A stretch of DNA of 64,000 nt from Argopecten irradians (Eukaryota > Mollusca > Bivalvia > Pectinida > Pectinidae). Within the stretch, counting starts at the first letter, position 1; each line of letters begins with the position of its first letter. The stretch covers positions 33,598,980-33,662,979 of the forward strand of contig NC_091144.1 of NCBI RefSeq assembly GCF_041381155.1, written 5' to 3'. Below are positions 1 to 64,000 of this stretch, in pieces. A program made the position numbers and the translations under genes. Under the pieces are notes generated by a model, which worked only from the letters and a program-made list of their open reading frames with translations, ran no database searches and was not told the origin of the DNA.

Positions 1-217
1 GCCGTTTTCGTTTATTCGGAATAACCGGTTCGACCGTTGGTTAAAGTCATTATTTCAAGTATAAAACCTGACGGACCTGCAGTTTTTTTTATACAGGCCC
101 GTGAGGGCTTTGTCAAGGCTCGTCTGAAAACAATAGATAAACGAACAACTAGGTCCGTGTTTAATAGATAAACGAACAACTAGGTCCAACCAGTCAAACC
201 GAATAATCGAAAACGGC
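1..217. mobile_element. Short inverted-repeat element (MITE-like), at window edge
   Basis: The first 19 bases (GCCGTTTTCGTTTATTCGG) return as an inverted copy with one mismatch ending at 217. Inside is a direct repeat of AGATAAACGAACAACTAGG near 134 and 165. There is no coding capacity. The left end coincides with the window edge, so the true terminus and any target duplication cannot be seen. Confidence 0.5.
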
Positions 218-535
218 CCTGCAGTCGGCACGTTATCGATGTTCTTGATAATAAGACTGGTACATGCAAATCAGAGATTTGAATAGTAAATTAATATAAA
301 GTAATTGAATTATCTATGTCTCTGATAAAATACAACTACAATGTATATATCAATCCATCATAGCTTTCAGGCGCGTGTAGCTACACCATAGACTCCCGTG
401 TACCGTGCATCCACATCATTTTGCTGCTCATTTTAGCATTAACACTGATTACGTTTAAATCCTTGGTTTAAACACTAAATCTATATGTTACTGTACACTA
501 ATATTTATATATCGTAAATAAACATATTTAATACT

Positions 536-1035
536 TATCAGAAACATATATACATAGAGATTGGAAACTCCTTCTTTGTCTTTGTTGACAGGCAGAGGGA
601 CCTCCGGTTTATAGGCATTTTGCCTTGGCTAACTACTTTTAAGTGTATTCTTTCAAACATGATATTTTTGCATCAAAACAAAGTTTAAACATTATATCAT
701 GGTTTGATGTGATCAGTTTTCCCGATTGGTGTTATTTAATATGATTTTTGAAAGCACGAAAATAAGCAATTTTACCTGGTTTTTCGAAAATCCGTCATTC
801 AAAACCGGAAGTGCATTTTCTTTTATTAATAAATAATTCAAAATATCTTTTTTTCTATCCAGAATCATACTCAAACCATCTGAAAATTACTGAACTTTTA
901 CAACATATCAAAGTTATTCTTTTATATTCAACTATTTAAGAGTTTATCTAAAAACCCCTAAGCACATACAGAGGTACATCTGCCGATCGTAAAATTGGAG
1001 GAGTTGCCAATCTCTATGTATATATGTTTCTGATA
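536..1035. mobile_element. 500 bp MITE with about 35 bp terminal inverted repeats
   Basis: TATCAGAAACATATATACAT at 536 is mirrored by its inverted copy ending at 1035; the match continues through GAGATTGG and ACTCC with one mismatch. The interior is AT-rich and non-coding. No clear target-site duplication is visible beside the ends. The superfamily is not recognised. Confidence 0.6.
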
Positions 1036-1937
1036 CATCCTGATAAAAGTTGTAGGCGCCGATCACCAACACGTCTCCCATGAGTATCTTAAATATTCCC
1101 ATCAGATTCATTGCCTGAGTTTATATTAAATTATTTAAACAATAGTGTTACTAGTATGATATTATATGGTTGGGATTGCCCTGCAGGTAAGGCGTTAGAA
1201 TTGTACCATCGTAAAATGCAACTAAATAAAGGATCTTATCTTTTCTCTTCTTCCTAACTGACTTTTAATCTTCCTAACGTCTCCGTTGACACCGCCTCAC
1301 TTTAGGCCGGTCTTTTGTTGAGCGCTCGCCCGTTTGAGGTAGGCTCTGGATTCTGTTCCCCGACCAAGACACACCAAAGTATATAAAAGTGGTAGTTTCT
1401 GCGCCTGTTTAGCGCTCAGCATACCATGAGTTTAATCAGATTACTAGGGTGGGTCCATGATTATATAATCTGTAACTAATTCTCAGATCACTGTGTGTGG
1501 TTTTTTTTTTTTTTTTTTTGGGGGGGGGGGGGGGAGAGAAATGGTGATTTAGTATCTCTAAATCAACAAGAAGCTTTATTAAATGTGATCAAATGTGTGT
1601 CACTGACAGCGGCGCACCACTCCAAAAGCGTCAGCAAGAACTAGATATTGATATAGGGCGAGATTACATTTCTAGACGGAAAGAAAGAAAATGAGTTATT
1701 CGTCCCCGTTATTATCAGCAACCTTTCCGACTTATTGATCGTGTGGAAACTTAAAAGGGTAGTGTTGTGGTGTAGGGGACAACTACATTGATTTGACTGT
1801 GCGATTGCTGTAGAACGTTAGTCCTTCAATAAGAAAATGCAACTGCCGTAACAGAAAGCCAGGTATGAATATTCAAATCTTATACCAATACCCCTAGTCT
1901 AAGTATGCTATCTATAGTATGTTTTTCTCTGTTTTAG
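1036..1937. other. Non-coding stretch with a T19-G15 homopolymer pair
   Basis: No gene-like reading frame seen. A run of 19 T followed directly by 15 G lies at 1501-1534; such a junction is often length-variable and error-prone in assemblies. The rest is ordinary AT-rich sequence, probably intron or intergenic. Confidence 0.5.
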
Positions 1938-2092
1938 GAGTCAGGCGGACCTGATGGAATAGAGGCACTGGCAGATTATCATTTGTCCCTGAGGGATCAG
2001 GTGACAGCCCTGACCAGACGAAAGATGACCACCATCGTTTCCCTGTTGAGCGGCCTTCATCTCTTTGACAGGAATCCCACCACCTTCTGCAG
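1938..2092 (+). CDS. Orphan exon-like open segment, unknown gene
   Basis: A 155-base open segment lies between a good acceptor (CTCTGTTTTAG before 1938) and a good donor (TGCAG|GTATAT after 2092). The frame starting at the first base has no stop and gives 51 residues plus two bases. It includes ALADYHLSLRDQVTALTRRK and a following LSGLHLFDRNPTTFCR, and looks helical and mildly basic. I do not recognise the family and could not find flanking exons in the window; the next 1.6 kb downstream is occupied by a retrotransposon fragment. Base composition is more GC-rich than the surroundings, which supports coding. The reverse strand is also open, but its splice signals are poor. It may be an internal exon of a gene mostly to the left, or a fossil of one. 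Confidence 0.35.
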
Positions 2093-2339
2093 GTATATTT
2101 TGATATTTATCATTGTGGTACAAATTATGTGATAAATAAAATCTTACACTCGTGGCTGAAGTTTAGCATACTTTTAAACCTAATCCTATATAAAATACCA
2201 AATCATTGAACTCGCTTAAGAGACTGTATACATGTATATTGTAAGTCATCCGAAGATAGTTGGTTTAAACAATATTTTAATCAGTTCAATTACGATACAG
2301 TACAATAAACATGTCAAAAAGGATCTCCAGTTGCCATAG

Positions 2340-3690
2340 AAGACCGCAGTCTACATGACATTTTTTAGCGAAGTGACGTCTAGTCATGACATTGTGAGAT
2401 CCTTAGATGCAAAAGTCAGTGGAGCAGGCGTCCAGACAAGGACAGGTAGAAAGTGGTCAACATCAACCTCTGTAGACCAGGCTGAAAGTATGCTGGAACT
2501 ACGGGATGTGATTGGAAACACGTGCAGTGGAAGGCAAGGGCTAGTGCTGTGCACAACACTTTCAGCAGTGGAAAAATGCATCAATGCCAGAGAGGCGCAA
2601 GATGGTTCAGAGCGAGGTCAGGCGGGTAGAGGAAGATAAAAGGAGGGCAAAAGCCGTTGAGCTGGGAAAGCAAGGGCATGGATGAAGCGGGAATTGCCAA
2701 ACAAGAAACTATCTTGGTCAGAAGTGTGGAGGAAAGACCAGTACAGGATAGCATTCCTGTTAAGAGCTGTCTATGACACACTGCCGTCCCCAGCAAATCT
2801 TCATCAGTGGAGACTTATTGAGGACCCATCATGTCAGCTCTGTGGCAGCCAGAAATCAATGGCCCACGTCGTGTCAGGGTGTCAGACATCATTGTCATAC
2901 GGCCGGTACAGACGGGGTCAGACATCATTGTCCTACTCGAGCTGGCAATCGTTGTAGAGGAAGAAAGGAGGAGGAAGCGCCCAAAGTCAACACCTGGTAA
3001 TACGAAGATCTTTGTAAGGGAGGGCGAGACATTGGAGCAGAAGAAGGCAGCTACAACATCATTGCTAGATAGAGGAAAGGACTGGGAGCTCAAAGTGGAC
3101 CTAGATGGAAGACTTGTTTTCCCGATAGTGGAGACTACATTACGTCCCGACATGGTTCTGATAACAAACCAGTCCAGAACTATCATTGTAGTGGAGCTCA
3201 CAGTACTTTGGGAAGAAAATTGTGAAGAGGCTCATGAAATGAAGAACTTTGAGTATGCGGATCTAATAGCAGACTGTAAAGAGAAAGGATGGAAGGCATG
3301 GCTGTTTGCAGTCGAGGTTGGATGCAGGGGGTTCCCAGCTCAATCAACGAAAAGACTCCTGCAACATTTAGGAGTACGGGGGAAGACAATGTCATCAGCC
3401 ATGAGAAGAACTGGTGAAGCTGCTGAGAAAGCGTCTTGCTGGTTATGGCACCGTCGGGTCGACTTGGAATGGAAGTCAGGATCGATCGAGTAGTGGATTG
3501 GCCACAACTACTGACCCAACAACTGGAGATTGTCGTGGTTTAGGGTTGAAACATCTGAGGATAGTATGGCGACCACCTGATGACGATGGAGACTTGGCAA
3601 GTGAGCACCGAGGGGCAGAAAACCAGGCATTTGAACTACATGGATGCTAGGAAGATGACGCAGCATTAGATCAGCTGTAAGTTTAAGACA
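2340..3690 (+). mobile_element. Non-LTR retrotransposon 3' half with CCHC and restriction-like endonuclease region, broken
   Basis: Three overlapping frames carry successive parts of one protein. At 2355-2636 is a linker with TRTGRKWSTS. At 2682-2890 is IAFLLRAVYDTLPSP followed by a zinc motif C-x2-C-x7-H-x4-C (CQLCGSQKSMAHVVSGC). At 3004-3493 is a C-terminal region with RPDMVL, then VVELTVLWEE, EVGCRGFPAQS and a CWLWHRR end. The P-D ... E-L-T arrangement fits the PD-(D/E)xK endonuclease of R2-like or related LINEs. A short duplication of GTCAGACATCATTGTC near 2880-2930 coincides with the frame change. No reverse transcriptase is present, so the copy is 5'-truncated. Its last 80 bases (about 3600-3683) recur at 28548-28622. 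Confidence 0.6.
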
Positions 3691-5400
3691 TCATCTACAA
3701 CGAGGCATGACAATCAAAAGGTGTCTATACAAGCCAATACAGGCTTTCTTTTGATGCAGATTTCAGCCAAAGTTCAGCTAAAGCCAAAGAGACTTTCTGA
3801 AGCACTCAATACAGAAAAAGCACCGCACCATAAATTGTCTATAACACTCATCTTGTATGAACCACATTTCAGCTCCATACAATGTATACTTCACTAAATC
3901 CGAGCTAAGGGCTCCGTGCTGAATGCGGACGCGTTTTATTGTGTCAAACCGATCACGATATTAAATAAAATTTTGTAAAATATAATTGAATTAATCAAAA
4001 TAAAATCGTTTAGAATGACAAATAAAATTACGAACTAATGAAAATAAAATATTGTTATCAATTCCGGTCAATGTACAGTATCAGAACCGAAAAGTTACAG
4101 ATCTACAGTTATATCAATCAAGTTCAAGTTATGTGAAAAATTATGCATCGATAAGTTTCTAGAGACAACAAATAGATAAATGAACATCATGATAAATAGT
4201 GTTCAACGGTCTCTATGTCCTGGGAACATTTACATATATAGACGAGGCTGGATTTAATCAACAACATATATACTATCGTAATTAATTCGCTACATTCATA
4301 TGCCTTAGCCGAGTATAAATCATATTCATTTTTCTGTTACCGAATGAGTAGAATTGGGGAGCACATTCCCTTTTATAAAATACTTCGATTTTAAACGTTG
4401 AAATAGAATTACAAGAACATGTTTGGATATCGAGATTATTCCAAAGTTTTGTAAATTATAGTTCTACGAGAATGGTGCTTTTGATTTGGTGAAGTATATT
4501 ATAGTCGTGTATTATTGAATATCAAAATAGCAAAGGGGTCAGTATAACTATATCATTTATGAAAATAAAAAAAAAATAACAAAGGGCCAAGAACAGAGCC
4601 CTGTGGATAGAGGAGGAAGTATAATATGTACAGTATTGCCTTATATAACCTGTTGTAATGGGCCTTTAAATAGTTTTAGCCAGGAAAGAATATTACCTCT
4701 GATTCATTAACCATGCAATTTTATTAACAAATCCCTATGTCGAGGGGCAACAGTATAAATTGAAAGTAACGATATTTAAGCTTTGAAAATTACCCCAAAT
4801 TGTTAAAATTTGGAAAGTATTTTGACAGTAACTAATCTGATGTGTATGAAAACACATTTTAAAACAATTATTATTTTTGACTTGGTTTATATTTAATAAT
4901 GCAGAAAAACACAAAGGGACAGAATTTGCTAATGTTTTTTTGTGGAATTACCCATCTACATGTATGTACATCCTTATATACAAATGCACAATTTTTGTAG
5001 TTCCATACCTCTGGTTCCATGGTATATTTCATTAAATTGATCATTCAATAATTTTTTTTAATTTTTTTTTATGTAGAACAAAATTTTAATGTAATTCAAT
5101 GTTTACTGTAACTAACAATGTAATTTAATGTTGCAAAACGAATGTAATTTCAGTTTAGATGCTATCTAAATCTCTCTGGTACAGATAATTTATGATACAG
5201 ATAATTTATCACGAGTTATCCCCCTTTGATCATTATAAATCAGCAGGATTTCCAGTACATGGAAGGTTTTTGATCTGTCGTTTTTACTTTGAGATGATAC
5301 CCCTGCTGTTGCTATCAAGTTCAATAAGATAAAACAAGACAATTGAATTAAAATGATAACCATATAATGCCATATTTTACCATTTTATCTGGGTATTTCT
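3691..5400. other. AT-rich non-coding DNA upstream of PWWP2
   Basis: No exon, RNA gene or clear repeat end was found in this 1.7 kb. It contains A/T runs and would include the promoter and any 5' UTR of PWWP2 near its right end. No TATA box can be singled out in such AT-rich sequence. Confidence 0.4.
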
Positions 5401-5432
5401 GTACTTGTACGCATGCGCATTGAAAGAAGGTA

Positions 5433-5447
5433 ATGGAGAGGCCATGA
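5433..5447 (+). promoter_or_regulatory. Short upstream reading frame overlapping the PWWP2 start
   Basis: An ATG at 5433 reads MERP and stops at TGA 5445-5447. That stop overlaps the first PWWP2 ATG (5444) in the arrangement ATGA. If it lies in the transcript, it could favour initiation at the second in-frame ATG (5450, AAAATGG context) by leaky scanning. The transcription start is unknown. Confidence 0.3.
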
Positions 5448-8400
5448 AAATGGCGGAGCAAAAAAGGCGAAATGGGCTACTTTCAAAGGGCATGAAATTG
5501 CCCGTTACGATAGAAGAAGCCCTCAATGATGTACTCGTCGTGTCCTTAGAGTCTGGGAGCAAAGTTTTCCGTGGTATTTTATTAGATATGAAGAAGAGGT
5601 AATTGAATATCGCTTCCGAAATACAGCCCGATTTCTGTTTTTAATCTTGCTTTCACATCTGTCATTCGTGAAGATTTTCTCATGCCACATATTCGATCGG
5701 CACATTTGTTAAATTTCAGTGGAAAAATATTCTTTCATGTGCATATTTATGTCCGAAGTCGCATGTTATATGTATAATCATTAATGCATATTAGTATGAT
5801 TCCCAATAAGTATACAGTATACTCACTATCTACATTCATGCCCCCCCCCGCTCACTCATATTTGTTCACTGATTAGTAATTGATGCTATTTTTTGCGTGT
5901 CGAGAATAGGCCTACGCGTTGGATGTTTCGTCAGTATGCTTTCTTTTTGAGACTGTAGTAAATCTGCTTAAAGTGAAAACATAATGTATGTTGAAATGAA
6001 TTAAAAATCTAGATTGATCATTATAGAGACTTTCATAATATAGGCTTAATATTGTAGAAGAACAGGGAATATGCTCATTCCTGTCGAGTGCCCCGACCAG
6101 GAATCGAACCCGGGTCTCCGGCTTGGAAATCTATGGCTCTACTAACTGAGCCAAAGAAGCATATACTCTGTCAGCTGAGTGACAGAGACCGTATTTAACA
6201 CTATGATGTACAAGTCACACCGACCCGCTCCTTTTACACTACTCCCCCCTCCCCTTTTTCTTGTGATTTCCTAAATTTCAACCTGAGACTCTTTAACCAC
6301 CTTCCATGGGTTATTTAGTTGGGGGCCAATGTAGAAGAACAGGGAAAATACTCATTCCTGTTGTGCCCCAACCAGGAATCGAACCCGGGTCTCTGGCGTG
6401 GAAATTTAAAGCTCTACCGACTGAGCCAAAGGAGCATGCTCCGTCAGCTGAGTGACAGAGACCGTATTTAACACTATGTACAAGTCACACCGACCGGCTC
6501 CTTTTACAATATAATATATTATCAATAGAGAAACAATTTTAGCGGGATTGGATTGGGTCGATGGTCGGTGACCAGGTACATGTAGCTTAGTCGGTAGAGC
6601 ATTTGGCTAGTATGGGTCCAGGGTGTGAATTAATCCCGGGCTGGCCGCTACAGTTAGAGAATTGGTGACCAACTAAATAGCCCATGGTGGGAGAAAAAGG
6701 AGGGAGGAGTGTATAGCAGGATCGGACTTGGTCGATCATCAGTGACCAGGTAGCTCAGTTGACAGATTGTAGAGCATACACACTCCGCTAGTGTTTGGAG
6801 GGTCCTGAGTTCAAATCACGGGTTCAAATCCCGGTCTGGCTGCTACATTAATTCTCCTCTCCTGTTACACAACTAATGGGACTTATAATTCACATGGTAC
6901 CAACCCTAATTCACGTACCACGTGATACTTGATAACGTTTGTGCGGGACTTAGTATCTCCAGTGGTGATGGAATGTAATTATGTGAAATCTTTGCTGAAA
7001 TGACGTTATAGCGTGGGATATCATCTTTTGACGTCGTAATCCTTCACCAATAGAAACAATAGTCCTGCACAAATGTTATCGGGTATCACATGGTATATGA
7101 ATTATTCCTATTCAATGGCCAAATGCATACTTTTTCTAGTCAAGTTCGCTTACAAACAAAGGAATTCAGTATGATACTCGACATACTCATACGATGAATC
7201 GTACTGAAAACCCCTGGCTAGCGCAAAGTTGCCCATGGATATATTTTGAAATTATAAAAAAATTACACTTAATTATATCCTAGCTAATACGAGGGTTTCA
7301 AGATCCAAAAATATTGTTTTGGGATCTCATAACCCTTGTATTAAGGCAGACAAGCAGGAACCAAACATGTACAGCTGCATTTGAATATTAATAAATTATA
7401 CAGCCAATATATGTTAATAGCATACCGGAACTATTTTTAGTAAGCGTGTATTTTATAGGCCTATATATAAATGCTTCACTTTATAAATACAAGCCACACT
7501 GAATCATTTCTCACTGAATTCAAACCCAGGACCCTGAACACTAGCCAAACGCTCTACCAACTGAGCTACCTGGTCACTGATGATAGACCATTTCCGTAAC
7601 ATATAAATTCACACACTGACACATGTTAAATACCGGTAATTGTACATCCAGCAATTCCGTCTTTGAAAATTACAGAGTTAACTCCCTTGCAGATAGGCAT
7701 CCCTTGTGACAATATTGTGAGCGAAATTCACATTGTTTCCTCTAAAAATATGACGGTACGCTCGCAATCACACAACGTCACAATCAATATCTATACCTGC
7801 AAGGACAGAGAATTCTGTAATATACAGAGTAACAAGTACAGTAGTAAAATAGCTTGTTTCACTTAGTGGATGACCAAAGCATGTACTAATGTGGCAATAA
7901 TTGTGTCTCAAAGGAATAAAATCAAATCATAATTTTAAAAAATGTTTTGTTTTGTTTTTCAGAAATTTACCTCATGGCATTCCGTGGCAGTTTGACCAAA
8001 GTGGATCCAACAATGATAAAGATGCCAAACCAGTAGGTAGTGAAGGAGATACCGACACACAGCAATCAGAGGTAGCGGCTACGTCAAATAGATTCACATA
8101 CCAATCACAGTCCTGTCAAACTAACATTAACCAGGCATCTCCACACCCAGTAGCACTGGCACGAGCCCTGTACAAGGACAAGAATGTACGGCGGATTCGA
8201 TTACGTCCAAGGCAGACACTGTGCAACAAGTGTAAAGCTGTGTGTACAGAAACTGATAAAGGTATTGTACCGGTGACAGCTGTTACAAAAAAACCTACAC
8301 CAGCAAACGAGACTGCACCAATAACACGCAGGACATTGAAAGATGGGTTGAGGAAACGACCCGCTCCACCGGACACTCAGACATTTTCATCACGAAGGAA

Positions 8401-10057
8401 ATCCCTCATTCAAAGTAAACCCTCCAGAATGGCACCAGCCAGAACAGTAAGAAGTGTACTGACTCGTAGTGAATCTCTCCCAGAAAGTAGGGTTGTGTTA
8501 TCGCGACGAGTTTCACTCACAGATTCAAAGACTGTATCCACTCGCAAGGATTCAACTGAACTTAGGAATATGTTAACGCGTCAGGATTCTCTTCCTGAGA
8601 GTAGGATAGTTTTAACTCGTAGAGAATCCCTAACAGAAAAATTAGCATCAGTTCGTAGAGATTCTTCTAGCTCCGAAAACAAACCGGTGACAACTCGTAG
8701 GGAGTCTTCAAACATGGAGTCGATGCCAGTGAGGAAAGATTCTAATGGGGAATTATTAACTGCTTTTGTGAATGACAATAAAATACAAAAAGTAGACAAA
8801 TCAGCAGCAGCTAATACAAAGGCCAGTCCGTTAATTAAAATTACAATTGGGGAAGGGACTGTTATAAAGATCCCTCCTCGTATCCATGGTGACGAGGTGG
8901 ATGGGGCTGGACAAAGCCCGGTTAAGGTGCAGGAGACAGATTCAAATGACCAAATGAGTAGTTCAGAAGAAATGTCTCCTTACAAAAAGCTTAAGAGGAC
9001 GTTTAAGAAGCCAAAAGACAAAAAAGATTCAGAAAACAACTCTTCTGGTATTCAAATGTCGTACCTTGTGTCTAGTCATCACAAAAAACACAAACGGAAA
9101 CATCGACATCGTCACGGTAGTCATAGTAACGATGGTGATATGTTTCAGACTGAAGGGGATATGTTAGACATGTTTGATGAAAACGGTGAAACACATTCAC
9201 AGACGACACAGACAGAAGTGATCTCACAACGTCCGCGGTTACTGTACACATGGCGTCAAAATAAAGGTCTATCGCCTAGACGAGATGTCAACAAAGGACT
9301 TTCTCCAAGACAGGAAAATACATCATTTAGTAACATTGACAAAACTATGTCTCCAAGAATATCACCAAAACAGGAAAACACATTTAGTGACATAGACAAA
9401 TGTTTGTCTCCTAAAATAAAATCCAACGAAAATGTTCAGATTCAGAAGAAGGAATATCGACTCCGAAGTCGAGAAAGGAACAGCACGGAATCTGAGTCAG
9501 TGGACTCTGTTATAACGGATGACTCTGATGATTCTTGTGATGATAACCTGTTCACAGAGGAATTTACTGTTCAGACTGTCGCAAACAGTGAGGATGATCA
9601 TAGTGCCAAGTCTGATGATGAATGTTCAGGGACGGAGGACGAATCTGGGCCTCCTGGAGATACCAACTTAGAGTCGATACGTCCTCTCATGATGAAAATT
9701 CAGTCTCATGATGTTACGAAGTGTGTAGCGACGGATGGTAGGAGTATACATGTCGGGGACATTGTGTGGGGTAAAATTCAAGGTTTCCCATGGTGGCCGG
9801 GTCGTGTGCTATCCATTACTGTTAGTCAGAGAGACAACGGTATCATGATCCGACAGCTGGCTCATGTCTCTTGGTTTGGCTCGTCAACGATGTCCCACAT
9901 CCAGTGCTCCGACCTCTATCCATTCCTTGAGGACTTCAAACTTCGTTTTAATAGAAAGAAACGTGGACCTTACAAAGTAGCCATCAAACAAGCAACCATC
10001 GCCGCCCAGAGTACAACTAATACCCATCATATTGACTTCACAGAGTTTGACTTATGA
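5444..10057 (+). CDS. PWWP2: PWWP2-type chromatin reader (PWWP2A/B homologue), two coding exons
   Basis: Exon 1 is 5444-5598 (donor AAGAG|GTAATT). Exon 2 is 7963-10057 (acceptor TTTTTCAG). An arginine codon is split across the junction, giving 749 residues. The vertebrate family hallmark IEEAL..VLVVS ... GILLDMKKR|NLPHGIP spans the junction. LRPRQTLCNKCK follows at 132-143, and a PWWP domain fills roughly 647-731 with FPWWP at 660-664 and VSWFG. In vertebrates PWWP2A/B read H3K36me3 and H2A.Z nucleosomes and bind an MTA-HDAC form of NuRD; the same nuclear role is inferred here. Between these lie a basic-serine array (199-312), an acidic serine-rich stretch, a His/Lys-rich patch, and five SP motifs near 489-534. 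ATG 5450 has the better initiation context, so the first two residues are uncertain. AATAAA at 10846-10851 is a candidate polyadenylation signal. Intron 1 (2.4 kb) holds SINEs and MITEs. Confidence 0.93.
6052..6250 (-). mobile_element. tRNA-derived SINE, copy 1 in PWWP2 intron
   Basis: On the minus strand 6160-6091 reads like a tRNA-type promoter: an A box (TGGCTCAGTTAGTAGAGC) and a B box (GGGTTCGATTCC). The tRNA-unrelated part includes GTCAGCTGAGTGACAGAGAC. The cloverleaf does not look intact, so this is a SINE rather than a tRNA gene. Confidence 0.65.
6330..6510 (-). mobile_element. tRNA-derived SINE, copy 2 in the same orientation
   Basis: This is a close relative of the copy at 6052-6250, sharing AATGTAGAAGAACAGGGAA at the left and the GTCAGCTGAGTGACAGAGAC segment and CACACCGACC at the right. 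The repeat distance is about 280 bp, so the pair may come from a local tandem duplication rather than two insertions. Confidence 0.65.
6541..6845 (+). mobile_element. Two head-to-tail tRNA-like SINE units, opposite orientation
   Basis: Two plus-strand units each begin with GGTCGAT..(TC)GGTGACCAGGTA and carry an A box (TAGCTCAGTTG near 6750; TAGCTTAGTCGGTAGAGC near 6583). The second unit has a duplicated B-box region (GTTCAAATCACGGGTTCAAATCCCGG, split by a short repeat). The 6640-6710 segment is the inverted form of sequence at 6236-6320, so the whole cluster can fold back on itself. Confidence 0.55.
6908..7103. mobile_element. MITE with about 40 bp inverted termini
   Basis: AATTCACGTACCACGTGATA at 6908 pairs imperfectly with sequence ending at 7103 (inverted: AATTCATATACCATGTGATA), and pairing continues to a shared GCGGGACT/GCAGGACT. 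The interior is non-coding. It lies in PWWP2 intron 1. Confidence 0.55.
7285..7343. repeat. Small perfect-looking hairpin
   Basis: TAATACGAGGGTTTCAAGAT and its inverted partner ending at 7343 (ATCTCATAACCCTTGTATTA) form a 25-base-arm hairpin with an AT-rich loop. It is probably the remnant of a very short inverted-repeat element. Confidence 0.5.
7500..7590 (-). mobile_element. tRNA-derived SINE head fragment
   Basis: The minus strand shows GACCAGGTAGCTCAGTTGG as A box and CCTGGGTTTGAAT as B-box region, related to the plus-strand units at 6541-6845. It is short and lacks a full tail. Confidence 0.5.
7654..7827. mobile_element. MITE family A, copy 1
   Basis: A roughly 175 bp palindromic element with ATTACAGAGTTAACTCCCTT at the left and its inverted relative near the right end (GACAGAGAATTCTGTAAT). 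Shared inner words are TTGTGAGCGAAATTCAC and ACGTCACAATCAAT. Further copies are at 10096, 11472, 43453 and 43996. Confidence 0.65.
8393..8743 (+). repeat. PWWP2-encoded array of nine Arg-x-x-Ser type motifs
   Basis: Nine short basic-serine motifs (RRKS, TRSES, RRVS, TRKDS, TRQDS, RRES, RRDS, RRES, RKDS) end at residues 199, 223, 236, 249, 261, 274, 286, 300 and 312. After the first gap the spacing is 12-14 residues. RRxS is the consensus of basophilic kinases such as PKA; phosphorylation here is inferred only. Two of the repeats share SLPESR followed by VVL or IVL, showing origin by internal duplication. Confidence 0.75.
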
Positions 10058-10095
10058 CAGTAGTAAGTAAATGGGCGAATCAGAATCATCTAATG

Positions 10096-10268
10096 TTTTG
10101 CATATTACCGAGTTACCTCCCTTGTAAGTAGATATCCAATTGTGATATCATTATTTTGAGGGCGCAATTCAAGTTGTTTTCTCTGAAAAGTATGACATTT
10201 TACTCACAAACACATGACGTCACAATCAATACCTACCCGAACGGGCAGATAACTCTGTAATATGCAAA
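10096..10268. mobile_element. MITE family A, copy 2, just downstream of PWWP2
   Basis: TTGCATATTACCGAGTTACC at the left is mirrored by GATAACTCTGTAATATGCAA at the right; the internal GACGTCACAATCAAT word matches the other copies. It begins about 40 bp after the PWWP2 stop, so it probably lies in the 3' UTR. Confidence 0.7.
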
Positions 10269-10380
10269 TATATATATATGGCAAAATAACAAAAAAAAAT
10301 GTGGGTATGATTTAAATTTTAATATATGCAGGTTTAGATGATGATACTTTGAAAATGTTTTGTTATGGTTGATGATTTAT

Positions 10381-10614
10381 GATACCACAGCTAGCCTGAG
10401 ATAATAATACTCTGGCCCTGACACCAGACAGATTGATGTTGGGTCTATTTTGTGTAGGTGACCAGTCATGATCACCTTGCCCTATGCCAAATGGTGTCGG
10501 TGAGGTAGTTTTAATATTTTTTTTTTGTTCGGCCCAAGACCAGACATCTATTTAGATCTGTCATAATTTCTTAAATCTGGTTTCAGGGCCAGAGTACCTC
10601 AGGCTATGATACCA
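10381..10614. mobile_element. MITE with TAGCCTGAG...CTCTGGCCCTGA termini
   Basis: The left end (AGCCTGAG, then CTCTGGCCCTGACACCAGA) is mirrored at the right end (inverted: TATCATAGCCTGAGGTACTC then TGGCCCTGAAACCAGA). The interior is non-coding. Its terminus resembles the 39 bp satellite unit at 61703-63838. Confidence 0.55.
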
Positions 10615-12386
10615 AGTACATTCTATTTTCTCAAAAAGAAGTTTGATTTAACAGAATATGAGATATTTCGTGTGATCACAATATGATAAATTAATTATAT
10701 AAGTTACCATACAATTATAAAATTATCTCACTGTAATATGTATACCTGGATTGAAAAATGTTGTAATTTATTTTGTGGAAATATATTACAAAAAAGTTTG
10801 CAACCACTTTATAACACATTATATTTAGTAATCTTCATAATTTGTAATAAAGATATTTTAATTGCAGATGTTTCCGACACCAAGCTAAGCAGATGAGGAT
10901 CAGCGGACTTGTCAAAGCTGTCCTTGTCAACCTCGAGCTCCATTCATGCTTCATTAGTGGCATTCTTTGTGATACATATACAGAGTTACTGGATAATCAT
11001 GGCTAAATATGTGTATACATGTATATACATTTGACAGTGAAAGTTCTTTAGTGTACTGTGATTAATGATAAAACACTCACCCGTCTATGGAATTTCTCTT
11101 TAGATCTGTTTGTGAGCATTAGCAAAAAAGTACCACAGGAGCTTGGCACATTCCTTTCTATATATATAATTGCCAAAATGAAAAAAAAAATACTCACAGG
11201 GAATTGACAAGTTTTATATGAGGCAGAAAAAAGATTGATATTAAATAAAGTCCCATCTTAGATCATGAACATATAGTGTATGTGATTGACAGCCATCTGG
11301 GCTTAAATCGGAAATTTTTGGATCACAAAATCAGGTCAAATCCCTGTGATTTAAGCTAAGTTTTGATCAGTTTATCCTTCATGAAGGTTAAGATATTTTG
11401 ATTGTATCAATCCCTGTGGAATCTAGGTGTTATTTTATATTGTTCATTTGATATAATTCAATGCTATATAATATTCCGTCTTTGCATATAACAGAGTTAG
11501 CTCCCTTAAGCTAGCTAGCTTGTGGATAGGTATCAATTATGACGTCATTATATTGTGAGTGAAATCCATGTTGTTTTCTCCGAAAAGTATGATGTTTTGC
11601 TTGCAAACGTCACAATCAAAACCTACCTGCAAGGGCAGATAACTCTGTAATATGAAAATTTAGAATATACGAGGTTAGATATTAAAATAATGTGGGTAAA
11701 CATTGATTATAATTATCCCCATCTTCAGGTGATTGACTTTTTTTGGTGAGTCTGTATAATGTCACATATTTAAGGTGACACTTTTCGGACTCATTATACT
11801 GAACCGAAGTCATTTATTTATACCTAATCTCCAAATTGCCATGATTAGTATTAAATATTCCTAATTATTTTTCTTTGTGTGTGGGTAAAGCTTCAGTATA
11901 TACTGTTCTTTCACTATTACAATACATGTGTAAAGTAGTTGTTGGCCAGTAGATTATGATTTAGAAGTTTCTGTTGCCCTGTTGAATATTGCAGATTTGA
12001 TTTAAGTCATGCAGGGAATCTCAATGTAAAGTTTTGAGGTCTCGTTATCATATTGTCATTCAAATTCACATGTGTATCTACAGCATGCACTTCATCATCA
12101 ATTTAAATTAGTTTGTAGGAATTGTTTATCATTTATAATGAAATCAATTGAAAATCCCTATAAATGTGAGTTGACTCTGTCCAGTTACTTTTTTAAGATT
12201 TCTTGGTTTTACACTATTTGAATTACATATAGTGCATGCTTCATAGATAGCAAATGGAAATTTTATCAATTATTGAAATCTACAAAATTTGAATGGTAAT
12301 TTTTATGAAGCTAAATTAAATGAATATCTTAATAAATAAAGCTGAATCATTGCTTATGTTTCCTTAGGCTGCACTTTGAACATTAA
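10615..12386. other. Likely PWWP2 3' UTR end and intergenic DNA
   Basis: AATAAA at 10846 could end the PWWP2 transcript about 800 bases after the stop. Beyond this I see no coding exons. A third family-A MITE lies at 11472-11657. Confidence 0.4.
11472..11657. mobile_element. MITE family A, copy 3
   Basis: It starts TATTCCGTCTTTGCATATAA, exactly as the copy at 43453. The inverted right end is GCAGATAACTCTGTAATATG. It has an extra CTAGCTAGCTTG palindrome near the left arm. Confidence 0.7.
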
Positions 12387-12463
12387 TCATCCTCAATACT
12401 CCAGTGGTTACTATCACTGACGTTCTCTTTAGTGATAGTAAGCCCTAAAATATGGAGGATGCA
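12387..12463. mobile_element. MITE family D, minimal copy
   Basis: ATCCTCAATACTCCAGTGGT and TACTATCACTGACGTT are mirrored by AGTGATAGTAAGCCC ... GGAGGAT, so almost nothing but the two inverted termini remains. It is an internal-deletion derivative of the family at 13553, 23687 and 56068. Confidence 0.6.
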
Positions 12464-12899
12464 CATTAACCAATGAGACAAACCTAACAAGATATTTGCC
12501 TGTTTATCTACTAGCTTAATAATGGTTTTATCAGATATACAAAACGTGAATATTGAAATGAAAGATGATTAACACTATGACTTCGTGATATGTTGAATTA
12601 CATGAAAGCCTTGAAAGGAACAGAGAGCTGTTGGCACGAATTAAAAAAGAATATGATATTTAAACACACGTGTACAGATAGAGCCCTTCAAGTCATTTAA
12701 ATTTTATATGTGAACAGTGATTTCCACCTCCCATCTCCAAAATTACTTCAATGGGCATGCAATTATTCTGGTTCATAACCATTATTTAGTAGTTGACTTA
12801 AATTGTATGTAGACTCAAATTTCATGTTACAAATCTATTTAATTTTGAACATTTTAAATTAGAATTGTTCTGATTTTAACTAAATTTTAAAATTTTATA

Positions 12900-13074
12900 G
12901 TCGATCACCTCTGTATAAAAATGCCAGCATATTAAGGCCACATTGTTTATAAGGTTCCAAGTGGTCCATATCAACACAATTTGACCTGTGTATAAAGACC
13001 ACTTGGTTATAAAAAAAACATCTGTTCTTGGTCCACTGGGCATGGATGTGGTCTTTATAGACCAGTTTGACTGT
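12900..13074. mobile_element. MITE family E ('tctataaagaccac' type), copy 1
   Basis: The right end is GTCTTTATAGACCAGTTTGA followed by CTGTA; the middle has GACCTGTGTATAAAGACCAC. It is related to 25688-25874. The family is common in invertebrate genomes and has no coding capacity. Confidence 0.55.
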
Positions 13075-13552
13075 ATATTGGATTAGAACACCATGTATCT
13101 ACTTTGTCAGCTTTTTCCTCCTCATCTTAACATAAACTATGTTCCTCCTTCAGACTTAAAAGGTTCTATGATGAATTTATACGTTGTATTAAATTGGGTT
13201 TAGATTTACTTTGTGTTTTTAAGAGTAATGGATTTATAGGTTTGAATGATTTGTTTGTTTGTTTATGTAGATCAAGGTGCCAGCATTTAAAGTGCTGTTG
13301 AAAAATCATCAAGATTTGTCACAATACAGAATTAATATAGGCCTATTTTGATATCATGTTTCAAGTGCTCAAATATATTTGCCTGTAATGAATCTTTTAG
13401 AGGAATTATATATCCTTAAATAATGGCTGATGTGATATGTTTGATATATATTCAAAATGTACCTCTCTTTACATCTAGTTGAATACTGGCATGAAAATTT
13501 ACAAAGAAATGAGTTTGATGTTATTGTAGTAATTACAATGCTACACAGACCA

Positions 13553-13954
13553 CATCCTCTATACTCGAGGGGTTACTATCACTGACGTTATGTCCACCCC
13601 TGGATTATTTCCTAGTAAAACTGTAGGCAGTTCAGGAGAGAAAAAAACTGACCAATCACAGGACAGTAGAAACTTCCTTTGAAGATTACAGAGAGAGAGA
13701 GAGTGGGATACCCAACTTAAGTTTTCAACCATGATTCCTTTGATGTACAAAATTACCTGTGTCGACTTCGTTGCCTCAAGTTTAACAAAATAGTCCAGGG
13801 CCCGGCACCATAAAACTATTCTCAGACAGAATTTTTACTCAAGTATATGATTTATTTAGGCTTGAGTAAAAAATTTGTCTGAGAAAGTTTTATGGTGCCG
13901 CACCATGGGGTGGATATAACGTCAGTGATACTAACCCATTGAGTAACGAAGATG
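13553..13954. mobile_element. MITE family D, copy 2, with an inner foldback
   Basis: GGGGTTACTATCACTGACGT at the left and its inverted copy (ATAACGTCAGTGATACTAAC) at the right bound 400 bp. A second palindrome lies inside at 13804-13899: 39-base arms starting GGCACCATAAAACTATTCTC around an 18-base loop. The inner palindrome is absent from the other family-D copies, so it is probably a separate insertion. Confidence 0.65.
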
Positions 13955-16946
13955 CACAGACCAGACTATTCACATGTCCTCAAGTACTAGTAGTCTAAAT
14001 TAACTGTCACTTATAATTATCTGTCTTCTGTAATGTTTTTTTTTTTTAAATTTTCTTTGCATTTCTCTCGGAGTGTATGCATATTATTTGAAAAGAATTA
14101 AGTATAAGGACGTTTTACTGTTATGAGGACCATATAGTCATTATATCCTTTTGCTTATTGATCATAAAATTTTAATTAGATTGATATTACATGTTTCCGT
14201 GTTCAGATTGATCTAGTCATGTGGGAATGTAACAAAACAATACATTTTGATTGATTTGTTTCTATACCTTGTTCACTTTTTTGTTTGCTGAACACGGAAT
14301 GATAGCCATTGTGTTGTAAATCTTTTAGTATCTTTCAAGGGACTATGCCTAGTTAGGGCTCTTTTTAGCCCCCAAATCAATCAAATTTTCAAACCTGTTA
14401 ATAGTCATTAAATTGTTGAATATCAAATATCGAGTTCATCTGTGATAGTATAGGATGATAGTTATGTATCAGTGTGGCTGTAGTTGCTATGGTGACCATC
14501 TTAATGTGCTAAAATTATAAAAATCTAGAAATTTATTCAATTTATTCAAATTCAGTTAATTTATGCATATTTTGGATGGTCAGCATAGCAACTTATAATT
14601 AAAGCTGCAAAATTAGAAAACACTTTTATTACAATTAAATCAGGGGTGTAAATCAAATTCAATAATTTTATTTCTTAATATTTTGTTTAAAAATATGATG
14701 GATTTTGGAGCCAAAAAGTTCTCAAACCATACATAGTCCTTTCCATCACATATCCTGTAAAACCACGCTTATATCCTTTTAATTGAATAGGTTTCTTGTG
14801 ATCAGCTCAATTTAAACTTTTAAGCAAAAAAAGTCATAAAATGTGATGTTTAATATCCTGGTAGATATCTGGTCATGTGTTTAGTGAGTTGTGGCAATTC
14901 CATGAATGAAATGAGCTGAGTCTATCCGAGTTGTGACAATTCTGTGGATTAATTTAGCAGAGTCTATCTGAATTATGACAATTCCGCGGTTGAATCGAGC
15001 TGAGTCTATCCGAGTTATGACAATTCCGTGGATGAATCGAGCTGAGTCTATCCAAGTTGTGACAATTCCCTGGATGAATCAAGTCTGTCGTACCATTCTC
15101 CTTGCCCTCTGTGTTCAGGTCCATTTGATGGCCAGCTGTGGTTTTGATACAGTCTTTGTTTGAAATCATAAATTGTATACATTTGAAGATAGGGCATAGT
15201 GATGTTTTTTTCATGATGTATGTGAATTTGTTGCCAAACTATTAATGGTAGATTTTCTGTACCAATTATGTTACTTTCACTCCAATACAAGGTTATAACA
15301 CTCTTTCAAGCCTCGGGTTTTACAACATTTTTTGACCCTTTGGTAGAATATCCCTATCCTTCATATCCACATATGAAAGAGTATTTTTCTCTCATACCTC
15401 GACGTATTATTGCAATTTTAATACATACTATGACAATTGTGTTATATTTGCAATTTTAATACATACTATGACAATTGTGTTATATTTTCTACTCAAATCC
15501 AGTTGTTTGTATCTTTTAAAGTACAAGCCTAGTTTCTGAAAAAAAATGTCAAAATTGTACGAAAAAAATAGTAATTTTATTACGCTGTGAAGTCATAATG
15601 CTTTATAGCCATGCAATACAGCCTCAGGTGACATGAGTGTATTGCCCTAGACCAGCGAGTATTACATGTGTAGGCATGAGAGAAATATATATATATAAAG
15701 GGTTTGTTCAATTTCAATTTTCAATATGAAACTAGTTTGGTGCCTATTTTCACTTTTCTTGATCGTAATGTAGGATTAATTTCAACAAAATGTTGGAAGT
15801 GAAACAACATGTATATTGTATCAGATTGGTTATCCATCAGATTTCAAGGATGTATTCAACATGTACATATACCTACATATTTATTTTCTTGTCCTAACAC
15901 ATGAAATTAACATATTCATGGTTTTAAGTTATCATGATTTGATGAAACTTAGCATAAAGTAAACTAAATTTTTGTTTTCTGAACAACCTTGTTTAACATG
16001 ACATCTTTTAAATAGTCTGAAAGGCATATGTCTTTATGTAAATTATTTATATACAACAGTTTTTTTATAATGCACAGAAAACAGGTAGTGATTCACCTGA
16101 ACTACACATTTAGACTCTTCTAAATCAAAGACTAGAGCAGTCCATTATGATGTTTCAGGGGTGAATAAGTTAAAATAAATGTAAATCTTACTTGTTTACA
16201 TGTGGTTAGGAATTCATGAATATTGACCTTTCTATGTTAAGGTCATACATTCTTAAAATTCAAAACATTTAACAAGTGTTATATTGTTTGAATGTTCATT
16301 TCCTTCATAAATATCCATTCATTTTCTTCTACATATCCTAAGTAGATAAGTTTTTAAAAGAATTGATTGAAAGCTATCTGTGTGTTATTGTTGTATGTAG
16401 AAGTGTTTGCTGGTACGATACAATTAATAATTAATTTGATACTAGGTTATAGCTAACGAAGGAAGAAGAGTTGCTGTGATACAGAGGGATTGACATCAGC
16501 TTGGTTACAATATATTGTTGTTACATTTCTGAAATCATTGTACTCGGCTTATTACAGATTGATGTCTATACATAATTGTATAAGAAATGTATATATCAGT
16601 TGAAATTAAAACCGCCTTAAGGCAGATTTGAAATTGTATTCAAGTTTTTGTTCTTGTGTAGTTATACCTGAACAAAAGGACTGCAAACCTCTTTGAGATG
16701 CTGATCTCCAACCAATATTAAATGTTAAAAGGTAAATTAATTATAGAGCCAATCAACGCAGAGAAAACAGAAGGATATTTACACCCATATGGATTGAGAT
16801 ATACACTTTAGTTTTCAAACAGCAATATCAAAGGACTGTGTTGAACAATTGGATGATATCTAGATATAGACTACCATACATGTATAAGTTTGTTTTCTAC
16901 AAAACTTTCATTCTTATGAAGCTGAAGTGCTAGCATGCAGCAGTTT
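13955..16946. other. Gene-free AT-rich DNA with two minisatellites
   Basis: No exon or protein similarity seen. At 14881-15082 a roughly 42 bp unit (GAGCTGAGTCTATCCGAGTT then GTGACAATTCCGTGGATGAATC) repeats about five times. At 15410-15487 a 38 bp unit (TTGCAATTTTAATACATACT...) occurs twice without change. The rest is simple AT-rich sequence. Confidence 0.55.
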
Positions 16947-18153
16947 TTGACCTTTGCATTAGGACCGCAGCGTGTTTATTGAAGGATGCAGCGTGTTTAT
17001 TCGTCCATGGTCCGTTGTCCGTCCGTCCTTCCGTCCGTCCGTCCGTCCGTCTGTCCGTTAACAATTCTTGTTACCGCTATTTCTCAGAAAGTGCTGAAGG
17101 GATCTTTATCAAATTTCATATGTAGGTTCCCCTAGGACCTTAGTTGTGCATATTGCATTTTGGGACTAATCGCTCAACAAGATGGCCGACCGGCGGCCAT
17201 CTTGGATTTTGATAGTTAAAGATTGTTACCGCTATTTCTCAGAAGTACTGAATGGATCTTTCTCAATTTTCATATGTATGTTCCCCTAGGACCCAAGTTG
17301 TGCATATTACATTTTGGGACCGATCGCTCAACAAGATGGCCGACCGGCGGCCATCTTGGATTTTGATAGTTAAAGATTGTTACCGCTATTTCTCAGAAGT
17401 ATTGAATAGATCTTTCTCAATTTTCATATGTAGGTTCCCCTAGGATCGAAGTTGTGCATAGTACATTTTGAGACCGATCAGTCAACAAGATGGCTGACCG
17501 GCGGCCATCTTGGGTTTCGATAGTTAAAGCTTGTTACCACTATTACTCAGAAAGTACTGAAGGGATCTTTCTCAAATTTCATATGTAGATTCCCCTGGGA
17601 CCCTTGTTGTGCATATGTCATTTTGGGACTGATCAGTCAACAAGATGGCCGACCAGCGGCCATCTTGGATTTTGATAGTTAAAGTTTGTTACCACTATTT
17701 CTCAGAAAGTGCTAAAGGAATGTTTCTCAAATTTCATATGTAGATTCCCCTAGGACCCTAGTTGTGCATAAAACATTTTGGGACTGATTGGACAACAAGA
17801 TGGCCGACTGGCGGCCATCTTGGATTTTGATAGTTAAAGTGCTGAAGGGATGTTTCTCAAATGTCATATGTAGATTCCCCTGAGGACCCTAGTTGTGCAT
17901 ATTGCATTTTGGGACCGATCGGTGAACAAGATGGTCAACCTGTGGCCATCTTGGAATTCATCGCTGATTCTCAGAAAGGAATAAAGTGATCTGTCTTAAA
18001 TGTCATATGTTGTATATTTGAAAAAGTTTGAAAAGCAGGGAAAAGATCCTTCTTTCCATTGTCAGGCATAGATCATTCTATGGTGGGCGCCAAGATCCCT
18101 CTGGGATCTCTTGTTGACCTTTGCATTAGGACCGCAGCATGTTTATTGAAGGA
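16947..18153. mobile_element. Pearl-type element 1 (155 bp cores, CCGT run) with 40 bp flanking repeat
   Basis: The element proper is 16987-18113. A (CCGT)n tract at 17015-17055 is followed by about six roughly 155 bp tandem cores (ACCGCTATTTCTCAGAAAGT ... AACAAGATGGCCGACC...). It ends with the hairpin CAAGATCCCTCTGGGATCTC TTG. The same tail closes the element at 38503-40112. Both sides carry the same 40 bp (TTGACCTTTGCATTAGGACC...), at 16947-16986 and 18114-18153, with one mismatch. Architecture matches bivalve pearl / helentron-associated elements; there is no protein. Confidence 0.7.
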
Positions 18154-19139
18154 CGTCACAGTGTCCGAGGTGTTGAAATCTGGCAATTTTCCAATGTTTC
18201 TAGATACCTAGACTAATGAATTTTATGCAGCATTATATAAGATACATTATAAGTCTGGATTGAGAGTATTCCCATTGTCACATACAATGTATTATACGGT
18301 TGGTTGATTATCATACTTTTTTCTGAAATTAAGCAGAGTCGCATAGCCAGCAAAGTTGATGTGTCCATCGTCCTTGGTTACTCACATTATCAGCCTACAC
18401 TAAGTTGTGATAGAAATGGAGCATAGTGGAGTTTAGACAGTTGTTTCCAAGGATGGGTGTCCATATATATCTAGAGTGAATACAATGTACCAGTATATCA
18501 TAAGAAGAGATCCATCATCTTTTTTCAGAGTTATGGCCCTTTAAAAAGATTAAACTGCTACTCGTCCTAAACTGCTAGATTGATTTCAATGGAACTTGGT
18601 AATTGCTATTACCTTTATACAGTCACAAGCATTTGGCTCTGTAGACACTTTTCTCTTCATATATGTATCACCGACACAGTTTTACATATATATATAGACT
18701 ATAGAGAGAAAAATGTCCAAAGAGCCAAAAGCCTGTGATACAGTGAAGATATGTGTAATCAATATCAGAATTATGCCCCAGTGTTTCAAAATGACTAACT
18801 GCCATTTTTTTAAAAATTGATTATTTTGAATAATTGGCATGTTTACGGCGTTGGAGACATCAGTTGCCTTCTGTACAACAGTTCTAGATATCAGGTCATA
18901 ACAGTGTCATGGTAGTGAATTTGTGTTTATCACACAACAGGTGCGTCCAGCCATGTCATAGATATCATTTGACACATGTGTAATAACACTATTTTGACGT
19001 CACATATCTGTATTTGATGTCATAATCTATATATGAAGTCACATAATTTACTCAGAAGACAGAACTGTCACATCCAAACCGGATTTCTAACGTTTTATAA
19101 AAAGACAACATAAAAAGTTACACTTATACATGTATTTCA
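18154..19139. other. Non-coding stretch with one palindromic element
   Basis: No gene seen. An imperfect inverted repeat at about 18617-18757 (AGCATTTGGCTCTGTAGACA at the left, TGTCCAAAGAGCCAAAAGCC at the right) brackets a TATATA-rich loop and is probably another MITE. Confidence 0.45.
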
Positions 19140-20141
19140 ATAAAAGATGCTCCACCGCCGTCAGAGCAAAAATGATATTCATCATTTGAACATTAATTGG
19201 TGTTTAATCGTGTATGTATGTCTAATTAACACAAAAACAAGGACATAGTCATTCAGATCCCCTGCCAATGGAGATATCAAAGCTGAAGTAAGTTTGATTG
19301 TGGAGACTTATGTGTATGAAAAAAACAGGAAAAAGGAAGTTGAGCTAAAGAAAGATGGAGTATAATTCAAGTAGAGCGGGGCTGCAATTGTTGAATCAGG
19401 TATACAGCCTTGACATTTAGACTATATACACAAAGATGGGTGGAGTTTTGCAAAGTAACGTTTACCATTTACCATGATATTTTCAGCAATGTTTCCATGG
19501 TAACAGAAAAAAGCACAAAAAGTGAAAACCTAAAAATAGCAAAAGGCACTACTAGACCATAAGAACAATGTGTCTATGAAGTTTCGTGGAAATATCTCTG
19601 CTGGTTTTAGAGTTGTGCTCCGGAAACGATTCTTACACAAAAATCTGCCATTTTCAGCAATGTTTCCATGGTTACAGAAAAAAAATCAAAAAGTGAAAAC
19701 CTTAAAATAGCAAAAGGCACTACTAGACCATAAGATCAATGTGTCTATGAAGTTTCGTGGAAATATCTCTTCTGGTTTTAGAGTTATGCTCCGGAAACAA
19801 TTCATACGGACGGACGGACGGACGGAACCCATTTGTATATCCCCCGCCAACTTCGTTGGGCGGGGGATAAATATATAAAATAATTTATTTGCTTTTGGTG
19901 CATGCGCAATCAGTATTTCATTGCATATTAGATATGGTGACACAGAAGTTTTTCGGGACGCAATTAATTATTTTTTATATTTTTAACTAAAAGTAAAATT
20001 AGAATCTCAAACTTTTCAATGGTGGTAATAGTGTAAAGTAAATAACGTGTGTAACTGAAGAAAACTACTAAATCGTTTGCTCCAGTTTTTAAAGTGTAAT
20101 AGTGAAAAAAGTACTATTTGTCAGCGGTGGAGCATCTTTAA
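19140..20141. mobile_element. MITE family B (TTAA type), copy 1, interrupted
   Basis: AAAGATGCTCCACCGCCGTC at the left and GCGGTGGAGCATCTTTAA at the right are inverted termini of the family also seen whole at 37646 and 54625. In those copies the words ACACAAAA and ATAA(T)TTATTTGC are close together; here they are separated by about 630 bp of another element (19236-19868). TTAA at the right end and in other copies suggests a piggyBac-like non-autonomous family. Confidence 0.7.
19236..19868. mobile_element. Pearl-type element 2, nested in a TTAA MITE
   Basis: Two roughly 171 bp cores (TTTTCAGCAATGTTTCCATG at 19480 and 19651) are followed by (CGGA)4 at 19807 and a terminal hairpin CCCGCCAACTTCGTTGGGCG GGG. 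The order cores, tetranucleotide run, hairpin is that of the other two pearl-type elements, although the sequences are unrelated. Confidence 0.65.
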
Positions 20142-20167
20142 ATTAAAAATAAAGTAATGTGATGAAT

Positions 20168-20333
20168 AGAATCTTACACTAGTGATTATGTAATATGAAA
20201 TTTATCAAACTCGTGAAATAATTGATATGCCATGATCGCAAGCTTTATAAAGGCTCGTGGCATATCCATATTATTGAAATTGTTTGATACATTTCATATT
20301 ACTAAGCCTATCATGTAAGATCCTCTATTTTAG
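20168..20333. mobile_element. Palindromic MITE (165 bp)
   Basis: AGAATCTTACACTAGTGATT and ATATGAAATTTATCAAAC are mirrored by GTTTGATACATTTCATATTA and ATGTAAGATCC; an inner GATATGCCATG pairs with CGTGGCATATC. No coding capacity. Confidence 0.6.
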
Positions 20334-20370
20334 CAATAAATTATACCCAAAAATAAATAACAAATCAATG

Positions 20371-23099
20371 AGGGCCTGTATCGCTCACCTGGTTTTTTGT
20401 TAGTAATTATCACAAGACTCTGACAATTAGAAAAATAAGCAAAATTGACTCCCAAAGTTTAATTTTGAATCACAACCATACAATGATGCTATTGATACCA
20501 TACAAATATGCTATCCAATACATAGGTTCAGAGACAAAGTAATTTATATGAAAATAGTAGCCTAATTGACCTTTTGACCTCGCATCTATTGCCGTCTAAG
20601 GCCCCGGGGGGTCAGCCCTATCATTTGTACAATTTCAAATCCCAACCCTATAAGGATGCTACCATTGCACTATAAGTGCTCTTCCATTCTTAGTTGCAGA
20701 GAAGAAGTCGTTTATATGGAAATAGCTAAATTGACCCCTTTTGACCCCACCCTTCAGGCCCCCGGGGGGTCAGCCCCATCATTTGCAAAATTTTGAATCC
20801 AAACCCTATAAGGATGTAACCATTGCATTATGAGCGTAATCCCATGTTAAGTTGCAGAGAAAAAGTCATATATATATATGGAAATTGACCACTTTTGACC
20901 CCGCCCCTCAGGCCCCCGGGGGGTCAGCCCTATCATTTGCACAATTTTGAATCCCCACACTATAAGGATACTACCATTGTATTATGGGTGCTATACCGTG
21001 CTTAGTTTCAGAGAAGAAGTCGTTTAAATGGAAATAGCCAAATTGGCCACTTTCGACCCCGCCCCTCAGGCCCCCTGGGGGTCAGCCCCATCATTTGCAC
21101 AATTTTGAATCCCCACCCTATAAAGATGCCACCATTGCATTATGGGTGCTATACCATGCTTAGTTTCAGAGAAGAAGTCGTTTATATGGAAATAGCCAAA
21201 TTGGCCCCTTTTGACCCCGCCCCTCAGGCCCCCGGGGGTCAGCCCCATCATTTGTACAATTTTGAATCCCCAACCTATAAGATACTACCATTGCATTATG
21301 AGTGCTATCTCATGCTTAGTTTCAGAGAAGAAGTCGTTTATATGGAAATAGCCAAATTGACCCCATTTGACCCCGCCCCTCAGGCCCCCGGGGGGTCAGC
21401 CCCATCATTTGTACAATTTTGAATCCCCACCCTATAAGGATGCTACCATTGCATTATGGGTGCTATCTCATGCTTAGTTTCAGAGAAGAAGTCGTTTATA
21501 TGGAAATAGCCAAATTGACCCCATTTGACCCCGCCCCTCAGGCCCCCGGGGGGTCAGCCCCATCATTTGCAAAATTTTGAATCCAAACCCTATAAGGATG
21601 TAACCATTGCATTATGATGCGTTTCAGAGAAGAAGTCGTTTATATGGAAATAGCCAAATTGACCCCTTTGCCCCCCCTCAGCCCCGGGGGTTGCAGAGAA
21701 AAAGTACCATATCCATATTTAGTCGTTATATGGAGAATTGACCACTTTTGACCCCGCCCCTCAGGCCCCCGGGGGGTCAGCCCTATCATTTGCACAATTT
21801 TGAATCCCCACACTATAAGGATACTACCATTGTATTATGGGTGCTATACCGTGCTTAGTTTCAGAGAAGAAGTCGTTTAAATGGAAATAGCCAAATTGGC
21901 CACTTTCGACCCCGCCCCTCAGGCCCCCTGGGGGTCAGCCCCATCATTTGCACAATTTTGAATCCCCACCCTATAAAGATGCCACCATTGCATTATGGGT
22001 GCTATACCATGCTTAGTTTCAGAGAAGAAGTCGTTTATATGGAAATAGCCAAATTGACCCCTTTTGACCCCGCCCCTCAGGCCCCCCGGGGGTCAGCCCC
22101 ATCATTTGTACAATTTTGAATCCCCACCCTATAACGATGCTACCATTGCATTATGGGTGCTATCTCATGCTTAGTTTCAGAGAAGAAGTCGTTTATATGG
22201 AAATAGCCAAATTGACCCCATTTGACCCCGCCCCTCAGGCCCCCGGGGGGTCAGCCCCATCATTTGTACAATTTTGAATCCCCACCCTATAACGATGCTA
22301 CCATTGCATTATGAGTGCTATCTCATGCTTAGTTTCAGAGAAGAAGTCGTTTATATGGAAATAGCCAAATTGACCCCATTTGACCCCGCCCCTCAGGCCC
22401 CCGGGGGGTCAGCCCCATCATTTGTACAATTTTGAATCCCCACCCTATAAGGATGCTACCATTGCATTATGGATGCTATCCCATGCTTGGTTTCAGAGAA
22501 GAAGTCGTTTATATGGAAATAGCCAAATTGACCCCTTTTGGCCCCGCCCCTCAGGCCCCCGGGGGGTCAGCCCCATCATTTGTACAATTTTGAATCCCCA
22601 CCCTATAAGGATGCTACCATTGCATTATGGATGCTATCCCATGCTTGGTTTCAGAGAAGAAGTCGTTTATATGGAAATAGCCAAATTGACCCCTTTTGGC
22701 CCCGCCCCTCAGGCCCCTGGGGGGTCAGCCCCATCATTTGTACAATTTTGAATCCCCACCCTATAAGGATGCTACCATTGCATTATGGGTGCTATCCCAT
22801 GCTTGGTTTCAGAGAAGAAGTCGTTTATATGGAAATAGCCAAATTGACCCCTTTTGGCCCCGCCCCTCAGGCCCCTGGGGGGTCAGCCCCATCATTTGTA
22901 CAATTTTCAGTTAGTAGCCCATAAGGATGCTACCAGTCAAATTTTGTTGAAATCCGACCAGCGGTTATGGAGAAGAAGTCGATTGTTGACGGACGGACGG
23001 ACGGACGACGGACGACGACGGACGACGGACGACGGACGACGGACGCCGGACGCCACGGTATGGCATAAGCTCACCTTGGTCCTTCGGACCAGGTGAGCT
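20371..23099. mobile_element. Pearl-type element 3 (158 bp cores) with 15 bp direct flanks
   Basis: About 16 tandem cores of 158 bp (CAGCCCCATCATTTGTACAA ... GAAGTCGTTTATATGGAAAT) are followed by a (GGAC)n/(GACG)n tract at 22989-23050 and the hairpin TCACCTTGGTCCTTCGGACC AGGTGA. AATAACAAATCAATG is present immediately outside both ends (20356-20370 and 23100-23114). Long open frames through the cores arise because the unit lacks stops in one frame; they are not genes. A block around 20780-21240 is repeated near 21575-22110, so the array has higher-order structure. A single related core fragment lies at 54540-54624. Confidence 0.75.
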
Positions 23100-23230
23100 A
23101 ATAACAAATCAATGTAATCATGTCCTCTGTGATATAATTTATTGGAAAAGACAAAATACAGCAATGCAAATGCACTCATTTTGGTGCACTTGAATTTTTG
23201 CACATAATTAAATTACTTAATGTAATGTAA

Positions 23231-23415
23231 TACCGTATTTGACCCAATAAGTGCCAGAAGCACCCCTCCTCCTTTTTGAGACCTCAATTACAATTGCCTG
23301 GGCATAAATAAAGACCAAAACTACACAAAACTGTATAGGTTTGAAAGAATTTCGGCTCAATAAGCATCTTTTCATTTTTTCAATGCCCTGGGCGCTTATT
23401 GGGTCGAATACAGTA
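23231..23415. mobile_element. MITE family F ('gacccaataagtgcc')
   Basis: TACCGTATTTGACCCAATAA at the left is mirrored by CTTATTGGGTCGAATACAGT at the right. Short relatives of one terminus occur at 48480 and 56578. Confidence 0.65.
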
Positions 23416-23686
23416 GCTTATTATTACAATGACCAACCATCCTTAGATATTAATTAAATACTTTGCTAATTAAAGTATTATTTAAGGAAGCATCCTGAGT
23501 TTTACTCACGCAATACATGAACCCCACAAGCTACACTGCATGACCTTAAACTTGACTAAACAAAACTCCCGACTAGTCAAAGTCCTTTGTTGGTACTAGC
23601 TGTGCAGTGAAAATCAATGAAGAAAGGAAGCAACATAAGCCCAGACAATGATTTTCTAAATTTAGAAATGGTGACCTTGACCTTTA

Positions 23687-24743
23687 TCCTCCTCGATATT
23701 CCAGGGGTTATTATCCTCTCATTTTATCCATCTCTGGAATATTCCATATTATTATATGACTGGTGTTTTTGCTTTATTTTGATTGGCTGACACGTTTCTC
23801 AGAAGTAATCATCAACTGCCATATCAACCCGGAAATCGGCAACGAAAAGCACGCTAGGTTACTGGACTCAGTCCAGATACCTCTCGCAAGTCCAGTAACC
23901 TGTGTCAAAAACAGTTCGAGGGAAACTCCCTTTAGATGTCGTCATAATAACTTTTGATGTCGACTGGTACCCAAATATCGCGTAAAGGGAGTTTCCTTAT
24001 TCAGTGACGTCGAATTAATCTATTGTGACGTCATTATTATAGTCGGCAGCATATATGGCGGAAGGCAGCAAGTTTACTGCAATCAACGGTTATCAACTGC
24101 AAACTTCAATTTACGGAAATTATATAAAACGTTCAAGAATGCCAGACGAGAAGTTGATGCAGTGATAATATATTCTGATTCTACCAGTCGTAAACATTAG
24201 CAAGAAGCATTTGGATATTTACCATATACTACATGTAATGGATAAACTACTTTTGTAAAAGGAACATTTGAAAATATCCTGTGTATTGTAGTAAAGTCTT
24301 TTTGAAGAACCAGTTTAATATCCTGTAAATGTCATATAATAAAACAGTTTTCTACCTATTTTCAGGTGGATACGTTAGTTATCAACCCTCGAAAACGATA
24401 TAAACCTCGGCCTCCGGCCTCAGGATATATCACTTACTCGGGTTGATAACTCATTGTATCCACCTGGAAATAGGTCGATAATTGTATAGTAAAACTGAAG
24501 GCAATTCAGGAGAAAAATCTGACTAATTACATTCCTACCGAAATTTCCTTTGAATATTAGAGAGTGACACCTAATTTCAAAGCTGTGCAGTGTACCATTA
24601 TCTAATTATTTTGTGATACATCAAAGGCCAAAACTAACTGTCTCATCTGTTGTGCACACAGAGCCTTCAGTTTTGCTATAATATATTCCAGGAGTAGATA
24701 TAACAATCTACGGTAACAGTAACCCCTGGAGTATCAAGGATGG
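23687..24743. mobile_element. MITE family D, copy 3, carrying about 700 bp of inserted palindromes
   Basis: The left terminus (CCTCGATATTCCAGGGGTTA) and right terminus (TAACCCCTGGAGTATCAAGG) match family D; the TAGTAAAACTGAAGGCAATTC word at 24488 is the continuation seen in copy 2. Between them are nested hairpins: 23855-23902 (AGGTTACTGGACT arms), 23920-23999 (GGGAAACTCCCTTTA arms) and 24366-24467 (GGTGGATACGTTAGTTATCA arms). The inserted part is unrecognised. Confidence 0.5.
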
Positions 24744-24972
24744 TGACAATCATCAAAACTCAAATGCAACCTAGATATTTTGATACATTTGTATATTAAA
24801 AAAAAAGAAGAACTGAAGCTGTTGAATTTGTGATCGAAAGGTCAACTACATTAAATTTATCACTTCAATATGAACATTCACACTTTACAGATAATACAGA
24901 CATGTACATAGATGCATATTAAGATAAAATAAAGGGCGATATGATATTGATTTCCTAATCATAATAAAGTTG

Positions 24973-27900
24973 TCATTTGTTTGCATTCTGAGAGAAGTTC
25001 ACGGAGTATCCACCGCTGTTTGGATCCTGGTTAAGCTGGAAGTTATCTGTTGACAAGCCAAAGAGTTTAAGTATCATGTTTCCAAGGTCCTTTAATTTAC
25101 CTGTAAGTAAACAAATAAGTTTTAAGATTTTTTTCCCATCAGTGTCCATATAAGATATATCTAAAAATACAATATTTAATAATAGATGCTAATTCTGTTT
25201 AGGTTATGAGGGTATAATGATAATGGAGCACGTGTAAATTATGTAACCCCGGCGAAGTCATTCATATGTTCCCACCAAAAGTGGGGTCATGATCCCACGT
25301 TGCTACGCCATCGACTATTCACGTAACAATAGAATCTCCGCGCGTGTTGTGCTAACATTATACACTGATAATGATAATACTAGAAAGCATGGTTATTGAG
25401 TCCATGTCAGTGCAAACTGTTAATATATACATGTACTTTATGTACTTAAAGGGACAATTCATTGAGGGCTCAGGCTAATTCTATAACATAACCACAAAGC
25501 AAAATATGGCATAGATGTATTATTCTACATTCCCTATGAAACATATATATAACAAAAAATATTGAAAAATTCCACAAAATTGTTATTGGTATTTTGATTG
25601 ATATCGTTTAAATTTCATCTTGTATAACATTACGATAAAGCATGGACAATATGTATGCTGTACCCATACCCGAGCCAATGTCATGTGATTACAGTCAAAC
25701 CTGTCTATAAAAATCACCCAAGGGACAAGGGCAAAGTAGTCTGTATAGCCAAGTGTTCTTTATACACAGGTCAAATTGTGTTACAAATGGCCATTTTGGA
25801 CCCTAAAAAGTGGTCTTATTAAGCAGGTGGTCTTTATATAGAGGTGGTCTGTAAGACAGGTTTCAGTGTAAACAAATACTCCAAAACAGCAACTTTTCGA
25901 GTGAGATTCAATTTTGCCTATTTAGATAATTGGAATTATTTTTTCGACTAATATATCCCAAAGGACACATCTGGGCACTTCTAATGTTAAGTCTAAAACA
26001 GTTTAGGACATGAATTTTGTGAAATGGTTCACTGTGAACACTTATGTTACCAGGGAATTTTACGGTAAGTGAGAGTGGAGTTTCTACGATTTATGAGGTA
26101 AGATTATAACTGGTAATCGGAGGGGTCTTTATTTTTTTACATATCTTGTGACAAAGTAAGGGAAATAACTCCGTCATGATTAAATGGAATTTGGTGCCAA
26201 AGTTGCTGACGATGCAGGTTACTGCATGTGTGGTACAGTTCTATGGAATAAATCGAGCATTTCATGAAAAACTCAGAGTCTCCGTCTTTCCCCTGTAGGT
26301 ACCAAACTCTGGAGTAACACTTACCTAACATTTCTGCTTTCATTTTTTCATTTCTTTCCTTGATTTGGTCAGGTAACCTCTGAAATTAAAAAAAAAGAAC
26401 TGTATTATCACCTGGTATGAAAGGATATCAAATATTCAGTTGGCTTTTATTTCATTAGGTTATACATCATGAACGGAGTGCTTACTTAAGTTATCAAGTT
26501 GTGAGCTAAGACAGGTAGATCAGGACTACTATAGTACTGTGTCCTAACATCCTATTAGTGTTTACTTGACCTTGACCTATCGGCTATTTTGAAAGATGTT
26601 GTTTTTAATAATTTTTAAAACACATGAACTTTCTGCTGTGTGTCTTTTAACGGGGGTGTAACAGTATACATTGCACTATATTTACACTTGTTAGGCTTGG
26701 TCACTATACGCTAATACTAGCCGATTTTGTTTACCATAACTGCATGGTAACATTGAACTTTGAACTTGCGTATGAAAATGTTCTATGCAACGTAAAAGGA
26801 CTACTTTTTTTTTAAAGAAACACATGGCTTTGTTTACATTTTGACGCAACATTACGTGTATATTGTTGTTTTTCATAGAATTTTGGGAAAATGTAAACAA
26901 TATATACATGTTTTATATTTATATATGATTCAAACAATTTTTAGATTAACAATTGTATAAAGAAACGGAAAAATATCCCGACCGGGGCAACTTGCTTTCA
27001 TTTTTGTTAAAATGATGGGTGTCAAATGTAAACATTACCTCTGTGCCTATGTTCGTCCTACGATCGAGTCTTTGGAATGGACGGGCGTGAGACCCTCTGA
27101 TAGAGGTCAATTAAAAACATATCCTCTTGTCTTTGTTCTTTGAGAATTTAATCATGTGTATTATAAAACATGCACCGCTAGTAATCCACGTGTTGACAGT
27201 TATGCGTCACCACAAATACATTGTATCCGTCGAACACAAGTGAATTTGTTTCATCTATCGATGGCGATGGATCTAAGCGTAGATTATATAATCACATGGC
27301 TCCCAAGGATGATATCGTCAAGTCAGACGACATCTCAAACACATTGAGCTGCTTGAAAATCGGTGTTTTGACAACTTCGGCAAACTCAAGTGTGTAAGCG
27401 TGCGTCAGCTTCGCCTCGCTGCACAATAACGGTCACCGAGTTCACACATGTGGCCGTGTACAAATTCTTTATGTTATTACGCTATATATTAACTTTTAGC
27501 AAAATTGAATATATATTTAAAGTTCTGATCTGATGAAATAAAATTTTCTCTGAAATTTACTGTGTTTGTCATGTTTATTTTACAATAAATTATTGAACTT
27601 TTTTGTCGTCGCGGATGAATAATTCTACCTTACGTGAAGAGTCATCATTCGCTGTTCAATTGAGTAAGCTCCTCCCACTTTTGACCGACTTTTATTGAAT
27701 AATTACGTCACATTCAAATGACGATTTTATTGCATAAAATATAAATAAAAATGTCGTTTGAGTGTAAATATAGGGATTGGATTTCGCTTTTATGTTAACC
27801 ATGCTTGTATGGAGCAATTCCTCTAAGAATATATTCAATATGGATAACGCGCCCCATAGAATATATTCTTAGAGGAATTGCTCCATACAAGCATGGTTAA

Positions 27901-30900
27901 CATAAAAGTGCAATCCAATCCCTATATGTTGCTGGTGTATGCCTCTAAATTTGATCAATTGATAGCAAATGCAACAAGTTGATAACAATCGCTGATAGTA
28001 CACCAATCTATTGATAGTTTCAATAATCAGATTTTTTCTGTAGCAGATGCATATATAAAATAGTAAGAGGTAAAGTGTTATGTAGATAGCAGATATGATC
28101 ATGAGTGAATTAGATTGTGCGTCAGTGATTTTTTTTCCTTTCCCATACCATACAGGCAGCTCTCGCTGAATGTTGACCAGGATCAATTTCTAGAACTTTC
28201 TGGTAGTCTACCAAAGCCTCGTCTAGTTTATCCTCTCCTTCGTAGAGCTCGGCTCTCCGTAGTAGTGCCTTCAGGTAATGTGGGTGGAGGTTTAGGGCAC
28301 GAGTACAGTCCTTGATGGCCTCGTCTTTGTGGTTCTTCAAAAAATATCAGTTTGTCTATGTTTAAGTTATATGTGCTGTACTTGTCATACTCATGAATCA
28401 AGATAAGCTTTTATGTTATTTACCACCAAAAGTTACCAACATTTTGAGAATTACTGTACTTTCAACATGGATATGGTTTTCAGTTTCAAACAACGGGGAG
28501 ATAATCTACTATTTTTAAATCGAAGGGTTTTGGTCTTGCTTGTAGACAGAAGTGAGCACCGAGGGGCAGGAAACCAGGCATTTGAACTATATGGAAGATG
28601 ATGCAGCATTAGATCAGCTGTAAGTGTTATATTGTATGGGTGTATATACCGGTATATTAATGAAATGAATAGAGTGTATTTTAATGATGACTCTATCTGG
28701 TAGCTTTAATTTAGAATAGTGTTATTGAAGTTATAGGAAATATTTAAGGAATAGATTTTTATTTTGTTGAGGTTATGAGGGCATAATGATAATGGAGCAT
28801 GTGTAAATTATGTAACCCCGGCTAAATAAAAATATATTCCTTATATTCCCAGTTTTTCACGTAAATGAATACTATTTATTCTCGCGACAGTTGCATAATT
28901 TTTATTAAAATACCCATATTTTTTACTCTCCCGTCATCGTCAACGAATTTGATTGAACAGCTGATTGGAATCGAGTCATTCATTGTTCGCACCAAAAGTG
29001 GCTGTCATGACACCACATTGCTACGCCAGCGACTGTTCCCGTAACAATGGAATCCCCACACGTGTTGTACTATCAGTAAATACACTGATAATAATAATAT
29101 TAGAAAGCATGGTTATTGAGTCCATGTCAGCGCAAACTGTAAATATATTACCAGATATCACTTATGATTGCAGCGTACAATAGGATCATTGATGATATTA
29201 TTCCTCGGATTGGTTACCATATGCCAGTAAAGTTTATCAATAGTTATATATGATGCTCCACTCTGATTGTAGTGATGTTGGTTGTTTTTGTTTCTAGCAC
29301 ATACATGTACCAGTATATGTAATTCATATATTTTTACACTCCATGGGGTACAGAAAATGAATCTTGGGTAGGCTGCTGGGAACAAATAAACAAGAGGCCC
29401 ATTAGGGTGACCTAATGATCATCTGACAATTTAACCTTGGCAACGTTATTGTAACACCTTGAATATTCATTGTTTGACATGGAACAATTAAAGCATGTAC
29501 AACTTCTTACCAGTTTCATCTTACAGACGGCTCTATTGGAGAACATTATAGATCTATCTTTAGGAAAGCTGAGTGGACATATATGTAAGGCTCGAGTGTA
29601 ACAGCGCATAGCATCCTTGAAGCTTTGATCCTTAAACAGTTTGTTCCCTTCATCTTTACAGCATTGTGCTTCTTTCCGTTTCTCCTATAACAGATGACAA
29701 AATGATTAAATATCAACATTTAAAACTGTAAGTGCAGTCTTCAAATATTCCATATTATTATTAATATACTGTAATGAAGTACAGAAGAAGTGTTACTTCA
29801 ATCTTTCGTATGGTAGTCATCAGTTTTGAACATATTCTACATTATATGTTCAAAAATGCTATCATTAAAAACAAGCCAAGCGCATTATTGTGGAATCATC
29901 TAAAATGTATGTCTAAATGTCAGAATCATAACAATATTCATTAACAACTGAAGTGTGATAATGGTGTGATTATTTTGGATCAACAAGGGTTTCTAAACAA
30001 AATAAATGCACAATTTGTAAACGTTTCAAATCTAGTTGAATACAAAGAAGTAGATTATGATCATATGCAAATGGAAGAACATGCATCAAGGCTGATATCC
30101 TCTCAGAATCCTTTCTGCATTCCTTACATAAAATTAGAGGAATTAAGTTGAATCAAACATTAAAAAGCTGGATGAAACAAAACCAACTGGTATTGATGGA
30201 ATAAGCCCAAGGGTTATAAAATTGTGTAACGTTATTATTTCTCCCTATTTGACTTACATTATAAATTTAAGTTTATCAAAGTCTCGTTTTTCATCGTCTC
30301 TTAAGGAGGCAAGAGTGACAACATTACATAAGGGTGGCGAAAAAGATTATCTTGATAATTACAGACCTATATCTATATTAGCCTATTTCATTGATAGATG
30401 GATTGATTGCATTGATAAAAACGAAATGGTAGGAGCAATATGAATAGATTTTAGGAAGGCTTTTGACTTAGTAGATCATAATATACTTCTTCACAAGTTA
30501 AAATGTTTAAATATTTCAATGTGAGGTATTAGTTGGTTTGCTTCATACTTATGTGTCAGAGTTCAAAAAGTTCAGTATAGAAATAGCTCCTCATCATCTG
30601 AATTCATAAAATCGGGAGTTCCACAAGGATCAATACTGGGTCTTTTAATGTTTATATCTTATGTAAATGATATGCCGGCCGCTATATGTGAAAAATTGTC
30701 AAATATATATATATAGATATGTATGCAGATGACAGTACTAGTACTATGCATGTAAAGGGTATTGACTATACTATTGTTACATGTCAACTCCAAGAAAATA
30801 TGAATCAAATTGTAAAATGGTGTACAAATAATAACATGAAACTAAATCAACAGAAAAACAAATCTGTGTTAATTTCCAGTAAACAAAAGTCGGGTGAACA

Positions 30901-33041
30901 TATGCCCATGGTATTGTATGCATATAATGAGGAAATACATTCTACATCATGTCAAAAGCTTTTCGATGTACACATCAATAAAAACCTCACTTGGGTAGAA
31001 CAAGTAAAACAAGTTTTATCAAAACTAGCCACGGCAGTTGCTTTACTACGTAGAATGTCTAGATATTTGAATGTCAATGCCAAAAAAGTTTATAACAATG
31101 CATATATTACCCCAATAATGGACTATGCTGCTGTTGTATGGGGGAATGGCCTGACCCAGGAACAAATCAACTTTGACTCCAAGCAAAGAGCTGTTTAAAG
31201 ATACTGATGCTCTTCCTTTCGAATATAGAATTATGTATCATACATGTGTACTACTGTAGTTTATAGGTCATTAAATGATCTGCCACCTGAATATATAAAA
31301 ACTTGTTTTATTTCTTGCAATGAAATGTATCAATATGGGTTAAGATCAACAACACAAAATAAATTAATCCTACCTAGAGCACACTCTGAATTGTTCAAAA
31401 AACCCCGCAATTACAATCAATGGAGTTAAGCTCTGGAATAACTTACCAGCGAGTTTAAAAACTATGCCATCACTATTTGCCTTCAAAAAGAATGTTAAAA
31501 CTTATTTTTTTAACAATGTATTTATCAAACTGAAATTTCTTCGCATTCTTATGTTACATGTAATTTTTATCTATATACATGTATATTATTAACACCACAT
31601 AGGCTGCTGTCTCCCTATATATATATAGCTGCAGGTAGATACAATATCGTGTTTTTGTTTTTTTAAATGATTGATAGATCATTTTCATATTTCAATGCAA
31701 TGGAAATACTGGGTATGTTTGGTATTAATCAACATAAGTTTATTTGTTTAAAAACAAAATCTGTGTTTGAATATGAAATTGACTGAAAAATCACAATATA
31801 TTTTTTTTATTCCTGTCAATATGAATGTATTACATGTTTGTTCTTGTTTTGGTTGTATTGTTGTGAGGGCCATATGTAAGATTAGTACTGTACTAAATAT
31901 GTAACCCTCGTGAAATAAAGTTTTTATTATTATTATTATTATGTGAATTTATATCATACCTAAAAACAGGATTAGATTTATAGATATTCTTGTTCTGCAT
32001 GTCCATTTATAGTATGTACTATGTTATACATGTATACACGTTTCTCAAAAATTATATATATATGAGTACCCATGTACAAAAATATGCATGCCTACACTAA
32101 TAATTTATGAATAAGTGAGGGTATAAAGCAACTACAACCCTAGAAATACAAGCTGATCATAATCACTTCCTTAAAGACATACACTATGCTGAAAGCTTTT
32201 ATGACGAAAATATGAAAAACACAATAAGAGCATATCTCCTAATGTAATAGGATTTACAATAAATTTAATACCTGCCTCTGCCAGGGATCGAACTATGGAT
32301 TACTAGTCTGACGCTCAATCGATCAAGCTAAAGAGAAGTTCTCTCTAGCTGAGTGATATATTGTGGCTAGTATTAACCAGGGTTACATAATAATTATACC
32401 TCCTTTTCTTCATCGGTCATTTTTTCTTCTAACTGCTTCAATTCCTCTTCATTTGCTTCTCCTTCTTCTGCTGATTCGTAGTCTTCCTCTTCTTCACTTT
32501 CAGAATCTTCATTTTCAAGAAGTTCATCCACATTGTTTATTTCCTTGGATGTTTTTTCATTGTCTTTTGAATATTCTTCACAAAAATCAAATTCATTATC
32601 CGTGCATTTTGGCACATTGGAGTCATTCTTAGTTTCAGAATCTGATGTTTGACTAGTTATACCATTTGAATCTTTCGCATTGATATTTGAAAAATTAGCA
32701 GCAATATCATCCATGTCGTTGTTATCTGTGACTTGAATACCACGTTTTTCGATATCGTCATTATCTTCTACCTGAACACATTTCCTATCTGTCCGAGAGT
32801 GTCTCAAGTCAACATACCTTCCCTCTGCTTCCTTCACGTCCGTGTTCTGTGATAAAGCGTGATTCTGTGATATGTTACAATCTGTTTCTTGAACACCAGA
32901 TGTCACCACAGTGTCAAAAGAGTCATGGAACTGTTCCACTGTTTTTACGGTGTCAGAAAACGATTCGTCATCATCACTGCTATTTGACTCCATTTCCACT
33001 TGCCGAACCACCGTACCGACTTCTTCGACGGGATTTGACAT
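24973..33041 (-). CDS. TTC1: TTC1, tetratricopeptide repeat protein 1, five exons
   Basis: Exons on the minus strand are 33041-32400, 29684-29511, 28334-28149, 26379-26325 and 25100-24973 (stop 24975-24973). All have AG/GT borders and consistent phases, giving 394 residues. Residues 1-214 are acidic and Ser/Asp/Glu-rich and end [10 protein letters not shown], like human TTC1 but longer. TPR1 is about 216-254 ([20 protein letters not shown]), TPR2 257-291 ([15 protein letters not shown] then [18 protein letters not shown]) and TPR3 292-325 ([20 protein letters not shown]). The C-terminus has [20 protein letters not shown] and YSVNF, a family signature. TTC1 is a cytosolic adaptor reported to bind chaperones and Ras-pathway proteins; the role here is by homology. 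An earlier in-frame TTG at 33068 is not the start. A possible 5' UTR acceptor (CCAACTTACAG) lies just upstream of the ATG. Confidence 0.92.
25202..25432. repeat. Dispersed repeat, short copy, in TTC1 intron 4
   Basis: AGGTTATGAGGGTATAATGA, GTGTAAATTATGTAACCCCG and GCATGGTTATTGAGTCCATG match 28773-29145 in order. Relative to that copy about 130 bp are missing after AACCCCGGC. The family is unrecognised. Confidence 0.6.
25688..25874. mobile_element. MITE family E, copy 2
   Basis: CAGTCAAACCTGTCTATAAA at the left and GTCTGTAAGACAGGTTTCAG at the right form inverted ends; the middle has GGTCTTTATATAGAGGTGGT. Lies in TTC1 intron 4. Confidence 0.6.
27769..27926. mobile_element. Near-perfect foldback element
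   Basis: Two 68-base arms (left begins TATAGGGATTGGATTTCGCT; right ends AGTGCAATCCAATCCCTATA) pair with only about two mismatches around a 22-base loop. The element is in TTC1 intron 3. The high arm identity suggests recent origin or gene conversion between the arms. Confidence 0.75.
28548..28622 (+). mobile_element. Extreme 3' end of the 2340-3690 retrotransposon family
   Basis: AGTGAGCACCGAGGGGCAGG, CCAGGCATTTGAACTA and GCATTAGATCAGCTGTAAGT match 3600-3684 with few changes and a short gap. Nothing upstream matches, as expected of a severely 5'-truncated insertion. It lies in TTC1 intron 2. Confidence 0.6.
28773..29145. repeat. Dispersed repeat, long copy, in TTC1 intron 2
   Basis: This is the longer relative of 25202-25432, containing an extra segment with TTCCTTATATTCCCAGTTTT and ATTCTCGCGACAGTTGC. 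Short reading frames across it are incidental. Confidence 0.55.
29960..31945 (+). mobile_element. LINE with reverse transcriptase remnants, inserted in TTC1 intron 1, antisense
   Basis: Reading frames in order show [13 protein letters not shown] (30196), [19 protein letters not shown] (30330), [18 protein letters not shown] (30449), [10 protein letters not shown] (30610), MYADDSTS (30719, the YADD catalytic box), [17 protein letters not shown] (30957) and [11 protein letters not shown] (31120). The C-terminal continuation near 31420 has GVKLWNNLP. The frame changes several times, there is an in-frame stop before the DFRKAFD motif, and the segment between the NYRPISIL and DFRKAFD motifs is shortened, so the copy is dead. 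It ends with AATAAAG and an (ATT)n tail at 31914-31942. The order and motifs fit a Jockey/CR1-group element; no endonuclease is present, so it is 5'-truncated. Confidence 0.8.
32273..32393 (-). mobile_element. tRNA-derived SINE fragment
   Basis: The minus strand shows CTTGATCGATTGAGCGTCAG and a B-box-like CATAGTTCGATCCCTGGCAG. It sits in TTC1 intron 1 directly beside the exon 1 donor (exon ends at 32400). Confidence 0.5.
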
Positions 33042-33476
33042 TTCAATACACTGTAAGTTGGTAATCAATATTCACACGAACTTATTTTCAACAGCATGAC
33101 ACAAAAATCAGCTCATAAGAACAAATAAATAGTCGGGATTTTCATTCGACAACTTTCTGTTTTATGTGTCTGTGTCAAATAGCTGCTTGAAAATAAAAGC
33201 AATATATCTCCTTTTCTATCATGCCTCTCCACGACCATGATCAAAACGAGAAACGTGTTCTTGGTCCGTTTCCCGGTTTTGCTTGTTACGGAATTTTTAT
33301 GGAAAAAATAATTTTTTAGTCATATCAATATTTTGAATTATTTGTCTAATATATTTTTCGTAAATATATTCCTATATATTTAATCAAATATTTTAGACAG
33401 CAACGTTATGCCTCTGTATTTTTTCACAATATATTATTTTGAGTTGGTTTCTTTTATTATATTCTCCGGATCCAGT
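33042..33476. promoter_or_regulatory. Shared head-to-head promoter region of TTC1 and GATD3
   Basis: Only 435 bp separate the TTC1 ATG (minus) from the GATD3 ATG (plus), so both 5' UTRs and promoters must fit here unless there are unseen 5' exons. The segment 33215-33290 is less AT-rich than its surroundings. No TATA box stands out. A bidirectional promoter is inferred. Confidence 0.5.
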
Positions 33477-36400
33477 ATGGCTAGGACTTTGAGCAGCATC
33501 AGGAAGGCATTTATCTCAAAGCACACAAGCATTGTCAGCAGTGTTCTTAAGTGTCATTTTCATTCTTCTGGAGTAATGAGTTCCAAGGTTGCCGTGGTAA
33601 TGTCTACAGCTTACTTAGTATTGTTTAGATCGTGTTGTCCTCGCGTGTCCTTGCAGATATTTTGTACTAACTCAGTAACTGTACCAGAAGCATGTAATTG
33701 TTTATGACTGTACATGTACACAGTACTTCATCGTCAGTTACCCACGTATTCAGCATACACTAGTTAGGTTGCGATGGTTTCCTAGGGTGACATATTGAAA
33801 ATGTTGTGGTCCCATTTACTACACTGTGCATAGATAGAGATTTTTTATGAATATCTTGAGATGTGACAATAATTTTGAAAAGAAAGAAACATCAATAGTA
33901 TTTTTCAAAGAGCATCTGAAAATGTCTAGTGCATGTACTCAAGTATATATGTATAAACTTCCTAAAATAATTTTTAGATATAAAATACATACTGTGCATG
34001 TACAAATTGTATATATAAATGGGAAAGAGTTCCTTTTTGATCCCTCTCCATAAATTATTTATTCTCGCTTTAGTCAAGTGTTTGAAAAAGTTTCTTCTGA
34101 AGGGGTACCAAGAAAATTTGGGGCATGATCTTTTTGGGGTTAAAAAGAATTTTAGAAAATTATTAAATCTAGAAGAAATATATAAAACTATTTTTTTAGC
34201 TACTTTCCTACTTGTGGCATCCATAGAACACTCTTATATATTGCTCACTATATAATGATGATAATACAAGTTATAACAAACGGAAATACTCCTTTTAGTT
34301 TTTGTTACTTTTCTCTTGGTAAGATTTGAACTCACATACTTGACACTTACGATTGTTCTAATTTTTATACAAAACTATGGCTTCAAAATTAATCCTGATT
34401 AATTGATACCATAATAGTTATGGATGTTTTTTGTGTTTGTACATTTGAGAATGAATGAAGTGGACAATTAATTTATCTTCTCACCAAAAATTTGTTTTCT
34501 CATAAAAATCTAGCGGCGGTTCAAAGGGAACTCTTTCTCAATTTATGTTATGATTTAACTTGTGTATTATCAGCTATATAGTACACACAATTGTATGCAT
34601 GCCCACATCTCTCTGTGAAATGTAGCTTCTGTCGTACCGGAAATGATATCACTGTGTGATCTTTTCCACTACAACAAATACTACCAAATCTAGCAATACT
34701 TTTTTTGGTAGATTATCTCCCCTGTTGAGTTTTCTCCCCTATATGATTTTTCAGGAACATTTATCTTTAAAAAAATTGTTGTATTCTCTAACTTTATAAT
34801 GTCTTTTGTATTTAGCATTTTAGCTAATATCTTGACATATTCCACTTTTGCAATTAAAAGTTTAATAACTTAGTATAGTCTGTACATATTATTGTATATT
34901 GTATATTTTATATTTGTCTTGACCATATGTAAGATGAACTGCTTATCCGAACATGTAATCAAGTTTAAATAAGTATAATTATGATTAAATTCTATTGTAG
35001 ATTTTGTCTGGTTGTGGAGTGTATGATGGAACGGAAGTCCATGAAGCATCAGCGTATGTACAGTTCTTGTCATTTCAGAAATTTAATATGTACTTATATA
35101 TCTATAAAGAAAAAAAAATGAAAAATAAAATAAATACAAAAAATAAATATAATATGTACTGCTTAAACACGTCAATCATAAACTTATATATTTAAGCAGG
35201 TAACAAATAGTTTAGTGTATGTTCTTAAAATATCAGGTAATGTATGATGGATTTTTCAGTATTATTGATTATTTTAGAGTAATATAATTCTTTTCTCCTT
35301 CTTCTAATGTTAACAATTAGGAACTTTGATGAGTGAATTTTGAGACATTGGAATAATTTTGTGTAGGCAAATAAATAATGTCTTTAAGAAAATAAATCAG
35401 GACATATTGCTATGTATATGAAACTGAAGATGAAATATATGATTTTTATAATATATGTATGGGATTATATTTAGGACTTTAGTCCATTTGAGTCGTGGGG
35501 GAGCTGAAGTGTCCATGTTTGCTCCAAATGTAGAACAGATGCATGTGGTGAACCATACGAAGGGGGAGCCAATGGAACCAAATAGGTAAATACACACATC
35601 AAAATACCAAGGGGGAGCCGATGGAACCAAATAGGTAAATACACACATCAAAATACCAAGGGGGAGCCAATGGAACCAAATAGGTAAATACACACATCAA
35701 AATACCAAGGGGGAGTCCATGGAACCAAATAGGTAAATACACACATCAAAATACCAAGAGGGAGTCCATGGAACCAAATAGGTAAATACAAACATCAAAA
35801 TACCAAAGGGGAACCCAATTATTGGAACAAAATAGGTAAATACATACATCAAAATACCTAGGGAGGAGCTCATGGAACCAAATAGGTAAATACAGACATC
35901 AAAATACCAAGGGGGAACCGATGGAAGCAAATAGGTAAAAACACACATTAAAATACCAAGGGGGAGCCGATGGAACCAAATAGGTAAATACACACATCAA
36001 AATTCCAAGGGGGAGCCGATGGAACCAAATAGGTAAATACACACATCAAAATACCAAGGGGGAGCCAATGGAACCAAATAGGTAAATACACATATCGAAA
36101 TTAAAAACACAGATCAATGAAAAATACAAATTCAAATACTGGATAACAAACATTGCAAAATACACATCAAAATACAATACACATGAATGTGTGATTTTCA
36201 ATTATTTTTGTTCTTTCTCAAAGAATGATAGAACATTTTAAATCATTATTTGGATATTTGGGGAGTTAGTTATTGGTTTGGTTACCATTATTCATTTCCT
36301 GTGTTTTGTTTCTCCTGCTATTTATGGAGATAGAATGCTGGTATTAGAGATATCAGAGAAAAAGAAGGTACTTCCCTGAGTAGAATTTGTTTTCACATTT

Positions 36401-39400
36401 TTATCAAGCTAATATTCACTTTTTTATCAAGCTAATATTGATTTGACTTTAGCACCTTAATTAAAAAAATGTGCTGTTTTCTCCCCACAGAAATGTGCTT
36501 GTTGAATCTGCCAGGATAGCAAGAGGAAAGATTGATGCTCTTTCAAATTTAGACTCTTCCAAATTTGATGCCATCATCTTCCCGGGTGGATTTGGAGCTG
36601 CTAAAAACTTGTAAGTTTAAGTTAAGCCAGAATTTTAAGATAGGAATTATTACTGTATTTTTTAAAATTGTAAGTTGCACCTGAGTATAGGCCTCAAAGG
36701 TCTTTTATTTTTACCAATTTTTTTCAGTTTTAGTACACGGCTATAAGCTGTATTATAGTGAAAGCCGCAGCCAGTACTAATTCAAGTGTAATCTGTCAGT
36801 AATATGAAGATACCGAACAACTCGACGAATTATTAATTTCCTGTAATGCATACCTGGTATATGTAGATATTTAACTTCCTGACCCTTAACATTTAAGTCT
36901 CTGAATAAAAAATATCTGATTACTGATGGATTTATTCACCTTGAATAATTGAATGTTGGTCAATGTGTAAGAACAATAAATTGAACCTGGAAATATAGCA
37001 GAATAAATACACTTATTCATGAAATATAAAGCCCCGTGCCACTAACTGCTTTGCTAAAACTCTGTAACTGGAAGGTTTCTGACCGTTGTAAACAAATTCT
37101 GAAATGTGGTAATTGACACATAGATATTTCTGCCTGATCAATGTTGACAGTGGATGTTGTAGGTGTACATTTGCTTTAGATGGAGGTTTCTGACCGTTGT
37201 AAACAAATTCTTAAATGTGGTAATTTTCATATAGAGATATCAGCCTTATCATTGATGGATTTTGTAGGTGTACATTTGCTTTAGATGGAGGTTTCTGACC
37301 GTTGTAAACAAATTCTTAAATGTGGTAATTTTCATATAGAGATATCAGCCTTATCATTGATGGATTTTGTAGGTGTACATTTGCTGTGGATGGAGCTGAG
37401 AATATGAAAGTTGATACGGATGTGAAAAGAGTAATTGGTGACTTCCATAAAGAAAACAAACCTATCGGGTAAGATTCTCAATATGATGGAGTAACATATC
37501 AAACCATAATTAGTGAAAGGCTTGTTTTAAGTTCAAGGGCTACTAGATTTTTGTCCTAAATCTTTTTACTTTCATCCATTTGTTCATTCTTTAATTGTGA
37601 GTAATATGTAAATTGCTGTTGGTTGTAAATAAACGCGTCCAGATGTTAAAGATGCTCCATCGCCGACAGAGCATAAATGATATTCATTATTTGAACAAAA
37701 ATTGGTGTTTAATCGTGTAAATATGTGTTTAATTAACGCAAAAAAAACCCTATAAGATAATTCGTTTTGCCTTTGGTGCAAGCGCAATCAGTACTTCATT
37801 CCATATAGGATATAGTGCCAAGGAATTTTTTCGGGATGCAATTAATTATTTTTCATATTTTTAACTTGAAGTAAAATTAGAAGCTCAAACTTTCCATTGG
37901 TGGTAATGGTGTAAAGTAAGTAACTTTTGTGACTGAATAAAACTACTAAATCATCTGCTCCTGTTTTTGATAGTGAAAAAATACCATTTGTCAGTGGTGG
38001 AGCATCTTTAAGACTGTATTACCAGGTTTGTACTGGCATTCAGTACTTAAGTACAACTATATGTGTTACATGTAGTTTTTGTGGAATTTTGTAGCCTACG
38101 TTACACTGTATAGTTTATATAATGATGCTTTAACAAATCTAGCATAAAATATCTAACATTGCATTTTTTAATGTCATTATTCATAAAGGTTTTTGTACAA
38201 TTCACTGAATGTTTCAATATTTCTTTTCTCTTTAAATATACATTTGTACATATAACATAATTGTTTATCTCCCTTTGAACATAAATTTGGATTTGATGTT
38301 TTTGATAAAAGATTACCAAAATAGGACAAAAATGATCAAATTTTCAAATTTGCTTAATTAATTACACATATTTCAGAAGGGCAGAATGCAATGTAAGATG
38401 CAAAACTATCATTCTAATTATATCAGTAATGTACTGTACATTTATCACTAAATAACGGATTTGTGGGGGCCAAAAAGTGCCAAAACGTTAATCACATTTT
38501 TAGCCCACCATCATCAGATGGTGGGCTATTCAAATCGCCTTTCGTCCGTGGTCCGTCGTCCGTCCGTCCGTCCGTTCCGTCCGTCCGTCCGTCCGTCCGT
38601 CCGTCCGTCCGTCCGTCCGTTAACAATTCTTGTTACCGCTATTTCTCTAAAAGTACTGAAGGGATCTTTCTCAAATTTCATATGTAGGTTCCCCTAGGAC
38701 CCTAGTTGTGCATATTGTATTTTGGGACTGATCGGTCAACAAGATGGCCGCCAGGCAGCCATCTTGGATTTTGATAGTTAAAGTTTGTTACCGCTATTTC
38801 TCAGAAAGTACTGAAGGGATCTTTCTCAAATTTCATATGTAGGTTCCCCTAGGACCCTAGTTGTGCATATTGAATTTTGGGACTGATCGGTCAACAAGAT
38901 GGCCGACCAGCCGCCATCTTGGATTTTGATAGTTAAAGTTTGTTACGGCTAATTCTCAGAAAGTACTGAAGGGATCTTTCTCAAATTTCATATGTAGGTT
39001 CCCCTAGGACCCTAGTTGTGCATATTGTATTTTGGGACTGATCGGTCAACAAGATGGCCGCCAGGCAGCCATCTTGGATTTTGATAGTTAAAGTTTGTTA
39101 CCGCTATTTCTCATAAAGTATTGAAGTGATCTTTCTCAAATTTCATATGTAGGTTCCCGTAGGACCCTAGTTGTGCATATTGCATTTTGGGACTGATCGG
39201 TCAACAAGATGGCCGACCAGCCGCCATCTTGGATTTTGATAGTTAAAGTTTGTTACCGCTAATTCTCAGAAAGTACTGAAGGGATCTTTCTCAAATTTCA
39301 TATGTAGGTTCCCCTAGGACCCCAGTTGTGCATATTGCATTTTGGGACTGATCGGTCAACAAGATGGCCGACCGGTGGCCATCTTGGATTTTGATAGTTA

Positions 39401-42400
39401 AAGTTTGTTACCGCTATTTCTCAGAAAGTATTGAAGGGATTGTTCTCAAATTTCATATGTAGGTTCCCCTAGGACCCTAGTAGTGCATATTGCATTTTGG
39501 GACTGATCAGTCAACAAGATGGCCGCCAGGTAGCCATCTTGGATTTTGATAGTTAAAGTTTGTTACCGCTATTTCTCAGAAAGCACTGAAGGGATCTTTC
39601 TCAAATTTCATATGTAGGTTTCCCTAGGACCCCAGTTGTGCATATTGCATTTTGGGACTGATCAGTCAACAAGATGGCCGCCAGGTAGCCATCTTGGATT
39701 TTGATAGTTAAAGTTTGTTACCGCTATTTCTCAGAAAGCACTGAAGGGATCTTTCTCAAATTTCATATGTAGGTTCCCCTAGGACCCCAGTTGTGCATAT
39801 TGCATTTTGGGACTGATCGGTCAACAAAATGGCCGACCGGTAGCCATCTTGGATTTTGATAGTTAAAGTTTGTTACCGCTATTTCTCAGAAAGTATTGAA
39901 GGGATTGTTCTCAAATATCATATGTAGGTTCCTCTAGGACCCTAGTTCTGCCTATTGCATTTTGCGACCACCATCTTGGATTTTGATAGTTTAAAGTTTG
40001 AAAAGCAGAAAAAAGAAGTGTAAGTTTGAAAAGCAGAGAAAAGATCCCTCTTTCATTTGTCAGACATAGATTAATCTTTGGTGGGCGCCAAGATCCCTCT
40101 GGGATCTCTTGTTTTTAAGTAAAATTAATAACATTAACAGAACTAGACAGTCATTTAGGTAAATTATATTTGAATCAATAAATAAACATGTTGTTGGGGT
40201 TGTGGAAGTGATTGAGTGGATATTTGACTTTTCAAAGATAGGTTTTGTATTAAGAGTAATAGAGAAAACAAATGTGGTGCCGAGACTTTAACTTGAATAA
40301 ATACAGTAACTAGACTTAGATATCTTTTCAATCTGTTGACTTGTCACGGTGTAATGATCTGTGTTACAGTCTGTGCTGTATTGTTGATCTGTTGACTCTT
40401 CTCAGTGTAATGATCTGTATTACAGTCTGCTGTATTGTTAATCTGTTGACTCGTCTCAGTGTAATGATCTGTGTTACAGTCTGTGCTGTATTGTTGATCT
40501 GTTCACTTGTCTCAGTGTAATGATCTGTTTTACAGTCTGTGCTGTGTTGTTGATCTGTTGACTCGTCTCAGTGTAATGATCTGTATTACAGTCTGTGTTG
40601 TATTGTTGATCTGTCGACTCGTCTCAGTGTAATGATCTGTATTACAGTCTGTGCTGTATTGTTGATCTGTCGACTCGTCTCAGTGTAATGATCTGTATTA
40701 CAGTCTGTGCTGTGTTGTTGATCTGTTGACTCGTCTCAGTGTAATGATCTGCTGTATTGTTGATCTGTTGACTCGTCTCAGTGTAATGATCTGTATTACA
40801 GTCTGCTGTATTGTTGATCTGTTGACTCGTCTCAGTGTAATGATCTGTATTACAGTCTGTGCTGTATTGTTGATCTGTCGACTCGTCTCAGTGTAATGAT
40901 CTGTATTACAGTCTGTGCTGTATTGTTGATCTGTTGACTCGTCTCAGTGTAATGATCTGTATTACAGTCTGTGCTGTATTGTTGATCTGTTGACTCGTCT
41001 CAGTGTAATGATCTGTATTACAGTCTGTGCTGTATTGTTGATCTGTTGACTTGTCTCAGTGTAATGATCTGTATTACAGTCTGTGCTGTATTGTTGATCT
41101 GTCGACTCGTCTCAGTGTAATGATCTGTATTACAGTCTGTGCTGTATTGTTGATCTGTTGACTCGTCTCAGTGTAATGATCTGTATTACAGTCTGCTGTA
41201 TTGTTGATCTGTCGACTCGTCTCAGTGTAATGATCTGTATTACAGTCTGTGCTGTATTGTTGATCTGTTGACTCGTCTCAGTGTAATGATCTGTATTACA
41301 GTCTGTGCTGTATTGTTGATCTGTTGACTTGTCTCAGTGTAATGATCTGTATTACAGTCTGTGCTGTATTGTTGATCTGTTGACTCGTCTCAGTGTAATG
41401 ATCTGTATTACAGTCTGTGCTGTATTGTTAATCTGTTGACTTGTCTCAGTGTAATGATCTGTATTACAGTCTGTGCTGTATTGTTGATCTGTCGACTCGT
41501 CTCAGTGTAATGATCTGTATTACAGTCTGTGCTGTATTGTTGATCTGTTGACTTGTCTCAGTGTAATGATCTGTATTACAGTCTGTGCTGTATTGTTGAT
41601 CTGTTGACTTGTCTCAGTGTAATGATCTGTATTACAGTCTGTGCTGTATTGTTGATCTGTTGACTTGTCTCAGTGTAATGATCTGTATTACAGTCTGTGC
41701 TGTATTGTTGATCTGTTGACTCGTCTCAGTGTAATGATCTGTATTACAGTCTGTGCTGTATTGTTGATCTGTTGACTCTTCTCAGTGTAATGATCTGTAT
41801 TACAGTCTGTGCTGTATTGTTGATCTGTCGACTCGTCTCAGTGTAATGATCTGTATTACAGTCTGTGCTGTATTGTTGATCTGTTGACTCGTCTCAGTGT
41901 AATGATCTGTATTACAGTCTGTGCTGTATTGTTGATCTGTTGACTCGTCTCGGTGTAATGATCTGTATTACAGTCTGTGCTGTATTGTTAATCTGTTGAC
42001 TCGTCTCAGTGTAATGATCTGTATTACAGTCTGCTGTATTGTTGATCTGTTGACTTGTCTCAGTGTAATGATCTGTATTACAGTCTGTGCTGTATTGTTA
42101 ATCTGTTGACTTGTCTCGGTGTAATGATCTGTATTACAGTCTGTGCTGTATTGCCCCTGTTCTGGCCGCCAAGCTAGTGCCTGGTTGTGAGGTGACTGTT
42201 GGATCGGACGAGGAAGAAGGCGGTCGATGGCCGTATGCGGGCACGGCTGGTGCCATAGATTCCATGGGATCCAAGCACATCAAAAGAAATGTCACTGTAT
42301 CCTTTACCTGGTACTGTAACTTCCAGCTTTATTAGCTGTTGCATGCTTTAATGAATCAAAACATTATCAGATGACTATACCTGGTACTTTGTTTTCAAGT

Positions 42401-43276
42401 CACCTTTTGCCTATTGCCCATTTGCATCCTTTTCTGCACTGGCTATGATAAATGACTGCCCTACTTATGTATATCAAGTAAGAAATTTTCCTTAAAATCT
42501 GTAATGCTTTCCTATGGAGTATTTTAAGTTAAGGAATCTCTTTAAGTTAAAGGAATGTTTGAAACTGAACCCCTGTTAAAAATAGAATTGACTCTTAAAA
42601 TTTATATAAGCATATACATGATATTAAGGTTAACAATAGTGTCTAGATGGACAGCAGAGTGAGGATTGGAGTTTTATGATTGCTGAAGATATTATGTATA
42701 ATACTCCTGGTTATTAATTGTGCATACTGCATTTTTTTTATCAAAAACATTATCTTAACTAGTGGTAGTTGCTATCTTGAACTTGACCATTAATTGAAGA
42801 GATTAAGATAGATTATAATTAATTAATAAAATCCTCTTTGGTAACTTTTAATCACAATATCTCTTTGCATGAATCTGTTGGCTCTGTTTCTCATACTCCA
42901 TTTCCGTATAATTGTGAAAAAGAAAATAGCAGTATAGGAAGCGTGCTTGAATTTGGAGTTATTGATAGTTCTTATAATGTACTGAATGGATTGAAGGACA
43001 ATTCACTGGCACAGGTTCTGTATACTTAATAACTTTGGTGAAAAAGCAATGTTGAACAGGTAAGATCAATGATGATTTTTTTTCAGTTACCACTTTTACT
43101 CTGTATAATGACCACTAAGTTCATTTTGACCTTGACACACTGACCAGGACATACATGTAGATGAGAAGAATAAGATCGTCACAACACCAGCTTTTATGTG
43201 TGAAACAGCTCTTCATGAAATTTTCGATGGAATTGGCAAAATGGTGGAAAATGTTTTGTCTCTGGCGAAGAAGTAG
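33477..43276 (+). CDS. GATD3: GATD3 / ES1 homologue, mitochondrial DJ-1/PfpI-family protein, seven exons
   Basis: Exons are 33477-33596, 35001-35053, 35475-35585, 36491-36610, 37373-37468, 42140-42296 and 43148-43276. Phases all agree, and the product is 261 residues (human about 268). Residues 1-32 are rich in Arg, Lys and Ser with no acidic residues, as in a mitochondrial presequence. Then follow [17 protein letters not shown] (41-57), [29 protein letters not shown], the nucleophile-elbow region [11 protein letters not shown] (168-178), [13 protein letters not shown] and [14 protein letters not shown] near the end. The human protein is a mitochondrial class-I glutamine-amidotransferase-like protein reported to act as a deglycase; C169 or C170 would be the reactive cysteine by family position. 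Exon borders 3 (donor), 5 and 6 (acceptors) are each flanked by tandem copies of themselves. AATAAA lies 90 bases after the stop. Confidence 0.94.
33597..35000. other. GATD3 intron 1
   Basis: AT-rich, no recognisable element. Small open frames at 33847-34255 on both strands have no protein-like features. Confidence 0.5.
35560..36095 (+). repeat. 49 bp minisatellite made of the GATD3 exon 3 end and its splice donor, 11 copies
   Basis: Each unit is 26 bases of exon (AAGGGGGAGCCAATGGAACC AAATAG) plus 23 bases of intron (GTAAATACACACATCAAAAT ACC). The AATAG|GTAAAT donor appears at 35585/35586 and then near 35635, 35684, 35733, 35783, 35835, 35885, 35934, 35984, 36033 and 36083. Only the first copy follows real upstream exon. 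GTAAAT carries an in-frame TAA after the AGG codon, so splicing from any later copy would add a stop. Units differ by a few substitutions. Confidence 0.85.
37071..37395 (+). repeat. 105 bp repeat duplicating the GATD3 exon 5 acceptor, two decoys plus the real site
   Basis: TTTGTAG|GTGTACATTTGCT (TGTTGTAG at the first copy) occurs at 37163, 37268 and 37373. The last leads into true exon 5 ([10 protein letters not shown]). The two upstream copies read CTFALDGGF and then stop. The repeated intron part starts GGTTTCTGACCGTTGTAAAC. Copies at 37268 and 37373 share an almost identical preceding 80 bp; the first is more diverged. Confidence 0.85.
37646..38011. mobile_element. MITE family B (TTAA type), complete copy in GATD3 intron 5
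   Basis: TTAA AGATGCTCC at the left and GGAGCATCT TTAA at the right are exact inverted ends with a TTAA at each border, as expected of piggyBac-type target duplications. Length 366 bp, no coding capacity. Confidence 0.75.
38503..40112. mobile_element. Pearl-type element 1, second copy, in GATD3 intron 5
   Basis: It starts with a hairpin (AGCCCACCATCATCAGATGG TGGGCT), then a (CCGT)n tract (38556-38620), then nine 155 bp cores from 38630, and ends with the CAAGATCCCTCTGGGATCTC TTG hairpin as in 16947-18153. Each core holds an inverted pair around CAAGATGGCCG and CGGCCATCTTG, and two cores contain GCCGCCATCTTGG. No protein is encoded. Confidence 0.75.
40331..42153 (+). repeat. 56 bp minisatellite made of the GATD3 exon 6 acceptor, about 32 copies
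   Basis: Each unit is 14 bases identical to the start of exon 6 (TCTGTGCTGTATTG) plus 42 bases of intron ending GTAATGATCTGTATTACAG. A few units are 54 bases (one TG lost). The last acceptor (42139/42140) continues into real exon 6. Every unit keeps the TAATGA-like branch region and the TTACAG acceptor. Splicing to the last decoy shifts frame by 2 and reaches a stop soon after. It is not a CRISPR array: there are no unique spacers. Confidence 0.88.
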
Positions 43277-43362
43277 ACAGTGATGTTGGGAAAAACTAAC
43301 TGAACTTGTGATACGACAAGAACTCACTGATGTTGTATTGGATTGTGCTTGGTACAGAAGAC

Positions 43363-43368
43363 AATAAA
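43363..43368 (+). promoter_or_regulatory. GATD3 polyadenylation signal
   Basis: AATAAA about 90 bases after the GATD3 stop codon; the expected cleavage region follows within 30 bases. Confidence 0.6.
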
Positions 43369-43452
43369 ATCATGCTTACTTTACCAAATACTAATGATAT
43401 TTATATGGAGAGTATACATATATATAAGATCATGAATAAGGCTTCCATGTAG

Positions 43453-43640
43453 ATATTCCGTCTTTGCATATTACAGAGTTAGCTCCCTTGCGGGAAGGTA
43501 TCGATTGTTACGTCATTATTTTGTGAGCCAATTCTCATCGTTTTCTCAGAAAAGTACATGTATGATGTTACGCACACAAACGCATGATGTCACAATCAAT
43601 CCCTACCAACAAGGGCAGATAACTCTGCAATATGCAAATA
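43453..43640. mobile_element. MITE family A, copy 4
   Basis: TATTCCGTCTTTGCATATTA at the left and GCAGATAACTCTGCAATATG at the right, with TGTCACAATCAAT inside. Sits just after the GATD3 polyadenylation signal. Confidence 0.7.
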
Positions 43641-43682
43641 CAAAAATAACATCATGGTGATAAGTGTGTGGTTCTTCTCACA

Positions 43683-43763
43683 GGGACCTGGCACAAAATT
43701 CTAACCAACAGCAATATGTATTAAAGTAGAATCAACTGTTGGTTAGAAAATTGTGCCAGGTTC
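43683..43763. repeat. Short foldback between the convergent genes
   Basis: GGGACCTGGCACAAAATTCT AACCAACAG is mirrored by CTGTTGGTTAGAAAATTGTG CCAGGTTCC around a 23-base loop. Probably a tiny MITE. Confidence 0.6.
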
Positions 43764-43995
43764 CTGTTGTCCTTCTGTCTCCTGTTCCAAACAATGAAAT
43801 ATTAAAAACCATGAACTGTGTGTGGATCACTATCACTATGGCTTTAGCTCCAGTTATGCGTGGTACCACATGGCAACATATGATAACACCTGATGGACAG
43901 TTTGACAGCAGGACTGCTCCCAGTATATTGGTTGTACTGTTAACATATTTCGCTCACCATTTGATATTGTCAGTTTATTAAAGAGTTTTATACCC

Positions 43996-44146
43996 TGGTA
44001 TGGTGATCTGTATCAATTGTGACATAATTATTTTCTGAGCGAAACTCACGGTGTTTTCTGAAAATAATGACATGCTTGTAAACTTATGTCGCAATCAATA
44101 TCTATATATACCCACAAGGGCAGATAACTCTGAAATAGAAAAATAC
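43996..44146. mobile_element. MITE family A, copy 5 (left end missing)
   Basis: The internal and right-hand words (ATCAATTGTGACATAATTAT, AAGGGCAGATAACTCTG) match the family; the left inverted terminus is not present. Confidence 0.55.
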
Positions 44147-44717
44147 AGAATATCAGGTATTCAAATTTAATTATGCAAAATGATTTATGCAAATTAGCTT
44201 CAGAACCCATTTCTAGTTTGTTCTTAATTCTTCTTATCACCCTTTGCATTGTGTATGAACGCTTTGATGTACCAGGTATCTCAAGATGTAGATCAACTGG
44301 AAAAACAAAATGATGTATGATGTAAATGGAAAATATATTTGTTTGTGGAGTAAACTCAGACTAATGCTTTGTATCAATATAAATAAACAAAAACTTTCCT
44401 CTTAATCGTACAATTGTTTATTTCATACAATAAATACATTTTAATAATGTCAATATCTTCATTTAATATTTATAAAAAAACATGCAACATTGTTAATATT
44501 AAGTAAATGTGACGTTGAAACATAAAACTGAGGGACTTTGTATCGATCACTATTTCAGTGAAATTTTCACATATCATCAATCGATCGATACAGTGGCCAA
44601 GAAATAAATTACATTGGCATGTTCACATATTATCAGTTTATCGCCATATAGGCCAACAGATAAATTCTCTGTATTTCACGTTTAGAACCAGACTCCACAT
44701 ACATTACCCTCGGAAAT

Positions 44718-44731
44718 GTTTATTGTTTATT
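44718..44731 (-). promoter_or_regulatory. Likely polyadenylation signals of the CLAMP gene
   Basis: Two AATAAA hexamers lie on the minus strand (TTTATTGTTTATT on plus), about 100 bases beyond the stop codon at 44834-44832. Confidence 0.5.
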
Positions 44732-44831
44732 TAATGAATGGCTCAAATCTGGTTCTCAAACCTCCTCCTGCTCAGAGAGCTGAATATCCATATACAGATG
44801 AAATGTCATTTGTCTGCTGAAATATTTCATT

Positions 44832-47800
44832 TTACGGCGAACCTTCATCTGCTACTTTATGGACTTTGTTGATTCTGCCGATAAGAATGTTTTCTTTTTC
44901 TCGAAGTTTTGCTGCAATTTCACTCTGTAACACAAATCATTGATTTTGCACAAGAAATAGTTTTAACTGATTTAGCACAAGAAATATATAGTTTTAACTG
45001 ATTTAGCACTTTTAATTTTAGCATAAGAAATAGTTTTAAATGATTTAGCACAAGAGATGGTTTTAATTGATTTAGCATAAGGAATTGTTTTAATTGAAAG
45101 TCTTTTCATAGAGTTAGAGTTGAAAGTAACATACATAGCTCAAGTAGAACCAGTTGTGTCAATGTTTTCACTAAAATGTTGTTTCTGTTTCCCAACATTA
45201 TTAAAGGGCCACTACCTTTCCGAAACGGCTTTTAATTTTTAAAATAGAAATGTAAAACGAGATCAATATTTTTTTAGAGTCGCTAAAGTTATTAATTATA
45301 CGTTTACTAGCACACTTATCAGCACCTTCAGAACTGTTTAATTAGAATAAATAAAATGTTAATTTTCATAACGCGGGTCGTTTTATGTTTCCCGCCGTCG
45401 TCCTAAATGCGGCGCGGTAGTTGACTATCACTGCGCCAGACGGCAAAACAGCGAAATGAATCTCCACTGTTATCGTACATTAGACAGGAAATCTTGCATA
45501 TGTTTGGTGTTGTAACCTCATCTTAAGCCATCGATATATATTTTCTTTTGTTATTAATGTTTTTAAGAAACCTTTAAATTTTGCTCCGGAAAGGTAGTGG
45601 GCCTTTAAGGCATGGACATATAATCAGCAATCATTCCAATCTACCAGAGTTACTTCCCTTCTAGCTTCACTCGTTCAATACTAATTGTCATAAATTAGAC
45701 TCGTCACATGAAGGAGTCTGTGATCACAGTCTCGATCATCTCCAAGACCCTGTACTGTACTAGTTACCTGTAATGGGTTGAGTAACTCCTTTGCTACACT
45801 CTCGATCACTTCTCTCACATCCTCTACGGTAAGCTCAGAGAAAATGTCCGTGTCTAACTTCGCATCCAGTTCCTCCATCCCTTTGTCTTCCTCTTCCACC
45901 TAAAATTAATAAATAAGTATGAAACCTTTAAAGATGTAGACCCTACAAAATTGTCAATCCTATTTTACATTCCCATTTAAGTTTCTATGTGCCATATTTT
46001 TTATACTCACGAATCAAGAAGTGCTTTAATTCAACATGTTATTCACTACCATATGTTACCAACATTTTAAGAATTACAATACTTACAATGGACATAAATT
46101 TAATTATACACATACAAATAAGTGCTTAAAATGATTATAATTACATTGTTAATTGAGTATTTAAGGTCAGACCATATAATTTCATTTCATATTTTTACAG
46201 TCACTGTGTTATTATTGTAATTGTAAAGTGATTTCTCCAGGAATGTTCTCATTTAAACATAAAAAAAATATACATGAAGTGTTTAAATTCTGTGTTGTAA
46301 CTATAATGTTTATAAGGCATCTTACATGATTGTCCATTTGAATGATTTTCACAACTTAGTTTATCAAACATTATGGTTTTCAATAAATTACTGAAGAAAA
46401 AAAACCATGTAAAAATGTTCACCCAGTTATGGTACATACCACTTTAAACATTTTTGAGAAAGACTAGCTACCAATTAACGTCTGGGTTTTATGAATTAAT
46501 ATACAGGTCCTTTCATATGATGTAAACTTTATTTGTTTAACATTGATTGAGAAACAAGTACTAAAATGCAAAACCAACTTTCTTTCGCGTGATTTATTTT
46601 TGCCAATTTTATGATGAAGGTAAATTCGCAAGTAATTAACTCTGAAAAATAAATATCTTCTTGCATAATCAGGTTCAAAGGTATTTCAATTGAATTTGAA
46701 ATCCACAAAACTTAATTTCCTTGAAAATGCTTTGAAAATGAAATCGTGAAGTTTAGTAGCGAAAGAAAGACTCAATGTAAGCATGCAAGAGATCTTCAAT
46801 TGCCCAGAGAAAACCCACAGGATCGGGCAGGTGACCCCTGACCTTTTCCTTTTATTACAGTAGACTGTATTTGATTTATCATTCAAATTTATATTCAATT
46901 TTTAGTACTGATTGGCTAAAATTAAACTTTTCACATGATTGGCTAAAATTAAACTTTTCACATGACAGAGCCACTCTTCAGAAAAAGTTGCCACAGAATC
47001 AAAGGTAATGATAGAGTAAAATCAAGGGAAGTAACTCAGGATGTGATTTATCAGCTACAGCATCCAATCTGATATGATTACCATTCTTTGATAAACACAG
47101 ATGTCACTAAAAGTGCCCACAACCCTCTCATCAAACAATGCCCAAGTTGAAATCAAGTAGGGGAGATCCAGTTCGAAATATTGATTTGTAACAAACATAA
47201 TAGATCTGAAGACAGCGATCATGCATTCATTCCTTGTTGATAAAACAGTGTTAGTAAAATTAAATGATAAAAAGGGTTAAAGTTCTTATAGATTTGTAAG
47301 TATGAGAATTATTAATATAACTTAAAATTCAGTAAAAGGGAGATAACTTATAAAAAAGATAACAAAGTTGCTTTCCAATTGACAGATTGCCAGGCAGTAT
47401 AGCCACGCATTAATATCGTAGCATTGGCAGCTGGAGATCCGTCGATTGTAATGCCAATAAAATGTATTTTATTTGACTACAAAGGCAGCCAGAGAGAAAC
47501 TGACAGCCCATCCATATTTCATTTCAAAATGACATTATAAGGTCAACATTGTAATATTTCACGTTCTGTACTTTGAAACTTAGAAGTTTCAAAATACAGA
47601 GTAAATAAAATATTCCTAATCACAACAATATTTCATTTACATTTTCGTTTGGCTGGCTTCAATTTTTTTTTTTACAATTTTCAAAAACTAAAATGTTAAT
47701 TATTAAAGATGCTCCACCTCCGACAGAGCATAAATGATATTCCTCAGTTGAACAATAATTGGTGTTTGATCGTGTATATATATGTCTAATTAACACAAAA

Positions 47801-50800
47801 AATAATATAAAATAATTTATTTCGCCTTTGGTGCATGCGCAATCAGTACTTCCTTCCATATAGGATATAGTGACACGGAATTTTTTCGGGATGCAATTAA
47901 TTATTTGTCATATTTTTAACTTGAAGTAAAATTAGAAGCTCAAACTTTTCAATGGTGGTAATGGTGTAAAGTAAGTAACTTTTGTAACTGAAGAAAAATA
48001 CTAAATCGTCTGCTCCTGTTTTTGATAGTGAAAAAATACCATTTGTCAAAAACTAAAATGTTAATTGATAGTGTTTGGAGGCAATGCAAAACGTTTTGAA
48101 CGAAGTAACAAAATTGAGATTTTTTTTGTAAAAATAAAACCCAAAAATGTACCTGCACACTATACGCGGGTATGCACTATATGCACAAAAATATGGTACA
48201 TAAAACCTAAATGTGACCTCGGGTGACATTACAAAAAAAAATTTGTTTTGACTGCATTTCAAGGTTTTTTTTGTTTTTTTTTAAATTATTTCATACTGTC
48301 CTTTGAATAAAAGACAATCATCTTTAAGAAATATTTAAGCAGAGATTGGCACAAAGACAGCTAAATCAATTAACATATCATAAGTGCATTTACTCCACAA
48401 ATATCTAGTTCATCCAAATAACTACATGTATTTGAAAGCAGACCATTACTAAGTGTCCCAACAGAGACAACACATGTCGTGATTGACCCAATAAGTGCCC
48501 AGAGCACTTAAAATTTTTTAAAAAGTATGAATGCATACTAGAAATTCTCCAGTAGTGGTAGGCTTAGGCTATATTTGACAGCTGTGACCTTGAATGAAGG
48601 TCAAGGTCATTTGTTTGAACAAACTTGGTAGCTCTTCATCCCAGCATGTCACAGACCCGATATCAGGTCTCTAGTTATTCAAACGTCAAATTTTTTTAGC
48701 CATTTTGACCTGTGTGACCTTGAAAGTCATAAAGGTCATTCATTTGAACAAACTTGGTAGCCCTTCATGCTACAGGTCTTATATGAGTACCATGGGCCTC
48801 TTGGTTATTGAGGAGAAGTCGTTTGAATGAAAAGTTTGCGCACGGTGACTGACAATGCATGATGACAACCATATACACAGTTTTCATTTTTTTTTTTTTT
48901 TATCAAATAAACGTTTACAATCTGTGTTTTAGTCCTTACTTGCCTTTTCTTACCCTGATCTTTTATCCTGATATTAATGCATGACTTGTAGTTTTGCCCT
49001 AAATGACCTCAGTTGTCGATGGGCCGTAAAACTCAAACAAACAAACAAACAAAATCATAGTTGTAATCTGTAATAAATCAAGGTAAGAGAAATTGAGGCC
49101 TCAAAAAGAGGAAGGGGCGCTCAATACCTCAGTAGATGGAGGTGTCCTTTACAATGAAATATGGACAGGCTGATATTGTACTTCAACTGAAACAGTCTGT
49201 GTGGAGAAACATCTTACCTCTCCCACCAAACCATCTTCATTTTTATCTGCCTGCTAAGGGAACAATTACATAGAATACAACAAAAAGGTGGGGGATGGGT
49301 GACTGTTAACACATACAGTATATATCTATTTTTTGGAAATCTAATTTTCAATACTATGTTAATTGATAAAGTTCCCTTGAATTTTAAATTCTAAACAACA
49401 CTTGCCCCTTCTTAAACATAACTATGCAGTTATTTTGTTAGTTAATTTGGGTGCAGTACAAGTCATTCAAAACCGTGCTGAGCTAAATAAAAATAGATTT
49501 TCATATATTTATTGTATTATAGGGACGCAGACCTTCTTGCCCAAAGGATACAAAGTGCAAAGCACTTCTAAGGTAACACACATGAAAATTCAAGAAAAAA
49601 CATTCAGGCTTACACTTTGACAATTTAAGTTTTTGGGGGCCATCAGAACTCATATGGGAATATTTTGGGTAAAAAAATATATCTATATTACCAAGCGAAT
49701 AAAACTCTCTTGTGATTCTGATGAAAATATAATCTTTGTCCTGCAGAGGTCTAATTTGCAAACGTTCAAGTGATTTGAAGGAGACACTGTCATTCTGTTA
49801 AGCAGCTAGTGGTGAATAAAATCAGGTTAAAACTCACGCCATTATACTGTATTACACACATGATAAATACATATAAATATAAGCTACCTCTGGTTCGGGT
49901 GTAGGGGGCGGTGTGGCGATGTATGAGGCAAACGTTTCCTGTGTTACGCCCTCGTCTAGGGGTGGCGGGAATGGTACACTGGCAGGCTTAGCCGTCTCTA
50001 TCTCCAACTGTAAGCAATATATTGGTATCAAAATTAAATCTTTGTCAACAATTACATTCAATATTATTTTAAATTACAATCATTAAGGTGAATATTTTTA
50101 CCTGATGACTAGTCGATAACCTAGGTATCCAAAAGGGAAGGCAAGTAGAACAGTGCAACATTTAAGGCATACATTTAAGCATTGAACATCTTCATGGAAT
50201 TTTCCTCTGTCCAGTTGGCATTCACTTTGGCTATGAATGCCAACTGAAAGACGTTCAATGCTACATTTGATAACAGTTTTATGGTGAAATCTCATGAGGA
50301 AGGAACAGCCATTTGAACAGCCATATTCCGTGATCACTGGCATGACAATTGTGACATCACAATGATAATGACGTCATAACAAGCGGATGGCAGTTCATAG
50401 CTAGGCTGCTAATTGCCAACTACGCTTGGTAAGGTCACATAGTTGGATTGTAATGGAAATGTAAATAGTGTAAGAACAATGGGTGTATGATTACAAGTTA
50501 AAATATTATTTTTAAAAACACTCACATCCGTGCCGATAATTTCCTCAGCTTGCGTTTGAGTAAACATTAACTCGTACAGCTTATAATGTTGAAATAGACT
50601 GAAAAATCAAGAGGAATTTGATCATTATTTAAATTGTAACGGCAGAGGAGAAAATGTAGCGTCCAAATCGGATTCAAATCCGTGATGTTCGAACACTAGC
50701 CGATGGTCTACCTACTGAGGGACCGATGGTCTACCTACTGAGGGACCAAGTCCAATTGCGCTACAGAATAAAATACTGTAATCACTTGTATTTGCTATCT

Positions 50801-53800
50801 GTGATTTATTAATTTTGTCAAAATAAATTGTGGTTTACATCACTGTTGGTAAGTAACATATTACATAGTTGCCATCTTTTCAGAATTCTCTTGGGGATAA
50901 TTTTATATTTTCAATCTTAGAACCTAAATATATTAGCTACTTATGTACCCCTCTATCACAAAAAAAAGTTCATTTTGGCCTCGCTTGAGTTGATCTTTCT
51001 CATGGAGGAATCATAAATCAAGAAAGGATTTAGATATTTTGAAAAGACCTAAATTGGGGGTTCAAAATCGAGAGTCTCCCTCTAAAATCGTGTATGTTGG
51101 CAAGCATGACATTAAAATATAGATATATATTTTATGCAAATTGTAATTTAAATAGCATGGTTTCAATGAAAAATAGCTAAAAATTTACAGAGAAATTACA
51201 AATATGGTAATCTTTTCTACCTACAATGTAGTTAGCATAGGAGAAGCCGTGGTAACGTATGAGACAATTTTATAAGCAAGTAACTTCTGTTTATATAGAA
51301 TATTCAAAATAATTGGATGATGATCATAGAAACAAAGCCCATGTTGAATCTTACCATGAAGTTATATAGTTGGTTAAAGCCTTTGCTTGCTGTGTGTTGA
51401 AGAAATCCAGACCGGCTGACTTTATTTCTTGATATTCTGGATCTATGCCGATTAACATTTTCTTAAACTCCTTTAGATTGTCTACCATCGCCATGTGTTG
51501 TTCTGTAAAACAGATAAATCACACACATTTTAGTTACCTATATCTGACTGAAATGTAGTTAAAAGAAATTTGTAGTATAATCAATACATAAATATTGATT
51601 TTCTTGAAAATTCAATCATTTGGACAAATCTTATTTTAAGTAACACTTTAAAGTTGTATGGTCTGTGACTTGCTGTATTTTTGGCATAGAAAAAGTATTT
51701 TAAGTGTTCTACATATTTTTCACTGCCTTTTCCTATTTAACGACTTTTGTAAAGTTTGTATTTGTTAAGTTAATAAACAAGTAAGTTTAAATATTGATAT
51801 TTACATGTACATGTTTAAAATAGCTCAGAAGTCTCCGAACTGTTCCTATCTATAGGGGTACCGCTGATGTTCAAGGTCATGTGATGCAACTCTGTTTTCC
51901 GATATTACTCGAAAGTTTGAAACATGACGTTGACTGTGGCGGTTCTTCCAAAACGTGTGATATTTCATGCAACATTTACCACTATGTCAAAAGTATATTG
52001 GTGCTTTTATGGATATGAACCATTATGTATAAGCATCCATAATCACACATTGTATGTTTTATGACAGTTTGTGATGGTGAAAATTACAAAAAATACAACT
52101 TTAAGGTATATATCCCCTAAGTAAACTAAATATTCTACACGCCTACATGTATATACATATTAAAGAAAAATTGTAGCATGTCTATATAACAAATATTAAA
52201 AGACTAGTAAAACAATTCAGCATTTTCCCTAGCACACAGCTAACCTGCTCTTCAGGGGAATGAAAATACAGCAATTCATAAATGTATACATGACCTCCAA
52301 CCCCACCCCAATCTTAAACTCACCCCTATCCCCATGCCCAACACACACAATTTTATCATGCCCCCCTTCCCACCCCATCTTTGTTCTCACTCCCCCTAAC
52401 ACAACTGATCAGACCTCCCCCCCTCTGTTTTTCCTCTCTACCCCAAACACATTTTATCATATGTCCTCAACCCAACCCCATCCCCTACCTCTAACACAAC
52501 TGATCAGACCTCCCCCCTCTTTTTTCTCTCTACCCCCAAACACATTTTATCATATGCCCTCTCAACCATTACCTCTAACACAACTGATCATATCCCCCCC
52601 CTCTTTTTTCTCTATCCCCAAACCTTATCAATGTCCTACCATCCCATCCCCTACCTCTAAACAACTGATCAGACCTCCCCCCCCCCCTCTTTTTCCTCTC
52701 TATCCCCAAACACATTTTATCATATGCCCCACCCCCACCCCACCTCTACACAGATCACTCCCCCCTCTTTTTTCTCTTACCCAACACATTATCATGTCCT
52801 CAACCAACCCCATCCCACTAACTCCCCCTCTCTAACACAACTATCAACCTCCCCCCCCTTTTTTCCTCTCTTCCCCAACACTTTTATCATATGCCTCAAC
52901 CCCCCCCCTACCTATGCTCTCTCCCAAACACCATATGCCCTCAACCCCCATCCCCTACCTCTAACACAACTGATCAGACCTCCCCCCCCCTCTTTTTTCC
53001 TCTCTACCCCCAAACACATTTTATCATATGTCCTCAACCCAACCCCATCCCCTACCCCTAACACAACTGATCAGACCTCCCCCCCTCTTTTTTCCTCTCT
53101 ACCCCCAAACACATTTTATCATATGCCCTCAACCCCACCCCATCCCCTACCTCTAACACAACTGATCAGACCTCCCCCCCCCCCTCTTTTTTCCTCTCTA
53201 CCCCCAAACACATTTTATCATATGCCCTCAACCCAACCCCATCCCCTACCTCTAACACAACTGATCAGACCTCCCCCCCCTCTTTTTTCCTCTCTACCCC
53301 CAAACACATTTTATCATATGCCCTCAACCCAACCCCATCCCCTTCCCCTAACACAATTGATCAGTCCCCACCTCTTTTTCCCACTCTACCCCCAAACACA
53401 TGTTTTCAATCTGATTAAAAACCATATCAACACTGAAATAAGCATGTATTTAAGATTTCATATAATAGCATATTATCATATTAGTATGAAAAGGATTGAT
53501 TAAATAGTCTTAAGATGTTTCACATGAATCTTGCAAATTGTTTAAGAAAATACTCTTAATTATTTTAATTCATTGAAGTTCATATATTGTAATTTGATAT
53601 TGTGTAGGTGGAAATGTTATTTGATATTATAATTTAACTAATACTAATTAGTTGACATTTAGCGGTTACTTAATCTGGACTAATGCAAATTAAACTTTGA
53701 ATTGAAAATGACCCACAGTCAAAAGTAAAACCATGCTATGGTCCCCTAGTGAGATGGAAATAGATTTAGAGTAGTTATACCATTAATTATAGATATGTTT

Positions 53801-56139
53801 AAATGTTTCTAATTACTGCCACACAGGTATTGAATTAAACCGCTGCGACAATCCGATTGTAGATACCTGGTATCTATTACACCTGCCTATAATGAGATTA
53901 TCTTGTACGGGTTCATATTGGTTCTATAATCTCAGAGTTTTAACAAATACTTGTCCTTTTTTTTTTTAAATGTTCCAAATATTATATCCACTAAATTGGA
54001 ACTTGTCTTTCTATATACTTAAAAATAGAATACTAATTAAATCCTAAACTGACTAGAAAATAATATTTAAAAAGGACATTTTGAAAAAAAGAACAACAGC
54101 GCAGCACTAGATTATACAATGCAAATATTGTGGGATTATTGTTATAAATATTAATATTTTAATCATATGTCAAAAACTTCAAAGTTTGGGACAGCATCAC
54201 CATCTACTCAACTATATCTATAGATAAGTACCTGAAGCCTGAGTTAAAATTTTAATTGTAAATAATAGAAATATAATTATATGCTTGTGTAACTGTATTT
54301 TGTTTAAGATCTTTCAGTGAAGTAGGCTATAATTATACAGTTAAACATCAAAAGGAACCAAAATGAAGGATGTTTAATATTTAAGTTATTAAAATTTGAA
54401 TAAAATATTGAACAAAGTATAGATCTATATAGTTATACCAGTAAATGTACACTTTACTTAATAAATACTTCACTTAGATTTGATGGTGTTATTGTGCTAG
54501 AACGCAAGTACGGTACATCTAGGTCTTAGAGTGGGTGGATCTGAGTTCCCTGTGGCCTGAGGGGTAGGGCTTAAAGGGATCAATTTGGCTATTTCCATAA
54601 AAACTATGTAATTCTTCTCTGAAATTAAAGATGCTCCCCTACAGACATAACATAAACGATACTCATCATTTTTGTGTATACATGTCTAATTAACACATTT
54701 CGCTTCGGGTGCAACACATTTCGCTTCAGGTGCAAGCACAATCAGTACTTCATTCCATATAGGACACATATATATATAGTGCCAGGGAAATTTTTTTGAG
54801 ATGCAATAAATTATTTTTAATATTTTTATCTTAAAGTAAAATTAGAAGCTCAAACTTTTCAATGGTGGTAATGGTGTAAAGTAAGTAACTTTTGTAACTG
54901 AAGAAAAATACTTATTTCTCTGTTCATGTTTTTGATAGAGAAAAAACCCCAATACGTCAGCGGTGGAGTTTCTTTAAATTTACATAAATCAAAGTCAAAG
55001 CAACTGTACTTCATTGTAAAAATTTAAGTAAAAAATTTACGCAAGAGAAAACTCTTGAGATCAAACCTCAATGACTCTCACCTTTTACATTATCCAACAA
55101 TGTATGTACAACTGTGAAGAAGCCCGAGAGTTGCTGAGGCGTAAAACCTTGTTCTTTTCCCCACCAACAGGCCCCTGTGTAGTAGTCAAGTACTCCCGCA
55201 TCCCGCAGGTCTGTCGGGTAGTTGTGTAGTTTAAATATATCACATAATGTACTAGAAAAAAATAATGAATTCTTCATTATATTTTCTCTCAAGCAAAAAT
55301 CACAAAACGTTGAAGTAAATAATTAATTAATGTTTTCTCAAGCAAAAATCACAACAAAATCTATTTTCATATGAAAAATTAAAGAAAATATGAACTCTTA
55401 TAGACTAGTACTCGGTTTCCACCTATCAAATCAAGCCTTAGAGTTAACGGAAAATTTGTGCAGGGTCTTATTTAATTTGTAGACAACCTTCAGAATTCTG
55501 GAAATTTGTGAAAATAAACGGGCATTATAAGGGTGTCTTAATTGTGGGAGGGGTCTAATTTGAGGAAAATATATATATAAATGATACAAATGAAATATAA
55601 GGTCATTATTTAAAATGTCATTTCACATCGAAATCCAGTCTACCAATAATGGTTGCTAAGAAATTTGTACATTATGTTGTATGTCCTGCAGATGACCAGG
55701 AATTCATTGAATATTTTTGTCACATATGAAAATAAATGAATCACTTACGATTGCATTTCAACAACATCTTGACCAAGAAGTGTTTTACACTGATCCTCAG
55801 ATAGAACTTTGTATGCTAAGCTTCCTTCTTTCTCATCAGTTTCATCATCCTAAAAATAGAAAATGTCTTTATTAACAGCTTGCATGTTTTCCACATTTTA
55901 ACAACATTTCTATCGGGGACGATTTATTTAGTTGCAGATATTTACTAGTTTTGACCTAATTAAACATTCAAGTTAATTAGCTTCATCAGTATACTATCTA
56001 TAATATATGTTGACCTTGAAGCAGAGGCTGTTTGACCTTACAGTTATTAGTAATTTGAACTATTGGACCATCCTCGATACTTCAGGGGTTACAATCACTG
56101 ACATTTTATCCACCCATTCACTATCTTATAGTAAAAGAT

Positions 56140-56174
<35 letters not shown>

Positions 56175-59100
56175 GCCCAACTTCAAAGCAACACAGTCAT
56201 TCACAGTGTACCGTTATACAATTCCTTTGGCATCAAAGGATGAAATTATCTTCTGTTGCCTCCACTTTTACTATGAGATAGTTCAGGGGTGGATATGATG
56301 TCAGTGATAGTAACCCATGGAGCATCGAGGATAGGCTATTGGACATGAAGCTCATACATTTTGAGTCAATCTTGTGTAGGAATTTGTTGTATCCTCTAAA
56401 TTCATCAAGTTGTCAAAAATGACATGGTCAGTACTGCAGATGTAGTTCAAAAGTGTAAGTGACATAATCCTATATATTTACAAATACAACCAAACACCAA
56501 GCACATGACACAGTGAGTAGCAAACTACCCAAGTCTGTAGCTAGCCAGGGATAATAAGTGTACAACATTATCTTGACCATATTTGACCCAATAAATACCC
56601 TGGCCACAAATACAACAGAAAGCTGATGCTCAGTTTAAACAACATGTCTTTCCTTCAATACTTTTAATACACTTTTTAGTTAACAGGCTTTTTCTTTTAC
56701 ATTATAATTCTTCATTGCTGTTAAGTACTGATAATTTTTGTAACTTTCTTTCTAGTGCTCTCTTTTAGAGCTCTGGACATTCAAAGCATTAAGTACGGTA
56801 GGCAGTCGTGAGAAGTCATTTGTTGTATCTTTTCTTTATTTCACCAACTTTGAGATGATACTTAGCTACCAGTATTGATTAAACATCAAAACACAATATC
56901 CATTCTTCAAAAGCAAAATGAACCCTTAAATATTCATAACGTGTAAATAAGACATTACCAAGGATACACACAATAGATCAAAAGTCTTTTCAAATAGAAA
57001 CAAAGCAATAGGTTCACTGATGTAAAAGAATGAAAAGCAAGGAAGAAAATACTAACAATGAGTATCGGTGAATTATTAATTTCTGAAATATTATGGCTAT
57101 AGTGTATTTACTACTGTCCATGTACTGGGGAAAATAGAAAAAAAGATTAACAATGAGATTGTATAGGACCTGAAATATTTATGTGAATTTGAAGCAGTAG
57201 TCTGGACTTACTCCAACAATGTTAGAGGTATAGCACGACGAGACACTTTTGGAACATTACGTCGACAGTCAGCAAAATAACGTCCGATAAAAAAACGGCT
57301 GACCAGTCGACTCTCATGTTATGGGAGTATACTGGACTGTGCCAATTATGCCATGGCTGAACAATACTTATTGTTAAATAACCTGTCAAGGTGAATCAAA
57401 AGTCCAGAGCTGGGTAGAGGACAAGGATATTCCAGTGTTAAAGATGTTATTGATGGACCGAAAAATGGAGATTCAGACTGGACTTTAAAATACCTTTGGT
57501 CAAATAAAACTTGACTGGATAACATCTTTGGCTCTAGCTAATTGTTTGTACAGTACTAAATTGACCAAATCCATCTTGAGTGACATGGAATCTTAACAGG
57601 TGAGAGCATCAGTCTAGAAATTGGATGGTTCCAGGTATGAATACCTGTACTGTCCACTTCATTTTTCCATATGCTGTTACATTGGTAAAACCTGTGTCTT
57701 TTGGAGGCTAGTTTCAGTGTGACTGTTTGATTTTTTGTTCACACTACATATGCTGATTTTTATCTGCCTTCCAATGTATCCATACAAAATGTACCAACAT
57801 ATGTTTTAAATGCACTACACATTGAATGGAAGTCATAATTGTCAGGTACACAATGTTATCATGATCTGAATGTAAAGAGGTTTTATTGTATAATTTGTGT
57901 GTCTTGTCAGGTACAACAACTGTATGTACGGTTTAATGTAAAGAGTTTTTTTTTACACGTATAATTCATTACTGAAAAATTAAATGTTCTACATCTTATT
58001 ATTTAACAGTCCGTTCATATAGTTTTATACTGAAGTTAACATACTAGTACAGCCGTATGATATGAAATAAAATGATATATGTACGATAGAATATCTTTGA
58101 AGAAGATAAGATATAACGTTTAGCGTCAGCATTATCATCATAATCCAGGTTATGATTAAATGAATATAACTTTTATTTCAGTATTTCAATATCATTATAA
58201 ACTTCTGCTAGCTAAAATTTATAGATCATTTATATATATTTGACGGAACATATTGTACTACTCAATAAGATAGAGTGCATAAAAGATTTGTGTTTTGAAC
58301 AACTTTACTTTTACAGCCAGTGTCTCAGCTCACTATTATGTTCCTCAACGTTTCATCAGATTCCATGTAATTTTTTTTTAATCCTCCTTTTTTTTTTTTA
58401 AACCAGTGTCTGATTTAATTTTTTTTCTTTTGCTTTTGAGGTAAAAAAACCTGTAGCTTATACTACAAAAAACACCTACAGTAAATGTTTGTAACTTATG
58501 TTGTAAGTGTGTACAGTATTATAAGTTGTATCTTTTCTTCTTCTTTATGTATTCGCCATCCCTCAATAGTGACGATTATAGGCGAAAACTGTCATCCAGA
58601 GTGTTTTCTTAGATAAAGATTCCACAGCTGACTTGCTATATCATACAAAACAGTGGTAAAACAGTACATACAGCTATACTATATAATTTGAAATCTATGT
58701 TAGCTCGACATCATTTACTACAGACATTGCGAAATTTGCCGGTCCAACGGACATGTCCGGCAAAATTTGACTCAGACCGCCTATTTTAAAATCTGGTCCG
58801 GACCGACCGTCTAGCTTATTGAGTACCAGAAGTAGGTAGAAATGGTGTCTCTGAAGTATGATGCAGGTGCCAAACCTGGCAAAAACATAAACTACATAAG
58901 ATAATCATGAAAACAGTTGCCTGGATACTAATAGCAGGAAATTATGTTTACTTCAAAAATTCACATTAATTTTCGGTCCAGCAAAATATTGTTTGGTCCG
59001 GCTTACTCAAAGTCCTTCCAGGTCCGAATGTCCGGCAATTTTTTCAACTTTCGCGATGTCTGTTTACTAGCTTTTAATTTTTGCTTTATTCATATTTCAT

Positions 59101-60439
59101 TCCTACGTGTCCAATGTTTGACTTTGAATCTTCATTCTTACAGGAAACTGCTGCCTTACTCTTAATATTGTTTGTTATTTTTATTATTCAATTAATGCCG
59201 AAGGTCTCGACAATCTTGTTTCTTTCCTTTTTAATTTTATCAAAATACATTATAACAGAGAGAGCGCTCTTCATAAGGATACATATCTCGTCTAATCAAG
59301 ATAGATTTGTTTAGAGGACTCCCAGATACCCCTGCGGGACTTGCTCGAAGGCAGTGACATGGAAATCAAATGCAGCGTGTTATGACATCTGCAACGTTTG
59401 GTACCATGTTGACTGCCAAGGGATAAATAAATCCCAACTCAAGCACTTAGACCACAGTAGTGTAGTCTGGGACTGCCTAACCTGTGGTCTTCCTAATTTC
59501 TCCTCCACACTCTTTGATACATCCCCAACTGACATCTACAACAAATTCTCACACCTACATGACACAAGCACCCTCTCCAGTAGTGATGACCCCAAAAGTC
59601 CCGGTCCTCCCAAAGCTTCCTCCTCACCAAAATTTATAACTACAGGGCAACCATGCCATAACCAGAAAATGAACTGTAATGTAATTAACTTTTATCATTT
59701 ATTTGAGTTCAGTGTAGAGAAACATAATGTGTTCCTGTATTGGAAAACTACTATACTATGTATGTATATTATTCTATAAAATCACACACCACCTCGTTGC
59801 CCTCAACCCAGAACAATACCTAAAACCTGTAGACACCCGCACTAGACACACACATCCCTATATATGCATACAGACATCACAGCCACAAAGGATACATTTA
59901 AGTATTCCTTTTTCCCATACACCATCACACACTGGAATCTTCTCCCTGTGACAACAGTACAAAACACTACACTGGATGGCTTCAATGCAAACATTACAAC
60001 GTAGCCCTTGAAGCCCCCGCCCACAAATAAACACCTCATTGTTATCAACTACATGTAACAATTATCTACTTTTATCTACCCCAGCGCCAGAGAAGGACAA
60101 AAAAAAAACCCACTGTAAATAATCCCCTCCCCCACGCCACTAAGCCGTATCACCTCACCTATATAATCGTCACTATTGACGGATGGTGACAAACTAAAGA
60201 AGAAATATGACCGTGATACGATAATAAACAAGTCACGACTCTCTAGGCTAGTTGTTTATGTTTAAATTTCCATGTCGTACTGTGTCACCAAACATCAGTT
60301 ATGTATAAATAAATAATTCAGTGCTTACTCCTTCAAGGGTAACCTTTTTCTTATTTTTAGGATCGCCTTTCCCCTGTGATGGGTTAGAAAGGGCGCTTTT
60401 GCTACCCTTTCCACCAACTTTCTGGCTTTTCGCCGCCAT
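44832..60439 (-). CDS. CABCOCO1: CLAMP-domain ciliary protein, CABCOCO1-like, nine exons
   Basis: Minus-strand exons are 60439-60329, 55849-55749, 55251-55082, 51502-51355, 50598-50526, 50007-49888, 49250-49218, 45899-45768 and 44924-44832. All have AG/GT borders and agreeing phases; product 326 residues. Residues 1-37 are Lys/Gly/Ser-rich and disordered. About 50-200 resembles the CLAMP (flagellar C1a-32) domain: LSEDQCKTLLGQD, LRDAGVLDYYTGACWWGKEQ, FFTVVHTLLDNVK, LDFFNTQQAKALTNYITS, LFQHYKLYELMFTQTQAEE. A proline-rich linker (PFPPPLDEG, TPPPTPEPE) follows. Then comes DKNEDGLVGEVE (243-254), which fits a canonical EF-hand loop, and a helical C-terminus (REVIESVAKELLNPL; AAKLREKENILIGRIN). 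Related proteins are sperm/cilium components and CABCOCO1 is described as calcium-binding. CFAP119 is the alternative assignment. Introns are rich in repeats. Confidence 0.8.
44942..45100. repeat. About 33 bp imperfect tandem repeat
   Basis: GATTTAGCACAAGAAATAGT TTTAACT and variants repeat about five times right beside the last acceptor of the CLAMP gene (exon begins 44924). Confidence 0.6.
45201..45608. mobile_element. Second TTAA-type MITE
   Basis: TTAAAGGGCCACTACCTTTC CG at the left is mirrored by CGGAAAGGTAGTGGGCCTTTAA at the right, with TTAA at both borders. Length 408 bp, no coding capacity, unrelated to family B in sequence. Confidence 0.75.
47703..48047. mobile_element. MITE family B, copy 3, right end replaced
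   Basis: The left end is intact (TTAAAGATGCTCCACC). The right end stops at ACCATTTGTC; the last 20 or so bases with the inverted terminus are missing. The 21 bases TCAAAAACTAAAATGTTAATT sit on both sides (47681-47701 and 48046-48066). Confidence 0.65.
48580..48830. repeat. Two-unit tandem repeat of pearl-like type
   Basis: GGTCAAGGTCATTTGTTTGA ACAAACTTGGTAGC recurs about 135 bp later as AAGGTCATTCATTTGAACAA. The segment ends with ATGGGCCTCTTGGTTATTGA and AGAAGTCGTTTGAATG. Probably a remnant of another tandem-core element. Confidence 0.45.
50657..50765 (-). mobile_element. tRNA-like SINE fragment with internal duplication
   Basis: The minus strand has CAGTAGGTAGACCATCGG (A-box-like) and a B-box-like ACGGATTTGAATCCGATTTG. 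GATGGTCTACCTACTGAGGG is present twice in tandem. Lies in CLAMP gene intron 4. Confidence 0.5.
52270..53410. repeat. About 95 bp polypyrimidine satellite; G-rich on the transcribed strand
   Basis: About 11 units of ACACAACTGATCAGACCTCC, a C-run, CTCTTTTTTCCTCTCTACCC, then CACATTTTATCATATGCCCT and CAACCCAACCCCATCCCC. The plus strand is nearly purine-poor over more than 1 kb. Long open frames here (191 and 259 codons, Pro/Thr/Leu only) are composition artefacts. On the minus strand, which is the CLAMP pre-mRNA sense, each unit reads GGGGATGGGGTTGGGTTGAG GG. Confidence 0.8.
53411..54539. other. AT-rich intron sequence
   Basis: Part of CLAMP gene intron 3. No exon, repeat terminus or RNA gene seen. 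Confidence 0.5.
54540..54977. mobile_element. MITE family B, copy 4, next to a pearl-type core fragment
   Basis: 54625-54977 has TTAA borders and inverted ends (AAAGATGCTCC; the right end is mutated to GGAGTTTCTTT). Directly left, 54540-54624 is one inverted partial core of pearl-type element 3 (TTTGGCTATTTCCATAAAAA, TTCTTCTCTGAAA). Confidence 0.65.
56068..56334. mobile_element. MITE family D, copy 4
   Basis: CCATCCTCGATACTTCAGGG and its inverted partner (CATGGAGCATCGAGGATAGG) bound 267 bp that include a (GA)n run at 56144-56173. In CLAMP gene intron 1. Confidence 0.7.
56335..58726. other. CLAMP gene intron 1, unremarkable part
   Basis: No exon or clear element apart from a family-F terminus fragment at 56578 and several homopolymer tracts near 58370-58440. 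Confidence 0.45.
58727..59063. mobile_element. MITE with ACAGACAT(T/C)GCGAAA termini
   Basis: ACAGACATTGCGAAATTTGC CGG at the left is mirrored by CCGGCAATTTTTTCAACTTT CGCGATGTCTGT at the right. GGTCCGG-type words recur inside. No coding capacity. Confidence 0.6.
59340..60230 (+). mobile_element. LINE fragment: PHD-like N-terminal piece joined to RT C-terminus and 3' UTR
   Basis: 59354-59640 encodes a zinc-finger-like segment (CYDICNVWYHVDCQG ... WDCLTCGLPNFSS), a motif found near the start of some LINE ORFs. 59774-60003, in other frames, encodes HHLVALNPEQYLKP, HTDITATKDTFKYSF and THWNLLPVTTVQN, typical of the end of a reverse transcriptase ORF. The catalytic core between them is missing, so this is an internally deleted copy. 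It lies in CLAMP gene intron 1 and is antisense to that gene. Confidence 0.65.
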
Positions 60440-60819
60440 TTTGTTGCTATGTACGATTTCACTTTCGTACTCTCTAGATTGAAGAGTTCTCAAGCACTTA
60501 CCTGCTTCTTTCCCTTGTCTTTCCCTCTCGACTGAAATCAAAAGAGAAAAGTATAAGTAGACTCTGTATATGATTTAATATGAAACAAAGTTAAATTAAC
60601 ATATATGGTTTATAAACGAATATGTCGTGGAGCTATTAACAAGTACAAATGTATAATTGTTTCCTAGTACGCCTACGGTTACACGTGCCTGAACAAAAAT
60701 GTCGAAATTTTCCCTTTTCTAACTGAAAAAGACTTTCTTTCTTTTATATATGTTTATTCATTTTAAAAAGAAATATTTCCACTCGATTCCATTTTTAGTC
60801 AGAATTTTATTATCATATC

Positions 60820-61640
60820 AGAAATACAATGTCGAAATGGAGTGAAAAGTGGCTTCTAAAAATGCACCCAGATAAATGTAAACACATGAGGATACACAAA
60901 CAGAGAACAAGAAACCAATGTGAGGAAATTATACAATACCATCTCAATGGAAAAACACTGCAACATATAGACCAAGAAAAAGATATAGGAGTAGTTGTAG
61001 ATTCCACGTTAAGCTTCGACAGCCATATTCATATATCGGAGAAAGTTAAAAAAAAAAAAAAAAAAGCCAATTCCATGTTTGGACTTTTGAGAAGAACTTT
61101 TCAGTTTTTAGACATCAAATCATTTATTCCGCTATATAAATGCTTAGTTCGGTCTCATTTGGACTATGCTTGCCCCGTATGGACACCTTACCTACAGAAG
61201 CATATAGAAATGATAGAAAATGTCCAAAGAAGAGCGACAAAATGTCTACCAGGAATGTCACATCTAGCATACAGTCAAAGGCTGGAGAAACTGAAATTAC
61301 CAACATTGGCATATAGAAGAATACGAGGAGACATGATAGAACTCTTCAAAATTTGAGATGGAGTATATGACTCCGAATGTTGTAACATTTTATCTTTATG
61401 GAACGGACCGCGAGAGCAGCAGGGGGCATAGGAGGAAGCTATTCCATACAAGATCTAACTATGAGATTAGGAGAAACTTTTTTTCACTAAGAGCTACTGA
61501 GATATGGAACGATCTACCAGAGAATGTAGTGATGGCGCCAAATATAAACTCCTTCAAAAATGCGTTAGACAAACATTGGAAAGAACAGGAACTCTTATAC
61601 AGCTACAAAGCCTTTACACATCATTAATTTATTATTATTA
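60820..61640 (+). mobile_element. LINE reverse-transcriptase C-terminal fragment (CR1-like)
   Basis: The frame from 60829 reads SEKWLLKMHPDKCKHMRI, EKDIGVVVDSTLSFDSHI, FGLLRRTFQFLDIKSFIPLY, RSHLDYACPVWTPYL, QRRATKCLPGMSHL and LPTLAYRRIRGDMIELFK, the usual order after the YADD box. A stop at 61354 and a frame change follow; 61470-61625 continues with FFSLRATEIWNDLPENVV and NSFKNALDKHW. An A18 run (61050-61067) sits in the coding part. The family's catalytic palm is absent. Confidence 0.8.
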
Positions 61641-61702
61641 CCGGATAAAAATGTATTAACTGGAAACTCTATATTTTGTCTGAGTCTGGTATGGAGGACT
61701 TA

Positions 61703-63838
61703 ACATATAGTCCTAGTTATCTTTGGTCCCTAGTTATCTTTGGTCCCGACACCAGACATATCATAGCCCTAGTTATCTTTGGTCCCGACACCAGACATAT
61801 CATAGCCCTAGTTATCTTTGGTCCCGACACCAGACATATCATAGCCCTAGTTATCTTTGGTCCCGACACCAGACATATCATAGCCCTAGTTATCTTTGGT
61901 CCCGACACCAGACATATCATAGCCCTAGTTATCTTTGGTCCCGACACCAGACATATCATAGCCCTAGTTATCTTTGGTCCCGACACCAGACATATCATAG
62001 CCCTAGTTATCTTTGGTCCCGACACCAGACGTATCATAGCCCTAGTTATCTTTGGTCCCGACACCAGACATATCATAGCCCTAGTTATCTTTGGTCCCGA
62101 CACCAGACATATCATAGCCCTAGTTATCTTTGGTCCCGACACCAGACATATCATAGCCCTAGTTATCTTTGGTCCCGACACCAGACATATCATAGCCCTA
62201 GTTATCTTTGGTCCCGACACCAGACATATCATAGCCCTAGTTATCTTTGGTCCCGACACCAGACATATCATAGCCCTAGTTATCTTTGGTCCCGACACCA
62301 GACATATCATAGCCCTAGTTATCTTTGGTCCCGACACCAGACATATCATAGCCCTAGTTATCTTTGGTCCCGACACCAGACATATCATAGCCCTAGTTAT
62401 CTTTGGTCCCGACACCAGACATATCATAGCCCTAGTTATCTTTGGTCCCGACACCAGACATATCATAGCCCTAGTTATCTTTGGTCCCGACACCAGAAAT
62501 ATCATAGCCCTAGTTATCTTTGGTCCCGACACCAGACATATCATAGCCCTAGTTATCTTTGGTCCCGACACCAGACTTATCATAGCCCTAGTTATCTTTG
62601 GTCCCGACACCAGACATATCATAGCCCTAGTTATCTTTGGTCCCGACACCAGACATATCATAGCCCTAGTTATCTTTGGTCCCGACACCAGACATATCAT
62701 AGCCCTAGTTATCTTTGGTCCAGACACCAGAAATATCATAGCCCTAGTTATCTTTGTTCCCGACACCAGAAATATCGTAGCCCTAGTTATCTTTGGTCCC
62801 GACACCAGACATATCATAGCTAGTTATCTTTGGTCCCGACACCAGACATATCATAGCTAGTTATCTTTGGTCCCGACACCAGACATATCATAGCCCTAGT
62901 TATCTTTGGTCCCGACACCAGACATATCATAGCCCTAGTTATCTTTGGTCCCGACACCAGACATATCATAGCCCTAGTTATCTTTGGTCCCGACACCAGA
63001 CATATCATAGCCCTAGTTATCTTTGGTCCCGACACCAGAAATATCATAGTCCTAGTTATCTTTGGTCCCGACACCAGACATATCATAGTCCTAGTTATCT
63101 TTGGTCCCGACACCAGACATATCATAGTCCTAGTTATCTTTGGTCCCGACACCAGACATATCATAGCCCTAGTTATCTTTGGTCCCGACACCAGACATAT
63201 CATAGCCCTAGTTATCTTTGGTCCCGACACCAGACATATCATAGCCCTAGTTATCTTTGGTCCCGACACCAGACATATCATAGTCCTAGTTATCTTTGGT
63301 CCCGACACCAGACATATCATAGTCCTAGTTATCTTTGGTCCCGACACCAGACATATCATAGTCCTAGTTATCTTTGGTCCCGACACCAGAAATATCATAG
63401 TCCTAGTTATCTTTGGTCCCGACACCAGACATATCATAGTCCTAGTTATCTTTGGTCCCGACACCAGACATATCATAGCCCTAGTTATCTTTGGTCCCGA
63501 GGACATTACACATCATAGCCCTAGTTATCTTTGGTCCCGACACCAGACATATCATAGCCCTAGTTATCTTTGGTCCCGACACCAGACATATCATAGCCCT
63601 AGTTATCTTTGGTCCCGACACCAGACATATCATAGCCCTAGTTATCTTTGGTCCCGACACCAGAAATATCATAGCCCTAGTTATCTTTGGTCCCGACACC
63701 AGACATATCATAGCCCTAGTTATCTTTGGTCCCGACACCAGACATATCATAGCCCTAGTTATCTTTGGTCCCGACACCAGACATATCATAGCCCTAGTTA
63801 TCTTTGGTCCCGACACCAGACATATCGTAGCCCTTGTT
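61703..63838. repeat. 39 bp satellite, about 54 units
   Basis: The unit is CCCTAGTTATCTTTGGTCCC GACACCAGACATATCATAG. Because 39 is a multiple of three and the unit lacks stops in several frames, long open frames run through it on both strands (13-residue repeats such as ALVIFGPDTRHII); these are not genes. Variant units (AGAAATATC; AGTCCTAG) cluster at 63019-63135 and 63253-63450. Two units lack three bases (62817, 62856). One disrupted unit lies at 63495-63515. Confidence 0.9.
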
Positions 63839-64000
63839 AGTGTTGTCATGTGGGTTTTTTTAAGAATACTAATAAAAGAATGCTTAGTATGGTGTTGCAA
63901 AGATAAAACAACCACACAATAAATACGGTATCGTATATCCAAAGGTTAAAACCTTATAGCCGGGTATCCTGAGAATTGCTTCAAATCCGGGTACTAACAA
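63839..64000. other. Right edge, nothing recognised
   Basis: Unique-looking sequence after the satellite; no feature supported. Confidence 0.4.

Follow-up and report, generated by a model that had tools for sequence, protein, structure and literature searches.

The locus analysed here raises the question of how three exon-intron borders of a single gene came to lie each inside a tandem repeat. It is located in a stretch of 64,000 nucleotides of Argopecten irradians (contig NC_091144.1), which is referred to below as the window. The answer that we consider likely is that three independent duplications, each straddling a border, were tolerated and were later enlarged by unequal exchange. The gene concerned, which we take to be GATD3 (the profile and structure matches themselves read ElbB/ES1), is the following:

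33477..43276, plus strand: GATD3/ElbB-family gene of seven exons, located by spliced translation and by NCBIfam and PDB matches.
33477-33596, 35001-35053, 35475-35585, 36491-36610, 37373-37468, 42140-42296 and 43148-43276, plus strand: exons 1 to 7 of this gene.

The seven exons, joined through GT-AG introns, gave 786 nt that encode 261 amino acids without any internal stop. Residues 36-259 of this product matched the NCBIfam ElbB profile NF008747 with 281 bits against a cut-off of 180, a full-length match above the curated cut-off, whereas the Pfam DJ-1/PfpI profile PF01965 scored 30.4 bits against a cut-off of 26.6, and four solved ElbB/ES1 sequences of the PDB (1vhq, 5lir, 1oy1 and 3l3b) matched it too. 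By these matches, the predicted product is an ElbB-family member of the DJ-1/PfpI superfamily. The introns around exons 3, 5, and 6 are at present 421-4671 nt long. The weakest splice site of the gene is the exon 6 donor at 42297 (ACT/GTATCC), with -1.7 on a matrix of consensus frequencies, the scores of which serve only for copy-to-copy comparison; its position was supported by gap-free homology, and the exon that carries it sits behind the 33-copy acceptor array described below. Head to head with GATD3, on the minus strand, a TTC1-like gene spans positions 24979-33064, with five coding segments located by using a fragment of human TTC1 as query, and no TRF array overlapped the TTC1-like segments tested.

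Tandem arrays were called by TRF, and the 33 copies of the 56-bp unit were counted by copy alignment. The long arrays of the gene are:

35555..36101, plus strand: array of 11 copies of a 49-bp unit (TRF 11.0), by TRF and copy alignment.
37073..37395, plus strand: array of 3 copies of a 105-bp unit (TRF 3.0), by TRF and copy comparison.
40331..42153, plus strand: array of 33 copies of a 56-bp unit, by TRF and copy alignment.
38543..39968, plus strand: CGTC microsatellite followed by a 155-bp array, inside intron 5 and touching no border, by TRF consensus.

In each of the first three, the unit itself crosses a splice site and combines exonic with intronic sequence. Copy 1 of the 49-bp array (35555-35603) consists of the last 31 nt of exon 3 and the first 18 nt of intron 3, the exon-side copy of the 105-bp array (37289-37393) of the last 84 nt of intron 4 and the first 21 nt of exon 5, and the exon-side copy of the 56-bp array (42101-42153) of the last 39 nt of intron 5 and the first 14 nt of exon 6. 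The description given in the first-pass annotation, with arrays across the exon 3 donor, the exon 5 acceptor and the exon 6 acceptor, was thus borne out by TRF and by splicing. The fourth long array, which proper extends over 38630-39968, is probably borne by an element, as a near-identical unit of 154 bp is repeated at 17068-17839. Both arrays, at 17017-17955 and 38543-39968, show nearly the same 154/155-bp unit behind a GTCC/CGTC microsatellite, which suggests a dispersed element carrying internal tandem repeats.

The coincidence of arrays and borders was compared with a null in which the arrays were collapsed to one copy and each unit length was slid over the gene, counting the placements across exactly one border versus those wholly intronic and leaving out the wholly exonic and multi-border ones. 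For the eight TRF arrays with a score of at least 50, 0.77 straddlers were expected, with P(at least 3) = 0.029; other choices gave 0.028 (seven arrays), 0.013 (the four long ones) and 0.039 (nine arrays at a lower score), and without the 155-bp array the values were 0.012 (six arrays) and 0.003 (the three long local arrays). None of these values (0.003-0.039) is a fair one, because the gene was picked for showing the pattern. The process favouring splice junctions that had been put forward earlier for this gene is therefore not supported by placement probabilities of about 0.003-0.04 before post hoc correction. In its genome-wide form, a mutational or selective process would make splice junctions preferred birthplaces of minisatellites in this genome; the cause might be, for instance, the higher G+C content and sequence complexity of exon edges relative to the AT-rich introns, or duplications seeded by splice-linked R-loops or breaks. 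We regard this as unlikely. All three long local arrays straddle a border (P about 0.003), a finding that counts against our preferred reading and leaves room for a bias, and the exon-side units have 34-41% GC versus 29.5% in the introns outside the arrays and 44.5% in the exons; however, P rises to 0.012-0.039 when the short arrays or that of 155 bp are included, with the choice of the gene uncorrected. The window contains 31 TRF arrays (from 41 rows merged by hand, with one pair still overlapping), and only these three run across an end of one of the coding segments that we located, while one lies inside the open frame of a PWWP gene, but this tally is weak and says little, because the neighbouring genes (TTC1-like, CLAMP-like and PWWP) were only partly modelled. 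If a genome-wide excess were true, it would imply an unrecognised bias in the birth or the tolerance of minisatellites, and further VNTRs with effects on splicing would be predicted.

The preferred reading of tolerated border duplications supposes that the exon side of each unit is the older one. Bacterial and archaeal genomes were scanned for relatives of the product, which gave 66 loci, each represented by its best tblastn segment. The borders of exons 3, 5, and 6 split codons 95, 135, and 167, and no gap at these codons, nor any insertion before or after them, was found in the best segments of any of the 66 loci; the alignment with E. coli ElbB (1vhq) was also free of gaps at the three junctions. 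Since there is no junction insertion in these relatives, the exon edge is the older side; its coding sequence is ancestral and the intronic copies are derived. The residues encoded by the exonic portion of the 49-bp unit include a loop of variable length, with 1, 1, 18, 2, and 35 residues inserted after residues 85, 88, 89, 91, and 92, respectively (summed over sequences); this loop leaves the junction unaffected. Border-crossing units and ancestral exon parts together support the earlier proposal of duplications seeded at the border, with the surplus copies falling in the intron.

The independent origin of the arrays had also been claimed. The units were compared pairwise and on both strands (six comparisons) with 200 mononucleotide shuffles each, and 74, 10, 198, 0, 200, and 195 of the 200 shuffles reached the score. 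The apparent kinship between the 49-bp and the 56-bp units on the reverse strand (0/200) was dropped, as 196 of 1000 dinucleotide shuffles reached its score, and the 10/200 for the 49-bp and 105-bp units on the reverse strand, obtained with mononucleotide shuffles only, is ordinary among six comparisons. These comparisons support the claim: at the level of sequence, the 49-, 105- and 56-bp units are not detectably related, and three separate seed duplications are therefore the simplest account. Further copies of the units were absent from the window at E <= 0.1, except for a 14-nt match at 36162-36175, and IMG/VR, scanned with one 20-mer each of the 56-bp and 49-bp units, gave no match.

Traces of later exchange were seen within two of the arrays. 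Copies 2 and 3 of the 105-bp array differ at just two positions, both in the end derived from the exon, and there copy 2 equals copy 1, whereas copy 1, which actually measures 111 bp, shows scattered differences from copies 2 and 3 and a 6-bp indel further left. Most simply, the middle copy would be a mosaic, with the left and middle parts of copy 3 and the right end of copy 1, as could result from a single unequal crossover when the array had two copies. The alternative is that one codon of exon 5 itself recently underwent two substitutions; the valine of the exon at residue 140 is common to 44 of the 66 homologues, which favours reading the exon as the unchanged partner. In the 49-bp array, the copies most diverged from copy 1 are copies 6, 7, and 8 (11, 7, and 6 differences), while copies 2 and 9 are identical, and this pattern points to block exchange. 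No convincing higher-order periodicity was detected in the 56-bp array over 19 lags (lag 11, p = 0.037 uncorrected). Single units did not fold better as RNA than their shuffles (z of -0.03, 0.56, and 0.33), a hairpin of 22 nt at the acceptor of exon 6 had z of -1.04, and the 507 nt that span the end of the 56-bp array reached -3.44, a value set aside because the repetition itself may produce it. The search of Rfam over 33000-43800 gave no match at the gathering score.

The derived copies carry splice sites of their own, which are clearest in the donor array:

35583..36087, plus strand: 11 GT donors, with the presumed productive GT at 35586 and 10 decoys from 35635 to 36082.

AATAG/GTAAA is kept in all 11 copies of the 49-bp array, and the donor nonamers TAGGTAAAT are identical in 10 of them, the exception being that at 35935, which differs at +6. 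In the 105-bp array, decoy acceptors stand just before 37163 and 37268, so that the acceptor is kept in both intronic copies, although that of copy 1 is weaker (1.1 vs. 5.0 on the consensus matrix). TTACAG is present in 32 of the 33 copies of the 56-bp array, the presumed productive site included; in one intronic copy a 14-bp deletion has removed the acceptor, and four copies show a 2-bp deletion directly behind the AG. Altogether, 43 of the 44 intronic copies preserve an intact site (10/10, 2/2, and 31/32). Splicing modelled at the 43 intact decoys, one at a time, always gave a truncated protein and never a full-length one, with stops after residue 95 (10/10), after residue 144 (2/2) and after residues 171-230 (31/31). 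Splicing at the exon-side sites 35586, 37373, and 42140 yields the protein with ElbB homology, and this homology supports the exon-side site as the probable productive one. The pattern noted in the first-pass annotation, a productive site in the outermost exon-side copy with decoys in the intron, is no additional evidence, because any other outcome would lengthen or break the protein; it is nearly bound to arise when a duplication straddles a border and the gene remains functional.

Intact decoys in nearly every copy, all of them truncating when modelled, would also be expected if the arrays were functional, that is, if decoys competed for U1/U2AF and diverted transcripts to decay, so that copy number tuned GATD3 output. 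In humans, by the title of Lievers et al. 2001, a 31-bp VNTR of the CBS gene is linked to reduced enzyme activity. We nevertheless find such a function quite unlikely here. Among the unit windows, 8 of 49 in the 49-bp array, and 22 of 56 (minority cells) or 39 of 56 (alternative states) in the 56-bp array, were at least as invariant as the splice-site window; special conservation of the decoy sites was thus not found in these two arrays, there is no sign of selection maintaining them, and young or homogenised arrays would retain the sites regardless.

Under the preferred reading, three separate small tandem duplications of 49, 105, and 56 bp would by chance have crossed an exon-intron border. 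The original exon edge with its splice site would have stayed as the exon-side copy and the extra copy would have gone into the intron, leaving the mRNA unchanged whenever the exon-side site is used, because the surplus is intronic. The duplications would be tolerated, presumably as neutral changes, because that site keeps working, and the arrays would afterwards have grown by ordinary slippage and unequal exchange. The exon-side site would most likely be kept in use through exon definition, by which, among equal competing donors, the nearest across the exon should be favoured, whereas decoy use would produce truncated messages, probably cleared by nonsense-mediated decay. A study of human data reports that, between near-equal donors in long introns, the nearest across the exon is favoured, and that in five minigenes, each with a pair of identical strong donors and flanking introns of 365 nt, the exon-proximal donor was the sole one used (PMC9225289). 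The donor array fits these human long-intron data by analogy. Other results of the same work count against our reading or fit it less well: when both donors were weakened, the larger minigene exons were skipped, and 3' sites showed an overall upstream preference, significantly reduced in long introns (L/L), although the authors conclude that through exon definition the closest site across the exon is preferred (PMC9225289). Because of this upstream preference, it is poorly explained how the exon-side acceptor could be used undisturbed next to 31 decoys of nearly equal strength, and this acceptor array may need additional help from the exon side.

It could also be imagined that minisatellites are here preferentially born at borders, because exon definition leaves such duplications as the only harmless ones that touch exons, and that leaky decoy ladders turn copy number into a heritable dial of GATD3 expression; this appears to us very doubtful. 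That collapse or misassembly made the copy numbers or the arrays themselves is extremely improbable, since, although a single assembled sequence was used and tandem arrays are often mis-sized in assemblies, individual copies differ by substitutions and indels of their own (the 33 copies of the 56-bp unit fall into 16 distinct types, and those of the 49-bp unit measure 49, 50, or 54 bp), so that real repeats very probably exist, perhaps in a different number.

Duplications across borders have close published precedents. In the human CBS gene, a 31-bp VNTR, c.1444_1467+7(16_21), coexists with an intron/exon junction duplicated over 68 bp (PMC2630376). Like the 49-bp unit, that of the CBS VNTR extends across a donor, with 24 exonic and 7 intronic nt by its coordinate name, and is present in many copies, but these are 16-21 copies of 31 bp and polymorphic, and here there are 11 of 49 bp. 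The duplication c.844_845ins68 affects the intron 7/exon 8 junction and constitutes, as here, a second border-straddling repeat in one gene, although with two copies instead of 3 and 33; its splicing favours the distal, exon-side site and removes the upstream copy, the text speaking of donors although the duplicated junction is that of intron 7 and exon 8 (PMC2630376). In the potato RdRp gene, a duplication also crosses an intron-exon border and the splice signals were inherited from the parental border, but an additional intron was created, whereas the surplus in GATD3 sits in existing introns (PMC4974935). Human duplicated genes likewise have internal tandem repeats that lie at exon-intron boundaries and influence splicing, although these are variable repeats of recent paralogues, tied to novel introns and to alternative retention within the exon (PMC2812944). 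The AGGT array of UBC has one splice motif per unit, and AG/GT is carried here by the 49- and 105-bp units and not by the 56-bp unit; unlike here, its units are in-frame coding monomers of 228 nt whose sites act as both donor and acceptor, while 49 and 56 are not multiples of 3 and 43 of 43 modelled decoys truncate (PMC10809524). Across the human genome, 792 introns lie inside 262 tandem repeats (PMC10809524). No comparable border-straddling arrays appeared in the available parts of the papers on earthworm metallothionein (PMC12783039) and on Drosophila novel introns (PMC2891723).

In the open-licence literature, as far as its available parts go, no description of three such arrays in one gene was found. 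The claim that no such case had been described holds therefore for the number three, and fails otherwise, as CBS has two in one gene (PMC2630376). The locus is a striking example and not a new phenomenon, since events of this type occur in human genes. Its 11 near-identical donors and its acceptor arrays of 33 and 3 copies offer in one gene a natural test of how the spliceosome chooses among copies, and its donor array extends the published two-site minigene experiment to eleven sites.

Other repeats of the window were observed outside this gene. The open frame of the PWWP-domain gene entirely contains, at 9305-9418, two copies of a repeat whose period is 57, on a 20-codon scale and with some indels. 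Positions 20602-22935 hold two adjacent arrays of a 158-bp unit, with 7.1 and 7.6 copies, rich in CCCCGGGGGG. Finally, a 39-bp unit is repeated about 54 times at 61728-63839 with 97% matches and shows long open frames on both strands, which are probably a by-product of a unit length that is a multiple of 3.
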